Assembly (NCBI GenBank): GCA_026419785.1
Contig: JAODTK010002965.1
Location: 206,001 to 270,000 of the forward strand
Reading direction: 5' to 3'
DNA: 64,000 bases
DNA from: Sclerodactyla briareus
Lineage: Eukaryota; Echinodermata; Holothuroidea; Dendrochirotida; Sclerodactylidae
Below the pieces are notes generated by a model. The model did no database searches. It was not told the DNA's origin and saw only the letters and a program-made list of their open reading frames with translations. The position numbers and the translations under genes are program-made. Shown here piece after piece: positions 1 through 64,000 of this stretch. Each line of letters opens with the position of its first letter. The first letter of the stretch is position 1.

Positions 1-480
1 GCAAATTTTCGGTAAAAGGGTCCGTTATTCATAATGACCAAAAAGGTCCGATATCATAATAACAAGTCTTTTGTTCATAAGGTCCAATATTCATAATGAC
101 AAAAAAGCCTGTTTTTCATATTATCAAAAGGGTCTGTTTATTCATAACAGAGCACAAGGTCCGATATTCATATTAGGAAAAAAGGGTCCTGATATTCCTA
201 CCCTTGGCGACAAGGGTCCGTAATTCATACACGCGAAAGGGGACCGTTATTCATATAGCAAAAAAAGGTCTTGATCATACTCGCAGAAAAGGCCCGTTAT
301 TCATAATAGTGAAAGGCTCCGTATTCTAATCGCAAAAGAGGTCCGGTATTCATAGCCCAGAAAAGGGCCCTTATTCATAATAGTGAAAAGGTCCGTTATC
401 CCATAATAGCAAAAGAGGTCCATGTTATTCCTAATACGAAAAAAGGTCCGTTATTCATAATGTGTTTTCTTTCAATGATC
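1..480 (+). repeat. About 30-bp tandem repeat array, forward arm
   Basis: Roughly fifteen degenerate units with the core GGTCCGTTATTCATAATAG followed by an A-run fill this stretch. Units vary from about 26 to 32 bases with many small indels. Reverse-complement versions follow at 590-835, so the two arrays face each other. The array probably continues to the left of the window. No gene is visible. Confidence 0.85.
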
Positions 481-589
481 TACTTGCCACGCATGATTCT
501 TACCTATGCGAGGTCCCGGCAGGATGTCAAACCCCTAAAACTGCACCTTTTTTGTCAGCTGCTATCCCTTGCCAGATCCACGACCGGTG

Positions 590-835
590 TTTTGTTTTTT
601 CCTATTATGAATAACTGACCGTTTTTCTTCTATTATGATATCTGACCCTTTCCCTATTCGGACCGTTTGTACTATTATGAAATCAGACCTTCTGTTGTGA
701 TTTATGAATATCGAACCTTATGAATACAGCGCCTTTTCGCCATTATGAATAACGGGCCTAATGCACAAAAGCCTTATGAATAAAAGGCCTTATGACACAC
801 GACCTTATGAATAACAACCCTAAACATCGGGTGTC
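590..835 (-). repeat. Same 30-bp repeat in opposite orientation
   Basis: About eight units read TATTATGAATAACTGACC or close variants, the reverse complement of the units at 1-480. The two arms are separated by about 110 bases of non-repeat sequence. The last units (about 755-830) are shorter and more diverged. Confidence 0.8.
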
Positions 836-1288
836 ACCGTATGCTTATGGCCATATTGAAACTACCAGTCAACTAACGCTCGCTTAAAACGCACCGCACA
901 TATAATCCTGATAATACACTTCCGCGCTGGGGGGCTCGCATGCATTTTTCTGCTGTCAATGGACTCCAACCAGGCTCATTCAAATATGCTTTCACTATTG
1001 TGTCACCGTTGATTATTAGCCCTAAGACGATTTCATGGCCTGCATGGTCCATACAACTCACACTGCACTAACAGCACTGAAAATGTGGACATTTGTTATA
1101 ACTGCCCTTATAACTGACACTCATTATAGTTTACTACATGCATATTAGCATACAGCAGATGTAATTTGTTGGTATAACATATATGTTGCATAACAACAAA
1201 TATCAGTATTCATTCTATCCCCCGCAGGTGCTTACTGTATTCTCAGCCAGGTTAATGTTGTTTGTAGCAGCAGTTATAAGTCACATAC
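836..1288. other. Unassigned AT-rich sequence
   Basis: Small open frames occur on both strands, but none resembles a known protein. If the WDR59 gene continues to the left this is intron. I see nothing else in it. Confidence 0.5.
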
Positions 1289-1371
1289 AACCAGTGAGCT
1301 ACGACTGATCCTCTGGTCCAGCACTGACTTCGTTACTCTTCCCTCCTTGACGAGCCGTCCCTCTTTTGCTT
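1289..1371 (-). CDS. Candidate WDR59 exon (weak)
   Basis: The minus strand has a plausible acceptor (CTGTTGCAG) before 1371 and a GTATGT donor after 1289. The 83-nt interval is open in the phase required by the upstream exon 2557-2700, which ends in phase 1. The peptide contains KEGRV, where vertebrate WDR59 has AAGKV. Beyond that the similarity is poor. In another frame the first residues read KQKRDGSSRR, closer to WDR59's KSKREGSDS, but that frame soon stops. It may be a real but divergent exon carrying a frame error, or chance. Confidence 0.28.
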
Positions 1372-2556
1372 CTGCAACAGGCATTGGGGAATGATCAATA
1401 ACGGAAGTCATTACATCCAACAGATTACTGCACAAAGACTGATTGTAAGAATAGTGGGTGAATGAGGAATGCAACTGTTTTCCTCTCTGCCCATCCATCT
1501 GCCATCCATTTAATACAAGGAAAGCGTTTCAAATACTGTAGACTATCACAGGTAAAAACTACCAAGAGGCTAAGTGTTTCCTTGACCGGGTTGTGTCATT
1601 CGGATGAAAGGAGTATCGACACCAAGAACAATGGGATATATATCTGCACATTATAAGCAACATTTCTCACAATTTCCCGTTTTTAACAGGATAAATCACA
1701 TCTGACAAAACAATCTGGTTGCTGTACTCTTGATGAGTATATATCAAGTATGAGCCTCATTAAAATATTAATTTTTCCATTTTGACAGGAAAATAACTGG
1801 ATCTACCACCAAGAAACACTGAGGTTCCTGACTCCTGATACAAAAGATCTACACCATGCGAGGATTTTGAGACTTTGACTTCTGTTGACCTAGATGACCT
1901 TTGCCCGACACCAAAAAATGGAGGGTTCTGTACTCATTATGGGGAGGGCCCACCCATACCAAGAGTATAAGCTTGATCCATTATGGTGGGGTCACAAATC
2001 AACCAAATATCAATGTGTACTCATCTTTTCCAAATTTTTCACCATAAACATGACCCCCGTCTACACCAAAAACCGATAGAGTTCATGTTACCCCCTACAA
2101 AGAAAGGTACACATCAGACCAGGCATTCTTGGACTAGATGAGTTTATGAAGTCAACATGATCTGCCAAAGACTGATAGTTAAGGATAGTGGAAGAGGGAA
2201 GCACAAGGGTTTTTTCTTCGCATCAATTTGAAAGCTGTCGCATCGATGTTCGAGTACTCCACTTACAGGAAAATGTGACCAACATGAGGAATTATGAATT
2301 CAAACAAGATTCTGCCACAATATCTGACTGTACGAATAGGGGTGGATAAAGGAAAGGAATGATTTTTTCCCCCTTCACATACATTTGCCATAAGTTTTAG
2401 AGAGGAAGCTCTTCGAATAAGACTAGTACAGGTATCGACGAGATAGCCAAAAAGGAAAGGAAATTTTGTAAGAAAACGACAGGAGAAATATCAGCGTCAG
2501 TTAATACACACATAGGGTACGAATTACCTACACCTTGGGGAGCTTTTAATATTTAC
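1372..2556. other. Intronic sequence with one satellite-related monomer
   Basis: No convincing exon was found. Positions 1890-2085 hold a single diverged copy of the repeat that forms the large array at 39.7-47.4 kb: GATGACCTTTGCCC, then ACTCATTATGGGGA, ACCAAGAGTATAAGCTTGAT and GTGGGGTCA, in that order. A weaker piece of the same family may occur at 2100-2160. Confidence 0.6.
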
Positions 2557-2700
2557 CTTTCACTTCCTTGTAGTAAGGAAGTCCCTAGGAGATGGGACCT
2601 CAGCAGAAATTGTTGACTCACTGAGTGCTGAAGAGCTCTGAGAATAGACAATGACAGTGTTAATCTGAATGATTGGCCTTGTGAGTATATAGGGTATGTC
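2557..2700 (-). CDS. WDR59: WDR59 exon: post-RWD linker ending YYKE
   Basis: Acceptor TTCCACAG precedes 2700 and donor GTAAAT follows 2557 (144 nt). The first part reads YILTRP then SSALSE and EVPSPRD; vertebrate WDR59 has YLVYFTRP and, later, SSFYYKE. Near 2578-2586 the frame must change: after SPR the original frame ends in a stop, while the next frame reads LPYYKEVK and runs cleanly to the donor. This looks like a one-base error or mutation. The linker between TRP and YYKE is about half the vertebrate length. The exon ends in phase 1. Confidence 0.75.
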
Positions 2701-5700
2701 CTGTGGAAATAGTTGCAAAACCATACAGGGTCGAGTTGTTTTTGTAGTAGTTCTAATTGTTTGCTCCAGAATATCAGAGGAACAATTCGGAGACTTGCAG
2801 TCTTTTACCTTTTTACCTCTCTTGACTAAATGAATGTCTTGTGTTACACACATTGTATGAACACCATTAAATTCATGTTCACCAAACTACCAAACTGTCA
2901 ACTCCAATAGAGCTAAAGAGGACTGCTGGTGATATAAGCACAACCCTTATCCGCTCTCTTCTTTTCATTTGTAATATACAGCAGCATATAGCTAGCTGTG
3001 CGGATTTCATCTCTATACTCAGTCTCATTGACATATTTTCCACGTTGCAAACACCTGGAAGGTTTCCCATGTCTTAATTTTACACTTGTAACTAATAACA
3101 AATGAGACACAAGTTTTGATGAACACTCTTGGATACCTATCTGAGGCAAGCACTTATTGGGTGATGATCAGACAATAATTCAGTGCCTCAAACTGTACGG
3201 AAACATTTGCTTGATGGCAAGGCTCGCACCAGCTTGCAGTAATGAGGCGACGATGCGATGATCTAGCGACCACAGCCACGCAACGACAGTCAGGCCGCAG
3301 GCCTCACAAAATTGAACTGCGGAGGTTCTTGAATGAGTTCAGAATTTTGAAGAATTCTGCGAGGCCCAACATTTTTGTGGAGAGCAAAATTATTATTAGG
3401 CATGCCCAGTTGGAACTGGGAATAGCTCGGCTTGGTGGGAAAGAAGTTACCTAATCATGCTATGAGTAGCCAATATTTTTCTTTTGAAAATTTGAAATAT
3501 CAACCTTCATTGTATACTGTGAGTTCCTCCAGTATCAGCCAAAAACCCCCCTCCCAAAAACCCAAAAAGCCACTTGCTTGTGAATGTGCTCATGGGTGAG
3601 TTGCAATCAAACACAAAAACTCTGCAAGCCATTGACTGCAGAATGGCAGCCTGAATTCCATATAGCGTGAGGTGAGGTAGGCTCCGCTCCTGATATCGCA
3701 CTGCCAGGAGGCAATCCCACTGCTGATACCAATCATCCACCCAAGCGATCAGACCTGATGCTGACCATTCCCCCTCAATCCTCGGAGGTGGCGGTAAAAC
3801 CAGCAAAGCTGCACCATCTAAGCTACAAGTGCCATCCATGGTGGACAGGAATGTAAGATTAAGCTTGTCCAAAGGAACAGTCTTTGTTGCAGCTGGCAGG
3901 TAGCACCGGGACCTAACCGGATTATGGACAGGTAAACTGCACATCTAACCACGACAGCTGGAATTGTTTTACTTGCTTTTGTGGGTGTTATTGCATTATA
4001 CTGATCTAATTCATAAAAGGGTGGAAAACCACATATTTCATGCCAGCCCCAATGCTACAATGAAATCATGCTTCTAAGAGATCACATTTTAACATTGCTG
4101 CTTGGGGCCCCTTACGTGGGTCCACTTAGTTTTCAACAAGCAGTTGCACCATTGCATTGATAGTAGATTTATTATTCATTACCCACATAGTGCATGATCT
4201 TATTATTGGTTTCAGTTCTTATCTGATGCTGTCATGCTTTAACCAAATTCGAGCACAGGATTGAGTGAAAATGTCTTATTGTGAATCTGGTGTTCCTTAA
4301 AGTCACCAGCCAGACAGCACTGACATCACAGCATGATGTCCAGAAGAAAGGGAAACAGAGAAAACAAACAAAATGCTTATTTGGGTTACCATTGAAAGCC
4401 AGATTCTTCTTGGCAATGTTTGGCCTAGAGAAGACAATCAACTTATCTACAGAGAAATGAAAACAATACATTAGCACTCCTGAATAAATTTTTCTTTTTT
4501 CCTTCATGCATGGTAAACTTGCTGAGCAAAGGATCGATCCAATTCAAGGACAGCAAGGGTGCAGACGGGATACTGCAACCTTATTGCAGCGAGTTCCTTC
4601 ACCAGGTACACAGGAATAAGGCAATGCCTCTTTGGCAGTACCTTCAATAACTGTGGGGTGGAGGGTAATCACACACAGTCGGCATCTTGCAAGTGCCTAC
4701 ACCTCATTTGTCATGCCCATCACTCTGGTGGGAACCCAGCGTATAAAGGCACAGGTTCATTTTTGAAGTCTTTGGTATGACCCGACCAGGAATCGAACCC
4801 TGGTCTCCAGGGTGGAAGGCCTGATGCTCTACCAATAGTGCAAACCACTCGGTGAATATGAATTGCAACTTTGCATTCTATTATTGCCCACCTGTTATCA
4901 AGTGATGGGAACCACATTTTTGCAGAGGATTTATAAATACGTTCATACATAATCCAGGAGACCACCCTTTCCCATGTTTTCAATGACAGTTTATAAACAT
5001 CATAAATACGCTAGTTGTACTGAACCAATAAGCATTTCCACTGTTGTAAGTGCGCATGCTCAGCACTAAACAGCTCGGTGATATGAACCAGATTCACCCC
5101 ATACCTCTATCAATACGGCCTATTTTGAACTGTCACTACTCTCTGAGAACACAACCAATTCATACCATCTTTTCAGATGTCATGTTGATGTGTATGGGGG
5201 GGGGGGGCGGAATCTGTGAAGTTTTTGTGCTGGTAGGATGTGTAGTTTCTGCTTTACATGCAACGTCGAGTGATAGTCAGTGTACCCCTATAAACTTTGA
5301 CACAAAAATATCATCATCTCTTTGACTGTAACCATGAAAGAGCCTATATGGTTCATCAAGAGTTCATGATGGATACTGACATACCTGCTTACTACACCGG
5401 ACACACAGAATCTAGCGCCACATGTCTTGGGGAACGGTATATTGGTATCGTACATGCTCCCATAGGTATGACGGCTGGGCTGGACAGACTTTGTCTTGAT
5501 GACATTCTGACTCCGATCACTCATCTGGAAAGCAACCATCAGCAATGTTAATCAGGAGATATTCATACAATAAAGCTCTCTCACTGGTCAGCCATTAATG
5601 GATTAATGCAATGCAGACACTAGAGCACCAATGATGTTAATCAGGAGATATGCATACAATAAAGCTCTCTCACTGGTCAGCCATTAATGGATTAATGCAA

Positions 5701-8700
5701 TGCAGACAACTAGAGCCACCAATGATGTTAATCAGGAGATATGCGTATAATAAAGCTCTCTCACTGATCAGCCGTTAATGGATTAATGCAATGCAGACAA
5801 CTAGAGCACCAATGGTGTTAATCAGGAGATATTCATACAATAAAGCTCAACCACTGGTCAGCCATTAATGGATTAATGCAATGAAGACAACTAGAGCACC
5901 AATGATGTTAATCAGGAGATATGCATACAATAAAGCTCTCTCACTGGTCAGCCATTAATGGATTAATGCAATGAAGACAACCAGAGTACCAATGATGTTA
6001 ATCAGGTGATATGCATACAACAAAGCTCTCTCACTGGTCAGCCATTAATGGATCAATGCAATAAGGACAAAAATACATTCATGAGCATGATTGCTGAAAT
6101 GAAGTCTAGCTGCATGCAAACAATCTCCGTGACCAATTCCGCTCCCTACCAGTTTTTGTCATAGGTAGTCCGGTATAATGGTCAGAGTGAGGCCTTGTAT
6201 GCAAGAAATCCAGGTTCAATCCCATTCTCCGACTATTTCAATCAAAGGGTGGTAATGTGGTTAATAGTCAGAGTGTGGCCATGTATGCAAGAAATCCAGG
6301 TTCAATCCAACTCTCTTCTTAGTTTCATCATAAGGTGGTAGTGTAGTGTAATGGTCAGAGTGAGGCCTTGCATCCAAGAGATCAGGGTTCAATTCCACTC
6401 TCTGCCTGGTTTCATCATAAGGTGGTTTAGAGTAGTGTAAAGGTCAGAGTGGGGGTCTGGTATCAAAGAGATCAGGGTTCAATTCCATTCCCTGACTGGT
6501 TTCATCATAGGGTGGTAGTGTAGTGTAATGGTCAGAGTGAGGCCTTGCATCCAAGAGATATAGGTTAGATACCACTCTCTGACTGGTTCAATCATAGGGT
6601 GGTAGTGTGTGTAATGGTCAGAGTGGGGCCTTGCATCAAAGAGATCGAGGTTTGATACCACTCTCTGACTGGTTCAATCATAGGGTGGTAGTGTGTGTAA
6701 TGGTCTAGTGGGGGTCTGGCATCAAAGAGGTCAGGGCTCAATTCCATTCCCTGACTGGTTTCATCATAGGGTGGTAGTGTAGTGTAATGGTCAGAGTGGG
6801 GCCTTGCATCAAAGAGATCTAGGTTAGATACCACCCTCTGACTGGTTCAATCATAGGGTGGTAGTGTATGCAAGAGATCCAGGCTCAATTCCACTCTCTG
6901 CCTGGCTTTGGGTTCCAGGTATAATCTGTATTTCTAGTAAAAGTCCATCATATTCAGTATTAAACATTGGCTCTTAAAATAGGGACAGAACCAAGCATGT
7001 GTACTGACAAATTGAACTGACAAATTATGTGTCAATTAATCAATCAATGGAACACTGGTTGCAATGCGATAATACCAATTTTCGACATACTTTCCATGGG
7101 GTGGGGGGGGGGGGGGCATGGGGTGGGGGTTGGGGGGGTGGGGGTGGGGGTGGGGGTTCATGGGATTCCCTGTAATTCTAGGTAAATGAAAAACATGTAT
7201 TAAAGATGGGGCCTGTGAACAATGAAATTTTACAGACATCAGACTTCAAATGACAGTGAACACATAAATTAGCCAATACAAACCTTGTCATTGTGAGAGG
7301 TATTATTCAACTATTGCTCTCCTGATGTGTGTTTCATTAAGTTACAATAACAATAACAAGCGGGGGGGGGGGGGGGGGGGGGGTTATATACTGGCAATTT
7401 GGACTCTAATATAAACCCCAAGCCTAACATGAAAACTACCCCTCTGGCCAGTATAGTGCTCGTAACAGTACACACTGACTAGGGTAGGCAAACAATTGTC
7501 CAGACTAAGAATCCAAACCTTTCCTTCTTTTGAATGAAGTCAAATAAAAAAACGTTGTGACCTACCCAACAGGCAAATTACCATTTACATAGTTTAACAC
7601 TTCTGAGAAGTGATTCTATGAAGTATATACTACGAAGAGCTACTGGCATGAATTTAACACTTACAGTTCCACCATTCCATGAGCAAGAGCTCGATAAATG
7701 TCCAAGCTGGAGACATCAGGTAGATAGGTGGAGATTCTCATTTGCTTGTAAGTGGACCAATAACTGTACTGAGCCAAACAGCTTGAATTATTACACTATA
7801 ACCATAGTAGCATGCGTCAGTAGTATAGCCTCCACTGGGAGCCATCCTTCTTGGCTATCATGGAAGAGAGGCCTTATTATACATGGTGTAATATGATACC
7901 TAATAGAAAGGTTGAATTCCCAAAATGACAGTCATGTACTAGAGGTCCTCTCAGAATATACCATACACCATCTGCTCGACAAGTGAGCATGCCGCAGACG
8001 GTCAGCCAAGGGACACTGATGTGGACTAAGGTATGTTGACATTATACCCACTGTACATCCTTCTCATGTTGAATGATTGACTATAGCAATTTCTATACAG
8101 CTTTTCTTTCTACTGCTTACATGACATATCACACCTAATACAACCAACAGCCGATTAACAGAAGCATGAGCACCAACAAATGGGGGTTGAGGGGGGGGGG
8201 GGGGGGAGGAGGCATGCTGCCTCCACTTTTCGACAACACTACCATTGACTTTGCCATTTTCACACAATTTTTTTTTTTCTTGAGAGGTACCCTCGATACA
8301 CGTATTGAATGGACATCTTTATCAGTTTAACAAGCCTCTAACTGAAATCATGCCAGTTTTCATCTGGTCCAACACTGTTTGAATACAGATGTCAAGATAT
8401 GTTCAATCTATTAACAATGAATAGAGCTGTACAAATATACCAGACCTCACAACATCTATCTAACTATGAAGGTCCCATTGGGCATCACTACAAGTGCGCG
8501 GGCATGTTTTTTTTTTACATTACTCATATTCCTATTAACAGATATTTGACGATGCATGGTATGCATTGTTAATTTTCATAGACCAGAGGGAAAACTTCAA
8601 CCACATGTTTTGTACTTGTTGTTTTACAATACTTTCGAACATTACACAAAATTTTACATTTACAACAGGGGTACCTATTATAGCAAAAATGTGGTAAAAT

Positions 8701-11700
8701 CCTGGAATTGTGTTGCTGAATGTTGTTTGTTTGATTTTCCAAATGCCAATGCACTTCCCTGGGAGTTATTTCTGTTGCAAGATTTAACCCTCGATGCTCT
8801 AAATAATTGAATGGCTTGAATTAACTCTGATCGTGTGTTTTCCTATGAACAGACCATGCTCAACCTTCAACTTACTCCTAGATACTAGATGCATACCACA
8901 CATTCTGAACAAAATGACCACAATTTGAGATGAGGTAAACACTTCCAACTTACCACAATCCCACCCATGAGCGCTGAGAACTGTTTGATGCAGGCCTCTA
9001 TACATGGTTGGCCAGTCTCAACCTGGAATAAACGATATCTTGCAGGACTGGATAGAAAAGAAAGAAATATGAGCTCATTGAGTGAATATATTCATTTACA
9101 GCCTCAAAATAGACATACATCTATGTATAGGAAGAGGTATCACATGAAGCTGTGAGCCATATAAGGTTCTTATGGTTCCTCTTCCAATTAAGGAACTGGC
9201 TGTCAGCTCCTCATTATTGTCTTTGTTATTGTGGTTCTAGTTGTCACATTTGAATTATATTTCAGTCCTTCCAGTAGTTGCTCAATCCTCTTTTGAATTA
9301 CTGAAGGTAAGCTGTTCCAAGTATGTGTACCACTTGTTGTTGAGAAGTTCCAACGTATGGTTCCAGTTGCTCCATCTAGAAGTAGTGCTGCAACATATAT
9401 TCCTGTGAGTAGTTTATAGATTTTATTCATATCACCTGTTAATGGCCAGTAATCAGAATAGGAACCTTCAGGGTGGAAATTCAGTAGCCATTTTTCTGAC
9501 CAGTCTTGTAGCTCAGAGACGTCGTTGCATACCTTATGCATAACCTATGTCTTCTGCAAACATATCTGAAGTTGTATTATCAGGCAAGTCATTGTTAGAA
9601 ATTATGAATAAGTTTGGACACTCGTCTGCATCTTTGTTTCAGACTGTGTGTATCACCAAAATTCTGTAGGATTCGTTCTCATTTCATCAATTGTTTATTT
9701 CTCCTTTTCTCTTTACAACATTCTGGGTAAGAGTCTTTACCTGGTTTCTCACTTCGCAATATTCAATACACTTTCACTATCCCTTATTTAATTGTTCATT
9801 ACACTTCCAGAATCTGTATTTCTTTCGTATGATACTTAGAGTCTTACAATCTAGCCTGGTTTTCCCTTCAGGGGGTATACCCCAGGAAAGATTATCATCA
9901 GTCCAGTTTCTATCGTTAGTTGGTCAAATTTAGTTGATATTCTTGTATTACCTTTATCAGTGTATCCTGTGTGATGCTGTCTCTTATACAGTTACTAGAC
10001 ACCACTACAAACTGTGGTATGGCCTTCAGGGGGTATACATCAGGGAAGATCAGCATCAGTTCAGTCTGGCTCCGGTTGTTCGTACATATCAGCAGGCATG
10101 TACGGTTGACCTTATCAATCTGGAAGGAAATGAAAGAATGAATCATAAATGCGGTCCTTCTGAACACAAAATTTCATGAACCAAAATTTTCAGTAAATCA
10201 CCTCGGACAGTCATCAGGTTTGGGTGTGAAGGAGCTGCTAGAGGCAAAATTATTGCACATGATTAGGACCACCATGTCCTGTCACCTTATGTTTATGTTG
10301 TACCAGGTAACATTATGTCACTTTTGCCAGATAAATACAACCAAGACAATGTAGTACCTTCAGGGGACTGTAGCTCAGTCAGTAGAGGTCTGCATTAATG
10401 GACCACGAGTTTGAACCCATCAGAGCCTGGAGGTTTTTTTGTTTCTTTCCACGCTGCTGTTGGCAAGGCATGCCTCCCTATCTGTCTCATGGCACCCACA
10501 TTCGTGGCACCCACATTATAGAAGTGGGAACAGTACCTTGTGAGGTACTGATGAAGTATTTGTTCCCACCCCCCCCCCCTCCCCACTGGGAAGTTACAAA
10601 CTGAAATGACATGACTAGTGTCATAACAGTAAGTTTGACAAGCCACTAATGATTATTGATGAGGCCCTGTATGTGAAATAGAGAGAATTCACTGCATCTG
10701 AGAAACTCGATGACAGTTTTACTGTCCCAGCTGGGTTCAGGACCTGGCTCGGACAGTGAAACTGACGTCCAGTATCTTGGTTGAAGTGACCCTTCTTCTA
10801 TTCCTCAATCATGGGTGTTATGTTGAGCATTAGTTTGCATGAGACTAGCCCCTGCCTGCTTGGCGTTTATATCTCATACAGGGAGGATCTTATCAAACGA
10901 ACAAACAAACAAAAAAGCCTTATAAATAACAGCCCCAATATACCAAATTCATTGAGATGAGCACCCAAGGCACTTGCAAAGTTACAGGAAGCATGCTTAT
11001 GTGAGTATATTCTTTTGGAATATATTTTGGTAGGATGAAAGGAGAAGAATCAACTCAAGTTACCTCAAATTTCCTGGTGTATCGTAACTTAGACTTGTAC
11101 TGTATTGTTGCCCATCCCAAGCCTAACTAGCTGACTCGATGGGTTGAGCCCTGCATTGCAGAGCAAGGCGATTGCCCCCGTGTCTCATCTGGTTGTGCGA
11201 TCAGGGGTTTCTTCTTCCAGTCACGTTGCAAACAATTACAAGGCATTCCATGTGCTGCTCTCAAATTTTGGTATTAGCATTCAACAGAAGACAATACTTA
11301 CTGATCATGCAGAGACCAATTTCAAATTCAAAATGACTGATTGTTGACTATGTCTACCAAAAGATTTCTGTGGAAATGCGACTAAAATTGCCTCATTTAT
11401 TCAAATTAGACACAATACTTGACTTCCAGTCACCAATTTTCTAATTTTAAATATCACAGGACCAATGGTGGACCACACTTGATACGTTTCATGGAAAACA
11501 GACAAACTTAAAGATTTTAACTATTTTATACACCTTCAATAATCCCCAGTGACTAGAATCTAGTTTTGGGGGAATAGAGATAGACCATACTCATCAAGAA
11601 TCATGAAAATCTAATAAACTCTAAGACTCTAAAGATAAACCATACCCACCAGGTTTCATGAAAATCCGAACAACTTTAGGATTTTGCATAGATTATGCAA

Positions 11701-14700
11701 ATTAAACAAGTGAATGACCTCCAGTGATGCCGATCTTTGGTGACAAGTTCTGGGACTGAAGGTGGAACATATCACAAGTTTCGTGAGATTCTGAAGAAAT
11801 TCGCATGAAATATGCAAATTAGACAACTTAAGTGCATATTTTACGCTGAAATTCTAATCACCTCATCTACCTCTTATCCTGTACCTATGTGACAAACCGT
11901 TTGTTTGTAATCTTGCTGACGAGCTTAAATAATAGATTACATAAAATAAGCTAATTACCCTAAAATCAGACCTACCATTTTGGAGGAATCCTGCTAACGA
12001 GCAAGCAGGACGCACACACACACACACACATGACAAAGTGATCGCTAAGTCTCTTCCCGACAAAAAAATGGGTGGGCCCTCCCGGAAGAAGGGCGCTCAT
12101 CAGAATGATTATGGTAATATATTTGCCAGGAAGGCATTCACGCCATGTCACTCAAACTCTCAACTCGACCTACCTTATCCACCATGACATCTGGCACAGG
12201 AATTGTCAGCCTCTCCAACTCTTGCTCCAGGGAAAGAAAATCCCTTGGTTCATCTGGGGTCAAGGATGGTCCATCCATAGGGGGGTGATCTCCCAGGAAG
12301 CCATGGCCATTCTGTAGGGAGCCGTGGGTGGGGGTACCAGTACCGGATGAGAGTGATAGACTAGGAGGGGCTGAGAGCCCCTCTAGATCACCACTGGTAG
12401 AATGATGCATATCCAGAATGTCTGGTGTTTCCACTCCACAAAGCTGAAAATATTAAGGGAAAAATATTAGATTAGAGGCATAGGACCAATCTACAGATGG
12501 GGGTACCAGTACCGGATGAGAGTGATAGACTTCAGGGGGGGCTTAGGGCACTTCTGAATCATCACTGGTAGTCTGATGCATGTCCAGAATGTCTAGTGTT
12601 TCCTTCCACCAAGCTGAAAATATAGAAAACATTGAATAATTTAGAAACATTTGGCCAAAAAAACCACAGTGGAAGTTCAATCTGCTAAACACACAGGTAT
12701 CACACAGGTATCACAAACTGTATGTCCAAACATGTAGCCATAAGTCCAACCATGTATCAGTTTGTCCAACATGTAGCCTTTTGTCCAACCATGTAGCCTT
12801 ATGTCCAACCATGTAGCTGTATGTCCAACCATGTAGCCTTATGTCCAACCATGTAGCCTTTTGTCCAACCAAGTAGCTTTTGCCCAACCATGTAGCCTTT
12901 TGTCCAACCATGTTGCCATACGTCCTACCATGCAGCCCTAAGTCCAACTAAGCAGCCATATTTCAAACCAAGCAGCTGTTCGTCGAACCAACCAGTAAGT
13001 AGCTTGACCCAGTCCAGGGTCACACAGATCACGAAACGAATCATTCTGATTTTTTTTGTCCTTTCGGAAACAGTTCTTTCAGCTCATGTCAGACCATCGT
13101 GTGAATATTCTCAATGGAAACACTTTTGTAAACTAGCTACCTACCCTCTGAATATGAGGTTCCACTCTCCACACAAACAGTTTCTTGTCTCTAGACCATG
13201 TGACCAGCTGATAGTCAGAGGCACCTGGGAGAATGATAAGTAACAGACATGTAGATATAAGTAAGAGAGCGTGCTCTAAAACGGACCATATGGCTGATAT
13301 GGTTAACCACCCACCTAAATGGAAGGGATCTCTGGCAGGTAAACCTCATATCACCAAGAGACAGACGAAAGAGCCCTCTATGCAGTCGATGCACAGAGAG
13401 GGAAGGTGGCTAAAAATTGTCCTAAATGTCCATGCGCCTTTCAAGTTCAAAAGAGGGTCAGGGTACTTCCCCTTCAATCAACTGGAGGACTACTCTCACG
13501 TTATACACACTGGAACCCGTCAAGCATGGCACAGGAGACCCGACAAGCCAGCTGTTCAATCAGTTGTGACCAAGTGCTCAGTGTGGATGCACTAAGTTTC
13601 TGTAGATACTCAGTGACCACAACAATTGTTACCATAGCAACTGTTGCTATTGTAGCCAGCAAGAGTAAATATGGGTGAAATGGCAAACTAATTACAAAAT
13701 TTTGTCTGGTCTTTGGAGACCAATGAGATAATAATATTTGTTTTATATATAGCACTCCTCCATGTGAACTTTCATTTTGCACATTATATTACCTAGCTCT
13801 TTACGTTTACCTTATAGCTGGATACTAGAGGTAACCCTCAGAAAGTTATCTTTCCAAGGATACTTATTACCCACTGAACAACAACTGTTACCATAGCAAC
13901 CACGTGTTATGGCCGCCAGCAAAAATTAATATAGGTGATACGGCTGACTAAATACAATATCTCATTCAGTCCTCTAGGACTGTTCAAGTAGCATTTCTAT
14001 TTTTTTTTTTTTAGGGGGGGGGGACATTGTATGTTACTCAAGACTGCTGGACCCTTAGAGATCTAGAGAGGCAGAATGAAGCTTCTCATAAGCTACTGAA
14101 ATTGTTCACAGTACCTAAAAGATTGTCTGACCATTGAAGGAGTGAAGGTTTGAGCTTACATTCATTCATCTTCCTCCAAGCAAAATCCAGGATATTGTCC
14201 TCATGACCAGTGAATGAGAAGACATGAGAGGAGAGGTTGGACTGACTCCACAGGAAGAGCATCTTATCAACCTTACAGATCTGAGGAAGCATCAGCGTCA
14301 ATATGCCATCACCAAATGGCTGTCAAGAAATAACAAGTTAGTGAACTATTGGTGTAGCTATTTCACATGTTTTGAGGAATGAAAACACTTTTAATTAAAA
14401 TTGTGGAATGGTCATGATAAGGCACATTTGCTATTATGCAAAACCCCCTGTGCAATGCAAAGTTAACACAGAATCTGAATATTCGAGAAAAAAAAAAGAA
14501 ACAAAACTTTGCTTGGATCCGAATAGAAAGTTACACAAGGCGACCGCCCCAGTGTCTTGCCTGGTTACGCGATCAGTGTTTTCATCTATTAGTCACCATG
14601 GGAACAATTACAAGGCATTTGATGAGTCGCTTTAAGATTCTGGTATTAGCATTTGACAGAAACGCCCTACTAATCAGTGACTCATTTCAAATTCGTAAGG

Positions 14701-17700
14701 ACTGATTATTGACAATGTCTACCATATTAAGTTTTGTGAAAATGTTATATGGTCAGTGTAGGGGGCCCAGAAGAGATTATGAAAAGGCCGGAGTTGAACC
14801 TCCCCCCAAAACCTAAAAGTAAAAAGGCAGGTTGTGACAATAAATGAAATCTCTGTCTGTCACAGATAGGAATACTAGTTAAGATGAATGGAAATAACAT
14901 GCCTGAGGGGTTGAAATGAGTAAAACTCTGCAGCATTTTGTTATTGATAGCATGCTATAATAATAGTGATTTCAGCATCATGCTGGTCAGCTAGGGGGCC
15001 CCAAGACTATACCATTCTTAAAAAGGTAGCATACAGTCTCTGGAGGTTGTTGCAGGAAATGTTATTATTTGACAGTTTTTGGTCCATAAGTGACCTTGAA
15101 TGACAATTGATGACATAACGGTTTCTATGAAAAATGTTACCCTTGATCATATGCAGCATGTCCCAAAATTTCAGCCATATCACACACATTCACTAGAAAT
15201 GATTGCAGAAAATGTTATTATTTGGCAGTTTCTTGACCTCGAATGAACCTTTGATGACATGACGGTTTTTATGAAAAATGCTTGCCTCAATGTGGTGCAC
15301 CAAGCCCCAACAAAAGACTTATTAATAGGTACACATGCTCTATGCTATCGCCCAAAAGGTATTAAAATCAACCTTGGCCCCTTGTACTTGAAGACCAGGT
15401 GTCAGATCGAAGCTGGAGTTGGTTTCTTCTATGTAGCAGACAGAGAACTATCACATATCCAAAAATCGACAGTTTTTATTTCCTTGGCCTGTAACTCCTA
15501 AAATAAGCACATGTTCTTAAAACTGACCTTTGACCTTTTGACTTTGTCTTTATGTTGTTTGATTACTTAACCCAAAAATTACCATGACAAATCTCTACGA
15601 GCACCCCAACTGCATTCATTCCAATTGTAATTGGCCATTTAACAAAATTCGAAAATTGCATAATTTATGCAAATTATTCACATTAAAGACCCTTAAGTGA
15701 CCTTTACACGTTGTTAATTTATCAGGACAAAGGTGTTTGTACCATCTCCACCAAGATTCATGAGGATTCAACCAACTTTAAAATATGCATAAATTATGCA
15801 AATGGGACTAGGTAAATGCGGATTAGTAACATTAAATGACCTTCGGTGCCCTCCTCCCTACTGTAAAATTCATTGGGACTATAGATAAACATCTCCACCG
15901 AGTTTCATCGATATCCAAAATCCAAAATATTCTAAAATATCGCAGAAATTATGCAAATTAGACTACTTAATTAGCATATATCATGCCAGGAATCTAATCA
16001 ATTCGTGTACTCGTCATAGTTGTTATATACTCCGAACGGCATCACCAATGCATCTACGATCAGAGATATCTTGTACACAAGCTCCCGGGCCAAATTTTCA
16101 TCATATATCCAAATTTGTGCAAATGAGTATGGTCTTTCGGGACAAAAAGTGGATGCACATCGGCAACTCTTCACCGCGCACCTCCACAAAAAGGTCCCAG
16201 CATGATGGCCTTTCACGGTTCAGGAGATATCGAACCGCACATACGGACAGACGGACGGACGGATGGACAGACAGACAGACAACAAAGTGACCACTATGTC
16301 TCTCCTTGAACAAAGTTCAGGCAAGACTACAACACAATTCTCTCAAAAGTGTGGATCCAAATTAGAACTTACACAATTTACAAGTTAGGAGGATAATTTC
16401 ATCTATTTCTTTGTGAATACTACTTTCTATCTTTCAGCTATCATGGTGTAATTGGCAGCACTCATTGTATAGTGTTTGTTTACTCAGGCACCTTAACATT
16501 CTTCTCCACTGTAAGATCGATGAGAGTGGAATCTGCCAAATGCCAGCATTCTAAAGCAGATTAGCTGATCTTTCAGCATCGGGTGAGGTGCTCTTTTGGT
16601 GCCCAAAAGTAAAGTTGACCCTCTGCATAGTGAAATCTGAAAAATCAAAGTGGCAACACTGCTTACAGCATATCTTATTCTCCAGAGTGGTGATTCAGTT
16701 CTGAGGCCATCTTTCAACTTTCCTGAGTCTGCAATATCCCAATCTGCAACAAAAATGGAAGGTTGAAAGCTATGAAGATGATATTTAATTAATCCATTAC
16801 TGGACAGAAACAAAGGTGGTCTGTGGAGATTAGGTTGCAGTCTGGAAGCTTTAATCAGAAGACTTAGTGCCGTTCCTGCACTTACATTACACCTGAGGTA
16901 TGGTTATGCCTTACCTTATGGCATGCAAACTGCCACCAGTGTTTTTAAATTGATGTCCAAGACACACTGTTTCAGAACATTTCCAACCTCCAAATGGTGC
17001 TGCTTTTTATTCTTCTAAGATTCCACATTGATGTCCATTTTGTATTTAAGATTTTCATTTCATTTCTTCGTTCTGGACTTGGAGTGTCTCTCCATCATTT
17101 CGTAAGTCTCATCTCCATTACTGTATATTACTCCTTGTTTTAGTCAAAGAGATTGAGGTAAGTTTTATTGATTGTAAAGCGCTCATAAGAATAAACTAAT
17201 TTCACTGCTGATGGTAAGTTAACATTCAAAGAGACATCCTCCACTACATGGTATGAGAATGACAGAGTGGGATCAGTGACGCTTTGCAAGCAAACATTTC
17301 GGGTTCAGATTCCAGCAGTCACTAGATGCTTTTTCCCTGTGCTGGTGCTCCTCAATTGCAATGGGTGAGGTCTTGATCATACTTCATCATGGTCCTTTGT
17401 AATGCAGTGGACTTTCTGGCGTTTGTTGCGGGTATTTGCAACGTCCCTCTGTCGGCTGTGAGCAGTCAAGTTGTACTTGAATCTTGAACTTCCCAGTTCC
17501 GAGAATGTTTTCGGATCCTGGAGTCCACATCATCCTTTCAAATGGGGACGTGAAATGGCAGTACCGTGAGCAGGTTGGGATTGATTAGACCCCTGCCTCA
17601 ATATCATTGGAGCACTAGTCGAGAAGGCAAGTTATTGCAGGTGCTAATCAATGATCAATACAGCCAGGGTCCTTGATGAGCCTGGACATAGCTTCTTGAA

Positions 17701-20700
17701 CCCAATTTAAATTAAATCATGCAGTAGCTCACTGAATCTGCTTATGTGAGAAAGTAGGTATTGTTTACCTACACAACAAAGTTCAGGCGAGACAAAAATG
17801 AATGCATAGCCTGAAGTTCTAATAAAGCCAACGACCAATTTCCTTTTGAAAGGTTCATATACCAAATTTGGAATTCTAAACAGCAGCAGTAAATACTTCA
17901 ATGAAAGAAGATTGAAATCAGATGAGAAACTCAAGATGTGTATTTGGATGTTTGATGGGAGCACTACTTGTTCATGTTGTAGTGTTCTAAGGGTCGTTCA
18001 TGTTTGTTCCCTTCACAAATGATAATCCTGCTTTAAAAGACCAAACTGAAAGAAAACCCTGGTAGGAGGAAACAACAGAGATACCTACCAAATGAGGATA
18101 TCCATACCAAATCGAGAATGATCACCAATCGATGTTCCATCCAATCGAGTGATCCTCCCCAAAGAGTGCTATCTACCCAATAGAGTGCTATCTACCGCAT
18201 AGAGGCTATCTACCCATAGAGTGAGATCTACCCAATCAGTGATCCACACCCAATCGAGTGATCCTACCCTAACAATGCTAGCTACCAATTGAGTGATCCA
18301 TACCCAATCGAGTGATATCTACTCAATCGAGTGATCCATACCCAATCGCGTGGATACCTACCAAGCTAGGATAGCAGAACAGTCGTCATAACATAGTAAA
18401 GCTAACAGAGGCCATCCCATCTTAGATCCTGTGCCATGGTCTTCTTTACATCACAACTAGATTCTACCATGATAGACAGAGAGATTGGCAGACTTTCTTA
18501 AGCTCACCTTAGCGGTGCCATCTTGGGCTGCAGTAGCCAGGTGGTTCTCCTCTGTAGGACTCCAGTCCAGTCCATTGGATCTTTAGGATGTGGAATGGGC
18601 ATAAATACACTGGGACAGTCGGTTCCCCTTCTGCAAAATTATGGTGATTTTATGCATTTTATGCCCAGTCAATTTGTTTGCCTAAAGGTGCCCTGGATCC
18701 CTACAAAATAGGTTCAAAGCTGTCATAACTCAATATCTACGTAAAGTTAATACCGATCACGGAACTTTGGTATATACTCCATTAGAGGGCCTCTTCACTT
18801 CCTATACTGGTGTCACCATAGTCCCACGTCCATTGATTAACCATGCAGGTTTTGGTTTCTTTTTCTCTCTCACATACCAAATTACCATTACCTGGGCATT
18901 CAACCTATTCTGCTGTCCTCACATCACGGGCCACCCAAGAAAAGATTTTCAACTCTACTTGAACCAGTAATTTTCACATATTATATGTGACGTTTTTATA
19001 TTTTTTCCAGGGCAATTTTTTCCTCTTGACATAATCCTTCTCTTTACTCTAAAGTTTCAATCGTAAGGTTTTTTGATCAGTGAAGAAGTTACCAGACTTG
19101 CTGAGTTAGATACAGACATATAAGCAAACGGCCGGCCGCATATGTTGGTTTACCCTCCAGTAAAATGGTGGGAAATCTGGAAACAACAGCGCTTCGATAT
19201 TGACTCTTGACAGCCTTTAATATGTTCAAAGCAATGAAACACAGGGATGAATTTCTACTTGATGAAAGGGTCCTCCTACCTCTTATAAGAGCATGTATTC
19301 ATTGGGGTAACATATATCATGAAGGATGAGCTTGTAACAGAAGTGCGTGCATTGAAAAATTCAGATTTGATTACTTTTGTGAAAAGGTAGCTTCCATATA
19401 CACCCCTCACACATTAGTAGAGCTCTCAAGGAATTTTTGTTTTTTCTACAAACAAATAAATCTTCACTGGCATACAGCTACTTTTAGTGATTTATCCTTG
19501 TGTTTGTCTGCAACAGAAACTTCCATTCAATTCGGTAGAGATCATTATGGGTGAACATACATACCGAACAAATTAGTAACTGTACTATAATTGTCACGCG
19601 AGTTCGCTAACAAGGTGGCATACAGTTTTAATGCTATTTCCATTATGGAATAAAGTGCTATAGCTGCAATATGCCAATGTTACTTTCTTGAAGAATTTCA
19701 GAAGAGAAATTGATATAGGGCAATGAAAATCTATGACAAGTGTGTTCTTGAACTGCGAGCTGTCTTCATCAGTTTTGTCTTCAGTGGTTGCTCTTGTTCA
19801 TTTCTTCAGTTTATTTCAAACATCCTGATCTCAAGAGGTCAAAAGAAGGGGATTTGCTTGTTGCAGTTTGATAACAGCAGAATCTGAAAGCATCATAGAG
19901 GTGGGTACAGTTTGTCATATGCAGCACTACCCTGTAACCAGCCCTACTGTACCTTAATGTTGACTTAAAGTTGTCCACGTCTATCAAGATTTGTGAAAAT
20001 ATGACTGAATTAACCAGAAAGCCAAAAGGCTTAGTGAGTACTTGAATCATTTCTAATGGCCTATGGCCAGATACAAGAAACAAATAGGATGATGGGATGA
20101 TAAAAACTGAATTGCTCTCTCTCGCCTACACTCGCCTAAAATGAATTTCAGGTGAGTGTAGGCGAGAGAGAGCGATTGCTCGCCTGGATCCTTGAGCCAG
20201 TCACACATATGGGTCTTGTACTCCCCATGAGAAAGAGTAAGCCAAGTTTCTGTTCGATCAGCCCAAGCATTCTGGACTTATCGTGTCCACAAGTTCAACT
20301 TTGACCTCAGATGATCTTTGACCTGGCTCCAAGACAATAGGGAACATGTACTCATCATGGGGAACCCACATACCAACTATAAGCTCAATCCATCCAGATG
20401 GGATCGAGTTATTTTGTTCACAAGCTAAAAATGGTACAAATACCAGTTTTTCACAATTTTTAAATTCTTACTAAAACTAGAATGTTTATAAATTACGGAA
20501 ATTAGACACATTAAAAGACCTCCTCCAGTGACCCAGACTATGTTTAAATTTCTCAGGTGGATCAGGTGGATCATATCTACTAAACTCTGTGAAAACATAA
20601 AATATGCAAAGTAGGCTATATTAGGCTTAATTTGCATATTTCACACTAAAAATCTAATCAGTTCAGGTGCTTATACATAATCCTGCACCTACTTACCAAA

Positions 20701-23700
20701 TCACATCATCATAACTCCTATGATTTGTCTAAAATCTAGCTCGGAACATAAAGTAACATCCATGCATGGAATCGATCAAATTTCAATATTCATCATTCGA
20801 TTTGATTTGATTTCTATGGGTTCAGAAGCCAAGTAAGGCTCATCTAGGAGCCCTGACCGTATTGATCGTGGCTGAGCACCGGCGATAACTCGCCTTCTCT
20901 TCCCGACTAGTGCTCAGATGATAACGAGCCAGGGGTGTAACCAATCCCAACCTGCTCCCGGGACCGCCATTTCAAGTCCCCATCTGAAAGGACTATCAGT
21001 GAACTTCATGACCCGACCACTTATTGGAACCTGGAGGAGCGGACGTGCAGTTCAAGTGACTGCTCACGGCCGACCACGAGATTTATTGCGAATAACCCAT
21101 AACAAATCCATAACCCCCAGAAAATCCACTGCATCACCGCGGAACCAATGAAGTGAAGACCAAGACCTCACCCATCACAACTGCAAGTGCAGCCACCTAG
21201 GGAAAATCGTCCAGTGACCTCTGGATTTGAACCAGAATAATGTGGTTGTAAAGTGTCACTGATCCCCTCTACCATTCTTCCACCCCGCACTTAACACTGA
21301 TACCATATACAAACTTTCGTTGAATTCATTCTAACAGTTGAGGAGGAATCCTGCTAATGGGACAGCGTGACACACACGCACACACACACACAAAGGCACA
21401 CCACACCACATGCACACACACAACAGAGTATCGTTAAGACTTCCTGAACTTTGTTCAGGGGAGAAAAGAAATTGCAGATGATATGATGATACCCTCTTGT
21501 CCCAGAGTCTGATCCCTCCTTCATGTACCGTAGCTATGATGTCACCATTCTTCTTGTTCCATTTGACTTGCCGGCACCAGCTGAAAGGAGAAAACAGTGT
21601 CAGGAGACTTGTGACGTAACAGGCATATATGTTAGGATTCGGACATGGTTTGTTAGTGTAAGTTGTGTTAGTATTGCCGTTGATGCTGTTCAGCACCATC
21701 GAGTGTTTTCAACAGTAATGTTGCACTATACCAAGTATTTGCACCTCAACCTTATGAAGTGACAAATAAATCTGTAAGTTATGGGCAAGAAAGGGAATAT
21801 ATTATCAGGAAGAAATATAAATTATCTATTGTTAAAAGATATGCGATGGGAGATATTTCATCCCTATTTCAAGAAATATCCTTTGGCCCAAAGCAAGATA
21901 TATTTCTGATTGTTGAAATATTGTGCACAATGGAAAATACTGTCAGAAGCCCATAATATGTTTCGATGGAGAAATTATTCATGAAAGAAATAAGTTTCCC
22001 AATGATAAAATATATGTGTATATATTTCATTTGCAACAAATAATTGTTTGCAACACTAATATGTTTTTTTGGCAACAGAAATTTATTTGCTCTACCATAA
22101 TTATATTATCAACGAAAAAATATATATTATCAACGTAGTCTTAGTTCAGTCGTTTCAGTGTTTCATCGTTTCCACTGGCAAAGCATCACGCCATGCTGCC
22201 ATGCACCACGCGTACGTGAAACTACCACAGAAACCTTCAACCTGAACTTGAACTTGAAGTGATGCGTGACGGGCTCTGGGATCTTCTGCGGAGCAAAATG
22301 TACCGAAAAACTCGCCGTGATGCGCTGCGGGGGACCAGCACGGGTATTTTTTCTGAGGAAGGTTGAATGCAAACTGGATGCCATGAATTTGCACATGTGC
22401 TCGAAATCAAGGTTAGGATTGAGTGATATGGCTTAAAGTTCCTGCGCCGTTGCCGCAGTTCTAGTTGCCGTTGAATTAAACGCATGGTGATGGTGGAAAT
22501 AATAAATGACGTCGGAATATCAAGTTTCAATGATATCGCCTAAACAGTGACATTCTATGCCCCATTTCCTGAGAAAAAAATTACGCGAGCATGCCTCCGG
22601 TCATCGGTGTTCCAAATTCCACAATTTCCGACGACAACTCCAAGGAATGGAATCACTTGCGATGCATTTCATTCGTCTATTCTGGACCCCTCGATTTCTA
22701 CAAGCATGCATCATCATATGATGAACCACATAAAAAAAATATTCCCCTGGGAGTATATTGCTATTCCTCATAATCAGTATCTTCCTATATCAGCCCTTGA
22801 AATCGGTATCGATATAGAGCTTGGCGATGGCACAGAATGTTAGACACACTAATTAATAGGATCCTGAGAGTGTTACTCTAACTCTGTTTTCTTGATCCCC
22901 AATTGATGAGTGTGCCTAACATTCTTTGCCATAGCCTAGTGTATGTTACGAGAAGTGGAAAGCCGCGGTTGCAGGTTGATGGAATGCCACCCAGGTACCC
23001 TGAGTACAGTACGTACAGTAGATTTACGTGCATTTCACGGCTCACGGTACTCTGACAATTAGAAGCAACGGCGTCCATGAGGCTTTGATGTTGATAATAT
23101 ATATATTTTTCGTTGCAAACATATTTTCGACAGCAAATGTATTTTTCTGTTGCCAACAATAATTGTAGCCAAATATATATTTTTGGTTTTCAACATTTTT
23201 TTTTCTGATATCTACAATATTCGTGCTGGGAAAGTTTCTTGTCATGGACAATATCTGCAATGGAAATATATTTTTGGTTACAAACACACTTTGTAGAACA
23301 ATATAATTATTTCCTTGCACATATATATTTCGCTGGAAACATAATTAACTCTTGCCAAAATAATTTTTTCCTAGGATACATATATTTTTAGCAAATTTTT
23401 TTCATTGCTAAGTTATATTTTGTTGCAAACAATTATTTGTTGCAAATGAAATATATCTGCATATATTTTTCCATTGGGAAACTTATTTTATTACGAACAA
23501 TTTTTCCATCGAAACATATTTTGTGCTTCCGAAATATTTTTTGAGGGGAACAATATTTTCCATTGTGAACAAATATTTCCACAATCAGAAAATATTTCTT
23601 GATTCGGCATATATATTTAACAATAGATAATATATTTTTTCTCGATAATATCTCCCTTTTCTCGCGCCATAGTAAGACATCACAATAAAAATTGTCCCGT

Positions 23701-26700
23701 TCCAGTTTGATGTCGATACACTAACATCATCACTATGATATGTCAATGTGAATGTAGCTCTGAAATACCTATTCTTTCCTGCATCATGTAAACATTATCC
23801 TATCTATTATTCTCCAGGTGTTGCCAGACAGTATTACCCTATTAACACAATTGGTCTAATTACAAAATTAGAAAAAAAATCACAAACCATCGAAATATTG
23901 ATTAATCTGCTAGAATGGATATCTTTAGGGAAGCATATTACTCTGAGATTTGTAGAAGATTGACAGTATATCAATGACCATTCTGGGCTGTTACTTCACA
24001 TTCAGTGTTCAAGCTTGGTATCCTATTAATAATTGATGGGAGCACCAAGGGGTTCAAATTACGCAGCCCTGAAAGTCAGAAAATGAGCACATTTCATGTA
24101 TCTAGTATGCAATGCATTGTAACAGCACAAAGGAGTTTCAATATGGTTGCTGAAAATGGGCCCTGCACTGTGTTGGAAACTGTTGGCATCGAAAGAATGC
24201 ACTTCAGCAGTGGTGAACTCATAAGGCATATACACAACATGGAACGAACCCGAAGGTACTAGGTAGTTTGAGCCTGAACAGTCAGTACCTGATTAACCTC
24301 ATACTCACCAATAGCTGAGAATTCCATACATGGCTTTTTAGGCTCCCTGATTGAAACAAAGGAAACATACAACTAGAATTACAATGTGAAGCAAAAGTAT
24401 GCCTCCATTTAAATTGGGCCTGAAGACTCCCACGCTATAGTGAGGAAAACAATCTGAATCCGTGTGAGAGTTCCACTTTCAAATTAATTAATTTTAATTC
24501 AAGAATTTGAACTAGATGTGTTTCTTTTTCATTTCATATATCTTATGCTTTTTGATGAGTCCCTATGTATATATCATTCCTATGCATGTTTTATAGTCTT
24601 TTACACATTCTATGTTCTAACCAAATGTGATTCTATGTACCGTCTTATGTGATTCTATTATCGTCTTATTCCTATGACTCTGTCCCATATGTTTTATTTT
24701 GCAGACATTTAATTTCCTTTCTGAGGAGGCAATAGTTTTTTTTATCTATCTATCTTTCGCTACAGTTGAAACTGACTCCCAGATGACCCTTGCTTCTGAA
24801 TTCCTGAACATATATGTACCATGGGTCACCGATGGCAATGACCACACAGGACCGGCTAGGCTGAGTGGGGTCGCCAGGTGTGCAGCACTCTTTCCTGCTG
24901 TTCTACAACCTCTCAGGTGGTACACAGTTTCAGTTAGAGAAATAATATAGTATGCCTCTATCGTGTAATGTAAAAAGTGTGTAAAAAGGTGGCAGGGAGC
25001 TAGGTCTATACGGACAGCATCATGATAGCTGCATCCTTAATATGTTCCTTTCCCAAATTTATCACCTGGAACAGAACTCCAAGGCCTCAGCTCGGCCCAG
25101 TCAAGACCAGAGGAATGCATGGCTCATTGAGATACTTGTGGGTAGGCCTGATAACCCTTGCAGATCCCACCAATCTGTTATTTTGTCTTCAGTGTGTGGG
25201 CTTTCATTGCTTCTTGTAGGGGTATATTCCATGTCATCCAAATTAATTTATACTACTAGCTTCTCCTCACTTCCAGCTGTGCAGTTGCTTTCATTGTGAG
25301 CCCGAGGCGCAGCCCTATTATCACTCCATGTCACCATGTCAGTTTGGTGTAGACGCTTCCCTAATCTGAGCTATGAGACACCCCAACTGCCTCTGAAACA
25401 TGTCAAACAAGAAGAAACTATCAAAGCCCCTAAACAGCTCTAGACAAGTCAATCCCTGAAGTGGGAATTGCACCCAGATTACTTACAATGAGACAATTCC
25501 AATTCATTCGATCATCAATGAAGTGCTTAACACTCAAGGCTCTCAATTCCCAAGTTGAGAAATCACACAATACAGACACCATCATCTAGTCTCTCCTGAG
25601 AGAGTTATAATAAGTGACATCTGAACAGAAAAAAAAGTTGGGGTATGAATTTCCCGTAAATTCTGAGTCTTGTTCTATACCCAAGGCTTCCTCAATGCTG
25701 CTGCCCACCACAAGATACTAGTCCATGTAAATCACAAAACATGAAATCAAGAAAACTGAACGGTTTTTTAATCTCGAACTACTAACTCCATGTTGGACCC
25801 TGCACCCCACCCAGGTGCCAGTGAACATCTGGCAATAACACAATGTTTGGGTTGGCCACCCCATTGCTCTTCTTTTTTGGCCAGCCTGAAGGTCTACATG
25901 TTGAGCATCTTGGCTTAAGATTCGGTCGAAAACTTCACTATCAAATCCATCATCAATCGTTACTAAGAAAGTTAGACCATGTAAATATACTACAGCCACA
26001 TACCAGGTATATCAGCAGTGGTGGGATGAAAGAACAATGTTTTTGGGGTTTTTTTTTTTTCATAAATGTAGCATCAAGAATTGCCCACTCACCAAAGCAT
26101 ACAAGTTTCCCACCCTGCTAGGACTGTAGAATACATGTGGTTGATGCGCCGCCATTGAACAGTATTCAATCAATCAATACACATGGCGACGGGTAAGAGA
26201 TGACGTTTATTGGTAACTACCAGTTGGGGACGATAGGCTTGTCTACTGGGCTCTGTACTACAGTAGAACCAACATTTTTTCTGCTTTCAAATTCCAAATT
26301 CTGCTCTATTCTGCTTCCTTCAGGATTTGCTCATCGATTTTGTACATAGGGAAAATGCTGTTTTCCGCTTCTTAAAAGTACAGAGCAGAAAACCTGATGG
26401 CTCTACCCATACCTACTCCCCAAAATGAAAGGATATGGACTTCCTCCCACTCTTTAGGACTAAGACCCCATCCCCCGCATGCCCACTGTTTACCTTGTAT
26501 CCCAGAGGTAGGTGTATGTATCCACAGAGCAAGTAGCCAGCAGGAAAGGGTCAAACCCTGACCAATTGAGGTCACTGTGAATAGAAGATACATGGACCGT
26601 TAGTAACAGATACCACACTGGAAAACAATAATCATTATACCCATGACAGTAAAACCTGTAGGTTGAGGCAATTATTGTTATGCATATGCCGAGACATTTA

Positions 26701-29700
26701 GTCACATGTTTTGTGCATGCCTTTATTCCAAATAGATTTGAGAGATATGTGCGTATGTGTTGTCAACTTATTCTTTTTGCTATGTCATCAGAGGTTCCTA
26801 TTTTATCATAAAGTGGTAAAACGTGGGTCGTTTCGTTGCAATATTCAAACCAAATTTCAAGTTGTATGAATGAACAGGGTTAATCTTCTTTGAAACCTTC
26901 TAAGCAGTGTGCTGAAACTGCGAGGGAAGGTAATTGCGTTCTTAGCTTGATAGACGTATGTCACTCAGTTTCCTTGATAAAGATATAGTTGTCAGACTGT
27001 TCAAGCAACTGGTGAGACCTTACCTGGAATATTCTGTCCAAGTAAGGATTATACTACATTTCAAAAGGTAAGCAAGTATTGAAAACATTCAGTGGAGGGC
27101 TGCTAAATCAATCCACTGTCTTAGAGATTATTACCTTACGAGGAACGATTAAGGCGCCTCGGTCTAACTTCCATGGAGCTCTGAAGACAATCCGAAGTGA
27201 TTTGCCTCCGGTTTCAAAATGGTTCTTGAAAGAGAGGGCCCCTTGCTTCAACCATTCTTTGAGTTTTCCTTCCGATGTTTACCAGAATAGGGGTCCTTGC
27301 CCCCTAAGCTTCATGGCAAACGCTGCAGATCGGACATTTCGTAAATATTCCTTCTCTCAGGGAGTTATTATATCCCCACTTCCACTCGGGTAATTAGTGT
27401 TTTTTGGCTTCGCCGGCCCCGCGCCCGCCCGCGTCCGTGTCCGCGTCCGCCGCGTTTCTCGTTATATCCGTGCAATAGCTCTCCAACACTTTGTCCGTTT
27501 GGAGCCGACACTTGCACACATGTCCGCCTCGTGAAATCTCTGATGAGTTCGAAAGTGAGTTCGTCCCATGGAACGGGGTCCCTAATTTGCATAATTGTCA
27601 CGATTGGAAGATTTTTCCGTTGGCAATACCTCCTTCCACACGTTAGTCCGTTTCACAAGCATTCATCAGCCGAAACTTGACACACTGGTCTGCCATAGTG
27701 AACTCTCAGATGATTTAATTGCATAATTGCACAATTTTCAAAAGTTTTGGTTGGATTTCCCACAAAACTTGGTAGTTGGGACTATTTTGTCCTGAAAAAG
27801 TGAAGGTCAGTTCAAGGTCACCAGAGGTAAAATTTTACGCGAGTTAGCAAAATTTCGGCCCGCATTTCACAATGAAACCCTTAGTAGGTATGACGATGTT
27901 TGTCCCGAAAAAAGGTGTAGAACATTCGGGGTCATCAGAGGTTCGAAGTCCTGCTAATTCGCATAATTTGCGTCATTTTTTCGAAAGTTGTCTGATTTTC
28001 ACCAAACTTGGTAGGTGGGGACTATATTGGTCCTGAAAGAGTGAAGTCATTTGGGTCACCAGAAGGGGATCAAAATTAGGCTATTATCGAAAGTTTGTTG
28101 GATTTCAACGAATCTGATGTAGTGTGGATGATTTATGGTCCCAAAACAAAAAGATTGAGGAACTTTCGGGGTCATCGAGAAAGCTAATTATGCACAAGTA
28201 TTTTTGCATTTTACTCTCCTGAAAGTTTTGGTACTGATTTCCACGAAACTGTGGTAGGTGGAGACTATAATTGGTCCTGAAGAAGTGAAGGTTTATTTCA
28301 AGGCCACCAGAGGTAAAATTACGGGATTATCATCGTTTTTCATATTCAACGAACTTGTAGGTGGACAGGTAGAGCGCTTGAGACTAACATTCGCGGTGAA
28401 AATTGCACTATAAAAGCTATCATTATCGTTTATATTCAATAATGGCCATCCACATGGCAACTCATACAACCATCTCCACCAACTGTCGAGGGGGGATATA
28501 CACGTTGGCGTTTACCCGCCAGCCAGGGCTCGACAAATAACATAGGCCCGGTAAGCCCGGTGCTACTTGAGACTGCATTCGGCTTAGTAGAATTGGTTGG
28601 GGATGGGAAAATGCCCTTGGCAGTGGTTAACTCAATGAAATTGTGTTGGCAGTATCTGCATCGGGCTATCAGAATCTTAGTTCTGGCTACTGATAAGCAT
28701 TGTCTCAGAGCCGGATGGGCTAATTGAGGTCAGGTACATTTTTTTGAGCCCTGCCGCCAGCATGTGTCTAGTTAATGAGTGGAATAGCCTTCCTCTGAAG
28801 ATTTTGTTCTGTCTAAGAGAGTGATTGCGTTCAAGAACTATCTTGAGCCATTTTCAAGGATTATTATTTCAGGGCCCAATCTCTCTAGGTATATTCTAGG
28901 CTTTTTCTCTTCTAATGTTTTGGGATGTTGTGGCTGCTTCGGGGTCTCTCATGACGATTTTGTCTTTCCTGACCCTTTTCCACACATATATAACAATCAA
29001 CGCTTGATCTGTTTTATCTACATGATGATGCACTCATCTCATCATCACCACCATGAACGCTTTTACATCAGGAGTACATGCGATCATGGGTGAGACGGAA
29101 ACTCCACTGCACACCTTCCACTCAACCCTATCCTGGGCCAAGGCGATGGTCAATACCCCTTGGCAGCACGGGTCGCTGCCCACAGCTTCACATCCACGTC
29201 TTCCCATGCCTACCTCTATACACTCTACTCGCTGGCCAGCCACCTTAATCTCCCTAGCTTCTTGACCCAGTCCTGTCATCCTCGTCCTAACCACTACCCT
29301 AGCCGAACCACCTCATATTATACCTTCTGGACACAACTTCAAATATTAGCTATACCTAGACATCCCTTAACTCCAGATGACTCCTATTATCTTGTTTCAC
29401 TCTGCACATCCAACTAATCATTCTCACGGGGGTTCGTTTCCTTTTCGGTAGTATAGCCAGGTCTTCTTTCATCAAACGTCCATTATCTCACTTGGCCTAC
29501 AACGCTTTCCTGACACAGCATGGAAAATCTTCCCTCCATACGTAGGGAGAAAACTAAGGATCAGAAGCATTACTTTCGTCTGAAACTCTTCTGATCACTC
29601 TCCTAATTCTGCCCCCCCACTGAACTTTCTGCCACTCCACCAACCGGCGTCTGGCTCTGCACTGACCATATCTCCTAAATAGCAAAACTTCTCCACACCA

Positions 29701-32700
29701 ACTCAAGGGATCCTTACTGAAGTCACATGGTCACTAAAATGAACACTCACTTCATCGTACGATTTTTAAACTTAAACTAGAACAGAACTCAAACTTCCCT
29801 TACTCCACTGCACCTCTGCGCACCCAGTGCCTTTACAACATGACAACGACAGAATCGCTCCCTACATCCTTTCAGCAAACAGAACAGAGCCAGCTACCAG
29901 AGCTGACAGCTGATACCAACAGGACAGCTTGACCATACTTTAGGACATTCTGCCTATTGACTTTGAGACACTTGTGGTCCACAACCATCCTTCCTATCTT
30001 GAATTTCTGGACTCACTCCTCCTAGCTTTTCAGCAATCAACCAAGACTCATAAAAAACATTTTCGCATACTGTGTCAAACACATACTGACTGACTCTAGT
30101 CTATGATGAAAAAATTGGAGAGTAAAGGTGAGCCATCCCATACCCACCAAGCTTCCTGACAATCTGGCAACTTCAAAATATGCCATAAATTATGCAATTA
30201 GACTTGATGAAATACTCCAATGGACCCTGATCCATGATAAACAATTCGGACCTGAATGTAACCATACCCACCATGTTAATGAAATCCCACCCAGCTTCAC
30301 AAGTTTCACATTCCATTATGCAAATTACATTTAAACGTAATATTTTCAGGCCTGAAACTCTAAACTTTCCATCTACCTTTAATATATCCTGCACCCATGA
30401 GCCAAACCAAGCCACCATAGCACCTATGGTTTCTCTTGTTCTCCTGTAATCTTGCTCATGAAGCCTAACAATCATTACGTGCAATAGGCTAATTACTCTA
30501 CTTAATTAGTGACTTTTGCACACCAAAATCTGATCAGATCATTTTCACCCAACCCCGATACTAATGTAGCAAAAATTTCATCAAAATCAGCCTAAACCGT
30601 TTTGGAGAAATCCTGCTGAGGAAGTGGGACACACATATATATACACATACACACACCCATACATACACACACACACACACAAAGTGATCGCTAGTCTCTT
30701 CTTTTCTTTGTTCACAACAACACAAATGACATGGAAGTGCCCTTTCCTGCAATCTGTGGGTCTGTCAGGCGGAAATTTCTCATGTATGCTACGCACCAAC
30801 CTACTGGTGGCACTCTGCTTTAGATAGTCATTCATCATCTCGGGAGCTGAATGCTGTGACATCCAACATTCTTCCTTAATTGATCACGTTCCATCATTCA
30901 AGTTTACCAGATGGGATGGGGTGGCCAGGTGGGGCCCTTCAAATTTGCCAGGGTTGCTAGATGGTGTTAATTAGGTTCATGTTTCACTATGGGTAATGAG
31001 TATGCGTATGGGATCCTCATTCAAGTTTACCAGCTGATATCAGACAGATAAATGATCAGTCTGCATTTTATCAGTATCATTCAGCAGGCTACTGGGTTGC
31101 ATATGCGAGCGTAATTTGGATCCTTATTGTAACAAGTGTTAGCAGCCTACACGCCCTCCATATGTACAACATAACTAACCTTGAAAGATGGGATGTTAAG
31201 GGTGGGACCACTGCCTGCGAGTTAGGGGGGGTGGGTTCTAATGCAACAAACGAACCCTTTGCATGTGACAAAACTTACCGTATGGGGGGGGGGGGGTTTT
31301 TTTTAAAAGTTTCCCCCCCCCCCTCTCTTATAGTTGCATTATACCCCTTGTGTGATGGCCACTTCTATTTCACCATGCCTGGCAAAGTGGTCTGAGCTTG
31401 ATTACCATCTAGGTGTGGTTGAGTTATTGTGTTGACCAGCCAGCCTCCCATGCATAAACACACACACCTTCATACGTCATGACTGCATAGATTTCCTTTT
31501 ACGTTGTCCAAGATAAAACAAGTGGGTCATTGAACCACTGGTCTTGCCTGCTTCACATCATTTTTTGGCTACAATATTTAGTTTGTGTTTCGATCTCAGG
31601 ATTCAGAGTTTGCAAAGAGAGCGCAGCAGTCTGCAGAATCTCCAAGACCCATAGAATTGGCTCTGCTTGTATATAGTTTGCCAACTCTAAGTGCCTCTAC
31701 ACCATACCAACAATAACCATTGCCAGTCACATTTCAAGTTCATTGAATTGACTGGATGCCTATCAAAGAACCTAATGTTGAGAAAATGTGAATAAACTTA
31801 AGATGTGCATAAAATATGCAATTTTGAACGGATATTTGGCCTCCCACCCCAATATCTTGTGGAATTAATATAACTTCAATTTTTTTATAAATTTGTAAAA
31901 TTTAAAAATTGACATATTGAATCCAATCACATATGTTGCAAATACACACACTCTGTGAATGGAAGTCGACACACATGCAATACCTTACAGGTACCAGTAC
32001 TAGGCTATGCTGTCATGTATGTTTCTATCTCCATTCATCTATGTGGGATTACTTGATGAAACTCCCAAGGTTTTCTGAGCTTACAGGCTTGGGGGGGGGG
32101 GGGGCATACTTTGAAGAACTCTGACCTGACTCCAAAACTATAATGATCCATATATTTTCACATTCTCCTATTTTCCATCCTTAAAGACCCCAGTCTTACA
32201 CCAATACAATAGGGTTCTTGCACTTCCCCATAAAATGCTATACAACAAAATTTCAACTTGATCAGCCCAAGGCATTCTTGGACAAGGATTTCTGGAACAT
32301 GACCCCTGATACCTTAAGGACCTTTGGCGACCCCTAAACGTAGGTTTTATGAACACATTATGGGGTCTGCAACAACGCAAGGTTAATCGGGAGAATGCTC
32401 TGTCCTTGATAAATGCTACTGGTACGGCATGAAAGAAAGACGGCCATGGACATTAACATAGAAATAAATGAGATTTGCTGTCCACACATATTTATTTTGT
32501 TAGTTGTTACACCAGGATTTTTCAAAAGTACACATTTTACAACTGACCCTGTATTACAGGGGATAACGTCCACCGATGACGTCACGGTGCAAATTATCAT
32601 GGATTTGTGCCCACTCGGTGCAATAGGATCAACTGAACTTGGCGATGATGTTTGTCACCCATGGTGTAGTAAATGGAAAGTACAACCAGAAAAGCCAAAG

Positions 32701-35700
32701 GCCATTGCTTCCTCGACTGATTCTTGCATTGATCGAGCTAAGCAATAGAGATCATTTACTTTTTATGGGGAACCCATACAGTATGAACTTGATCATCCAG
32801 GGATTTTCAATCTGACCCCCCCCCCGTTTACCGCAAAACACAGGGTTCCTGTACTCCTCATAAGAAGCTGCAATACCGAACCCAACCGATCAGACATGCA
32901 TTCTGACTATCCTTTAACACGATTTTTAGACTTTGACCCTCCTCCTTGACCTCAGAATGACCTTTGACCTGACCCCAAAGCAACAGGGAACATGTACCAT
33001 TATGGAGAACCCGGTATACCAAGTATGAACTGATCCATCAAAGTGGGGCGAGTTATCCCATGTTACGACTTAAACTTATCCTAATCATCACTTTTTTCAC
33101 AAGTTCACAATTTTTCCCCAAATCTGACCTCTGATTTACACTAAACAATCGGGTTCCTATACTCCTCATAAGAAAGCTGCATACCGAATTTGCAACCTGA
33201 TCAACCAGCCTTCGGCCCATTCTGGACTTCTCGACTGATCTTGACTTATCAGCTTAAGCACTAGGGAATGTATTCATTATGGGGGAACCCATACCAAGTA
33301 TGAACTTGATCCATCACGTGGAATTTTTTAAAATCTGACCCCTGATTTACCCCAAAACGAAAGGGTTCCTCTACTCCTCACAAGAAAGCTGCATACCGAT
33401 TCCAACCTGATCAGACCAGGCCATTCTGACTATCCTGTTGACAAATTTTATCATACTATGACCCATCTCTAGACCTCAATGACCTTTAACCTGACCCAAA
33501 CAATATGGATTATGTCTATCCTGGGGAACCCTATACCAAGTATGGACTTGATCCTCAAAGTGGGGGGGGAGTTATAATGTCAACGAGCTACAAATTGGCC
33601 AAATCATCCATTTTTTCCACAATTTCCCATTTTCTTCCCAAATCTGACCCCTGATTTAAAACACCAAACACATAGGCTTTTCTGTAATCCTCATACGCGC
33701 TCATACCAAATTTCCACTTGATCGATCAGGCATTCTCTAGAAACGTATCGTGTTAACAAGATTTCCCAGACTTTGACCTCTCTTGAGCACTCAGATTCCT
33801 TTTGCCCTGAACCACCAAACAATAAGTTATGAACTTGATCGATCCACATTGGGGGCGAGTTATTGTGTTGATAGCTAAATTTGCCAATTATTCTTTTTCA
33901 TATTTTCCATTTCTTCGCTGTCCCATTCTGACCCCTGATTTAACACTAGAAAACGATGGGGTTCTTGTACCCTGCATAGGAAAAGCTGCATACCTAATTT
34001 CACCCTGATCGGATCAGGCATTCTTTCCTGATCCGGTCACCACCATTTTTCAGACTTCTTGACCGTCTCCTTGACCTTAGTCTGCCCTTTGACCTGAACC
34101 CCAAACAATCGGGACATGTACTCATTATGGGGAACCCATATACCAGATAAGTTGATCGTTCAAGTGGGTTGATTATTGTGTTATCAAGCAGGTGTCACAC
34201 ACACACCCTGTCATACTTCAAACTCCTCTGACTTCGTCAAGGGAACAAAAAGTAATGTCATTTAGAGTTACATGACCGATGTAATTGCAAATATCAGCCT
34301 CTTCCTATTTGAATAATCACAGTCTCGATTGAAAAAGAACATATCATATATGGAGAAATCTAGGGCATGCCACATGAATGCTAATTGAGATAACACTCGC
34401 ATGTTACAACTATCAACCCTCATGACTGAGGGGATACTTACTCTGCATGCTCCTAACAGCAAAAGAGCACAAGGTGGGACGCCCAACGAACACTACCTAT
34501 TAGGGCTCACAAGACAAAGAGTAAAGTGTCTCCATGTTTTCAAGACATACAATGAACACCGCTTCGCTTTTAGTGGACTCATGGCAGGGGAGTGGGGATG
34601 GAATAGTGGGGGTTAAAAAAAAAATTTTTTTATTTTGTGTGACTCAAGTGACTGACTCATTTTAAAATATTCTCGAGTATTGATTCCGGACTTGAGTTGC
34701 TGTACTATTTCAACATCCAAGATATTTTCCCTCTGTTTTTGGAGTGGTGTCATGACAACATTGGTGCTGGAACAAGCAAACATTTCTGGAAATTAATAAC
34801 AGACCCTCTCAAATCAGGAACACACATTTATAAAAGTCTTTGCCGTACAGAGATCAAAACATTCACGGCCCAGCGAGGATGCATCAACCTGGATATTGCA
34901 CTTATCAACAGCTGCCAATCCCGCCCAGGTACACGGAAAAAGGCAATGCCTCTTTGGCTTCCCTTAAATTGGGGGCAATCACACGCAGACGGCAATTGCA
35001 ATTGCCTACCGCTTGTTGGTCCCTGCTCTGATCCCTTGTGCTGAGCGTCCAGCCAGAAGGCAAGACAGATACCATTTTTGAATCTTTGTGGTATAACCCC
35101 GCCCGGGATTCAACCCAGTCTCCGGGTGGAAGGCTAACGCTCTACCCCCAACTGGTCCAGCCACTCGTAAATCAATCTAATCACCGTCTAGTAAGTCCGG
35201 GAGTTATATTATGAAATTAACTTTGTGGCCACTTGCCAGTTTATCATGTATTGACCCCCACTGTACCAAGATAACACCAATTGGGGGCCGGGGGATGAAA
35301 CTCCCCAGCATTAATCAGCACAATTGCAACTAGATGCTGGCCCATGTGCTAATGAGATCGGAGACTGTATGCAGCCTACAACAATAAACAGTACTGAAGT
35401 CGCTGTAGGTAGATACCGTCACACAAATCGCTAATATGTCACATTGGTGTATGCTTTTCTGAATCTCCCCTTCTGCGTTGCGCTTACAATAGACAGAAAG
35501 AGGGGAGGGGGGCAAGCCATTAATGGGACATACGGATACGGTATGGTTCATACAGAATGCCAGCATCTAGCTTCCTAGCATGGTGCTGCCCCCTTAGCAG
35601 TGCTTTGGCACTGAATTAGGACTAACCCTCATAGAAAATGAGGACATACATAAATAACATACTGAGTGAAGTGAGAACATTTTTGACAATCAGTGCTGTT

Positions 35701-38700
35701 CGGTCCACTTGATGAGCTGAAGCTTTCTTTCTGCTGCTCACATTTGGTGGCAGTAGATCGATGCCTCTATAGACGGCCTGCCCTTCTCTGTCTGGCTGCT
35801 AGAGAAGAACACATCGAGGGGGAATCCTGTTATAGGAATGCTTCTTTGGCAACGGTCTGATCAAGATCATCCACACTACTGTCACGGTAACCTTCCCCGC
35901 GACATGATTGCAAAGTCTAACGTGCGATTCCTGTACATTGCTCTCTCACGAGGTGATTTCTTACTGCTGGTAGAATATCCTCTCCAAGGTGCCTTCCATG
36001 AGCAACGAGATGAAGTTCCTCTGAAGTCAGATGAAGGTGTGACAGAGCTATCCAATATACCAACAGGGGATGTGTTCTTTGCTCTATTCCATGATGTTGT
36101 ATCGGATGGTGCGAATGAATGTCTGCTATATCTCACATTCTTGCCATTCTGTGAGAGGTTGTTTATATCCACTGATCTTGTCTGAGGAGTCACCATCTAG
36201 CATCATACTGCTTCTAGTGACAAACGTTGAGCTGAGTATGCTAGAATCATCTCCAACAGAGTAGTCATGATGTGGGGTCTTGTCTATTAGAACATTGTTG
36301 CTCCTCCCAACCTTCATTATAACTTCCATATCACTGATAGGACTGACCTCTCTCATCATGAGACTTGGTTCATTCCACTCCAGTATACCAGGAGCTTCCC
36401 CGTGTAGAGATCAAGTCACCATTGGCTAAAGAATCACTGAGGAAATTCTCTCCTCTGGAAGACAAATGACCTTCTTCAACCTTCGCAAGAACATCCTCAA
36501 AGAACTCAGCCACAGAGAAGTCTGATCGTGATGCTGCATCGTCCTTATGGGGAGGCTGACGTGAGCTCTTCAAGCGTTCTACCAAGTCTTCTCTCCGGCG
36601 CTGTTTCTTGCAGATATCTCATCAGGGTCACACGCTTGCTGTAGTTGCGGCTGCGGAGCCTCTCCCCATACATGAAGGAAATCATGGATTCCGGGTGGGT
36701 GATATCCATCCGTTGGAGGATGCCCGATGAAGACCGTATGCCAGGCAGGGTCTGTTCAATGAGTCTTATCTGGTTATTAATCAAGCTCTCTGATCGCTGG
36801 CTCACCCTGTCGAAGACCTTCCTCCGTCCCAGAAGTCGGTTCTGTTCATTTCGATTCATTCGCTGTGCCTGCAGCTCGCTTGGCGTATTGTAGCCGAGCA
36901 CCCGGTGTTGGGACACTCGTTTAGCCGTCATAGTTCAAATATCGGCAATTGCAGCATTCCACGCCAAATGGTCCTCCAAGTAGTGTACAGATTCTGCCGA
37001 CTAAGCCATGCTGTTAACAAATTTGGCTATTGTGCTGTCCAAAAATGATGCTAGATCAAGTCTGACTCAACTGATGCTAAAAACAGATCACACAATTATC
37101 CAATGTATGGAATTTTTCTCTATGGAAAATAGGTAAAAATTTAGCCCCTGCAGGGGAAATTTGTAATTTCCAGAAGGCACTTCTTCTCAAATGCTCTGAT
37201 GTAGCCGTTCCCAAAATTCTTCAGGATGAACAGGTGTGAGCAACATATAGAAGAACATCAGTATATAATGGAGCACAATTGTGTAGTGAGCCCTGGCAAG
37301 CATACTAGACTGCACACCAGTCTATTTATGTATAGTTCTGTAGAGTTTGTTGAAAGGTTATACCCCATGCTCCCTGTGGGTCCATTCCATGACAGCCATC
37401 TGTCCTACTTTAAATCAAATGATCCAACTGGAAGATTATGACTACCGAAATACTGCCAAACTTGTAAATAGTACACAAGCAGCCAACAGCCATCATCCTT
37501 CAAATCCCTTCACAAGAAACCAAGAACACTCTTCTATTGGACTGACAGTTGTTGTAGTATACAGGCTCGAGAGGGAGACAATCATAGTCAGTACAGGTAT
37601 TTATTTCAGCTATGCGAGTAACACACTAAAAATAACCTCATAGGAAATACTTCAAACCACCCTGCATGTGCAGAAGTCAGAGTGTCAAGATTACCAGCCA
37701 TTTTTATTACCCCCAGGGCTCAACCACAGGTCAAGTTTTATTATGAAAATAGGCTCCCTGCTCAAATACAGCAAATGATCCTGCTACTACAGAATTGAGA
37801 TCTAAATTGGAAGTGATATTGAAGTGCCCATTTAATTAGGGTCAAATAACCAAATTCTTTGCCATTAAAGGGTCAGTGTAATGTAAGCCTAACTAGGTGA
37901 GGCTTTATGTTACATACAGAGCTTGCATCATGTGTTAATTACAATCCTGGTAGAGGGGGAGGGGGGTGTTATGACCCCAATATTTGAAAATCAACAATTG
38001 CCTTTCTAAGTTGATACAAAGTAACTTTTTGGGGTCATGTCACTCAAACACTTTCGACTAAATTCTTCTGAAGCTTGCAGGCAGATTTATGGTATGTGCA
38101 TTCCTGACAATTAGGTTCATCTGCCTAAGGTTCATATAAATTCCCATATGGGAGGAACTTATCCTCTGCCATACACAAAGGACTTCAGGTATTTGTGTTG
38201 CTAATAACTTCCCAACATGAAGATACCAAGACCGGGTGGAATCGCAAAATAATTTCCAATCCAGTGTGTGGGTCGAGGGCGCTAACTGAAACAAATTGCA
38301 TCATCAGCCACCTGACCAGGTGAACATGGAAAATTTATTGCAAAATACCACTGCTTAGAGCATAACACATATTGTGTGAGGTGAAGACCAAGACCTCGCC
38401 ATCGAAACTGCAAGTACAGCCACCTAGGACAACCAGAAAGCAAAAGGCTTAGTGATTCCTTGACTCTTTCTGACAACCCATAGCCAGACACAATGACAAA
38501 TGGGAGAGGAGCTCATCATGGGACACATATCATCTGACAATTTCACATTTTTCCCAACCAACCAATAGGGTTCCTATACTCTTGATAAGAAAGATACACA
38601 CTGAATTTCGAGATTTTCAGACTTTGACCTGAGTTTCATATAGCATGAAACCACCAACGGAAGTGTTGTATTAAATCACTTAATTTACAGGAAACAGACA

Positions 38701-41329
38701 AGTGGGTTCACTGCTAGTCTCGCCTTTTTGCGTGATCAGTGGTTGTTCCATTTCAGCTTTAGTATGGTTTAACTAACCTGATCTCAGAGGTAAAAGAGAG
38801 CAAATCACCAGATAGCAAAATCTAAAAGCATAGAGATTGATATATCTTGCCAGCCCCTGAGTGTGCTACCTATTAAAGGCCCTGACTACAGTAATCAGTG
38901 ACCAATTTCAAATTCAATTTAGGACTGATTGTTAAACATGTCTATTGAAGGAGGACAAAGTTTTTGGAAATGTGAGTAACATTGCGAATTTGACACATTA
39001 CAGGTACTGTTTATGCTTGATTTCTAGTGACCCATTCTCTAATTTTCAATATCTTAGGACCAATGCTGAACCACCTTGATACGTTTCATGGAAGTCTAAC
39101 AAACTTAGAACGTTGCATAAATTATGCAAATTAGACACACTGAATGACCTCCAGTGACCTACAATCTTAGTTTAAACAATTGGGACTGAGGGAAGACCAT
39201 AATCACTGAGTTTTGTAAAGAAAACTGACAAATTCCAATATAAACTCGATATTTGGAGTATTTTATGCTGAAAACCTAATCAGTCCATGTGTCGGACCAT
39301 ATCACTATAGCACTAAGATTCATTTGTAATCTTGTTAACAAGCCTAAACAATCAATTCCATAATTACTTATTTAGTTAGTTCGAGACCAAAATCTATCAG
39401 GGTATTACACCGCCAACCCAGGTACTACATACAAAATTTAATCGAAATTGGTCTCACCATTTTGGAGAAATCCTGGTAAAACAAGAAAGCCATAAGGCTT
39501 AGTGATTCCTTGACTCTTTCTGACAACCCATAGCCAGACACAATGACAAATGGGAGAGGAGCTCATCATGGGAACCATATTCATCTGCAAATTTCACATT
39601 TTTCCCAACCAACCAATAGGGTTCCTATACTCTTGATAAGATAGCTACACACTAATTTCAAGGATTTCAGACTTGGCCTTCTGGTGACCTCGAAACAATA
39701 AGGTTCATACTCACATGACCTCTGACCTGACCCCAAATGATAGGGTTCAAGTTTACTCATCATGGGGAACACACCTACCATGTATGAGCTTGCATCCATT
39801 CAGGTGGGGTCTAGTAATTGTGTTCAAAGCCTTAATTTGGCCAAAACATTGACTTTTCACACATTTCCCTTTTCGACTAAAATTACCCCTAACCTATCCA
39901 AAGGTCAGGGTACTCACCATAGGGAAGCTACACACCATGCAACCGAATCAGATTAACCATTCTGGACTTATCGTTTCACAAGGTTTTCCAGACTTTTACC
40001 TCTGGTGACCTCAGATGACCTCTGACCTGCCCCCAAAACAAATGGGTTCATGTACTCATCATGGGGAAACACCACATACCAATTCTGAGCGTCCCCATCC
40101 AGGTGGGGTAGAGTTATCGTGTTCACAAGCCGAAATGGCTACAATATGACTTTCCACAAATTTCCTACTTTTTCACTAAAATTCAACCCCGACCTATACC
40201 AGACACAATAGAGTTCCCGTATTTCCCATAAGAGAGCTACACACTAAATGAAGAACCTGACAACCAACCATTCTGGACTTATTGTGTTCACAGGTTTTCA
40301 CACTTGAACCTGGGGCGACCTCAATGACCTCTGACCTGACCCCAAAACACGAGGGTTCATGTACTCATCATGGGGAACACACTACCAAGTAATTAGCTTC
40401 ATCCATCCAGGTGGGTCCGAGTTCTCATGGTTTCACAGCCAAATTGACCAATTATTAACTTTTCACAATTTCCTTTTTTGGACCAAAATCACCCCCGACC
40501 TATACCTGAAACAATAGGTTTCCTGTACCCCCATAAAAAAGCCCACACCCAATTTGAACACGATCAAACCAACCGTTCTACTTATTGTGTTCAAGTTTTC
40601 AGAATTTGACTCTGGTGACCTCATATGACCTCGCACCTGACGCCACAAAACAATAGGTTCGTGGTACCATCATGGGGAATACCATCCAAGTATAAAAAAA
40701 AAAAAAAAAGCTTCATCCATCCAGGTGGGGTCGGTTATCATGTTTCACAAGCCAATTGCCAAATTATTAACTTTTCACAAATATTTTCCTTTTTTGGGAA
40801 GGACGCAAAATTCCAATCATCATCCATCACAACTCCACGGAACCAAATTCAACCCCCGACCTATACTGACAACACTAGGGTTTCCCTGTCCTGTACTCCC
40901 CATAAGAAGCTCCACCACCAAATTGAACACGATCAAACCAACGCTTCTTGGGACTTTTTGCTGTTCTACAAGGTTTTTTCATACTTTGACCATCTGGTGA
41001 CCTCAATGACCTCTTACCTGACACAAAACATAGGTTCGTGTACCTTCATGGGGAAATACACATACCAAGTATGAGCTTCTCCATACCGGTGGGTCAAGTG
41101 ATGGTCACAAGCCCAAAAATTGGCCAAATTATTGCTTTCAGAAATTTCCATTTGACCAAAATTCACTCCTGACCGAACCAAAAAAACAATAGGGTTCTCC
41201 TTAGATGACCTCGACCTGACCCCAAAACGAAGGGTTTTCAGGTACTCTCATGGCGGAAACACCACATTACCAAGTATGAGCTTCACCCATCAGGTGGGGA
41301 GAGTTATTTAGCGTTTAGAGTTTTTTTTT

Positions 41330-41381
<52 letters not shown>

Positions 41382-44300
41382 GTTCACAGCCGAAAGGGCT
41401 AAAAAATATTGATTTTTCACAACATTTCCTATTTTTCACAAAAATTCACCCCCGACCTATCCAGAAACAATAGGGTTGCCCGGGTATTTCCCGTAACAAA
41501 GCTACACAGCAAATTAGAACCTGATCAAACCAACCTTCGTGGATTTAGCGGGTGTTTCACAAGGTTTTCAGACTTTGTACATCTGGTGACCGTCGATGAC
41601 CTCTGACCTGACCCCAAACAATAGGGTATTCATTTACTCATCATGAGGAACATACATACCAAGTATTAGCTTTCCATCCATCCAGGGGGGGCCGAGTCTT
41701 CGTGTTCACAAGCCAAAATTTGCTCAAATTATTAACTTTTCACAATTTCCTTTTTTGACCAAAATTCCACCCCCGACCTACCCCGAAACAATAGGGTTAG
41801 TGTACTCACATAAGAAAGCTACCCACCAATTTGAACATTAGTCAGACCAACCGTTCTGGACTTATTGGTTCACAAGGTTTTCAGACTTTGACCTCTGGTG
41901 ACCTCAGATGACCTCTGACCTGACCCCAAACAATATGTTCCTGTACCGCATGGTGAACACACATACAGACTGAGCTTCTCCATCCAGGTGGGGTCAGTAT
42001 CGTGGTTCCCAAGCCGAAATGAGCCAAAATATTGACTTTACAAATGTCCTATTTTTACAAAAATTCCCCGCGATATCAGAACAATAGAGTTCTGTACCTC
42101 CCCATAAGAAAAGGCGACACAACAAATTTTAACCTGAATTCAGACCAACCATTCCGGATTATTAGTGGGTTCACAAGGTTTTCCAGGACTTTGACCTCTG
42201 GTGACCTCAGAGGACCTCGGACTGACCCCAAAAACAATAAGGGTTCAGTATCATCATTGGGGAACACAACCTACCCAAGTATTAGCTTCTCCAGCACATG
42301 GTGGGGTCGAGTTATCATTGTTCACAAGCCAAATGACCAAATTATTAACTTTTCACAAATTTCCTTTTTTGGACCAAAATTCACCCCCAACCTATACCTG
42401 AAACAAAGGGTCCTGTAATCCAATAAGAAAGCTACACACAAAATTTGAACACGTCAAACCACTGTTCTGGACTGATTGTGTTCACAAGGTTTTCAGACTT
42501 TGACCTCTGGGTGACCTCAGATCTCCAACCTGACCCCAAACACAATAGGGTTGTTGAACTTATATCAATGGGGAAACACTACCAAGTATGAGCTTCATCC
42601 ATCCAGGTGGGGCGAGTATCGGTTCACAGCCAAAATGGCCATAATATTGACGTCTTTCACGGATTTTCTATTTTTCGACAAAATTCACCCCGACCCTATA
42701 CTAAAAAACAATGGGTTCTTTACTCCCCATAAGAAACACACACAAATTTGACCCGATCAGACCAACCATTCTGCGGACTTATGTATTGTTCACAAGGTTG
42801 GTTTCAGACTTTGACCTCTGTTGACCTCAGAAGCCATCTGACCTGACCCCCAAAACAGTAGGTTTAAGTAATCATCATGGGGAACACACATACCAAGTAT
42901 GCGGCTTCAGCCTCCAGGTTTGGGGTCAGTTATCGTGTTCACAAGCAAAATTGGGCCCGCCAAATTAATTGGGCTTATTTTCAAAATTTTCCATTTTTGA
43001 CGAAAATTCACTCCGACCCAAACCAAAACAATAGGGTTTCCTCAGTGACCTCTGACCGACCCCAAAACGAAGGGTTAGTACTCATCATGGGGAACACACA
43101 TACCAAGTATGAGCTTCCATCCAGGTGGGGTAAGTTATCGTGTTCACAAGCCGAAATTGGGCTAAATATTGACTTTTCACAAATTTCCTATTTTCCACAA
43201 AAAGTCACCCCCCGAACTATACTGAAACAATAGGGTCCCGTATTTCCCGTAAACAGAGCATACAACCACCAAATTTCACCTGATCAGACACCAACCATTC
43301 GGACTTATCGTGTTCACAGGTTTTCAGACTTTGACATCTGGTGACTCGGATGACCTCGACCTGACCCCCAAAACAAATAGGGTTCATGTACTCATAATGA
43401 GGGGAACATACATACAGTATTAGCTTATCCATCCAGGTGGGCGTAGATGTTATCGTGGTCAAAAGCCAAAAATGACCAAATTATTAAATTTTCACAAATT
43501 TCTTTTTTGCCCAAAATTCACCAGACCTAAACCAAAACATAGGGTTAGTGTTACTCCCCATAAGAAAGCTACACACCAATTTGAACTTGATCAAACCAAA
43601 CGTTTTGGACTTATTGTGTCACAAAGGTTTTAGACTTTGACCTCTGGTGACCTCAGATGACCTCTCACCTGACCCCAAACCAATTTAGGGTTCATGTATC
43701 ATCATGGGGAACACAACATACCAAGTATGAAATTAATCCATCCAAGTGGGGGGGGGGTTTTCCAAATTTCAAAGTTGCTTCGATTTTCACAAAGCAAAAT
43801 TGGCCCAAATTATTGGCTTTCCACAACAATTTTCATTGTTGACAGCACATTCACCCCGACCTATCATACCAAAAAACAATAGGGTTCCTCAGATAGATTG
43901 ACCTGGCCTCCTGACCCCCAAATAACGGAATGGTGAAGGTTACTCATCATGGGGAACACACATACCAAGTAGAGCTTCACCCATCCAGGTGGGGTGAGTA
44001 ATCAGGTTCACAAGCCGAAAGGGCTGGTAAATATGGACTTTCCACAAATTCCTATTTTCCACAAAAAATTCACCCCCGACCTTATACCAGAAACAATAGG
44101 GTTCCCGTACTTCCGGAAGAGAGCTACACACCAAAAGGAGAACCTGATCAGACCAACCATTATAGCCTTTATCGTGTTCACAGGTGTTTCAACTTTGACC
44201 TCTGGTGAACCTCAGAAGACCTCTGACCTGACCCCCAAAACAATAGGGTTCATGTACTCACATGGGGAACACACATTACCAAGTATGAGCTTCTTTCCTC

Positions 44301-47300
44301 CAGGGGAGTCAAGTGATCGGTTCACAAGCCGAAATGGGCCACCAAAAATATTGAAACTTCTTTTCACCAAATGTAACTGTTTTCCACAAAAAATTCCACC
44401 CCCGACCCTATATCAGAAACAATAGAGTGTCTGTACTCCCCATAGAAAGCTACACACCAATTTGAACCGATCGGACAACCATTCGGACTTATGTGTTTCA
44501 CAAGGTTTTCAGACTTTGACATTGCGTGACCAGATGAACCTCTGACCTGACCCCAAAGCAGTAGGGTTCATGTACTCATCATGGGGAACACAATACCAGA
44601 GTATGAGCATTCTCCCATCCGGTGCGAGTCCAGTTATCGTGTTACAAGCCGAAAGAGGCCAAAAATATGAACTTTCATCAAATTTCCTTATTTTTCACCA
44701 AAAATCCCCCAGACTATACCAGAAACAATAGGGTTTCTGTTACTCCCCAGAATGAAAGCTACACACCAAATTTGAACCTGATCAGGACAACCGTTCTGGA
44801 CTTATCGTGCCCCCTCTGACACCCACCACGGTTTCGACCCCAGTTTGACCTATGGTTGACTCAGTGACCTCTGACCTGACCCCAAAAAAACATTAGGGTT
44901 CATGTACTCATCATGGAGAACACCACATACCAAGTATTAGCTTCATCCATCCAGGTAGGGGTCGAGTTATCTGTTCACAAGCAAAATTGACCAAATTATT
45001 AACTTTTCACAAATTTCCTTTTTGGACCAAAATTCAACCCCCCCGACCTATATTACCTGAAACAATAGGGTTCCTGTATACTCCCCCATAAGAAAGATAC
45101 ACACCAAATTTGAACAGATCAAACCAACCGTTCTGGACTATGGTTCCCACAGGGTTTTTTCAGAATTTGACCTCTGGGGACCCCAGATGCCTCTCACCTG
45201 ACCCCAAAAACAATAGGGTTCGGTATTCATCATGGGAATTACACATAACGAGTCATGAGCTTATCCATCAAGGTGGGTCGGAGGTTACGTGTTCACAACC
45301 AAAATTGGCCAAATTATTGAACTTTTCACGAATTTTCTATTCGACAAAAATGCACCCCCGACCTTTACCAAAAACAATGGGTCTTTTTAATCCCCATAAG
45401 GAAAGCTACACACAACTTTTGAACCCGATCAGACCAAAACCCATTCTGACTTATGTGGTTCCAAGGGGTTTTTCGACTGCGTTGACCTCGGTTGACCTCA
45501 GAGACTCTGACCTGACCCCCAAAACAGTAGGTGTCATGTACTCATCATGGGGAACACACATACCAAGTATGAGCTTAATCCATCCCAGTGGGGTCAAGTT
45601 ATCGGTGTTCACAAGCCAAAATTGGTTCCAAATTATTGGCTTTTCACAAAATTTTTCCATTTTGCCAAAATTTACTCCTTGACCCAAACCAAAACAATAG
45701 GGTCCTCAGATGACTTCTCTGACCTGACCCCCAAAACGAATGGGGTTCAGGAACTCATGCATGGGGAACACACTACAATGTATGGCTTCACCCATCCATG
45801 GTGCGGGTAGCGTTTAGTGTTCAAAGCCGAAATGGGCGAAAATTATTGACTTTTCACAAATTTCTAATTTTTCACAAAAATTCACCCCGACCTATACCAG
45901 AAACAATTAGGGGGGTTTCTGTATTTCCGTAAGAGAGCTCCACAACAAAATAGAACCTGATCAGACCAGATATTCTAGACTTATCGTGTTCACAAGGTTT
46001 CAAACTGTGAACTCTGGTGACATCCGATGACCTTTGACCATGACCCAAAAAAAAACAGGGTTCATGTACTCAACAGGGGGAACACACATACCAAGTATGA
46101 GTTCTTCCATCCAGGGTGGAGGCAAGTTGAGTGTTCACATAGAAGAAAGGGCCACAAAAAATATTGACTCTTTTCATCAAATTTCATATTTTTAACAAAA
46201 ATTCACCCGACATATATCAGAAACAATAGGGTTCTGTACTCCCCATAAGGAAAAAAGCTACACCACCAATTTGAACCTGATCAGACCAACCATGCCGGAC
46301 TTTCTTATTGTGTTCACAAGGTTTTTTCAAGACCCTTTGACCTTGTGTTGACCTCAGATTCAGATGACCTAGAACGACCCAGAGGCAGTAGGGTTCATGT
46401 ACTAATCTGTGGAAACACACATACCAAGTATAGCTTCACCCATTCCAGGTGGGGTGGAGTTATTCATGTTTCACAAAAGCCTGAAAAATTGGCCACCAAC
46501 CAAATTATTGACTTTTCACCAATTTTTATTTTTGACAACCTTCACCCCCAACCTATACCAAAAACAATAGGGTTTCCTGTACTCCCCATAAGAAGCCACA
46601 CACCAAATTTGAACCCGACGACCGACCAATTCTGGAATTATCGTTGGTCACAAGGTTTTCAGATTTACCTCTGGTGGACCTAGATGACCTCTGACCTGAC
46701 CCCCAAAACAATAGGGTTCATGTACTCACATGGGGAACACACATACCAAGTATGAGCTCATCATCCAGGTGGGTGAAAGTTATCGTTTGTTCACAAGCCC
46801 AAAAATGGCCAATATGGTTTTCACAAATTTTCCATTTTCGACCCAAACTTCCTCCCGACCATACAAAAAAACAATAGGGTTCCCGGAATCCCCATAAGAA
46901 AGCCACACACCAAATTTGGAACATGCCAGACCAATCCATTCCTGACTTACAGGTTGTTCACAAGGTTTTCAGACTTCGGCCCTCTGTTGTACTAAGATGA
47001 CCTCTGACATGACTCAAAACAATAGGTTCATTGTACCATTCATGGGGACACAATACCAAGTATTAGCTTCATACATTCAGGTGGGTTCGAGATATCAGGT
47101 TCACAAGCCAAAATGACCAAATTATAACTTTCCACAAATTTTTTTTCCTTTTTTGGACCAAATTCACCCCCGAACCTTTACCAGAAACAATGGTTCCTGT
47201 TCTACTCCCCATAAGAAAAGCTACACACCACATTTGTCAGAACAACCCGTTCTGGATTATTGTTGTCACAAGGTTTTCAGACTTCGACCTCTGGGACCTC

Positions 47301-50300
47301 CGATGACCTCTTGACCTGACCCAAAACAATAGGGTTCAGTTTACTCATCACGGGGAACACACATACCAAGTCAATGAGCTTCATCCATCCAGGTGGGTAG
47401 GTGATTGTGTCCAAGCCAGCGTTACATACCACATACACCCGCACACACACACACACATCATGACTGCAAGATTCCTCTGACTTCGTCTCGAAGAAAAAAT
47501 GTGGGTCATACACCCACAACGAACACGCACACACCCGTGTCATGTAAGGGCCACATTGTATTAACAGCCCCCAAACCGAGGAACATTGTCGATTGAAGAG
47601 TATATGTGTTTCCACTATAATCCAAGGTTTACATTGCCAAACTGAGGAGGACGAACACTAATACCATCAAACTGTTGGATGACAAACCAGCATGACCGGG
47701 CCCATGCCCCACCAAGGACTGCATGACCACAATTGATACTGAATGGTGTTATTCATACGAACGTTCGACACTGTTACTTGTTACACACGCACCAATGCAC
47801 ACCAAGAGTGATTGCACATCATTTCTGAACTTGTTAGGCAAGATAAAAACAGTTTCCAGCTCCAAAAAATACTATGTTTTTTACTCAAATGTTCATTGTA
47901 TTTGAAAGTTGAGAGATTTGGACTGCGAGCATATATAATTATCATGCTTGTCAAAAATATTTTGAAAGGGGCCAACACAGGTCTGTGATGACTTTTGTGA
48001 CAATTCTACCATATATTGACACCAAGGTGATTTTTTCAGCTGGAAGCCCGGCTCTGTTTGGCACCCCTGAGCAGCGTTGGACAACCTTGAGCTGCTAAAA
48101 AACTCTCATACTTGTTGGGAAATTGTACACTGAATTTCATGTTCTCACAAAATGGAGCCTGTTTCATCCTCACTAAAATCGCCCCTATGTCGCAACATTG
48201 AGCGTAGCATACAGTCAAACTGTACGGTGTGGATATTGCTGCATGAACATGAACCCGTGAACAAACGTCATATTTGAATAGGCTCATTCACAGATTTGTG
48301 ATTTCTGTTCAGGTGTAAAATTGCTTGTCATATATGGTAACATGATTCCAATACATTCACACAGAAATGACATGTTCCAACAACATTTTTTTCACCCTGC
48401 AATTCAATTCTTTCACCCAAATTTTACTGGGGTGAAAGAAATGGTTGACATCAGGCTGAGTTAAAAGAAAGAATTTAAAACTCACAGAAAGACAGAGGAC
48501 AAATTAAACTGATCCATAGTAATAAAGTACAGTTGTGAGTCATAGATTCTATTTATGTATGAATAAGTTGACTCCAGTATATCACACACACCCCCCACAA
48601 TAGAATCAGATTGATCGAAAGCATGAATTCCAGTGAAATTCTTTAGAATTTTAAATAACAGGGGGGGGGGGGGGGGGGCCTATTCTGAAACATATTTCAA
48701 ATCAGGAACAGCCTGTGTGGGCGTTATAAGAAGCCGGCAGAATTGATTGAGAGAATGATTCCATGGATGAAAAAAAAGTGAAGTTCATTATTGTCAAAGA
48801 TCAACATAATATTCTCCAGCCATAGTGTGACACCCCCCCCCCCTTCGCAGTTACGCATGCGTGGAACTGATTGAAAAAGTAACCGAATCTCCCAGCACGC
48901 GTAGTCCTTATTACCTTACTGTAGAATTGTTACTGATCTTGAGTCAGCGAATTTCAGACTTGTGTGGCTTTTTACTATATAGTCAGCAAATTTTTTCACT
49001 CCAGTGTGAATTTTTATATTAGGATGCCAGATAGTCATATAAATTTTCAAAAAAAAAAACTCATATCCTTTATTTAGGTTCCGTCATCGGTATAATGTCC
49101 TTCCAAACTGTAGATGCAACTAACGATGAATGACTTCAAGTAAATATCTTATGTAAGTCTGATCATATCTGTCCTTCCAGGAATGAGAATGCAGCTAACA
49201 ATGGATGAACTCTAAAGTGGTACTACAGACTGGACATGTATATCTGCTGTCACAAGATCAAACTCAGCTGTGAAAGATGGCTCCGTCCCCCGAGGCAACG
49301 CCTGAGCCCATCCACTGATGGCAGGTCTGACTTGCTCTTACGGAGCAAACACTTTTCAGGAAAGTCCGGCGTGCCGGTTCCGAATTGCACTTGGGCCTAT
49401 AATACGAGAGGCCAAACGGTTCTGTGCCTCCCGTCCTGTCGGCGGACCTCCTCAGTTCCACCGGTCGCCAGCGGTTTCCTGCAATCCGGCAGGACACACG
49501 TCACACAAAGCTTAGGGAGGCTCTGGATGTGGTATTCTCCAGACTGGGGGTCACTAGTGGGCATAGAGCCAGCTTGTGGACATCTTCCATCCTTGATGAA
49601 ACTTCTGCTTGGATGCCTTCAGCCTCATCATCCGTATCTCTGCTTGGAGTTGCGTCGACCGGATCTTTGCACAAGATGATGTTCTCTACCTTACGAACCA
49701 GCAGCTTCTCCTCAGTCATTCAGTTCTTCAGAATCGGCGAGAACTAGGCCAATGGGCCGTGTAACTAGTCACCCTGATAGGGCAAGCATTTCACTGCTAC
49801 AGGCTTTGAAATTTGTGTTACAATGATACGGATGTGTCACAACAGTATTGATTTCATCAGGGAAGATGACCACCATTATCCCTTTCTCTGATTTTGTCCA
49901 GAATATCCTCACAGAATGACATCAAGGTTCCACACAAATTCGAGCAATAGAATGGCTTTGTTTCATTCTTTATACAATAGATTATTCTCTTGAACATTAA
50001 TCCATTTGAATCATCACGGGTCTACGACTGTATGTTCTCCTCTATATTCTCTGGTAGATTATCTCTATCTCATTTTAGGCAAGTTTTAAGCTATTTTCAC
50101 AGAATTACTATTGTTCAACTAACCAAAGAATCCCCGAAAAATGAAGTAGCATATTCCACCAACCGAGAAGAATATGTTAAATTCAATTGTGTTAGTGCTG
50201 AACTTATAGCTGCCACTGTAACAGCGATCTGAGTTGCCCAATTTGATGACCATGTTTCAGTTTCAGCCAAACTTTTCCACAAGATGATCGCCTCCCGATG

Positions 50301-53300
50301 AATTGCACTAGAACTACATCAAGCTGATGTGTACCCCCCTTGCAGTCGACTATGAGACACAAAATACCTCCAATCCAGAAGCTGTGCATTGCCAAACATT
50401 TTCTTCAATTCTCTACATGCTTCCATAGTATTTTAAACCAAGCATGTTCACCAGTAAAGTCTGAAAAAAGTTCAGTCTCCCTCCTATTAGCTTATCCGCA
50501 TAAAACACTCAAATTCCACCCAATATTAAGGACCAACTAACTCAAGAGTAGGTGGGCTTTATTGATGGCCAGATTTCTCTCTCCCCTAGAAAATGAACAA
50601 ACTTGATTCCACTTGTAAAAGTCGTGTGTGTTTTTCCAGTCGACGTATCTTGAGGATTACCAATGCATTGAAAAGCAAATTCTTCACGTTATGACATAGT
50701 TCCACAATATGACACACATGAAGCAGGGAAATACTCTGAGAAATATCTATGTAAGCACATATCCTGAAGGCGTAGGATTGTTCCAGTCGTAAACATGGCA
50801 AACGGCTGAGGACTACTTTCCAACATGCTTCCATCAGGTATGATCGAGTGCTATCAACCCCAAAAATCTCGAAAATACAGGTATTTTCCAAAAGGAAATT
50901 GCCCAAGGATAAGGCAACGGTAAAAATTTGTTCGATGTCTGCAAACATATCAATTCCATCATGTAAACCAAATTATTTCCACACGAATAATACAGATTCG
51001 AGTAACAGAACTCCTCAGTCAGAATTCACAAATTATCGCACACGACAGAAATTCAATAATGGTCGTCCTCTATAGCCACTCACATGCTGTGGTTATGAAT
51101 AAGCAGCCAGAACTTAATACTGACAGCTGGGATTGATCTCACAGTGAGGCCTGTGCTATATAGGTTCAAGGTTCCCACAATAAACTGACCCAAAAATTTT
51201 TATACGCTGAGACATGTTGAACTATTGAAATTAGGTGAAGTGAAATTTCAACAAGTGGCAATAGCAATCAACCACTGAGTTCTCCATTTCCTCAGGGAAT
51301 TGGGAATGCACCAAAATTCAGCAATTATATAAAGTCCCAGCAGTACAGATAGCCCAGAATGTGTGAGATATCATCCATACCATAGCTTCCTTTATTGGTG
51401 CCCTTACAGTGACACTGGTCGGACTATATCCCCCTCTGTAACAGGTGCATGGTGATTCCCTGATCCCAAGGTTAAACTTCTGGACAAGGATAGAATTCCA
51501 CTCAGTGTGTGCCAGTTTCCTTAGTTGCCCCAAACAGTTAGCCTTTGACCCCACAAATGACCAATCCAAAGATTTGATCCATTTCCTATGTGAAAGTAAC
51601 AAAATGTGGGAAACTGGTGGGAATGTCGAAACTGGCCATAACGAAAAGCCATTGTCCTTCGTCCATATTTAATACCAAATACTCTGCTCGAAAACATCCC
51701 AAGAATTTAGAAGGAATAGAAATTGATCCTAGAAAATCAGCCAAATAACATCATCATATCCATCCTGAAATGCATCGAAACAACCAACAACGAAATACAG
51801 AAATAGATCCTAGAAAATCAGCCCTCACAAGATCGTGAATCCATCCTACAAGCTGAACCATCCATCCTTTAGAAGAGATCGCCTCTTCAACTCCAGTATG
51901 ATCAAGCCAATAAGCTGTTTTCTCTTTGGTCGAATGAGCCAAGACGCATAATAGAACCATACCGTATACTAAGGCATGTAAGTGCTTCTTCAAATTGCAT
52001 AATACGTGTCCTTTTAGGAAAGCAGCCTCCACGCTGTCACAGACCCATCCCGGCACAACCATCGATACAAGGAATTGCTCATTTACCTGGTAATAACACA
52101 GCTGGGCATGACTTTGACGTCGAGTTAGTGAATTCGACCATCGCCCTATATTCAACCACTGGTTAACTGATTATAGGCCTTATAGAGAACAGAACATGAG
52201 CATCGGGCCATTTACCATGGCCATGCACAGTTGGATATGCATTGGTACCAATTTGATGGTCCGCCTACTCCCCCAAACCCATGCTCTCATCAAACACGCT
52301 TACTTAAAGTATCATCAGATACAGATTCCATATGATTGGGTGACTTATGAATACTAACTAGTTTGTTTACTGTTAAAACAGAGATACAGTACAGTCACTC
52401 CCATCACCCATGTGGTCTTTGATAAGGGATACCAAAACTGCCTCAAGGGTTCTGGTCATAAGGCATCACGCTGCTTTAAAAATGCCATTATAACATGAGC
52501 ACATAATTGGGGGCCCCCTTGATTATTCTACGTGCGCCAAGGAGTGTCCGCCATGACACGGGTCAACCACAAAGGGACACACGTCATCAGGGAATACTCA
52601 AAACACCCATGGCCATGAATGAACGAGAGATGACAGCTGCTGTTATGAAATCTGCCCTTGAACATGAAGGTAATGAGGCATGTTATCCAAGCTGCCCATC
52701 ACAAAAAGTTCAAGAACAACCCCACATATGCCCTCAAGTCATTGTGAGTGTTAGGTAACCCTAAAAGAGGGATGAAAAAAAAAAAAGCCAAATTGTTACA
52801 AAACACATACAAACTTATTTTAGAAAAATCTTCCTTCCACATGTCTTGTGTCATCTTGCAATCATCGGCAGGTTCGTTCAGTATGCACAGTACATATTTC
52901 TTCCAACTCCTCTTGATATCAAGGGTTTGAAGAGAGGGCATTTTCTTGTTAGCATACAATACATACATGCAGACATGCATACATACCAGTCACCCCTCCC
53001 GCCCCAGCATTAAACCATGGATACTTACACGCACTGTCATGACTGCATAGATTCCTCTGACTTCGTCAAGGAATAAAAATGAGTATGAATATGGTGCCAT
53101 TATAATTAAAAATAAGCCCGGGAGCGTAACTTCTTGTGATCTGGAGAACCCTTTAGGCAGACATTTCCTTTGTACGCTAAATTGGTAGTTGTACTCCACT
53201 TAGTAGATGTTAATACTACTGTAGCAACACACAACTTCCATTAAATGTGCCCTCCACCCACCCTCCAGCACTGAAACCCTGAATATATAAATAGCAGAAA

Positions 53301-55443
53301 GCTCCTCAAATGTGCAGGATTGTTATACACTTTTGGACACGCAATTGCATAAAGCAGTCAGTTTGCAATAAAACTATAGACAGCATATGTCTTTTCTACC
53401 ATTCCAAATTGCTACACGAATGTCTGACACTATTTCAAATGCTGTACATTACTGTTCTTAACATGTACAGTAACAACTAAGTCATATGAACATCAGTACA
53501 GAACTATATACATGTATAGCACCCCCTAACTCTTCAGTGACATTTTTCACACCTGCGGGTGATATGAGGAAAGAAAAAACTAAAACTGAATTCACAAAAT
53601 ACCTGAAAAGATTTTTTGCATATCAGCTGATTATGCCCCCATATGCCATTCCACCCTAAAACCCTGTGCACCCTGAACAAGGTACCACTAGTCCATGACA
53701 TCACTGATCAACCTAGAGGTTGTCTATCTGCGAGCTGCAATTCGATAGTGATAGGTGTTTTCTAGATTGCAATCTTGCCGCACGTCGGGTTCAAATTTCT
53801 TCGTGGACTCGGAGTTGAGTACAAAGTTCAGCTCTTCAATCATAAACAGTGCAGAAACTGCATACAGTGGGTTACGCTGTATGTTGTTTAAAATCACGGT
53901 AGACACTCAGCCTCTGATTCAAACTATTTCGTTTTGCGTTGCTCTGACTATGTAGTATCGGAGGATTCGCCATTATGATGTCACTGACCTGATTTAGGAG
54001 AATGTTTATTGAACAACAAAAAATTGACGTAAAACTTCATTTTTTCTGAGTTCTTTTTATACTTTCTCGAGTTGTTTTTATGAATGGCGATAAAAACAAG
54101 GGTGCCTCAGTCTTTTGCATTTAAAACCTCTGAAGACGTCATCGTAGAGGCAAAACCCCTCGCCTTCGGCTCAGGGTTTTAAGCTCCACGATGACGTCAT
54201 CATCGGTCTTAAATACACGAACGACCTCAGCACCCTCGTATTTATCCCCTAAAATGGAGGGTTAAAAAAGAGTGTGCCAATCGGAACAATAGCAGCTGTA
54301 TACTGAGAATTTTGTAGCTCTGGTAAATCAATTCAATGACACTTCAGAGGTTCTAAATTGACTGTTTACAAAGTACTCAGCCCAGATAGCAACCTTCGTA
54401 AATGTATTAAAACAAGGAGAGAAACAAGCAATTTAGTTTTACTGCAGGGGGTTTGGCAGCTAAACACTGTGAATGACACACTGAGATTATAATATCCATT
54501 AGCATCAGTGGCTCCGAGCTGATCTATGCAGCTTTGCAATCAGGCACCAGACTATGCTACAGTCTGACTGATAATGATTACAATTCTCTTGTCAAGCCTT
54601 ACATTTCAAGTAAATCTGGGAAGTTACTTTGCAAGGTTGTAGTGCATGATCCAACATGAGGTGAAGTGAACGAGTGAAGTTAGTTATCAGATTTTTGTGT
54701 CCAACAGAAGGGAAAAAGTTGGGTAACCCCCATAACTTTTATACACATAGGTAGCGTTGTCTGTGTCAATGTGAAATGGCCCAGAAACATGAGCGTTACT
54801 GTGTTTACTGCATTGCAGAAAACTCACGTGAAACCAAAAGCCTACTGAGTCTCTTTGACTATTTGTACCAAGTGGTTGGCACAGTTGTAGAGGGGGCCTT
54901 CCACCCGGGGAGACCGGGGTTTGATATCCTGGTCGGGTCATACCAAAGACTTCAAAATGGGTACCCGCTGGCCTCTCGCGGACGCTCAGCACAAGGGATT
55001 GGAGCAGGGACAAACAAGGGGTAGGCAATTTGCAAGTTGCTGTCTGCGTGTGAATACCCCCACCCCACATTAAGGTACCGCCAAAGAGGCATTGCCCTAT
55101 CCATGTACCTGGTGAGGGATTCGCAGCTATCAATAGGTGCAGTATCCAGGTCTGCTCCTTGTTGGGCTGATAGGGTTGATCTCTGCTCGGCAAGTATACC
55201 ATAAAAATATATATATAAAAAATGCAAGTAGACATGAACCCTGCTGTATCATACATAGATGGGCAGGATCAGTCATTGTTGTAATTACAGAATATAAATA
55301 TGATGACGATTCCTAACCCTGCTCCATTGTGAGCATATGACACAATGATTGACTAACCTGATCACCCTTGTGTGTGCCTTTAGGGTGAGGTCGAGGGTCC
55401 ATTCATCAGAGCTGGATGTGTAGATCTCAGCAACTTGATTAGA
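2557..55443 (-). CDS. WDR59: WDR59-like GATOR2 subunit, partial multi-exon gene (overall span)
   Basis: WDR59 is a subunit of GATOR2 (with WDR24, MIOS, SEH1L and SEC13), which relays amino-acid sufficiency to mTORC1 at the lysosome. Thirteen minus-strand exons were found in protein order: 55358-55443, 26494-26574, 24309-24346, 21493-21580, 18508-18630, 16667-16743, 14160-14319, 13145-13224, 12174-12443, 9952-10119, 8954-9022, 5393-5524 and 2557-2700. Each has AG/GT borders. The translated pieces follow vertebrate WDR59 from the propeller (HTRVI, VDTY, QVKWN, NGLDW, TGHED, QLVTWSRD) through the RWD domain to the YYKE segment. The first exons (Met start, WDIGAVQW-type blade) and the C-terminal zinc-binding exons are absent. 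Four spots break the frame, so the gene is either miscalled at single bases or decaying. The clean splice phases elsewhere favour a functional gene with assembly errors. Confidence 0.93.
3507..3944 (-). CDS. Unassigned open frame, 145 codons
   Basis: This is the longest open frame in the left third of the window and is more GC-rich than its surroundings. The predicted peptide has a proline patch (LVLPPPPRIEGEW) and a Trp-rich stretch (WVDDWYQQWD). I do not recognise a family. No splice sites or promoter were evident. It sits in a WDR59 intron on the same strand and may be a transposon remnant or a chance frame. Confidence 0.2.
   Translation of the reverse strand: MCSLPVHNPVRSRCYLPAATKTVPLDKLNLTFLSTMDGTCSLDGAALLVLPPPPRIEGEWSASGLIAWVDDWYQQWDCLLAVRYQERSLPHLTLYGIQAAILQSMACRVFVFDCNSPMSTFTSKWLFGFLGGGFLADTGGTHSIQ
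4550..4860 (-). mobile_element. tRNA-derived SINE, family A, copy 1
   Basis: Read on the minus strand, the element starts with a tRNA-like head (about 4857-4770) containing GGTAGAGCATCAGG and a perfect B box, GGTTCGATTCC. A body follows with the block TGCCAAAGAGGCATTGCC. The same head-plus-body order recurs at 34850-35168 (minus) and 54869-55190 (plus), which defines a dispersed family of about 310 bp. Sea urchins are known to carry tRNA-like SINEs, but I cannot assign this to a named family. Confidence 0.8.
5393..5524 (-). CDS. WDR59: WDR59 exon: TNIPFPKTCGARFC
   Basis: The acceptor TTGCTTTCCAG lies just before 5524. The best donor is GTAAGC after 5393 (132 nt, 44 codons, phase 0 at both ends); GTGTAG and GTAGTA, a few bases upstream, are alternatives. 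The peptide contains TYGSMYDTNIPFPK and CGARFC, matching vertebrate AYGSYQDANIPFPR and SGARFC. The 90-bp tandem array begins only about 20 bases beyond the acceptor. The likely branch point CTGAT therefore lies in its first repeat unit. Confidence 0.92.
5546..6066. repeat. 90-bp tandem repeat, about six copies
   Basis: The motif TGTTAATCAGGAGATAT recurs at 5546, 5636, 5726, 5816, 5906 and 5996, an exact 90-base spacing. Copies share the blocks ATAAAGCTCTCTCACTGGTC and CCATTAATGGATTAATGCAA with only a few percent differences. The array abuts the 3' splice site of the WDR59 exon at 5393-5524. Confidence 0.95.
6160..6905 (+). repeat. tRNA-like 87-bp tandem array, about eight to nine units
   Basis: Units start near GGTGGTAGTG at 6333, 6421, 6511, 6598, 6684, 6769 and 6856, after less regular units from 6160. 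Most contain TAGTGTAATGG, which fits the pol III A-box pattern TRGYNNANNNG. About 40 bases later they contain GGTTCAATTCC or GGTTCAATCCC, close to the B box. The unit therefore resembles a tRNA-derived sequence amplified in tandem. Acceptor-stem pairing is not obvious, so functional tRNA genes are unlikely. Confidence 0.8.
6906..8953. other. WDR59 intron with G-rich tracts
   Basis: No recognised gene. G-rich tracts occur at 7102-7157 (mixed G/T), 7362-7383 (about 22 uninterrupted Gs) and 8190-8210. An open frame of 92 codons at 7618-7896 on the plus strand has no recognised domain and is probably chance. Confidence 0.6.
8954..9022 (-). CDS. WDR59: WDR59 exon: end of RWD domain (GQPCIEACIKQ)
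   Basis: Acceptor TTTATTCCAG and donor GTAAGT frame a 69-nt, 23-codon exon. The peptide reads VETGQPCIEACIKQ followed by FSALMGGIV. Vertebrate WDR59 has VKRGQSCLEPCLRQLVSCLESFV at the same place, the last helix of the RWD domain. It joins the next exon (5393-5524) in phase 0. About nine residues expected between this exon and 9952-10119 (ILKDTALQK in vertebrates) were not found. Either a microexon was missed or the loop is shorter. Confidence 0.92.
9203..9541 (-). pseudogene. Non-LTR retrotransposon reverse-transcriptase fragment
   Basis: The minus-strand frame of 112 codons begins with LQDWSEKWLLNFHPE, a typical segment downstream of the catalytic motifs in CR1/L2-type reverse transcriptases. 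It ends with the characteristic tail HTWNSLPSVIQ. About 100 residues that should lie between the two are missing, so this is an internally deleted remnant. It lies inside a WDR59 intron. Confidence 0.75.
9863..9925 (-). pseudogene. Decayed partial copy of the WDR59 RWD exon
   Basis: This stretch repeats part of the exon at 9952-10119. CCTTCAGGGGGTATAC is identical to 10023-10038, and the following 40 bases match at roughly 70 percent (AAGATTATCATCAGTCCAG versus AAGATCAGCATCAGTTCAG). It sits 26 bases 3' of the exon in gene orientation and has no intact splice pair. Confidence 0.7.
9952..10119 (-). CDS. WDR59: WDR59 exon: RWD domain core
   Basis: Acceptor TTTCCTTCCAG and donor GTAATA delimit 168 nt (56 codons, phase 0 to 0). 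The peptide contains DKVNRTCLLICTNN, LMLIFPDVYPLKAIPQF and SITQDTLIK. The corresponding vertebrate segments are AADRSCTVSV, MLVKFPAQYPNNAAPSF and TMKAKLLK. The F-P-x-x-Y-P signature is the hallmark of RWD folds. A decayed partial duplicate lies immediately downstream. Confidence 0.95.
10372..10435 (+). repeat. tRNA-like element
   Basis: The sequence starts GGGGACTGTAGCTCAGTCAG and continues to a B-box-like GTTTGAACCC, the spacing of a tRNA head. The 3' part does not pair with the start, so this is a tRNA-derived repeat head and not a gene. A C-rich run follows at 10568-10582. Confidence 0.55.
11150..12063 (+). mobile_element. Dispersed composite repeat, near full-length copy
   Basis: The head (GCAAGGCGATTGCCCC and GTTGTGCGATCAGG) recurs at 14537 and, diverged, at 38700. 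The body carries paired blocks of the ATAAATTATGCAAATTAGAC type next to TGACCTCCAGTGA. The tail has GGAGGAATCCTGCTAACGAG, a (CA)n run and AAAGTGATCGCTAAGTCTC. The tail recurs at 16200-16330 (diverged), 21335-21450 and 30590-30700. No coding capacity is visible, so it is probably a non-autonomous element. Confidence 0.65.
12174..12443 (-). CDS. WDR59: WDR59 exon: linker and start of RWD
   Basis: Acceptor ATATTTTCAG and donor GTAGGT flank a 270-nt exon (90 codons, phase 0). It begins LCGVETPDILD, where vertebrates have LCANDILD. A Ser/Gly/Pro-rich linker follows. The end is LSLEQELERLTIPVPDVMVDK, which corresponds to the QTLQQEFSLINVQI start of the RWD domain. A degraded copy of its 5' half lies at 12499-12613. 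Confidence 0.93.
12499..12613 (-). pseudogene. Tandem decayed copy of the 5' half of the WDR59 linker exon
   Basis: The block GGTACCAGTACCGGATGAGA and most of the next 95 bases repeat positions 12330-12443, 170 bases away. The match includes the acceptor sequence TATTTTCAG. In the parental frame the copy reads LDILDMHQTTSDDSE and then a stop. It has an in-frame stop and small indels and no matching donor, so it appears to be a dead exon duplicate that keeps a 3' splice site. Confidence 0.85.
12715..12995. repeat. 20-bp minisatellite (TGTCCAACCATGTAGCC)
   Basis: About 13 degenerate units of TGTCCAACCATGTAGCCTTA are arranged head to tail in the intron between the exons at 12174-12443 and 13145-13224. 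On the minus strand they happen to leave an open frame rich in TWLD and GHKAT, a by-product of the repeat. Confidence 0.9.
13145..13224 (-). CDS. WDR59: WDR59 exon: last propeller blade (QLVTWSRD)
   Basis: Acceptor TTCTCCCAG and donor GTAGGT enclose 80 nt. With two bases completing a split Cys codon, the peptide reads ASDYQLVTWSRDKKLFVWRV then EPHIQR. Vertebrates have KDYQLVTWSRDQTLRMWRVD and SQMQR. Phase matches both neighbours exactly (1 on entry, 0 on exit). This is the strongest single match in the window. Confidence 0.97.
13225..14159. other. WDR59 intron
   Basis: Two related pieces with ACAACTGTTACCATAGCAAC occur near 13620 and 13885, suggesting a small duplicated repeat. A T-run followed by a G-run lies at 14002-14022. 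No gene was seen. Confidence 0.55.
14160..14319 (-). CDS. WDR59: WDR59 exon: PFGDG..TGHED..WRK blade
   Basis: Acceptor TCTTGACAG before 14319 and donor GTAAGC after 14160 give 160 nt (53 codons plus one base). It reads PFGDGILTLMLPQ, MLFLWSQSNLS, VFSFTGHEDNILDFAWRK. Vertebrates have PFSNGLVTVMVPQ, LLLWNVFDLN and VHTFVGHDDVVLEFQWRK. The open frame continues past the donor to 14086, but the phase requires the donor at 14159. Confidence 0.95.
14520..16330 (+). repeat. Dispersed-repeat cluster (composite repeat family)
   Basis: A head copy at 14537-14760 (CAAGGCGACCGCCCCAGTGT and TTACAAGGCATTTGATG) matches 11160-11390. From about 15000 a second copy of the body carries the GCATAAATTATGCAAAT and TTCATGAGGATTC motifs. 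It ends in a (GGACAGAC)n-type stretch at 16240-16280 and ACAAAGTGACCACTATGTCT. No gene was seen. Confidence 0.6.
16667..16743 (-). CDS. WDR59: WDR59 exon: SPLWRIRYA blade
   Basis: Acceptor TTTTTGTTGCAG and donor GTAAGC define 77 nt. The peptide is WDIADSGKLKDGL then RTESPLWRIRYA, against vertebrate WDYRQPRKYLNIL and PCQVPVWKARYT. It joins the next exon (14160-14319) in phase 0. On the 5' side the frame needs one extra base: the upstream exon ends in phase 0, but this one begins with AT TGG. One base has probably been lost here, or the upstream exon is off by one. Confidence 0.88.
17225..17700 (+). mobile_element. SINE-like element, family B, copy 1
   Basis: The head has GGGATCAGTGACGCTTTGCA and a B-box-like GGTTCAGATTCC. 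The body has GGGTGAGGTCTTGATCA, GCGGGTATTTGCAACGTCC, GTGAGCAGTCA and GAGCAGGTTGGGATTGATTA, ending GAGCCTGGACATAGCTTCTT. The same order appears on the minus strand at 20835-21290. Confidence 0.8.
17701..18085. other. Intron, no recognised content
   Basis: AT-rich sequence with an 85-codon chance frame on the minus strand (17707-17964). I see no motif or repeat that I can name. Confidence 0.5.
18090..18360. repeat. 20-bp minisatellite (ACCCAATCGAGTGATC)
   Basis: About a dozen degenerate units of ATCTACCCAATCGAGTGATC run head to tail, ending about 150 bases from the WDR59 exon at 18508-18630. Confidence 0.85.
18508..18630 (-). CDS. WDR59: WDR59 exon: NGLDWSPTEENHLATAAQD blade, with in-frame TAA
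   Basis: Acceptor ATTTTGCAG and donor GTGAGC delimit 123 nt (41 codons, phase 0). The N-terminal part, KGNRLSQCIYAH, aligns with vertebrate KPSTAVEYLAAH. The C-terminal part, NGLDWSPTEENHLATAAQD then GTAK, aligns with HGLDWHPDSEHILATSSQD and NSVK. Between them the same frame contains a TAA at 18583-18585 and two extra codons. If six bases were inserted by error, an LKIN reading (compare LSKIH) could be restored. A true nonsense change cannot be excluded. Confidence 0.88.
18640..20110. other. WDR59 intron, unassigned
   Basis: No recognisable exon or named repeat. Short frames at 18767-18970 and 19811-20083 have no known similarity. A piece at 20015-20045 (AACCAGAAAGCCAAAAGGCT) resembles the start of the direct repeat at 38434 and 39480. 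Confidence 0.5.
20114..20173. repeat. Short near-perfect hairpin
   Basis: Two 24-base arms (20114-20137 and 20150-20173) built on GCTCTCTCTCGCCTACACTC pair with a single mismatch, around a 12-base loop. It lies within a WDR59 intron. It may be a foldback element or a structured RNA segment. Confidence 0.9.
20230..20470 (+). repeat. Single dispersed copy of the satellite monomer
   Basis: The blocks TTGACCTCAGATGATCTTTG, CAATAGGGAACATGTACTCA, TCATGGGGAAC and AGCTCAATCCATCCAGATGG appear in the same order as in the units of the 39.7-47.4 kb array. Confidence 0.8.
20835..21290 (-). mobile_element. SINE-like element, family B, copy 2
   Basis: This is the reverse complement of the element at 17225-17700. 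It has a GGTTCAAATCC B box near 21225 and the blocks GGTGAGGTCTTGGTCTTCAC, GAGCAGTCACTTGAACTG and GAGCAGGTTGGGATTGG. The last 30 bases (20800-20830) read GATTTGATTTGATTT, a simple tail typical of SINE 3' ends. Confidence 0.8.
21335..21455 (+). repeat. Composite-repeat tail with (CA)n
   Basis: GGAGGAATCCTGCTAATGGG is followed by mixed ACACAC runs to 21423 and then a tail like that of the copy at 11150-12063. Confidence 0.7.
21493..21580 (-). CDS. WDR59: WDR59 exon: QVKWNKKNGDIIATVHEGGI blade, one base short
   Basis: Acceptor CTCCTTTCAG precedes 21580 and donor GTATCA follows 21493 (88 nt). It reads QVKWNKKNGDIIATVHEGGI then RLWDKR, against vertebrate QVKWNKKNANCLATSHDGDV and RIWDKR. The preceding microexon leaves one base (G). 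With it the exon opens GCT GGT GCC (AGA, as in vertebrate AGASQVKWN) and must then lose a base before CAA. This points to a one-base deletion at 21568-21571. Using a cryptic AG (GGCAAG) ahead of TCAAATGG would keep frame but drop four to five residues. Confidence 0.93.
21778..22137 (+). mobile_element. Left arm of a large inverted repeat
   Basis: AT-rich arm with TATTATCAGGAAGAAATATA, AATATGTTTCGATGGAGAAA, AATAAGTTTCCCAATG and TTTCATTTGCAACAAATAAT in order. The reverse complement of 23087-23660 has the same blocks in the same order. Together with a core of about 950 bp, the two arms form a structure of about 1.9 kb resembling a DNA transposon with long terminal inverted repeats. Confidence 0.85.
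22138..23086. other. Core between the inverted-repeat arms
   Basis: The core is less AT-rich than the arms. It has frames of 77-98 codons on both strands (22163-22396, 22237-22530, 22547-22843), none recognised as a transposase. A nested palindrome (ATGGCACAGAATGTTAGACA and its near-complement) lies at 22822-22935. It may be the remnant of an element's coding region or an unrelated filler. Confidence 0.45.
23087..23660 (-). mobile_element. Right arm of the large inverted repeat
   Basis: This is the reverse complement of the left arm (21778-22137). It is about 200 bp longer because of extra 25-35-bp degenerate units with GTTGCAAACA and AATATATTTTT. It faces the left arm across the core. Confidence 0.85.
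24309..24346 (-). CDS. WDR59: WDR59 38-nt microexon (EPKKPCMEFSAI)
   Basis: Acceptor TTGTTTCAATCAG and donor GTGAGT flank only 38 nt. One base completes the Arg codon left by the exon at 26494-26574. Twelve codons follow, EPKKPCMEFSAI, and one base is carried to the next exon. Vertebrate WDR59 has DTRKPTVALSAV at this position, so length and pattern fit. It is too short to be seen by ordinary open-frame methods. Confidence 0.9.
24347..26493. other. WDR59 intron
   Basis: No recognised exon. Frames at 24005-24262, 24699-24950 and 25718-25999 lack known similarity. The minus frame at 25718-25999 contains VTIDDGFDSEVFDRIL, which I cannot place. T-run at 26050-26060. Confidence 0.5.
26494..26574 (-). 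CDS. WDR59: WDR59 exon: DLNWSGFDPFLLATCSVDTY blade
   Basis: Acceptor CTATTCACAG and donor GTAAAC enclose 81 nt. The first base completes a Ser codon with the AG of the exon at 55358-55443, giving VIS then DLNW, exactly as in vertebrate VISDLDW. It continues SGFDPFLLATCSVDTYTYLW, against vertebrate FEPDLLVTSSVDTYIYIW. The upstream exon lies 28.8 kb away. Confidence 0.96.
26966..27170 (+). pseudogene. LINE reverse-transcriptase fragment (LVRPYLEYSVQV)
   Basis: FLDKDIVVRLFKQLVRPYLE then YSVQV, after a stop ASIENIQWRAAKSI, and in another frame YEERLRRLGL. This series is typical of the C-terminal part of CR1/L2-type reverse transcriptases (LVRPxLEYxxxVW, IExVQRRATKLI, YEERLRxLGL). A stop and a frame change show it is dead. 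Confidence 0.85.
27171..28480 (+). repeat. Diverged dispersed repeat, 27.4-28.4 kb
   Basis: A GC-rich start (27415-27460, Arg/Gly-rich on the minus strand) is followed by four or so diverged units. Each contains CACCAAACTTGGTAGGTGGG or a variant, GACTATATTGGTCCTGAA, GTGAAGGTCA and AATTTGCATAATT. Unit length is roughly 115-240 bp. Confidence 0.6.
28765..28870 (+). pseudogene. LINE C-terminal fragment (VNEWNSLP)
   Basis: VNEWNSLPLKIL and, after a one-base change of frame, SKRVIAFKNYLEPFSR match the common end of CR1-like ORF2 proteins (WNSLPxxIV..S..V..FK..L). It could belong to the same insertion as 26966-27170, disrupted by the 27.2-28.5 kb repeat. Confidence 0.7.
28871..30115. other. Intronic stretch, nothing recognised
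   Basis: Moderately C-rich on the plus strand between 29040 and 29950, with overlapping frames of 70-90 codons and no recognised family. Might be a decayed element. Confidence 0.45.
30120..30720 (+). mobile_element. Composite dispersed repeat, 3' part
   Basis: ATAAATTATGCAATTAGACT, CATTATGCAAATTACATTT, GTTTTGGAGAAATCCTGCTG, a (CA)n run at 30630-30682 and AAAGTGATCGCTAGTCTCTT follow the same order as at 11600-12060. Confidence 0.75.
30721..32090. other. Intronic stretch with a G/C-run hairpin
   Basis: A run of about 12 Gs, eight Ts, four As, a short spacer and about 11 Cs at 31284-31323 can fold back on itself. A G14 run lies at 32090-32104. No gene was recognised. Confidence 0.6.
32105..34200 (+). 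repeat. Diverged satellite-related units, 32.1-34.2 kb
   Basis: About six diverged units relate to the 39.7-47.4 kb array: GACCTTTGACCTGACCCCAA at about 32960, GGGTTCCTATACTCCTCATA at about 33150, and ACTCATTATGGGGAACCCAT at about 34110. A non-repeat segment at 32330-32755 carries a 111-codon plus-strand frame (32413-32748) of unknown nature. Confidence 0.75.
34850..35168 (-). mobile_element. tRNA-derived SINE, family A, copy 2
   Basis: It shares GGCAATGCCTCTTTGGC, CAATCACACGCAGACGGCAA and the tRNA-like head (TCTCCGGGTGGAAGGCTAAC) with the copies at 4550 and 54869. The B box is degraded (GGGTTGAATCCC on the minus strand). Confidence 0.8.
35169..35829. other. Intron between SINE and nested frame
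   Basis: No repeat recognised. On the minus strand 35740-35845 stays open in one frame (ITGFPLDVFFSSSQTE), so the coding region at 35830-36931 might extend to here if a further frame shift exists. Confidence 0.4.
35830..36931 (-). CDS. Nested intronless reading frame, about 365 codons, four one-base shifts
   Basis: The minus strand starts with an ATG at 36929-36931 and reads MTAKRVSQHRVLGYNTPSEL, then an Arg-rich, coiled-coil-like stretch (RRKVFDRVSQRSE) and MYGERLRSRNYSKRV. It continues in the next frame as RRREDLVERLKSSRQPPH and FSVAEFFEDVLAKVEEG, then EAPGILEWNEPSLMMREVSP, then RSVDINNLSQNGKNVRYSR and finally SSVDDLDQTVAKEAFL with a TAA at 35830. Each of four shifts (near 36613, 36399, 36178, 35892) needs removal of one base. 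The corrected length (1098 nt) is exactly 366 codons. The product is basic at the N end, Ser-rich and polar later, with no membrane segment. I do not recognise the family. It lies wholly inside the 28.8-kb WDR59 intron on the same strand. Confidence 0.62.
36932..38430. other. Intron, no recognised content
   Basis: Small open frames on both strands without known similarity. A short G-rich run occurs near 37957. Nothing else seen. Confidence 0.5.
38434..38640 (+). repeat. Direct repeat, copy 1 (about 200 bp)
   Basis: GGCTTAGTGATTCCTTGACT, GGGAGAGGAGCTCATCATGG and AATAGGGTTCCTATACTCTT are shared with 39480-39690 at about 95 percent identity, 1045 bases apart. Confidence 0.9.
38690..39478 (+). 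mobile_element. Composite dispersed repeat between the direct repeats
   Basis: The head (TGCGTGATCAGTGG), body (AATTATGCAAATTAGACACA, ATGACCTCCAGTGACC) and tail (CATTTTGGAGAAATCCTGGT) follow the order of the copy at 11150-12063, but the (CA)n tail is absent. It is flanked by the direct repeats at 38434 and 39480. Confidence 0.7.
39480..39690 (+). repeat. Direct repeat, copy 2, joining the satellite
   Basis: Near-identical to 38434-38640. Its 3' part (CAATAGGGTTCCTATACTC, CTACACAC) is already satellite sequence, so the large array begins within it. Confidence 0.9.
39691..47400 (+). repeat. Satellite array, unit about 310 bp, about 25 units
   Basis: Units run: GACTTTGACCTCTGGTGACC, ACCTCTGACCTGACCCC, AACAATAGGGTTCATGTACT, CATCATGGGGAACACACATA, CCAAGTATGAGCTTCATCCA, GGTGGGGTCGAGTTATCG, TTCACAAGCC, CTTTTCACAAATTTCC, CACCCCCGACCTATACC, TACTCCCCATAAGAAAGCT, ACCAACCATTCTGGACTTAT. 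Spacing of the ACCTGACCCC block is mostly 300-320, with some shortened units of about 210-250 (near 41215, 43055, 43913, 45722). Open frames here are by-products. Indels between units are very frequent. Confidence 0.95.
41321..41377. repeat. T-run of 57 bases inside the satellite
   Basis: A nearly uninterrupted run of T with one C at 41342 interrupts one satellite unit between GTTTAGAG and ATGTGTTCACAGCC. It could be an inserted poly(A) tail on the minus strand or an assembly artefact. Confidence 0.9.
47401..49260. other. Intron with simple repeats
   Basis: Two small (CA)-rich patches lie at 47430-47455 and 47520-47535. A G18 run lies at 48661-48678. An A-run is at 49050-49060 and a C-run at 48832-48843. 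No gene was recognised. Confidence 0.6.
49262..49722 (-). CDS. Candidate coding segment, unassigned
   Basis: Unusually GC-rich for this window. The minus frame beginning with ATG at 49719 reads EEKLLVRKVENIILCKDPVD and DDEAEGIQAEVSSRMEDVH (72 codons, stop at 49501). A shifted frame continues TCVLPDCRKPLATGG, CLLRKSKSDLPSVDGLRRCL. The acidic middle and lack of repeats look like coding sequence with a frame error. The plus strand also has open frames, so strand is not certain. No family recognised. Confidence 0.3.
49990..52160 (-). other. Low-repeat interval with scattered open frames
   Basis: Several minus-strand frames are open here: 50586-50948 (120 codons, Leu/Ile-rich), 51318-51602 and 51754-52155 (133 codons, with VEAAFLKGHVLCNLKKHLHA). 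Another stretch near 50130-50320 reads AIHREAIILWKSLAETETW. The third frame faintly recalls the AFLxG..LKKxLxGL pattern of copia-type reverse transcriptases, but the match is too weak to call. It could be exons of an unknown gene or a decayed transposon. Confidence 0.3.
52161..54080. other. Intron, no recognised gene
   Basis: Positions 52985-53080 resemble the CATGACTGCATAGATTCCTC tail also present at 31481 and 47459. Frames at 52507-52758 and 53724-53906 show no known similarity. Confidence 0.5.
54085..54250. mobile_element. Foldback (MITE-like) palindrome with CRE-type sites
   Basis: Two arms of about 80 bases meet at CGCCTTCGGC (54161-54170). The left arm reads GCGATAAAAACAAGGGTGCC, GCATTTAAAACC, AGACGTCATCGTAGAGG. 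The right arm's reverse complement reads GGGATAAATACGAGGGTGCT, GTATTTAAGACC, TGACGTCATCGTGGAG. The whole could form a long hairpin. It contains the perfect octamer TGACGTCA (54192-54199), the CREB/ATF consensus, plus a near copy in the left arm. Confidence 0.9.
54869..55190 (+). mobile_element. tRNA-derived SINE, family A, copy 3
   Basis: The head on the plus strand has TGGCACAGTTG (a perfect A-box pattern), GGGGCCTTCCACCCGGGGAG and GGTTTGATATCC, then GGTCGGGTCATACCAAAGAC. The body has ACGCTCAGCACAAGGGATTG, TGTCTGCGTGTGAATACCCC and GCCAAAGAGGCATTGCCCTA. Its 3' end is about 165 bases from the WDR59 exon at 55358. Confidence 0.85.
55358..55443 (-). CDS. WDR59: WDR59 exon: SNQVAEIY..KAHTRVI (most 5' exon found)
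   Basis: Acceptor CCAATGTAG before 55443 and donor GTTAGT after 55358 give 86 nt. It reads SNQVAEIYTSSSDEW then LDLTLKAHTRVI. Vertebrate WDR59 has SNQRVDLYKWKDGSGEV and TTLQGHTRVI. The two leftover bases (AG) join T of the exon at 26574 to make Ser, restoring VISDLNW. Exons upstream of this one (Met start and the WDIGAVQW blade) were not found up to 64000. Confidence 0.93.
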
Positions 55444-56530
55444 CTACATTGGAAGAAAGAATCAGTATTGTAAGAGGGGGACGCAGATCGGTCTGTTATC
55501 AAATCAGAGCTCTAATGGTGTCTTCCAAGTTGGGGTACAATTTTTCCCCTTTGTTCATTTTTCGTCTTGTATGAATGGAAAGGATAGGCTATACCTGTGG
55601 ACCAGTTGTATCCTACAATAGCCCCAGCCATCCAACAATGAGATTACGCAGAATAGGTTCCGAAAGCGACTGCTCCAAGCCCACTACACTTTTTTCGAAC
55701 AGTGCGGTTGCAATAAAATCCCAAACCCACTGCCGCTAGTGACCGGCAGATTCTTTCTACGAGGGTCATAAAATCTTCGGAGGACAGAGTCGCCAAGAGT
55801 CTCAACCACCAGGACAATCTTGTCTTTTATCTTTTACTCCCAGCATGTTGTCGGTCGTTAACAGTGGCATAGATCGGCCATACACAGCTTTACGTCATAG
55901 CAAGGAAGGGCAGATTCTCTCTGGGGCGACGTTTGCCTCATGGATGCTCCTTAATGAATGATGCTGGTTTGTGGATTCTATTTTTGTTGGGAGGGGGGGG
56001 GGCCTTTGTCTACCTGCAAGGCCTGTACAACCCACTATTGGCATGAGCCACCCACACCCATGCTGGAACGTGATTGCACTACTTGGGTTGAAGTTATTAC
56101 ATACACATTAGTACTGGTACCTTTCGTATCCACCTAATGCTAGACCTAGAATCTGTCACCGCAGCTCGCATACAATTTTAGATTAGCACAAACTATGTAT
56201 TACTGATACAATGTTACACATACAAATTCAAGCCTTGTGGCTGGTGTAGTTGACAAGGGGACATTTTTCCTCATTTTTACATGCATTTGCCTGCTTGCCT
56301 TCTCAGTTGGTTTTGGATGTGCTGTAATTCATTCCACAGGGACGTGTAGCCTATGTAGTCTCCTGGCAAGGGTGAATGTATTATCCAATCTTTTTCAACA
56401 TCTACTCTTTAAACCTGTGCCTACCATGCTGTGCAGTGTGCAGACCCCATTAAACATTTGCATACTGTAGGACCAAACATAACATAGTACATGCCTGGGG
56501 CATCAGGAAAATTGACAGCACACAGGACGG
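55444..56530. other. Probable WDR59 5' intron
   Basis: No exon for the N-terminal blade was recognised. A G-run occurs at 55990-56000. A plus-strand frame at 56237-56470 has a hydrophobic stretch but no recognised family. Confidence 0.5.
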
Positions 56531-56534
56531 TGTT

Positions 56535-57325
56535 GAAGTGTGGAGATCAATGAGTGTAACTCAAAGAGTGCAAAACTATGAGTGCAACACTGTCAGTGCA
56601 GCAAAGTGAGTGCAACACTGTGAATGCAACACTGAGTGCAATACTGTGTGCAACACTGAGTGCAACACTGTTAGTGCAACACTGAGTGCAACACTGTTAG
56701 TGCAACCCTGTGTGTACACCACTGAGTGTGAAAATTGTGCATGTAACACTGAGTGGAACACTGCATGCAAACACTTTTAGTTCAACACTGTGCATGCAAC
56801 ACTGAGTTCGACACTGAGTGCAACACTGAGTGCAATACTGTGTGCAACACTGAGTACAATTCTGTTAGTGCGACACTGTGAGTGTGATGCTGTGAGTGCA
56901 ACACTGTTAGTGCAACACTGAGTGCATTACTGTGAGTGCAACACTGAGTGCAATACTGTGTGCAACACTGAGTGCAACACTGTGCATGCAACACTGTGAG
57001 TGCAACACTGTGAATGCAACACTGAGTGCAACACTGAGTGCAACACTGTGAGTGCAACACTGTTAGTGCAACACTGAGTGCAACACTGAGTGCAACACTG
57101 AGTGCAACACTGAGTGCAACACTGTGAGTGCAACACTGTTAGTGCAACACTGAGTATGACACTGTACGTGAGTGCAACCTCGAAGCGAACACTGAATCCA
57201 ACACTGCGCATGCAACACTGTGAGTGCAACACTGTTAGTGCAACACTGAGTGCAACACTGTGAGTGCAACACTGTGAATGCAACACTGAGTGCAACACTG
57301 TGAGTGCAAGCCGGTGAGTACAGCA
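56535..57325. repeat. Minisatellite (GTGCAACACTGA)n, about 790 bp
   Basis: Units of 12, 14 or 17-18 bases (GAGTGCAACACT, GTGAGTGCAACACT, GTTAGTGCAACACT) alternate in higher-order groups. On the minus strand the array stays open in three frames because the units lack stops there. It encodes Cys/His/Ser/Val-rich repeats, probably without function. Confidence 0.95.
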
Positions 57326-59340
57326 CTGTTCTTTAAAAGATAGCTCAGACTACAGCCATAAATGAGACATGCTCATATGTAGCTGGGGTTGTATTTGGTT
57401 GGTAATCAATATTTGTGTCTAATAGACTATACAGTACACAGACTGATACAGTTACAAACAAGAGTGCCAATGGCACAGTAGCTCACCTATCAATTTGACC
57501 AGGTTGATGTGTATGATATGTGAATAAGTTTTGAACCTGCAACTTTTGATTATAATACATTTCATCAGTCAAAAATAGGCCTAATAGGTAAAATACCAAG
57601 TTTCATCATTATCCAAACTAATTCTGCAGAAAGTGAAGCCAACACAAATGTTCTAACCAAAAAGGAGTTGAGCTGTTAGACCATTTGAACAAAATGGCTT
57701 AAAATTTCCCTCTAGTTGGCTTCGACCTCAAATTCTGAACAACCCATATTGACCCTTGGTCACTCGGTATATGCAGTAACCAAAATTCATGATAATCTGA
57801 TTCATTCTATAATAGCTGTAGAAGCTGGAACTTACTGGCCCAAACGGGCAAAATTGACCCTTAGATGACCTTTGACCTTGAATTCTCAACACCTCATAAG
57901 TACCATTTAATAGTCAATGATTATATAGCCCAACTTTCAATGATCGTTCAATCGTCTCCATATGAAAAGAAGCCACTTCACCTTTGGAGGAGATGGTCAA
58001 AATCTACCCCTAGATGAGCTTTGACCTAAAATTTCTGAACAACCCAAAAGTATTACTGGCCAAGATTACTCTGAACAATTCCATTGATCATCCATTCTAT
58101 TCCATAGCTCTAGAAGACAGCAACTTGGCCATTTGAACAAGATGGCTGAAATCAACCCCTACAGTAGATGTATCTCTGACATCAAATTCTTGAACACCCG
58201 AGAGTACTACTGTCAAATGAATAACACTGACCAACTTTCATGGTCAGCCAATCCAATCTCTGGCTAATGAAGCATTTTGTTCGTTCATTCTGAGAAATGC
58301 ACAAAATTAAAGTGGTTTGTGAATCTGTGAACATCAAATACTTACCCCTTATCGACCCCGCCCCTCAATTATGCCATATATTGAGCATCTGACAAATTGC
58401 AGCATCGGTCTGGCAACCTCCATCTGCCTCCTCTTTTGAAAGGTCTAGGCGTATGGCCAGTTGAAAAAACTTGAAGAAGTTGGTTTAGCTCAATTTGAGC
58501 AAGTTAAAGATGGAAATCTGAGAGTTTTTTTTATAGCCAAAATGCTAGACAAGCAGACACTTTGTCTGGCAAAATGAGAAGGACGAGGGGGTGCCAGGAC
58601 CGGTATGGTTGAAATTGCCAGAATGCTCAATATATGGCATAACTGGGGTGCGGGGTCGATGAGGATTGAGTTGAGGCAGTGAAATAGATTCACCTTTTTG
58701 GCAAAAAAATACCCCTAGATGACCTCCGACCTCAAATTCATGAACACCCCGATGTCCATTGGTCACCGGGGGGGGATATTTAATACTGACCAAGTTGATG
58801 AACATCTGACTTGAACTGTAGGAGGAGAAGCTGCTTGTCCTTTTGAACAAAATGGCCGACACAACCCGTAGATACCTGTTGCCCTAAAATGTACAATTAG
58901 TCACCAATTATACTGACCAGTTTCATAAACATCCATTCTTTAACTGAGTATGTACCACTGGTCAATAATAATATGACCCACTATCAGGGTCATTTTAATT
59001 CAATCTCTGAGAGAAGAAGCATTTTGTTCGTTCGACCCCAAAATTACCATTTTGGCGAAAAACCCTAGAGACCAATGAACTCAAATACCTGAAAACACCA
59101 GTATGTACGATTGGTCAATTGATAATTACTGATGAAGTTTCATGAAATCCATTTTTTAACTGTAGGGAGCAAAAAAAAGCATTGGCAATTTTTTACAAAA
59201 TGACCAAAAATGACCCATATACCTTTGACCTCAACTTCATGAACACCCAGATGCCCCTCCACTCAGTGATCATTGTGACCGTGTTTCAATATGATTGACC
59301 TTACACTGTAGGAGGAGTAGCAATTCACTCACTGTTGAAC
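57326..59340 (+). repeat. Diverged tandem repeat with TGACCTTTGACCT motifs
   Basis: About seven or eight diverged units of 220-280 bp share CCAAGTTTCAT or similar, GAAGCCACTT, AAAATGACCCCTAGATGACC, TTTGACCTCAAATTCTGAAC and ACCACTGGTCA-type blocks. They resemble the units at 61240-62720 and may have a common origin. Confidence 0.75.
58341..58665. repeat. Inverted repeat inside the diverged array
   Basis: CTTATCGACCCCGCCCCTCA and TTATGCCATATATTGAGCAT at 58341-58400 face their reverse complement at 58610-58665 (ATGCTCAATATATGGCATAA). The similarity continues through GGTCTGGCAACC versus GGTCCTGGCACC. Arms are about 100 bp and the spacer about 110 bp. The start of the arm (CCCCTTATCGACC) also occurs at 63691 and, with one extra T, at 63967. 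Confidence 0.75.
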
Positions 59341-60550
59341 AGATAGAATGGTACATACCGCATAATTTGTAATAAACGCCCCCGGGGGGGGGGGGGCATT
59401 GCATTTTGATAAGAGGGACGTTTCTATTAAAGGGTTGATATTTTAAAACGTACCGGTTTATGAAAGGGTCTGCAGTCGATCCACGAGTGCCTGGAAGGAA
59501 AACCCTGTACACAGCTAGCACAGGTTTTGCTGTGTACCATTGGCCCGTGTTGTTTCTAGAAAGTTCTTGTACGACCGTGCTAAATGCATGGCATGGCATT
59601 GATTAAAACTTCTCCAGCATGCGAGTACCTTGTATGTATGTCGATTGTTTCATTGGACTTGTTGATTTGCCCGAATGGAAATTAGCCTACGTTGAAAGGT
59701 AATTCTTCATTTGTATTTTTATTGGCACTTACAAGAAGTATTATTTGCTTTCTTTTTGAGACGTACACAAATTGGCTTGACAATCGTGATCACTCGAGCA
59801 GATTGAGTTTGCGGATTCAAAATTCATGTAGGTCGCAGCTAGGATTAATGTTATCTGTGATATTCGGTAAAAAAAGGGGGGGGGCATATTACAGGGGGGG
59901 GCTTCTATTACCGATTATACGGAGACATACACAATGGGCTCACCAGCCTTCCAATGGTTCACTTAAGAAGAAAGGAATAGCATATCCAACAACTAAACTA
60001 GCATCATTTGAGCATATAGGTAGGGTACAAAGTCCAGAACTGCACATTGGTGTATGTTAGCCTGGACTGTCTGGTTACTTTTGCAGATAGACATCACTAT
60101 AGTTATCACCAATAGGAGACAGCACACACCAATAGCATAAAGCATACAAATATAGTTGTAATATGAAGTGTGCCAACATCCACCTTCAGGAAAAACAGCA
60201 CATCAAGACCACTCAACTCCTGCCTAATGAAACTAGAAGAATTCTAATCAGGAATTGTCGATAATATGATGTTAGCTTCATGGTTCCTGATTTTGTGGAG
60301 TGATAGACTAAAATGCACAATCATCAACAGCTTTGTTCAAAGTTCTAGTCCTCATTCATCCCAGATATAATATGCAGATAATCAGAGCGTGTACAAAGAC
60401 CCAATTACAGTAGTTAATTGCTGATGATAATTATACACTACAGCGATAGCAAAGTCAAGTTGGAATGTGAATCTGTGGGGATTTCCACTCGGCCGTGATA
60501 CATCTAGCCTCACCTTACTCTTCCTGGGAACACAGAATGGCTCACCACCG
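59341..60550. other. Unassigned, with G-run repeats
   Basis: G-rich runs at 59384-59396 and 59875-59903 lie in the context TTATTACAGGGG or ATTACAGGGG, resembling short dispersed pieces with runs of G. A 122-codon plus frame at 59692-60060 is unrecognised. Confidence 0.5.
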
Positions 60551-60554
60551 CCGG

Positions 60555-61085
60555 CAAATAATCAAGCTTGACAATATCAAAGCTCAGCCGTCTGCGGGAG
60601 GGAAGAGGAAGAACAATCCAAGAATTGTACAGAGCAGCAGTAAGGTGGATAATCAAGCATGACAATATCAAGCTTAGCCGCCTGTGGGGAGGGGGGGGGG
60701 GGGGGGGGGGGAGAAGAAGGGGAGGGGGGGGGAGAAGAAGGGGAGGGGGGGAGAAGAAGGGGAGGGGGGGGGGGGGAGAAGAAGGGGAGGGGGGGGGAGA
60801 AGAAGGGGAGGGGGGGAGAAGAAGGGGAGGGGGGGGGAGAAGAAGGGGAGGGGGGGGAGAAGAAGAACAATCCAAAGTATTGTATTGAGCAGTGGTAAGG
60901 TGGATAATCAAGCATGACAATATCAAAGCTCAGCCTCCTGCGAGGAGAGAACGAGAGAGAACAATCAAGAATCGTATAAAGCAGCAGTAAGGTGGATAAT
61001 CAAGCTTAACGATATCAAAGCTCAGCCACCTGCAGGAGGGGAAGAGGAAGAAAAAATCTAAAGAATCGTATGGAGCAGTTGTAAG
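60555..61085 (+). repeat. Four-unit tandem repeat with an expanded purine tract
   Basis: GATAATCAAGCATGACAATA and TATCAAAGCTCAGCC start units at about 60560, 60650, 60904 and 60990. The second unit contains a 60687-60864 tract of G runs and GAAGAAGG (all purine on the plus strand) where the others have only GGGAGGGAAGAGGAAGAA or similar. The tract therefore grew inside one unit. Confidence 0.9.
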
Positions 61086-61089
61086 GTCA

Positions 61090-62720
61090 GAAAAGAACTA
61101 GAGCCACCAATGGGGCTGTAGCTCAACCACACATACATACCAGACAATGGGTAAAAGGTTCAAGATCATGAGCCAAGAAGGCAGAGTTCATCAATGGCCG
61201 ATTTGTTGCCCCTGTAACAACTTTTGACATAGATCTTCATATGCCACAGATGTCAATAGCAGTCAATAAACCATTGTTACTCAGTTTGGTCAACGTTCAC
61301 AAAGATGACCAATTGAGAGAGAAAAAGGGAATTTCACTGAGTGGCCTATTGTGTCCCTTTAATGGCAACCGATGACCTTGACCTTCAGAAGGTCAAAGAT
61401 GTCCCAAGGTTGATGAACATGGGTCCAAGTTTGATCAACATCCATGAAGAATGATGTTGCTTCTTTTCATCAGATGTTACATCAGATGTTTTAATTCTAA
61501 TGACACTATAGGATGTTGCGTCCAAAATCGGCTGAAAAGGGGAACACTTTCTGCAGTTTCAAAAATCTAATGTACTTGGTAGGAGGAGATACATTTGGAA
61601 ATTATACACATAATGACCTATATTGCCCCTTTAATGACCTTTGACCCTGACCTTCACAAAGTCAAACATGTCCCATTGGTCAATTAACATTGTGTCCAAG
61701 TTTGGTCGACATCCGTCACGAGAATTATGTTTAGGGGCCAAAAAGGCAATTGTTGACACACTGGATAGAGTAGATAGGCTGTAGAGCCCAATTAGTGGAT
61801 TCTCGGACCAAAAACTATTGAAAAGCCTGAGTTTTATGCCAGTTCCATCATTATATCGAACAATTAGCACTGTGCACCAAAATATGTAGGAGGCGAAGCA
61901 ATTTATGTGATTGCACATGATGGGTCCTCGGGCCACACTGGGTCTCAAGTGCAAAGTTCCTGAGAACCTTGAAGGTACGGAATTAGACCGTCATTATGAC
62001 TGAACACCAACACTGACTTGTGCAGCAAGTTTGGAGGAAGCATTTGTGGATTTAACATGACGGGCCCTAGAGCCCACATTTGGCCTTGAGCCAGAATATC
62101 GCAAACACCCCGTGATGGACCCACTCACTAAGGAGTATTACATTAACTTTAAAGAAAATCAATTGTAACTTGTGTGAAGAGATGCTTTCAAGTACCACTG
62201 TGTGAACTTCCATGGAATTCCAACTTAAATGGGCCATCGAGCCCAAGTGGGACCTTGAATAAAAGAATTCCTGTACACCCCGGATGTACGACTGTTAGTA
62301 CGCATCATTATGACCAAATTCAGCACCTGTGCACCAAAACTTGTAAGAGGAGGGCATTTTGGCATTATTTCCACCTGATGGCCCCTCGGCCCACACTGGG
62401 CCTGGGTCCTACATTCCTGATCCACCCGGTAAGGTATGGCTATTATACCATCATTATTACCGAACATCAGCATGGTGCAACTAAAATTTGTATGAGATAC
62501 AAGAGTTTGCAGTATTTCATAAGATGGACCCTAGCCCGGGGGGGGACACATTCCTGAACATCTCCAATGGCCCCCTACCCAATGACCATTAAATGTAACT
62601 TCGAAGAATCAATTGGAGCCTGTTTAGGATATGCCATTTCAAAGAGCACAATTGTGTGAAATATCATAACGTGGCCTTGGGCCCATTCAGACAGTGGACC
62701 AAAAAATCCTGAAGACCCCA
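61090..62720 (+). repeat. Diverged repeat region, 61.1-62.7 kb
   Basis: Units of roughly 250-300 bp share TGACCTTTGACCCTGACCTT, CCAAGTTTGATCAACATCC, GGCCCACACTGGGCCTGG and CACTTTGTGCACC-like blocks. A (TGTATC)n stretch lies at 62725-62745. No gene was recognised. Confidence 0.6.
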
Positions 62721-62759
62721 AGTATCTGTATCTGTATCTGTAAGGATACTGTCCAACGC

Positions 62760-64000
62760 TCCATGTGGAGCCCAACGGACAGGAACAGGTGGGTGCCGGG
62801 CAAGATCTCAGTCCCGCTTCATCTTCTTGAGATGCTCCAATAACCTGATCTTGAATATAACTGTATCTGTGATGATGGGTACTGCCTGTGGCACTTTATT
62901 CAGTCAACATAGTTTGTTGGCCAGGGGCGTATTTATAACTATCCTTGTTGCGGCTAGCTGTCCTGTAGGTCGTTTAAGTGATGTGTCCGAAAGGACCTGG
63001 AGGGTGGCAAAAAGAGGTCGTCAACCGGAAGAGGCAAAATACCAAGCCGTGCCTTCTTCAGAATATCATTCTACTGCATTTCTTCTGTCTTTTCAAAGAG
63101 TCCACCCAGGTCAACAAGCTTGGCACCAACACTGCTGGATCTTTCGTATCATTGGTGACCAAGCGCCCGCCCGGCGTTGCACGCCATCTCTAATTTTGTT
63201 AACAAGGTCATTATAGATAGGATCCCACGAGAGGCATGCCCCCAAGGTGGACAAACAGAAATAACCACAAAAAAAAAAAAAAACAAGAAAAAAACAAACA
63301 AGAAACGAATGCCATAGAGCTGTTTGGTTAATTTCTTTAGTACAAGGAAACAACTTCTTTTAATGAACCTATTTGTTTTTTAGCCGTCCCGTGATTCGAT
63401 TGGATGTGGGTAGCCAGTATGTGGAGGTTGTTAGTTATATCAACACCCATCTAAGCTAAATGACATTTGGTTTTCACCCAGCAGATTACCTCCGAGTTTC
63501 TAGTTTTAAATAATTTTTGGCTACGAGCATGGGTAAGCCACATCACAAAACATTTGGGTTGAAGTGTACTGCCACTCCTTTGCCACTTAGTCAAGTAATC
63601 AAGGTCCTGTTGGAGTTGGGCATTATCATACTTCTTAAGGATTCTACAAAACAGTCCGGGTTGGTGAATCTGTTAGCCTATGAATACGTACCCCTTATCG
63701 ACCATCAACTGCCACTCATATGCTACCGATGTCTGGCATTTTAACATAGTACCGGGTGGCCACTCCATCGCCCTTCTCTTTTTTCCAGGCTAAGGCGTCC
63801 CTGCATTCTCGAGGGGTTACCCCGGAAGCGAATGTTTGCCTCCTGCGACACCGGGGAGCGTGAAGGGATGGATTGGTGGGGCTGTCGTATAAGGTGTAAG
63901 TATCATAGGCTTCACAGTATTCCAAACCCGTACTGTGTTGTAGATCATTTCACCTACTCTACTTACCCCTTTATCGACCATGCACCATTCTAGCACAGGG
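62760..64000. other. Right end, unassigned
   Basis: Overlapping frames of 60-130 codons occur on both strands at 62827-63353, with a shared GC-rich patch (63160-63185). None is recognised. An A-run lies at 63269-63283. CCCTTATCGACC recurs at 63692 and, diverged, at 63967. The start of WDR59 was searched for here without success. Confidence 0.4.

Follow-up and report, generated by a model that had tools for sequence, protein, structure and literature searches.

The 64,000-nucleotide stretch of the Sclerodactyla briareus genome analysed here (the window; contig JAODTK010002965.1, positions 206,001 to 270,000) carries on its minus strand a series of five open reading frames, designated pieces A to E, which overlap end to end, every frame lying one base off its predecessor. 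The frames of the locus are as follows:

36548..36931, minus strand: piece A, an ATG-initiated open frame of 128 codons, basic, with a long N-terminal helix predicted
36373..36618, minus strand: piece B, the open frame after A; A and B overlap by 71 nt
36129..36410, minus strand: piece C, the open frame after B, overlapping B
35885..36196, minus strand: piece D, a Ser-rich open frame
35830..35913, minus strand: piece E, a short final frame with the stop codon TAA at 35832-35830
35625..35798, minus strand: an extra downstream open frame that has a hydrophobic end; reaching it takes additional frame switches

The original prediction had described consecutive minus-strand frames at this place, and reading of the frames in the sequence confirmed both the description and the coordinates. 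From stop to stop, the open frame of piece A spans 36548-36934. The segment 36931-35830 comprises 1102 nt, which after subtraction of four bases leaves 1098 nt, corresponding to 365 codons and a stop; the frequency of frame breaks is about one per 275 nt. The argument that the corrected length is an exact multiple of three is circular, as the number of deleted bases was picked to fit. Four C or G in a row occur in three of the four overlaps, as a plain count read in the sequence. Membership of the frame at 35625..35798 in the candidate is doubtful.

The candidate is located in an intron of about 28.8 kb (55357-26575) of a gene on the same strand, the exons of which we take to be those of WDR59, based on an approximate sequence of the human protein. 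The flanking exons are:

55358..55443, minus strand: 3' part of a WDR59 exon, codons ~81-108, with the donor GTTAGT next to it; recognized by tblastn (E 0.49) and the splice junction
26494..26574, minus strand: next WDR59 exon, codons ~109-137, preceded by the acceptor CAG; recognized by tblastn and the splice junction

In tblastn searches this human WDR59 query matched five places in the window, all on the minus strand. The block 55443-55360 (codons 81-108) is weak by itself (E 0.49); the block 26576-26487 corresponds to codons 109-138. The junction flanking the intron, read directly, is canonical, with the donor GTTAGT starting from 55357, an acceptor CAG, and a codon split into AG and T, the T being at 26574. 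Exons on either side, matching splice sites and the split codon thus bear out the predicted same-strand placement within a WDR59 intron. Part of the intron, at 39955-47418, is occupied by several blocks of tandem repeats of about 310 nt. Translations of 34830-35140 and 54955-55268, inspected by eye, share phrases ('AMPLW', 'SHAD') in opposite orientation; these segments, one of which lies just 3' of the candidate, are perhaps copies of an interspersed element.

Codon usage was evaluated with a table derived from 48 of 60 exon matches (2,968 codons), the 12 matches containing stops being left out. Piece A showed a synonymous-codon z of 2.48, the fourth highest among the 311 window ORFs of at least 60 aa; the WDR59-exon ORFs had values of 2.17, 2.14, and 2.11, and a probable WDR59-exon ORF 1.78. 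None of the three ORFs outranking piece A is a known gene. The best GC block, 36505-36927 (GC 0.537 inside vs 0.451 and 0.406 outside; as judged by fit), begins beside the ATG of piece A and ends beyond its frame, extending about 45 nt into piece B. A block at 36505-37011 fits nearly as well, and among the 381-nt stretches of the window 36549-36929 ranks third in GC content. The GC content of B-E is ordinary, 20% of equal-length windows being as high. Piece B looks protein-like by eye, but is without codon signal; the synonymous signal of piece C is weak (z 1.4), and in piece D a competing frame outscores D's own in the codon model. Among pieces A-E, coding-like codon usage and GC content are confined to piece A, and the coding evidence, itself modest, is limited to the first ~128 codons. 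The DNA of piece A, scored by the codon model with stops ignored, reached 17.0 in another sense frame, 15.7 in an antisense frame, and 13.5 in its own frame; comparison of the codon score of piece A with dinucleotide shuffles gave p 0.066.

A coding score tolerating frameshifts was calculated at two shift penalties and is expressed as the number of shuffles reaching the observed value. The score of piece A was reached by 21 and 8 of 300 shuffles, that of the whole candidate by 51 and 66, that of its antisense by 33 and 91, and that of B-E by 211 and 153. The segment just upstream, 37300-36932, is on par with piece A (13 and 15 of 300). As for the controls, actin was reached by 0 of 300 shuffles and the probable WDR59 exon by 26 and 14 of 300, indicating that the shuffle test has low power for ordinary exons. 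One of nine other window segments scored as controls, 53000-54100 (minus strand), was reached by only 0 and 4 of 100 shuffles. In the segment 36932-37011 (minus strand) the GC content is still high 5' of the ATG, 37011 being the edge of the second-best block; read in the frame of the ATG, it appears protein-like by eye, with a stop two codons ahead of the ATG.

The same WDR59 intron contains a further stretch with coding-like properties:

49250..49750, both strands score, minus strand better: GC-rich (GC 0.54), coding-like, single-copy stretch with broken frames

Read on the minus strand, 49750-49250 had a frameshift-tolerant score reached by 14 and 3 of 300 shuffles. No Pfam match was found for the stretch, which possibly represents another exon or gene. 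The main rival to a protein running from A to E is that only piece A, perhaps together with adjacent bases, is coding, as an exon of a multi-exon nested gene to which 49.25-49.75 kb might contribute another exon, with B-E being intron or UTR. The coding signal and the GC block, both of which end near 36505, and the presence of this second stretch, which if on the minus strand would lie 5' of piece A, all fit such an exon. However, no GT near the end of piece A looks by eye like a strong splice donor, an in-frame stop occurs just ahead of the ATG, piece B has its protein-like appearance, and the GC block enters B. We consider an exon confined to piece A unlikely, if still a serious competitor.

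The length of the candidate by itself is not beyond chance, because simulated strands with four free switches hold paths as long. With up to four frame switches, the longest minus-strand open path of the window, 35885-37024, comprises 1140 nt, but paths of at least 1140 nt were also reached in 3 of 12 simulated 64-kb strands (second-order Markov, four free switches, one strand each). When 4 kb was simulated at the local composition, 3 of 30 runs gave a path longer than 1098 nt. With a path length within chance and B-E lacking a coding signal, the 365-codon frame of the original prediction is not demonstrated.

Searches of Pfam, NCBIfam, PHROGs (pieces A-D), and solved structures did not reveal any significant family match for the candidate, in agreement with its initial classification as a member of an unknown family. 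The best weak hits, each to another piece or stretch, were Mto2_bdg (0.093), NrtR_WHD (0.11), DCAF4 propeller (0.078), FxsC (0.14), and phrog_7931 (0.051). A local weak similarity of residues 77-118 to the winged-helix domain of NrtR/AraR proteins (PF21906; PDB 5bs6), which are bacterial regulators, was discarded as being at chance level (E 0.11 and 0.37, or 1.8 with joined pieces), far under the family cut-off (13 vs 27 bits). The helix of piece A seemed to us reminiscent of CCDC190 (Pfam PF15768). With the CCDC190 profile nothing was matched at E<=10 in the animal's own genome, but control genomes were silent as well, which makes this result uninformative; CCDC190 was absent from the Pfam scan listings of the candidate. 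AlphaFold2 modelling of piece A alone, from the single sequence, predicted a helix at 17-61, confident in its first part only (mean pLDDT 56, low elsewhere). Five pattern matches were obtained with piece A as query against viral contigs, with no relative among them. Rfam at gathering scores and a tRNA scan gave no significant result for the window.

Searches of the animal's own genome covered 319 Mb in 3,171 contigs. They returned no second copy but only the candidate itself, both with the whole region as DNA and at the protein level with piece A (E<=0.001) and piece C (E<=10); the protein-level search covered A and C and scored the best candidates alone. A chance series of open frames in a mildly GC-rich intron stretch, without any gene, would be consistent with the absence of a significant family or structure match and of a paralogue in these searches, with the length attainable by four free switches, with the missing signal of the whole candidate and of B-E, and with the equally good scores of other readings of the piece A DNA. 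On the other hand, codon bias, GC block, and ATG all fall together on piece A, which argues against mere chance; we rate the absence of a gene as rather improbable.

The assembly is rich in indels. An actin gene (L033, G000:C1260), matched by a human actin query in eight blocks of 73-100% identity, six of them at 84-97%, has four frame changes inside continuous exons over ~1.15 kb. Another actin gene (L035, G000:C2792) shows one frame change inside a conserved exon; three further actin matches (L034, likewise on G000:C2792, L028, and L031) are broken too, and could be pseudogenes. The 7tm_1 GPCR family is represented by 126 matches in the genome, among which 19 pairs of collinear, abutting or overlapping pieces in different frames were counted on 17 contigs (from 41 neighbouring matches; gap <=80 nt). 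Abutting pieces in the same frame did not occur, as is to be expected since same-frame neighbours would merge into one match, and two wider-spaced same-frame pairs (C2927, C2186) were left out of the count. A bias towards inserted bases, hinted at by actin L033, was dropped as an assumption, the GPCR breaks being split 9 to 10. The window itself provides a control:

18508..18630, minus strand: WDR59 exon whose alignment improves when a frame change is permitted; serves as a control for assembly indels inside the window

This exon scored 85 with frame changes and 68 without, compared to values of up to 46 in 40 base shuffles with changes allowed. The frame change is at ~18577; another, less certain one is at the exon edge. 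The remaining four WDR59 blocks are unbroken, short tblastn blocks being biased towards unbroken matches.

In an assembly this rich in indels, a break per ~275 nt is no demonstration of decay, and the proposal that the frame breaks of the candidate are assembly errors is compatible with the breaks in actin, GPCRs, and the WDR59 exon. A decayed pseudogene, in which the frame breaks would be real mutations, might be suspected because the breaks are dense and the 3' two thirds show no codon signal, but the same type of break in the actin gene, many GPCRs, and the WDR59 exon, together with the failure to find a functional parent copy in the genome, makes decay quite improbable. Gene predictions from this assembly record will come out fragmented.

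The locus was also inspected for marks of a retrocopy or mobile element. Flanking it at distances of hundreds of bases are three imperfect pairs of short repeats (16-18 nt, 83-89%), of a size often due to chance and none of them abutting the frame: two direct repeats of 18 nt (35202/37734 and 34213/37647; the search covered repeats of 14 nt or more) and a single short inverted pair spanning the locus (34502/37279; 16 nt, 88%). An A run of more than five is absent in 35829-35500, and the closest AATAAA downstream of the candidate is at 34634. No multi-exon parent gene was found elsewhere in the genome (A and C as protein; region as DNA), and no element or viral family match was better than E 0.05 (Pfam; PHROGs, pieces A-D; viral contigs, piece A). 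Despite a seemingly intronless frame inside an intron and the distant flanking repeats, the suggested origin as a retrocopy or domesticated element, be it a transposon or a viral gene, is therefore very improbable, given a genome search that returned only the candidate itself and the lack of convincing terminal repeats, of a long A run, and of significant relatives in the viral, phage, and Pfam searches.

The explanation we tentatively prefer, at somewhat less than an even chance, is that the WDR59 intron harbours a nested, same-strand host gene of an ordinary kind, or the first coding exon of such a gene, with frames broken by assembly errors. It is favoured because of the codon usage of piece A, the GC block by its ATG, the lack of a strong donor, and the occurrence of comparable breaks in genes that should be real; it is weakened by a length in the chance range, the silence of B-E, rival frames and an upstream stretch that score as well or better, and the failure of the searches to find a homologue. 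Translation of such a gene would begin at the ATG at 36931, and the frame would be interrupted by erroneous single-base indels left in the assembly by poor polishing, rather than by mutation in the animal's gene. If A to E form one protein and the gene is expressed, the product would possess a basic, helical (coiled-coil-like) start followed by a Ser-rich tail which is probably disordered. Judging from composition only, the most likely role might be that of an adaptor or scaffold pairing via the helix. A more specific form of the nested-gene explanation, which we regard as possible though not likely, is a family outside Pfam whose protein would combine a basic coiled coil at the N terminus with a Ser-rich tail. 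Its gene, nested in WDR59 on the same strand, would perhaps have a second exon at 49.25-49.75 kb, and the family would be either lineage-restricted or diverging so fast as to be beyond the libraries used.

If the nested-gene explanation is true, the gene list of this animal would have to be corrected, with the warning that intact genes in this assembly may resemble pseudogenes. Nested genes are a known kind, and one further case is of local interest; a greater significance would arise only if the protein turned out to represent an undescribed family with conservation among related animals.

Both elements of the preferred explanation resemble known systems. Indel errors in long-read assemblies are described in PMC12007338 to fragment genes; as in that system, the frame breaks found here are scattered through otherwise conserved genes. 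The genomes treated there are small and a curated comparison set is available for them, whereas here the data consist of a single assembly. With respect to gene arrangement, Drosophila 2mit, according to PMC3786989, is nested in an intron of tim2, and the candidate gene likewise lies entirely within the intron of another gene. In contrast to 2mit, which is a characterised gene on the strand opposite to tim2, the candidate is on the same strand as WDR59 and is known from sequence alone, its frame being supported in part.
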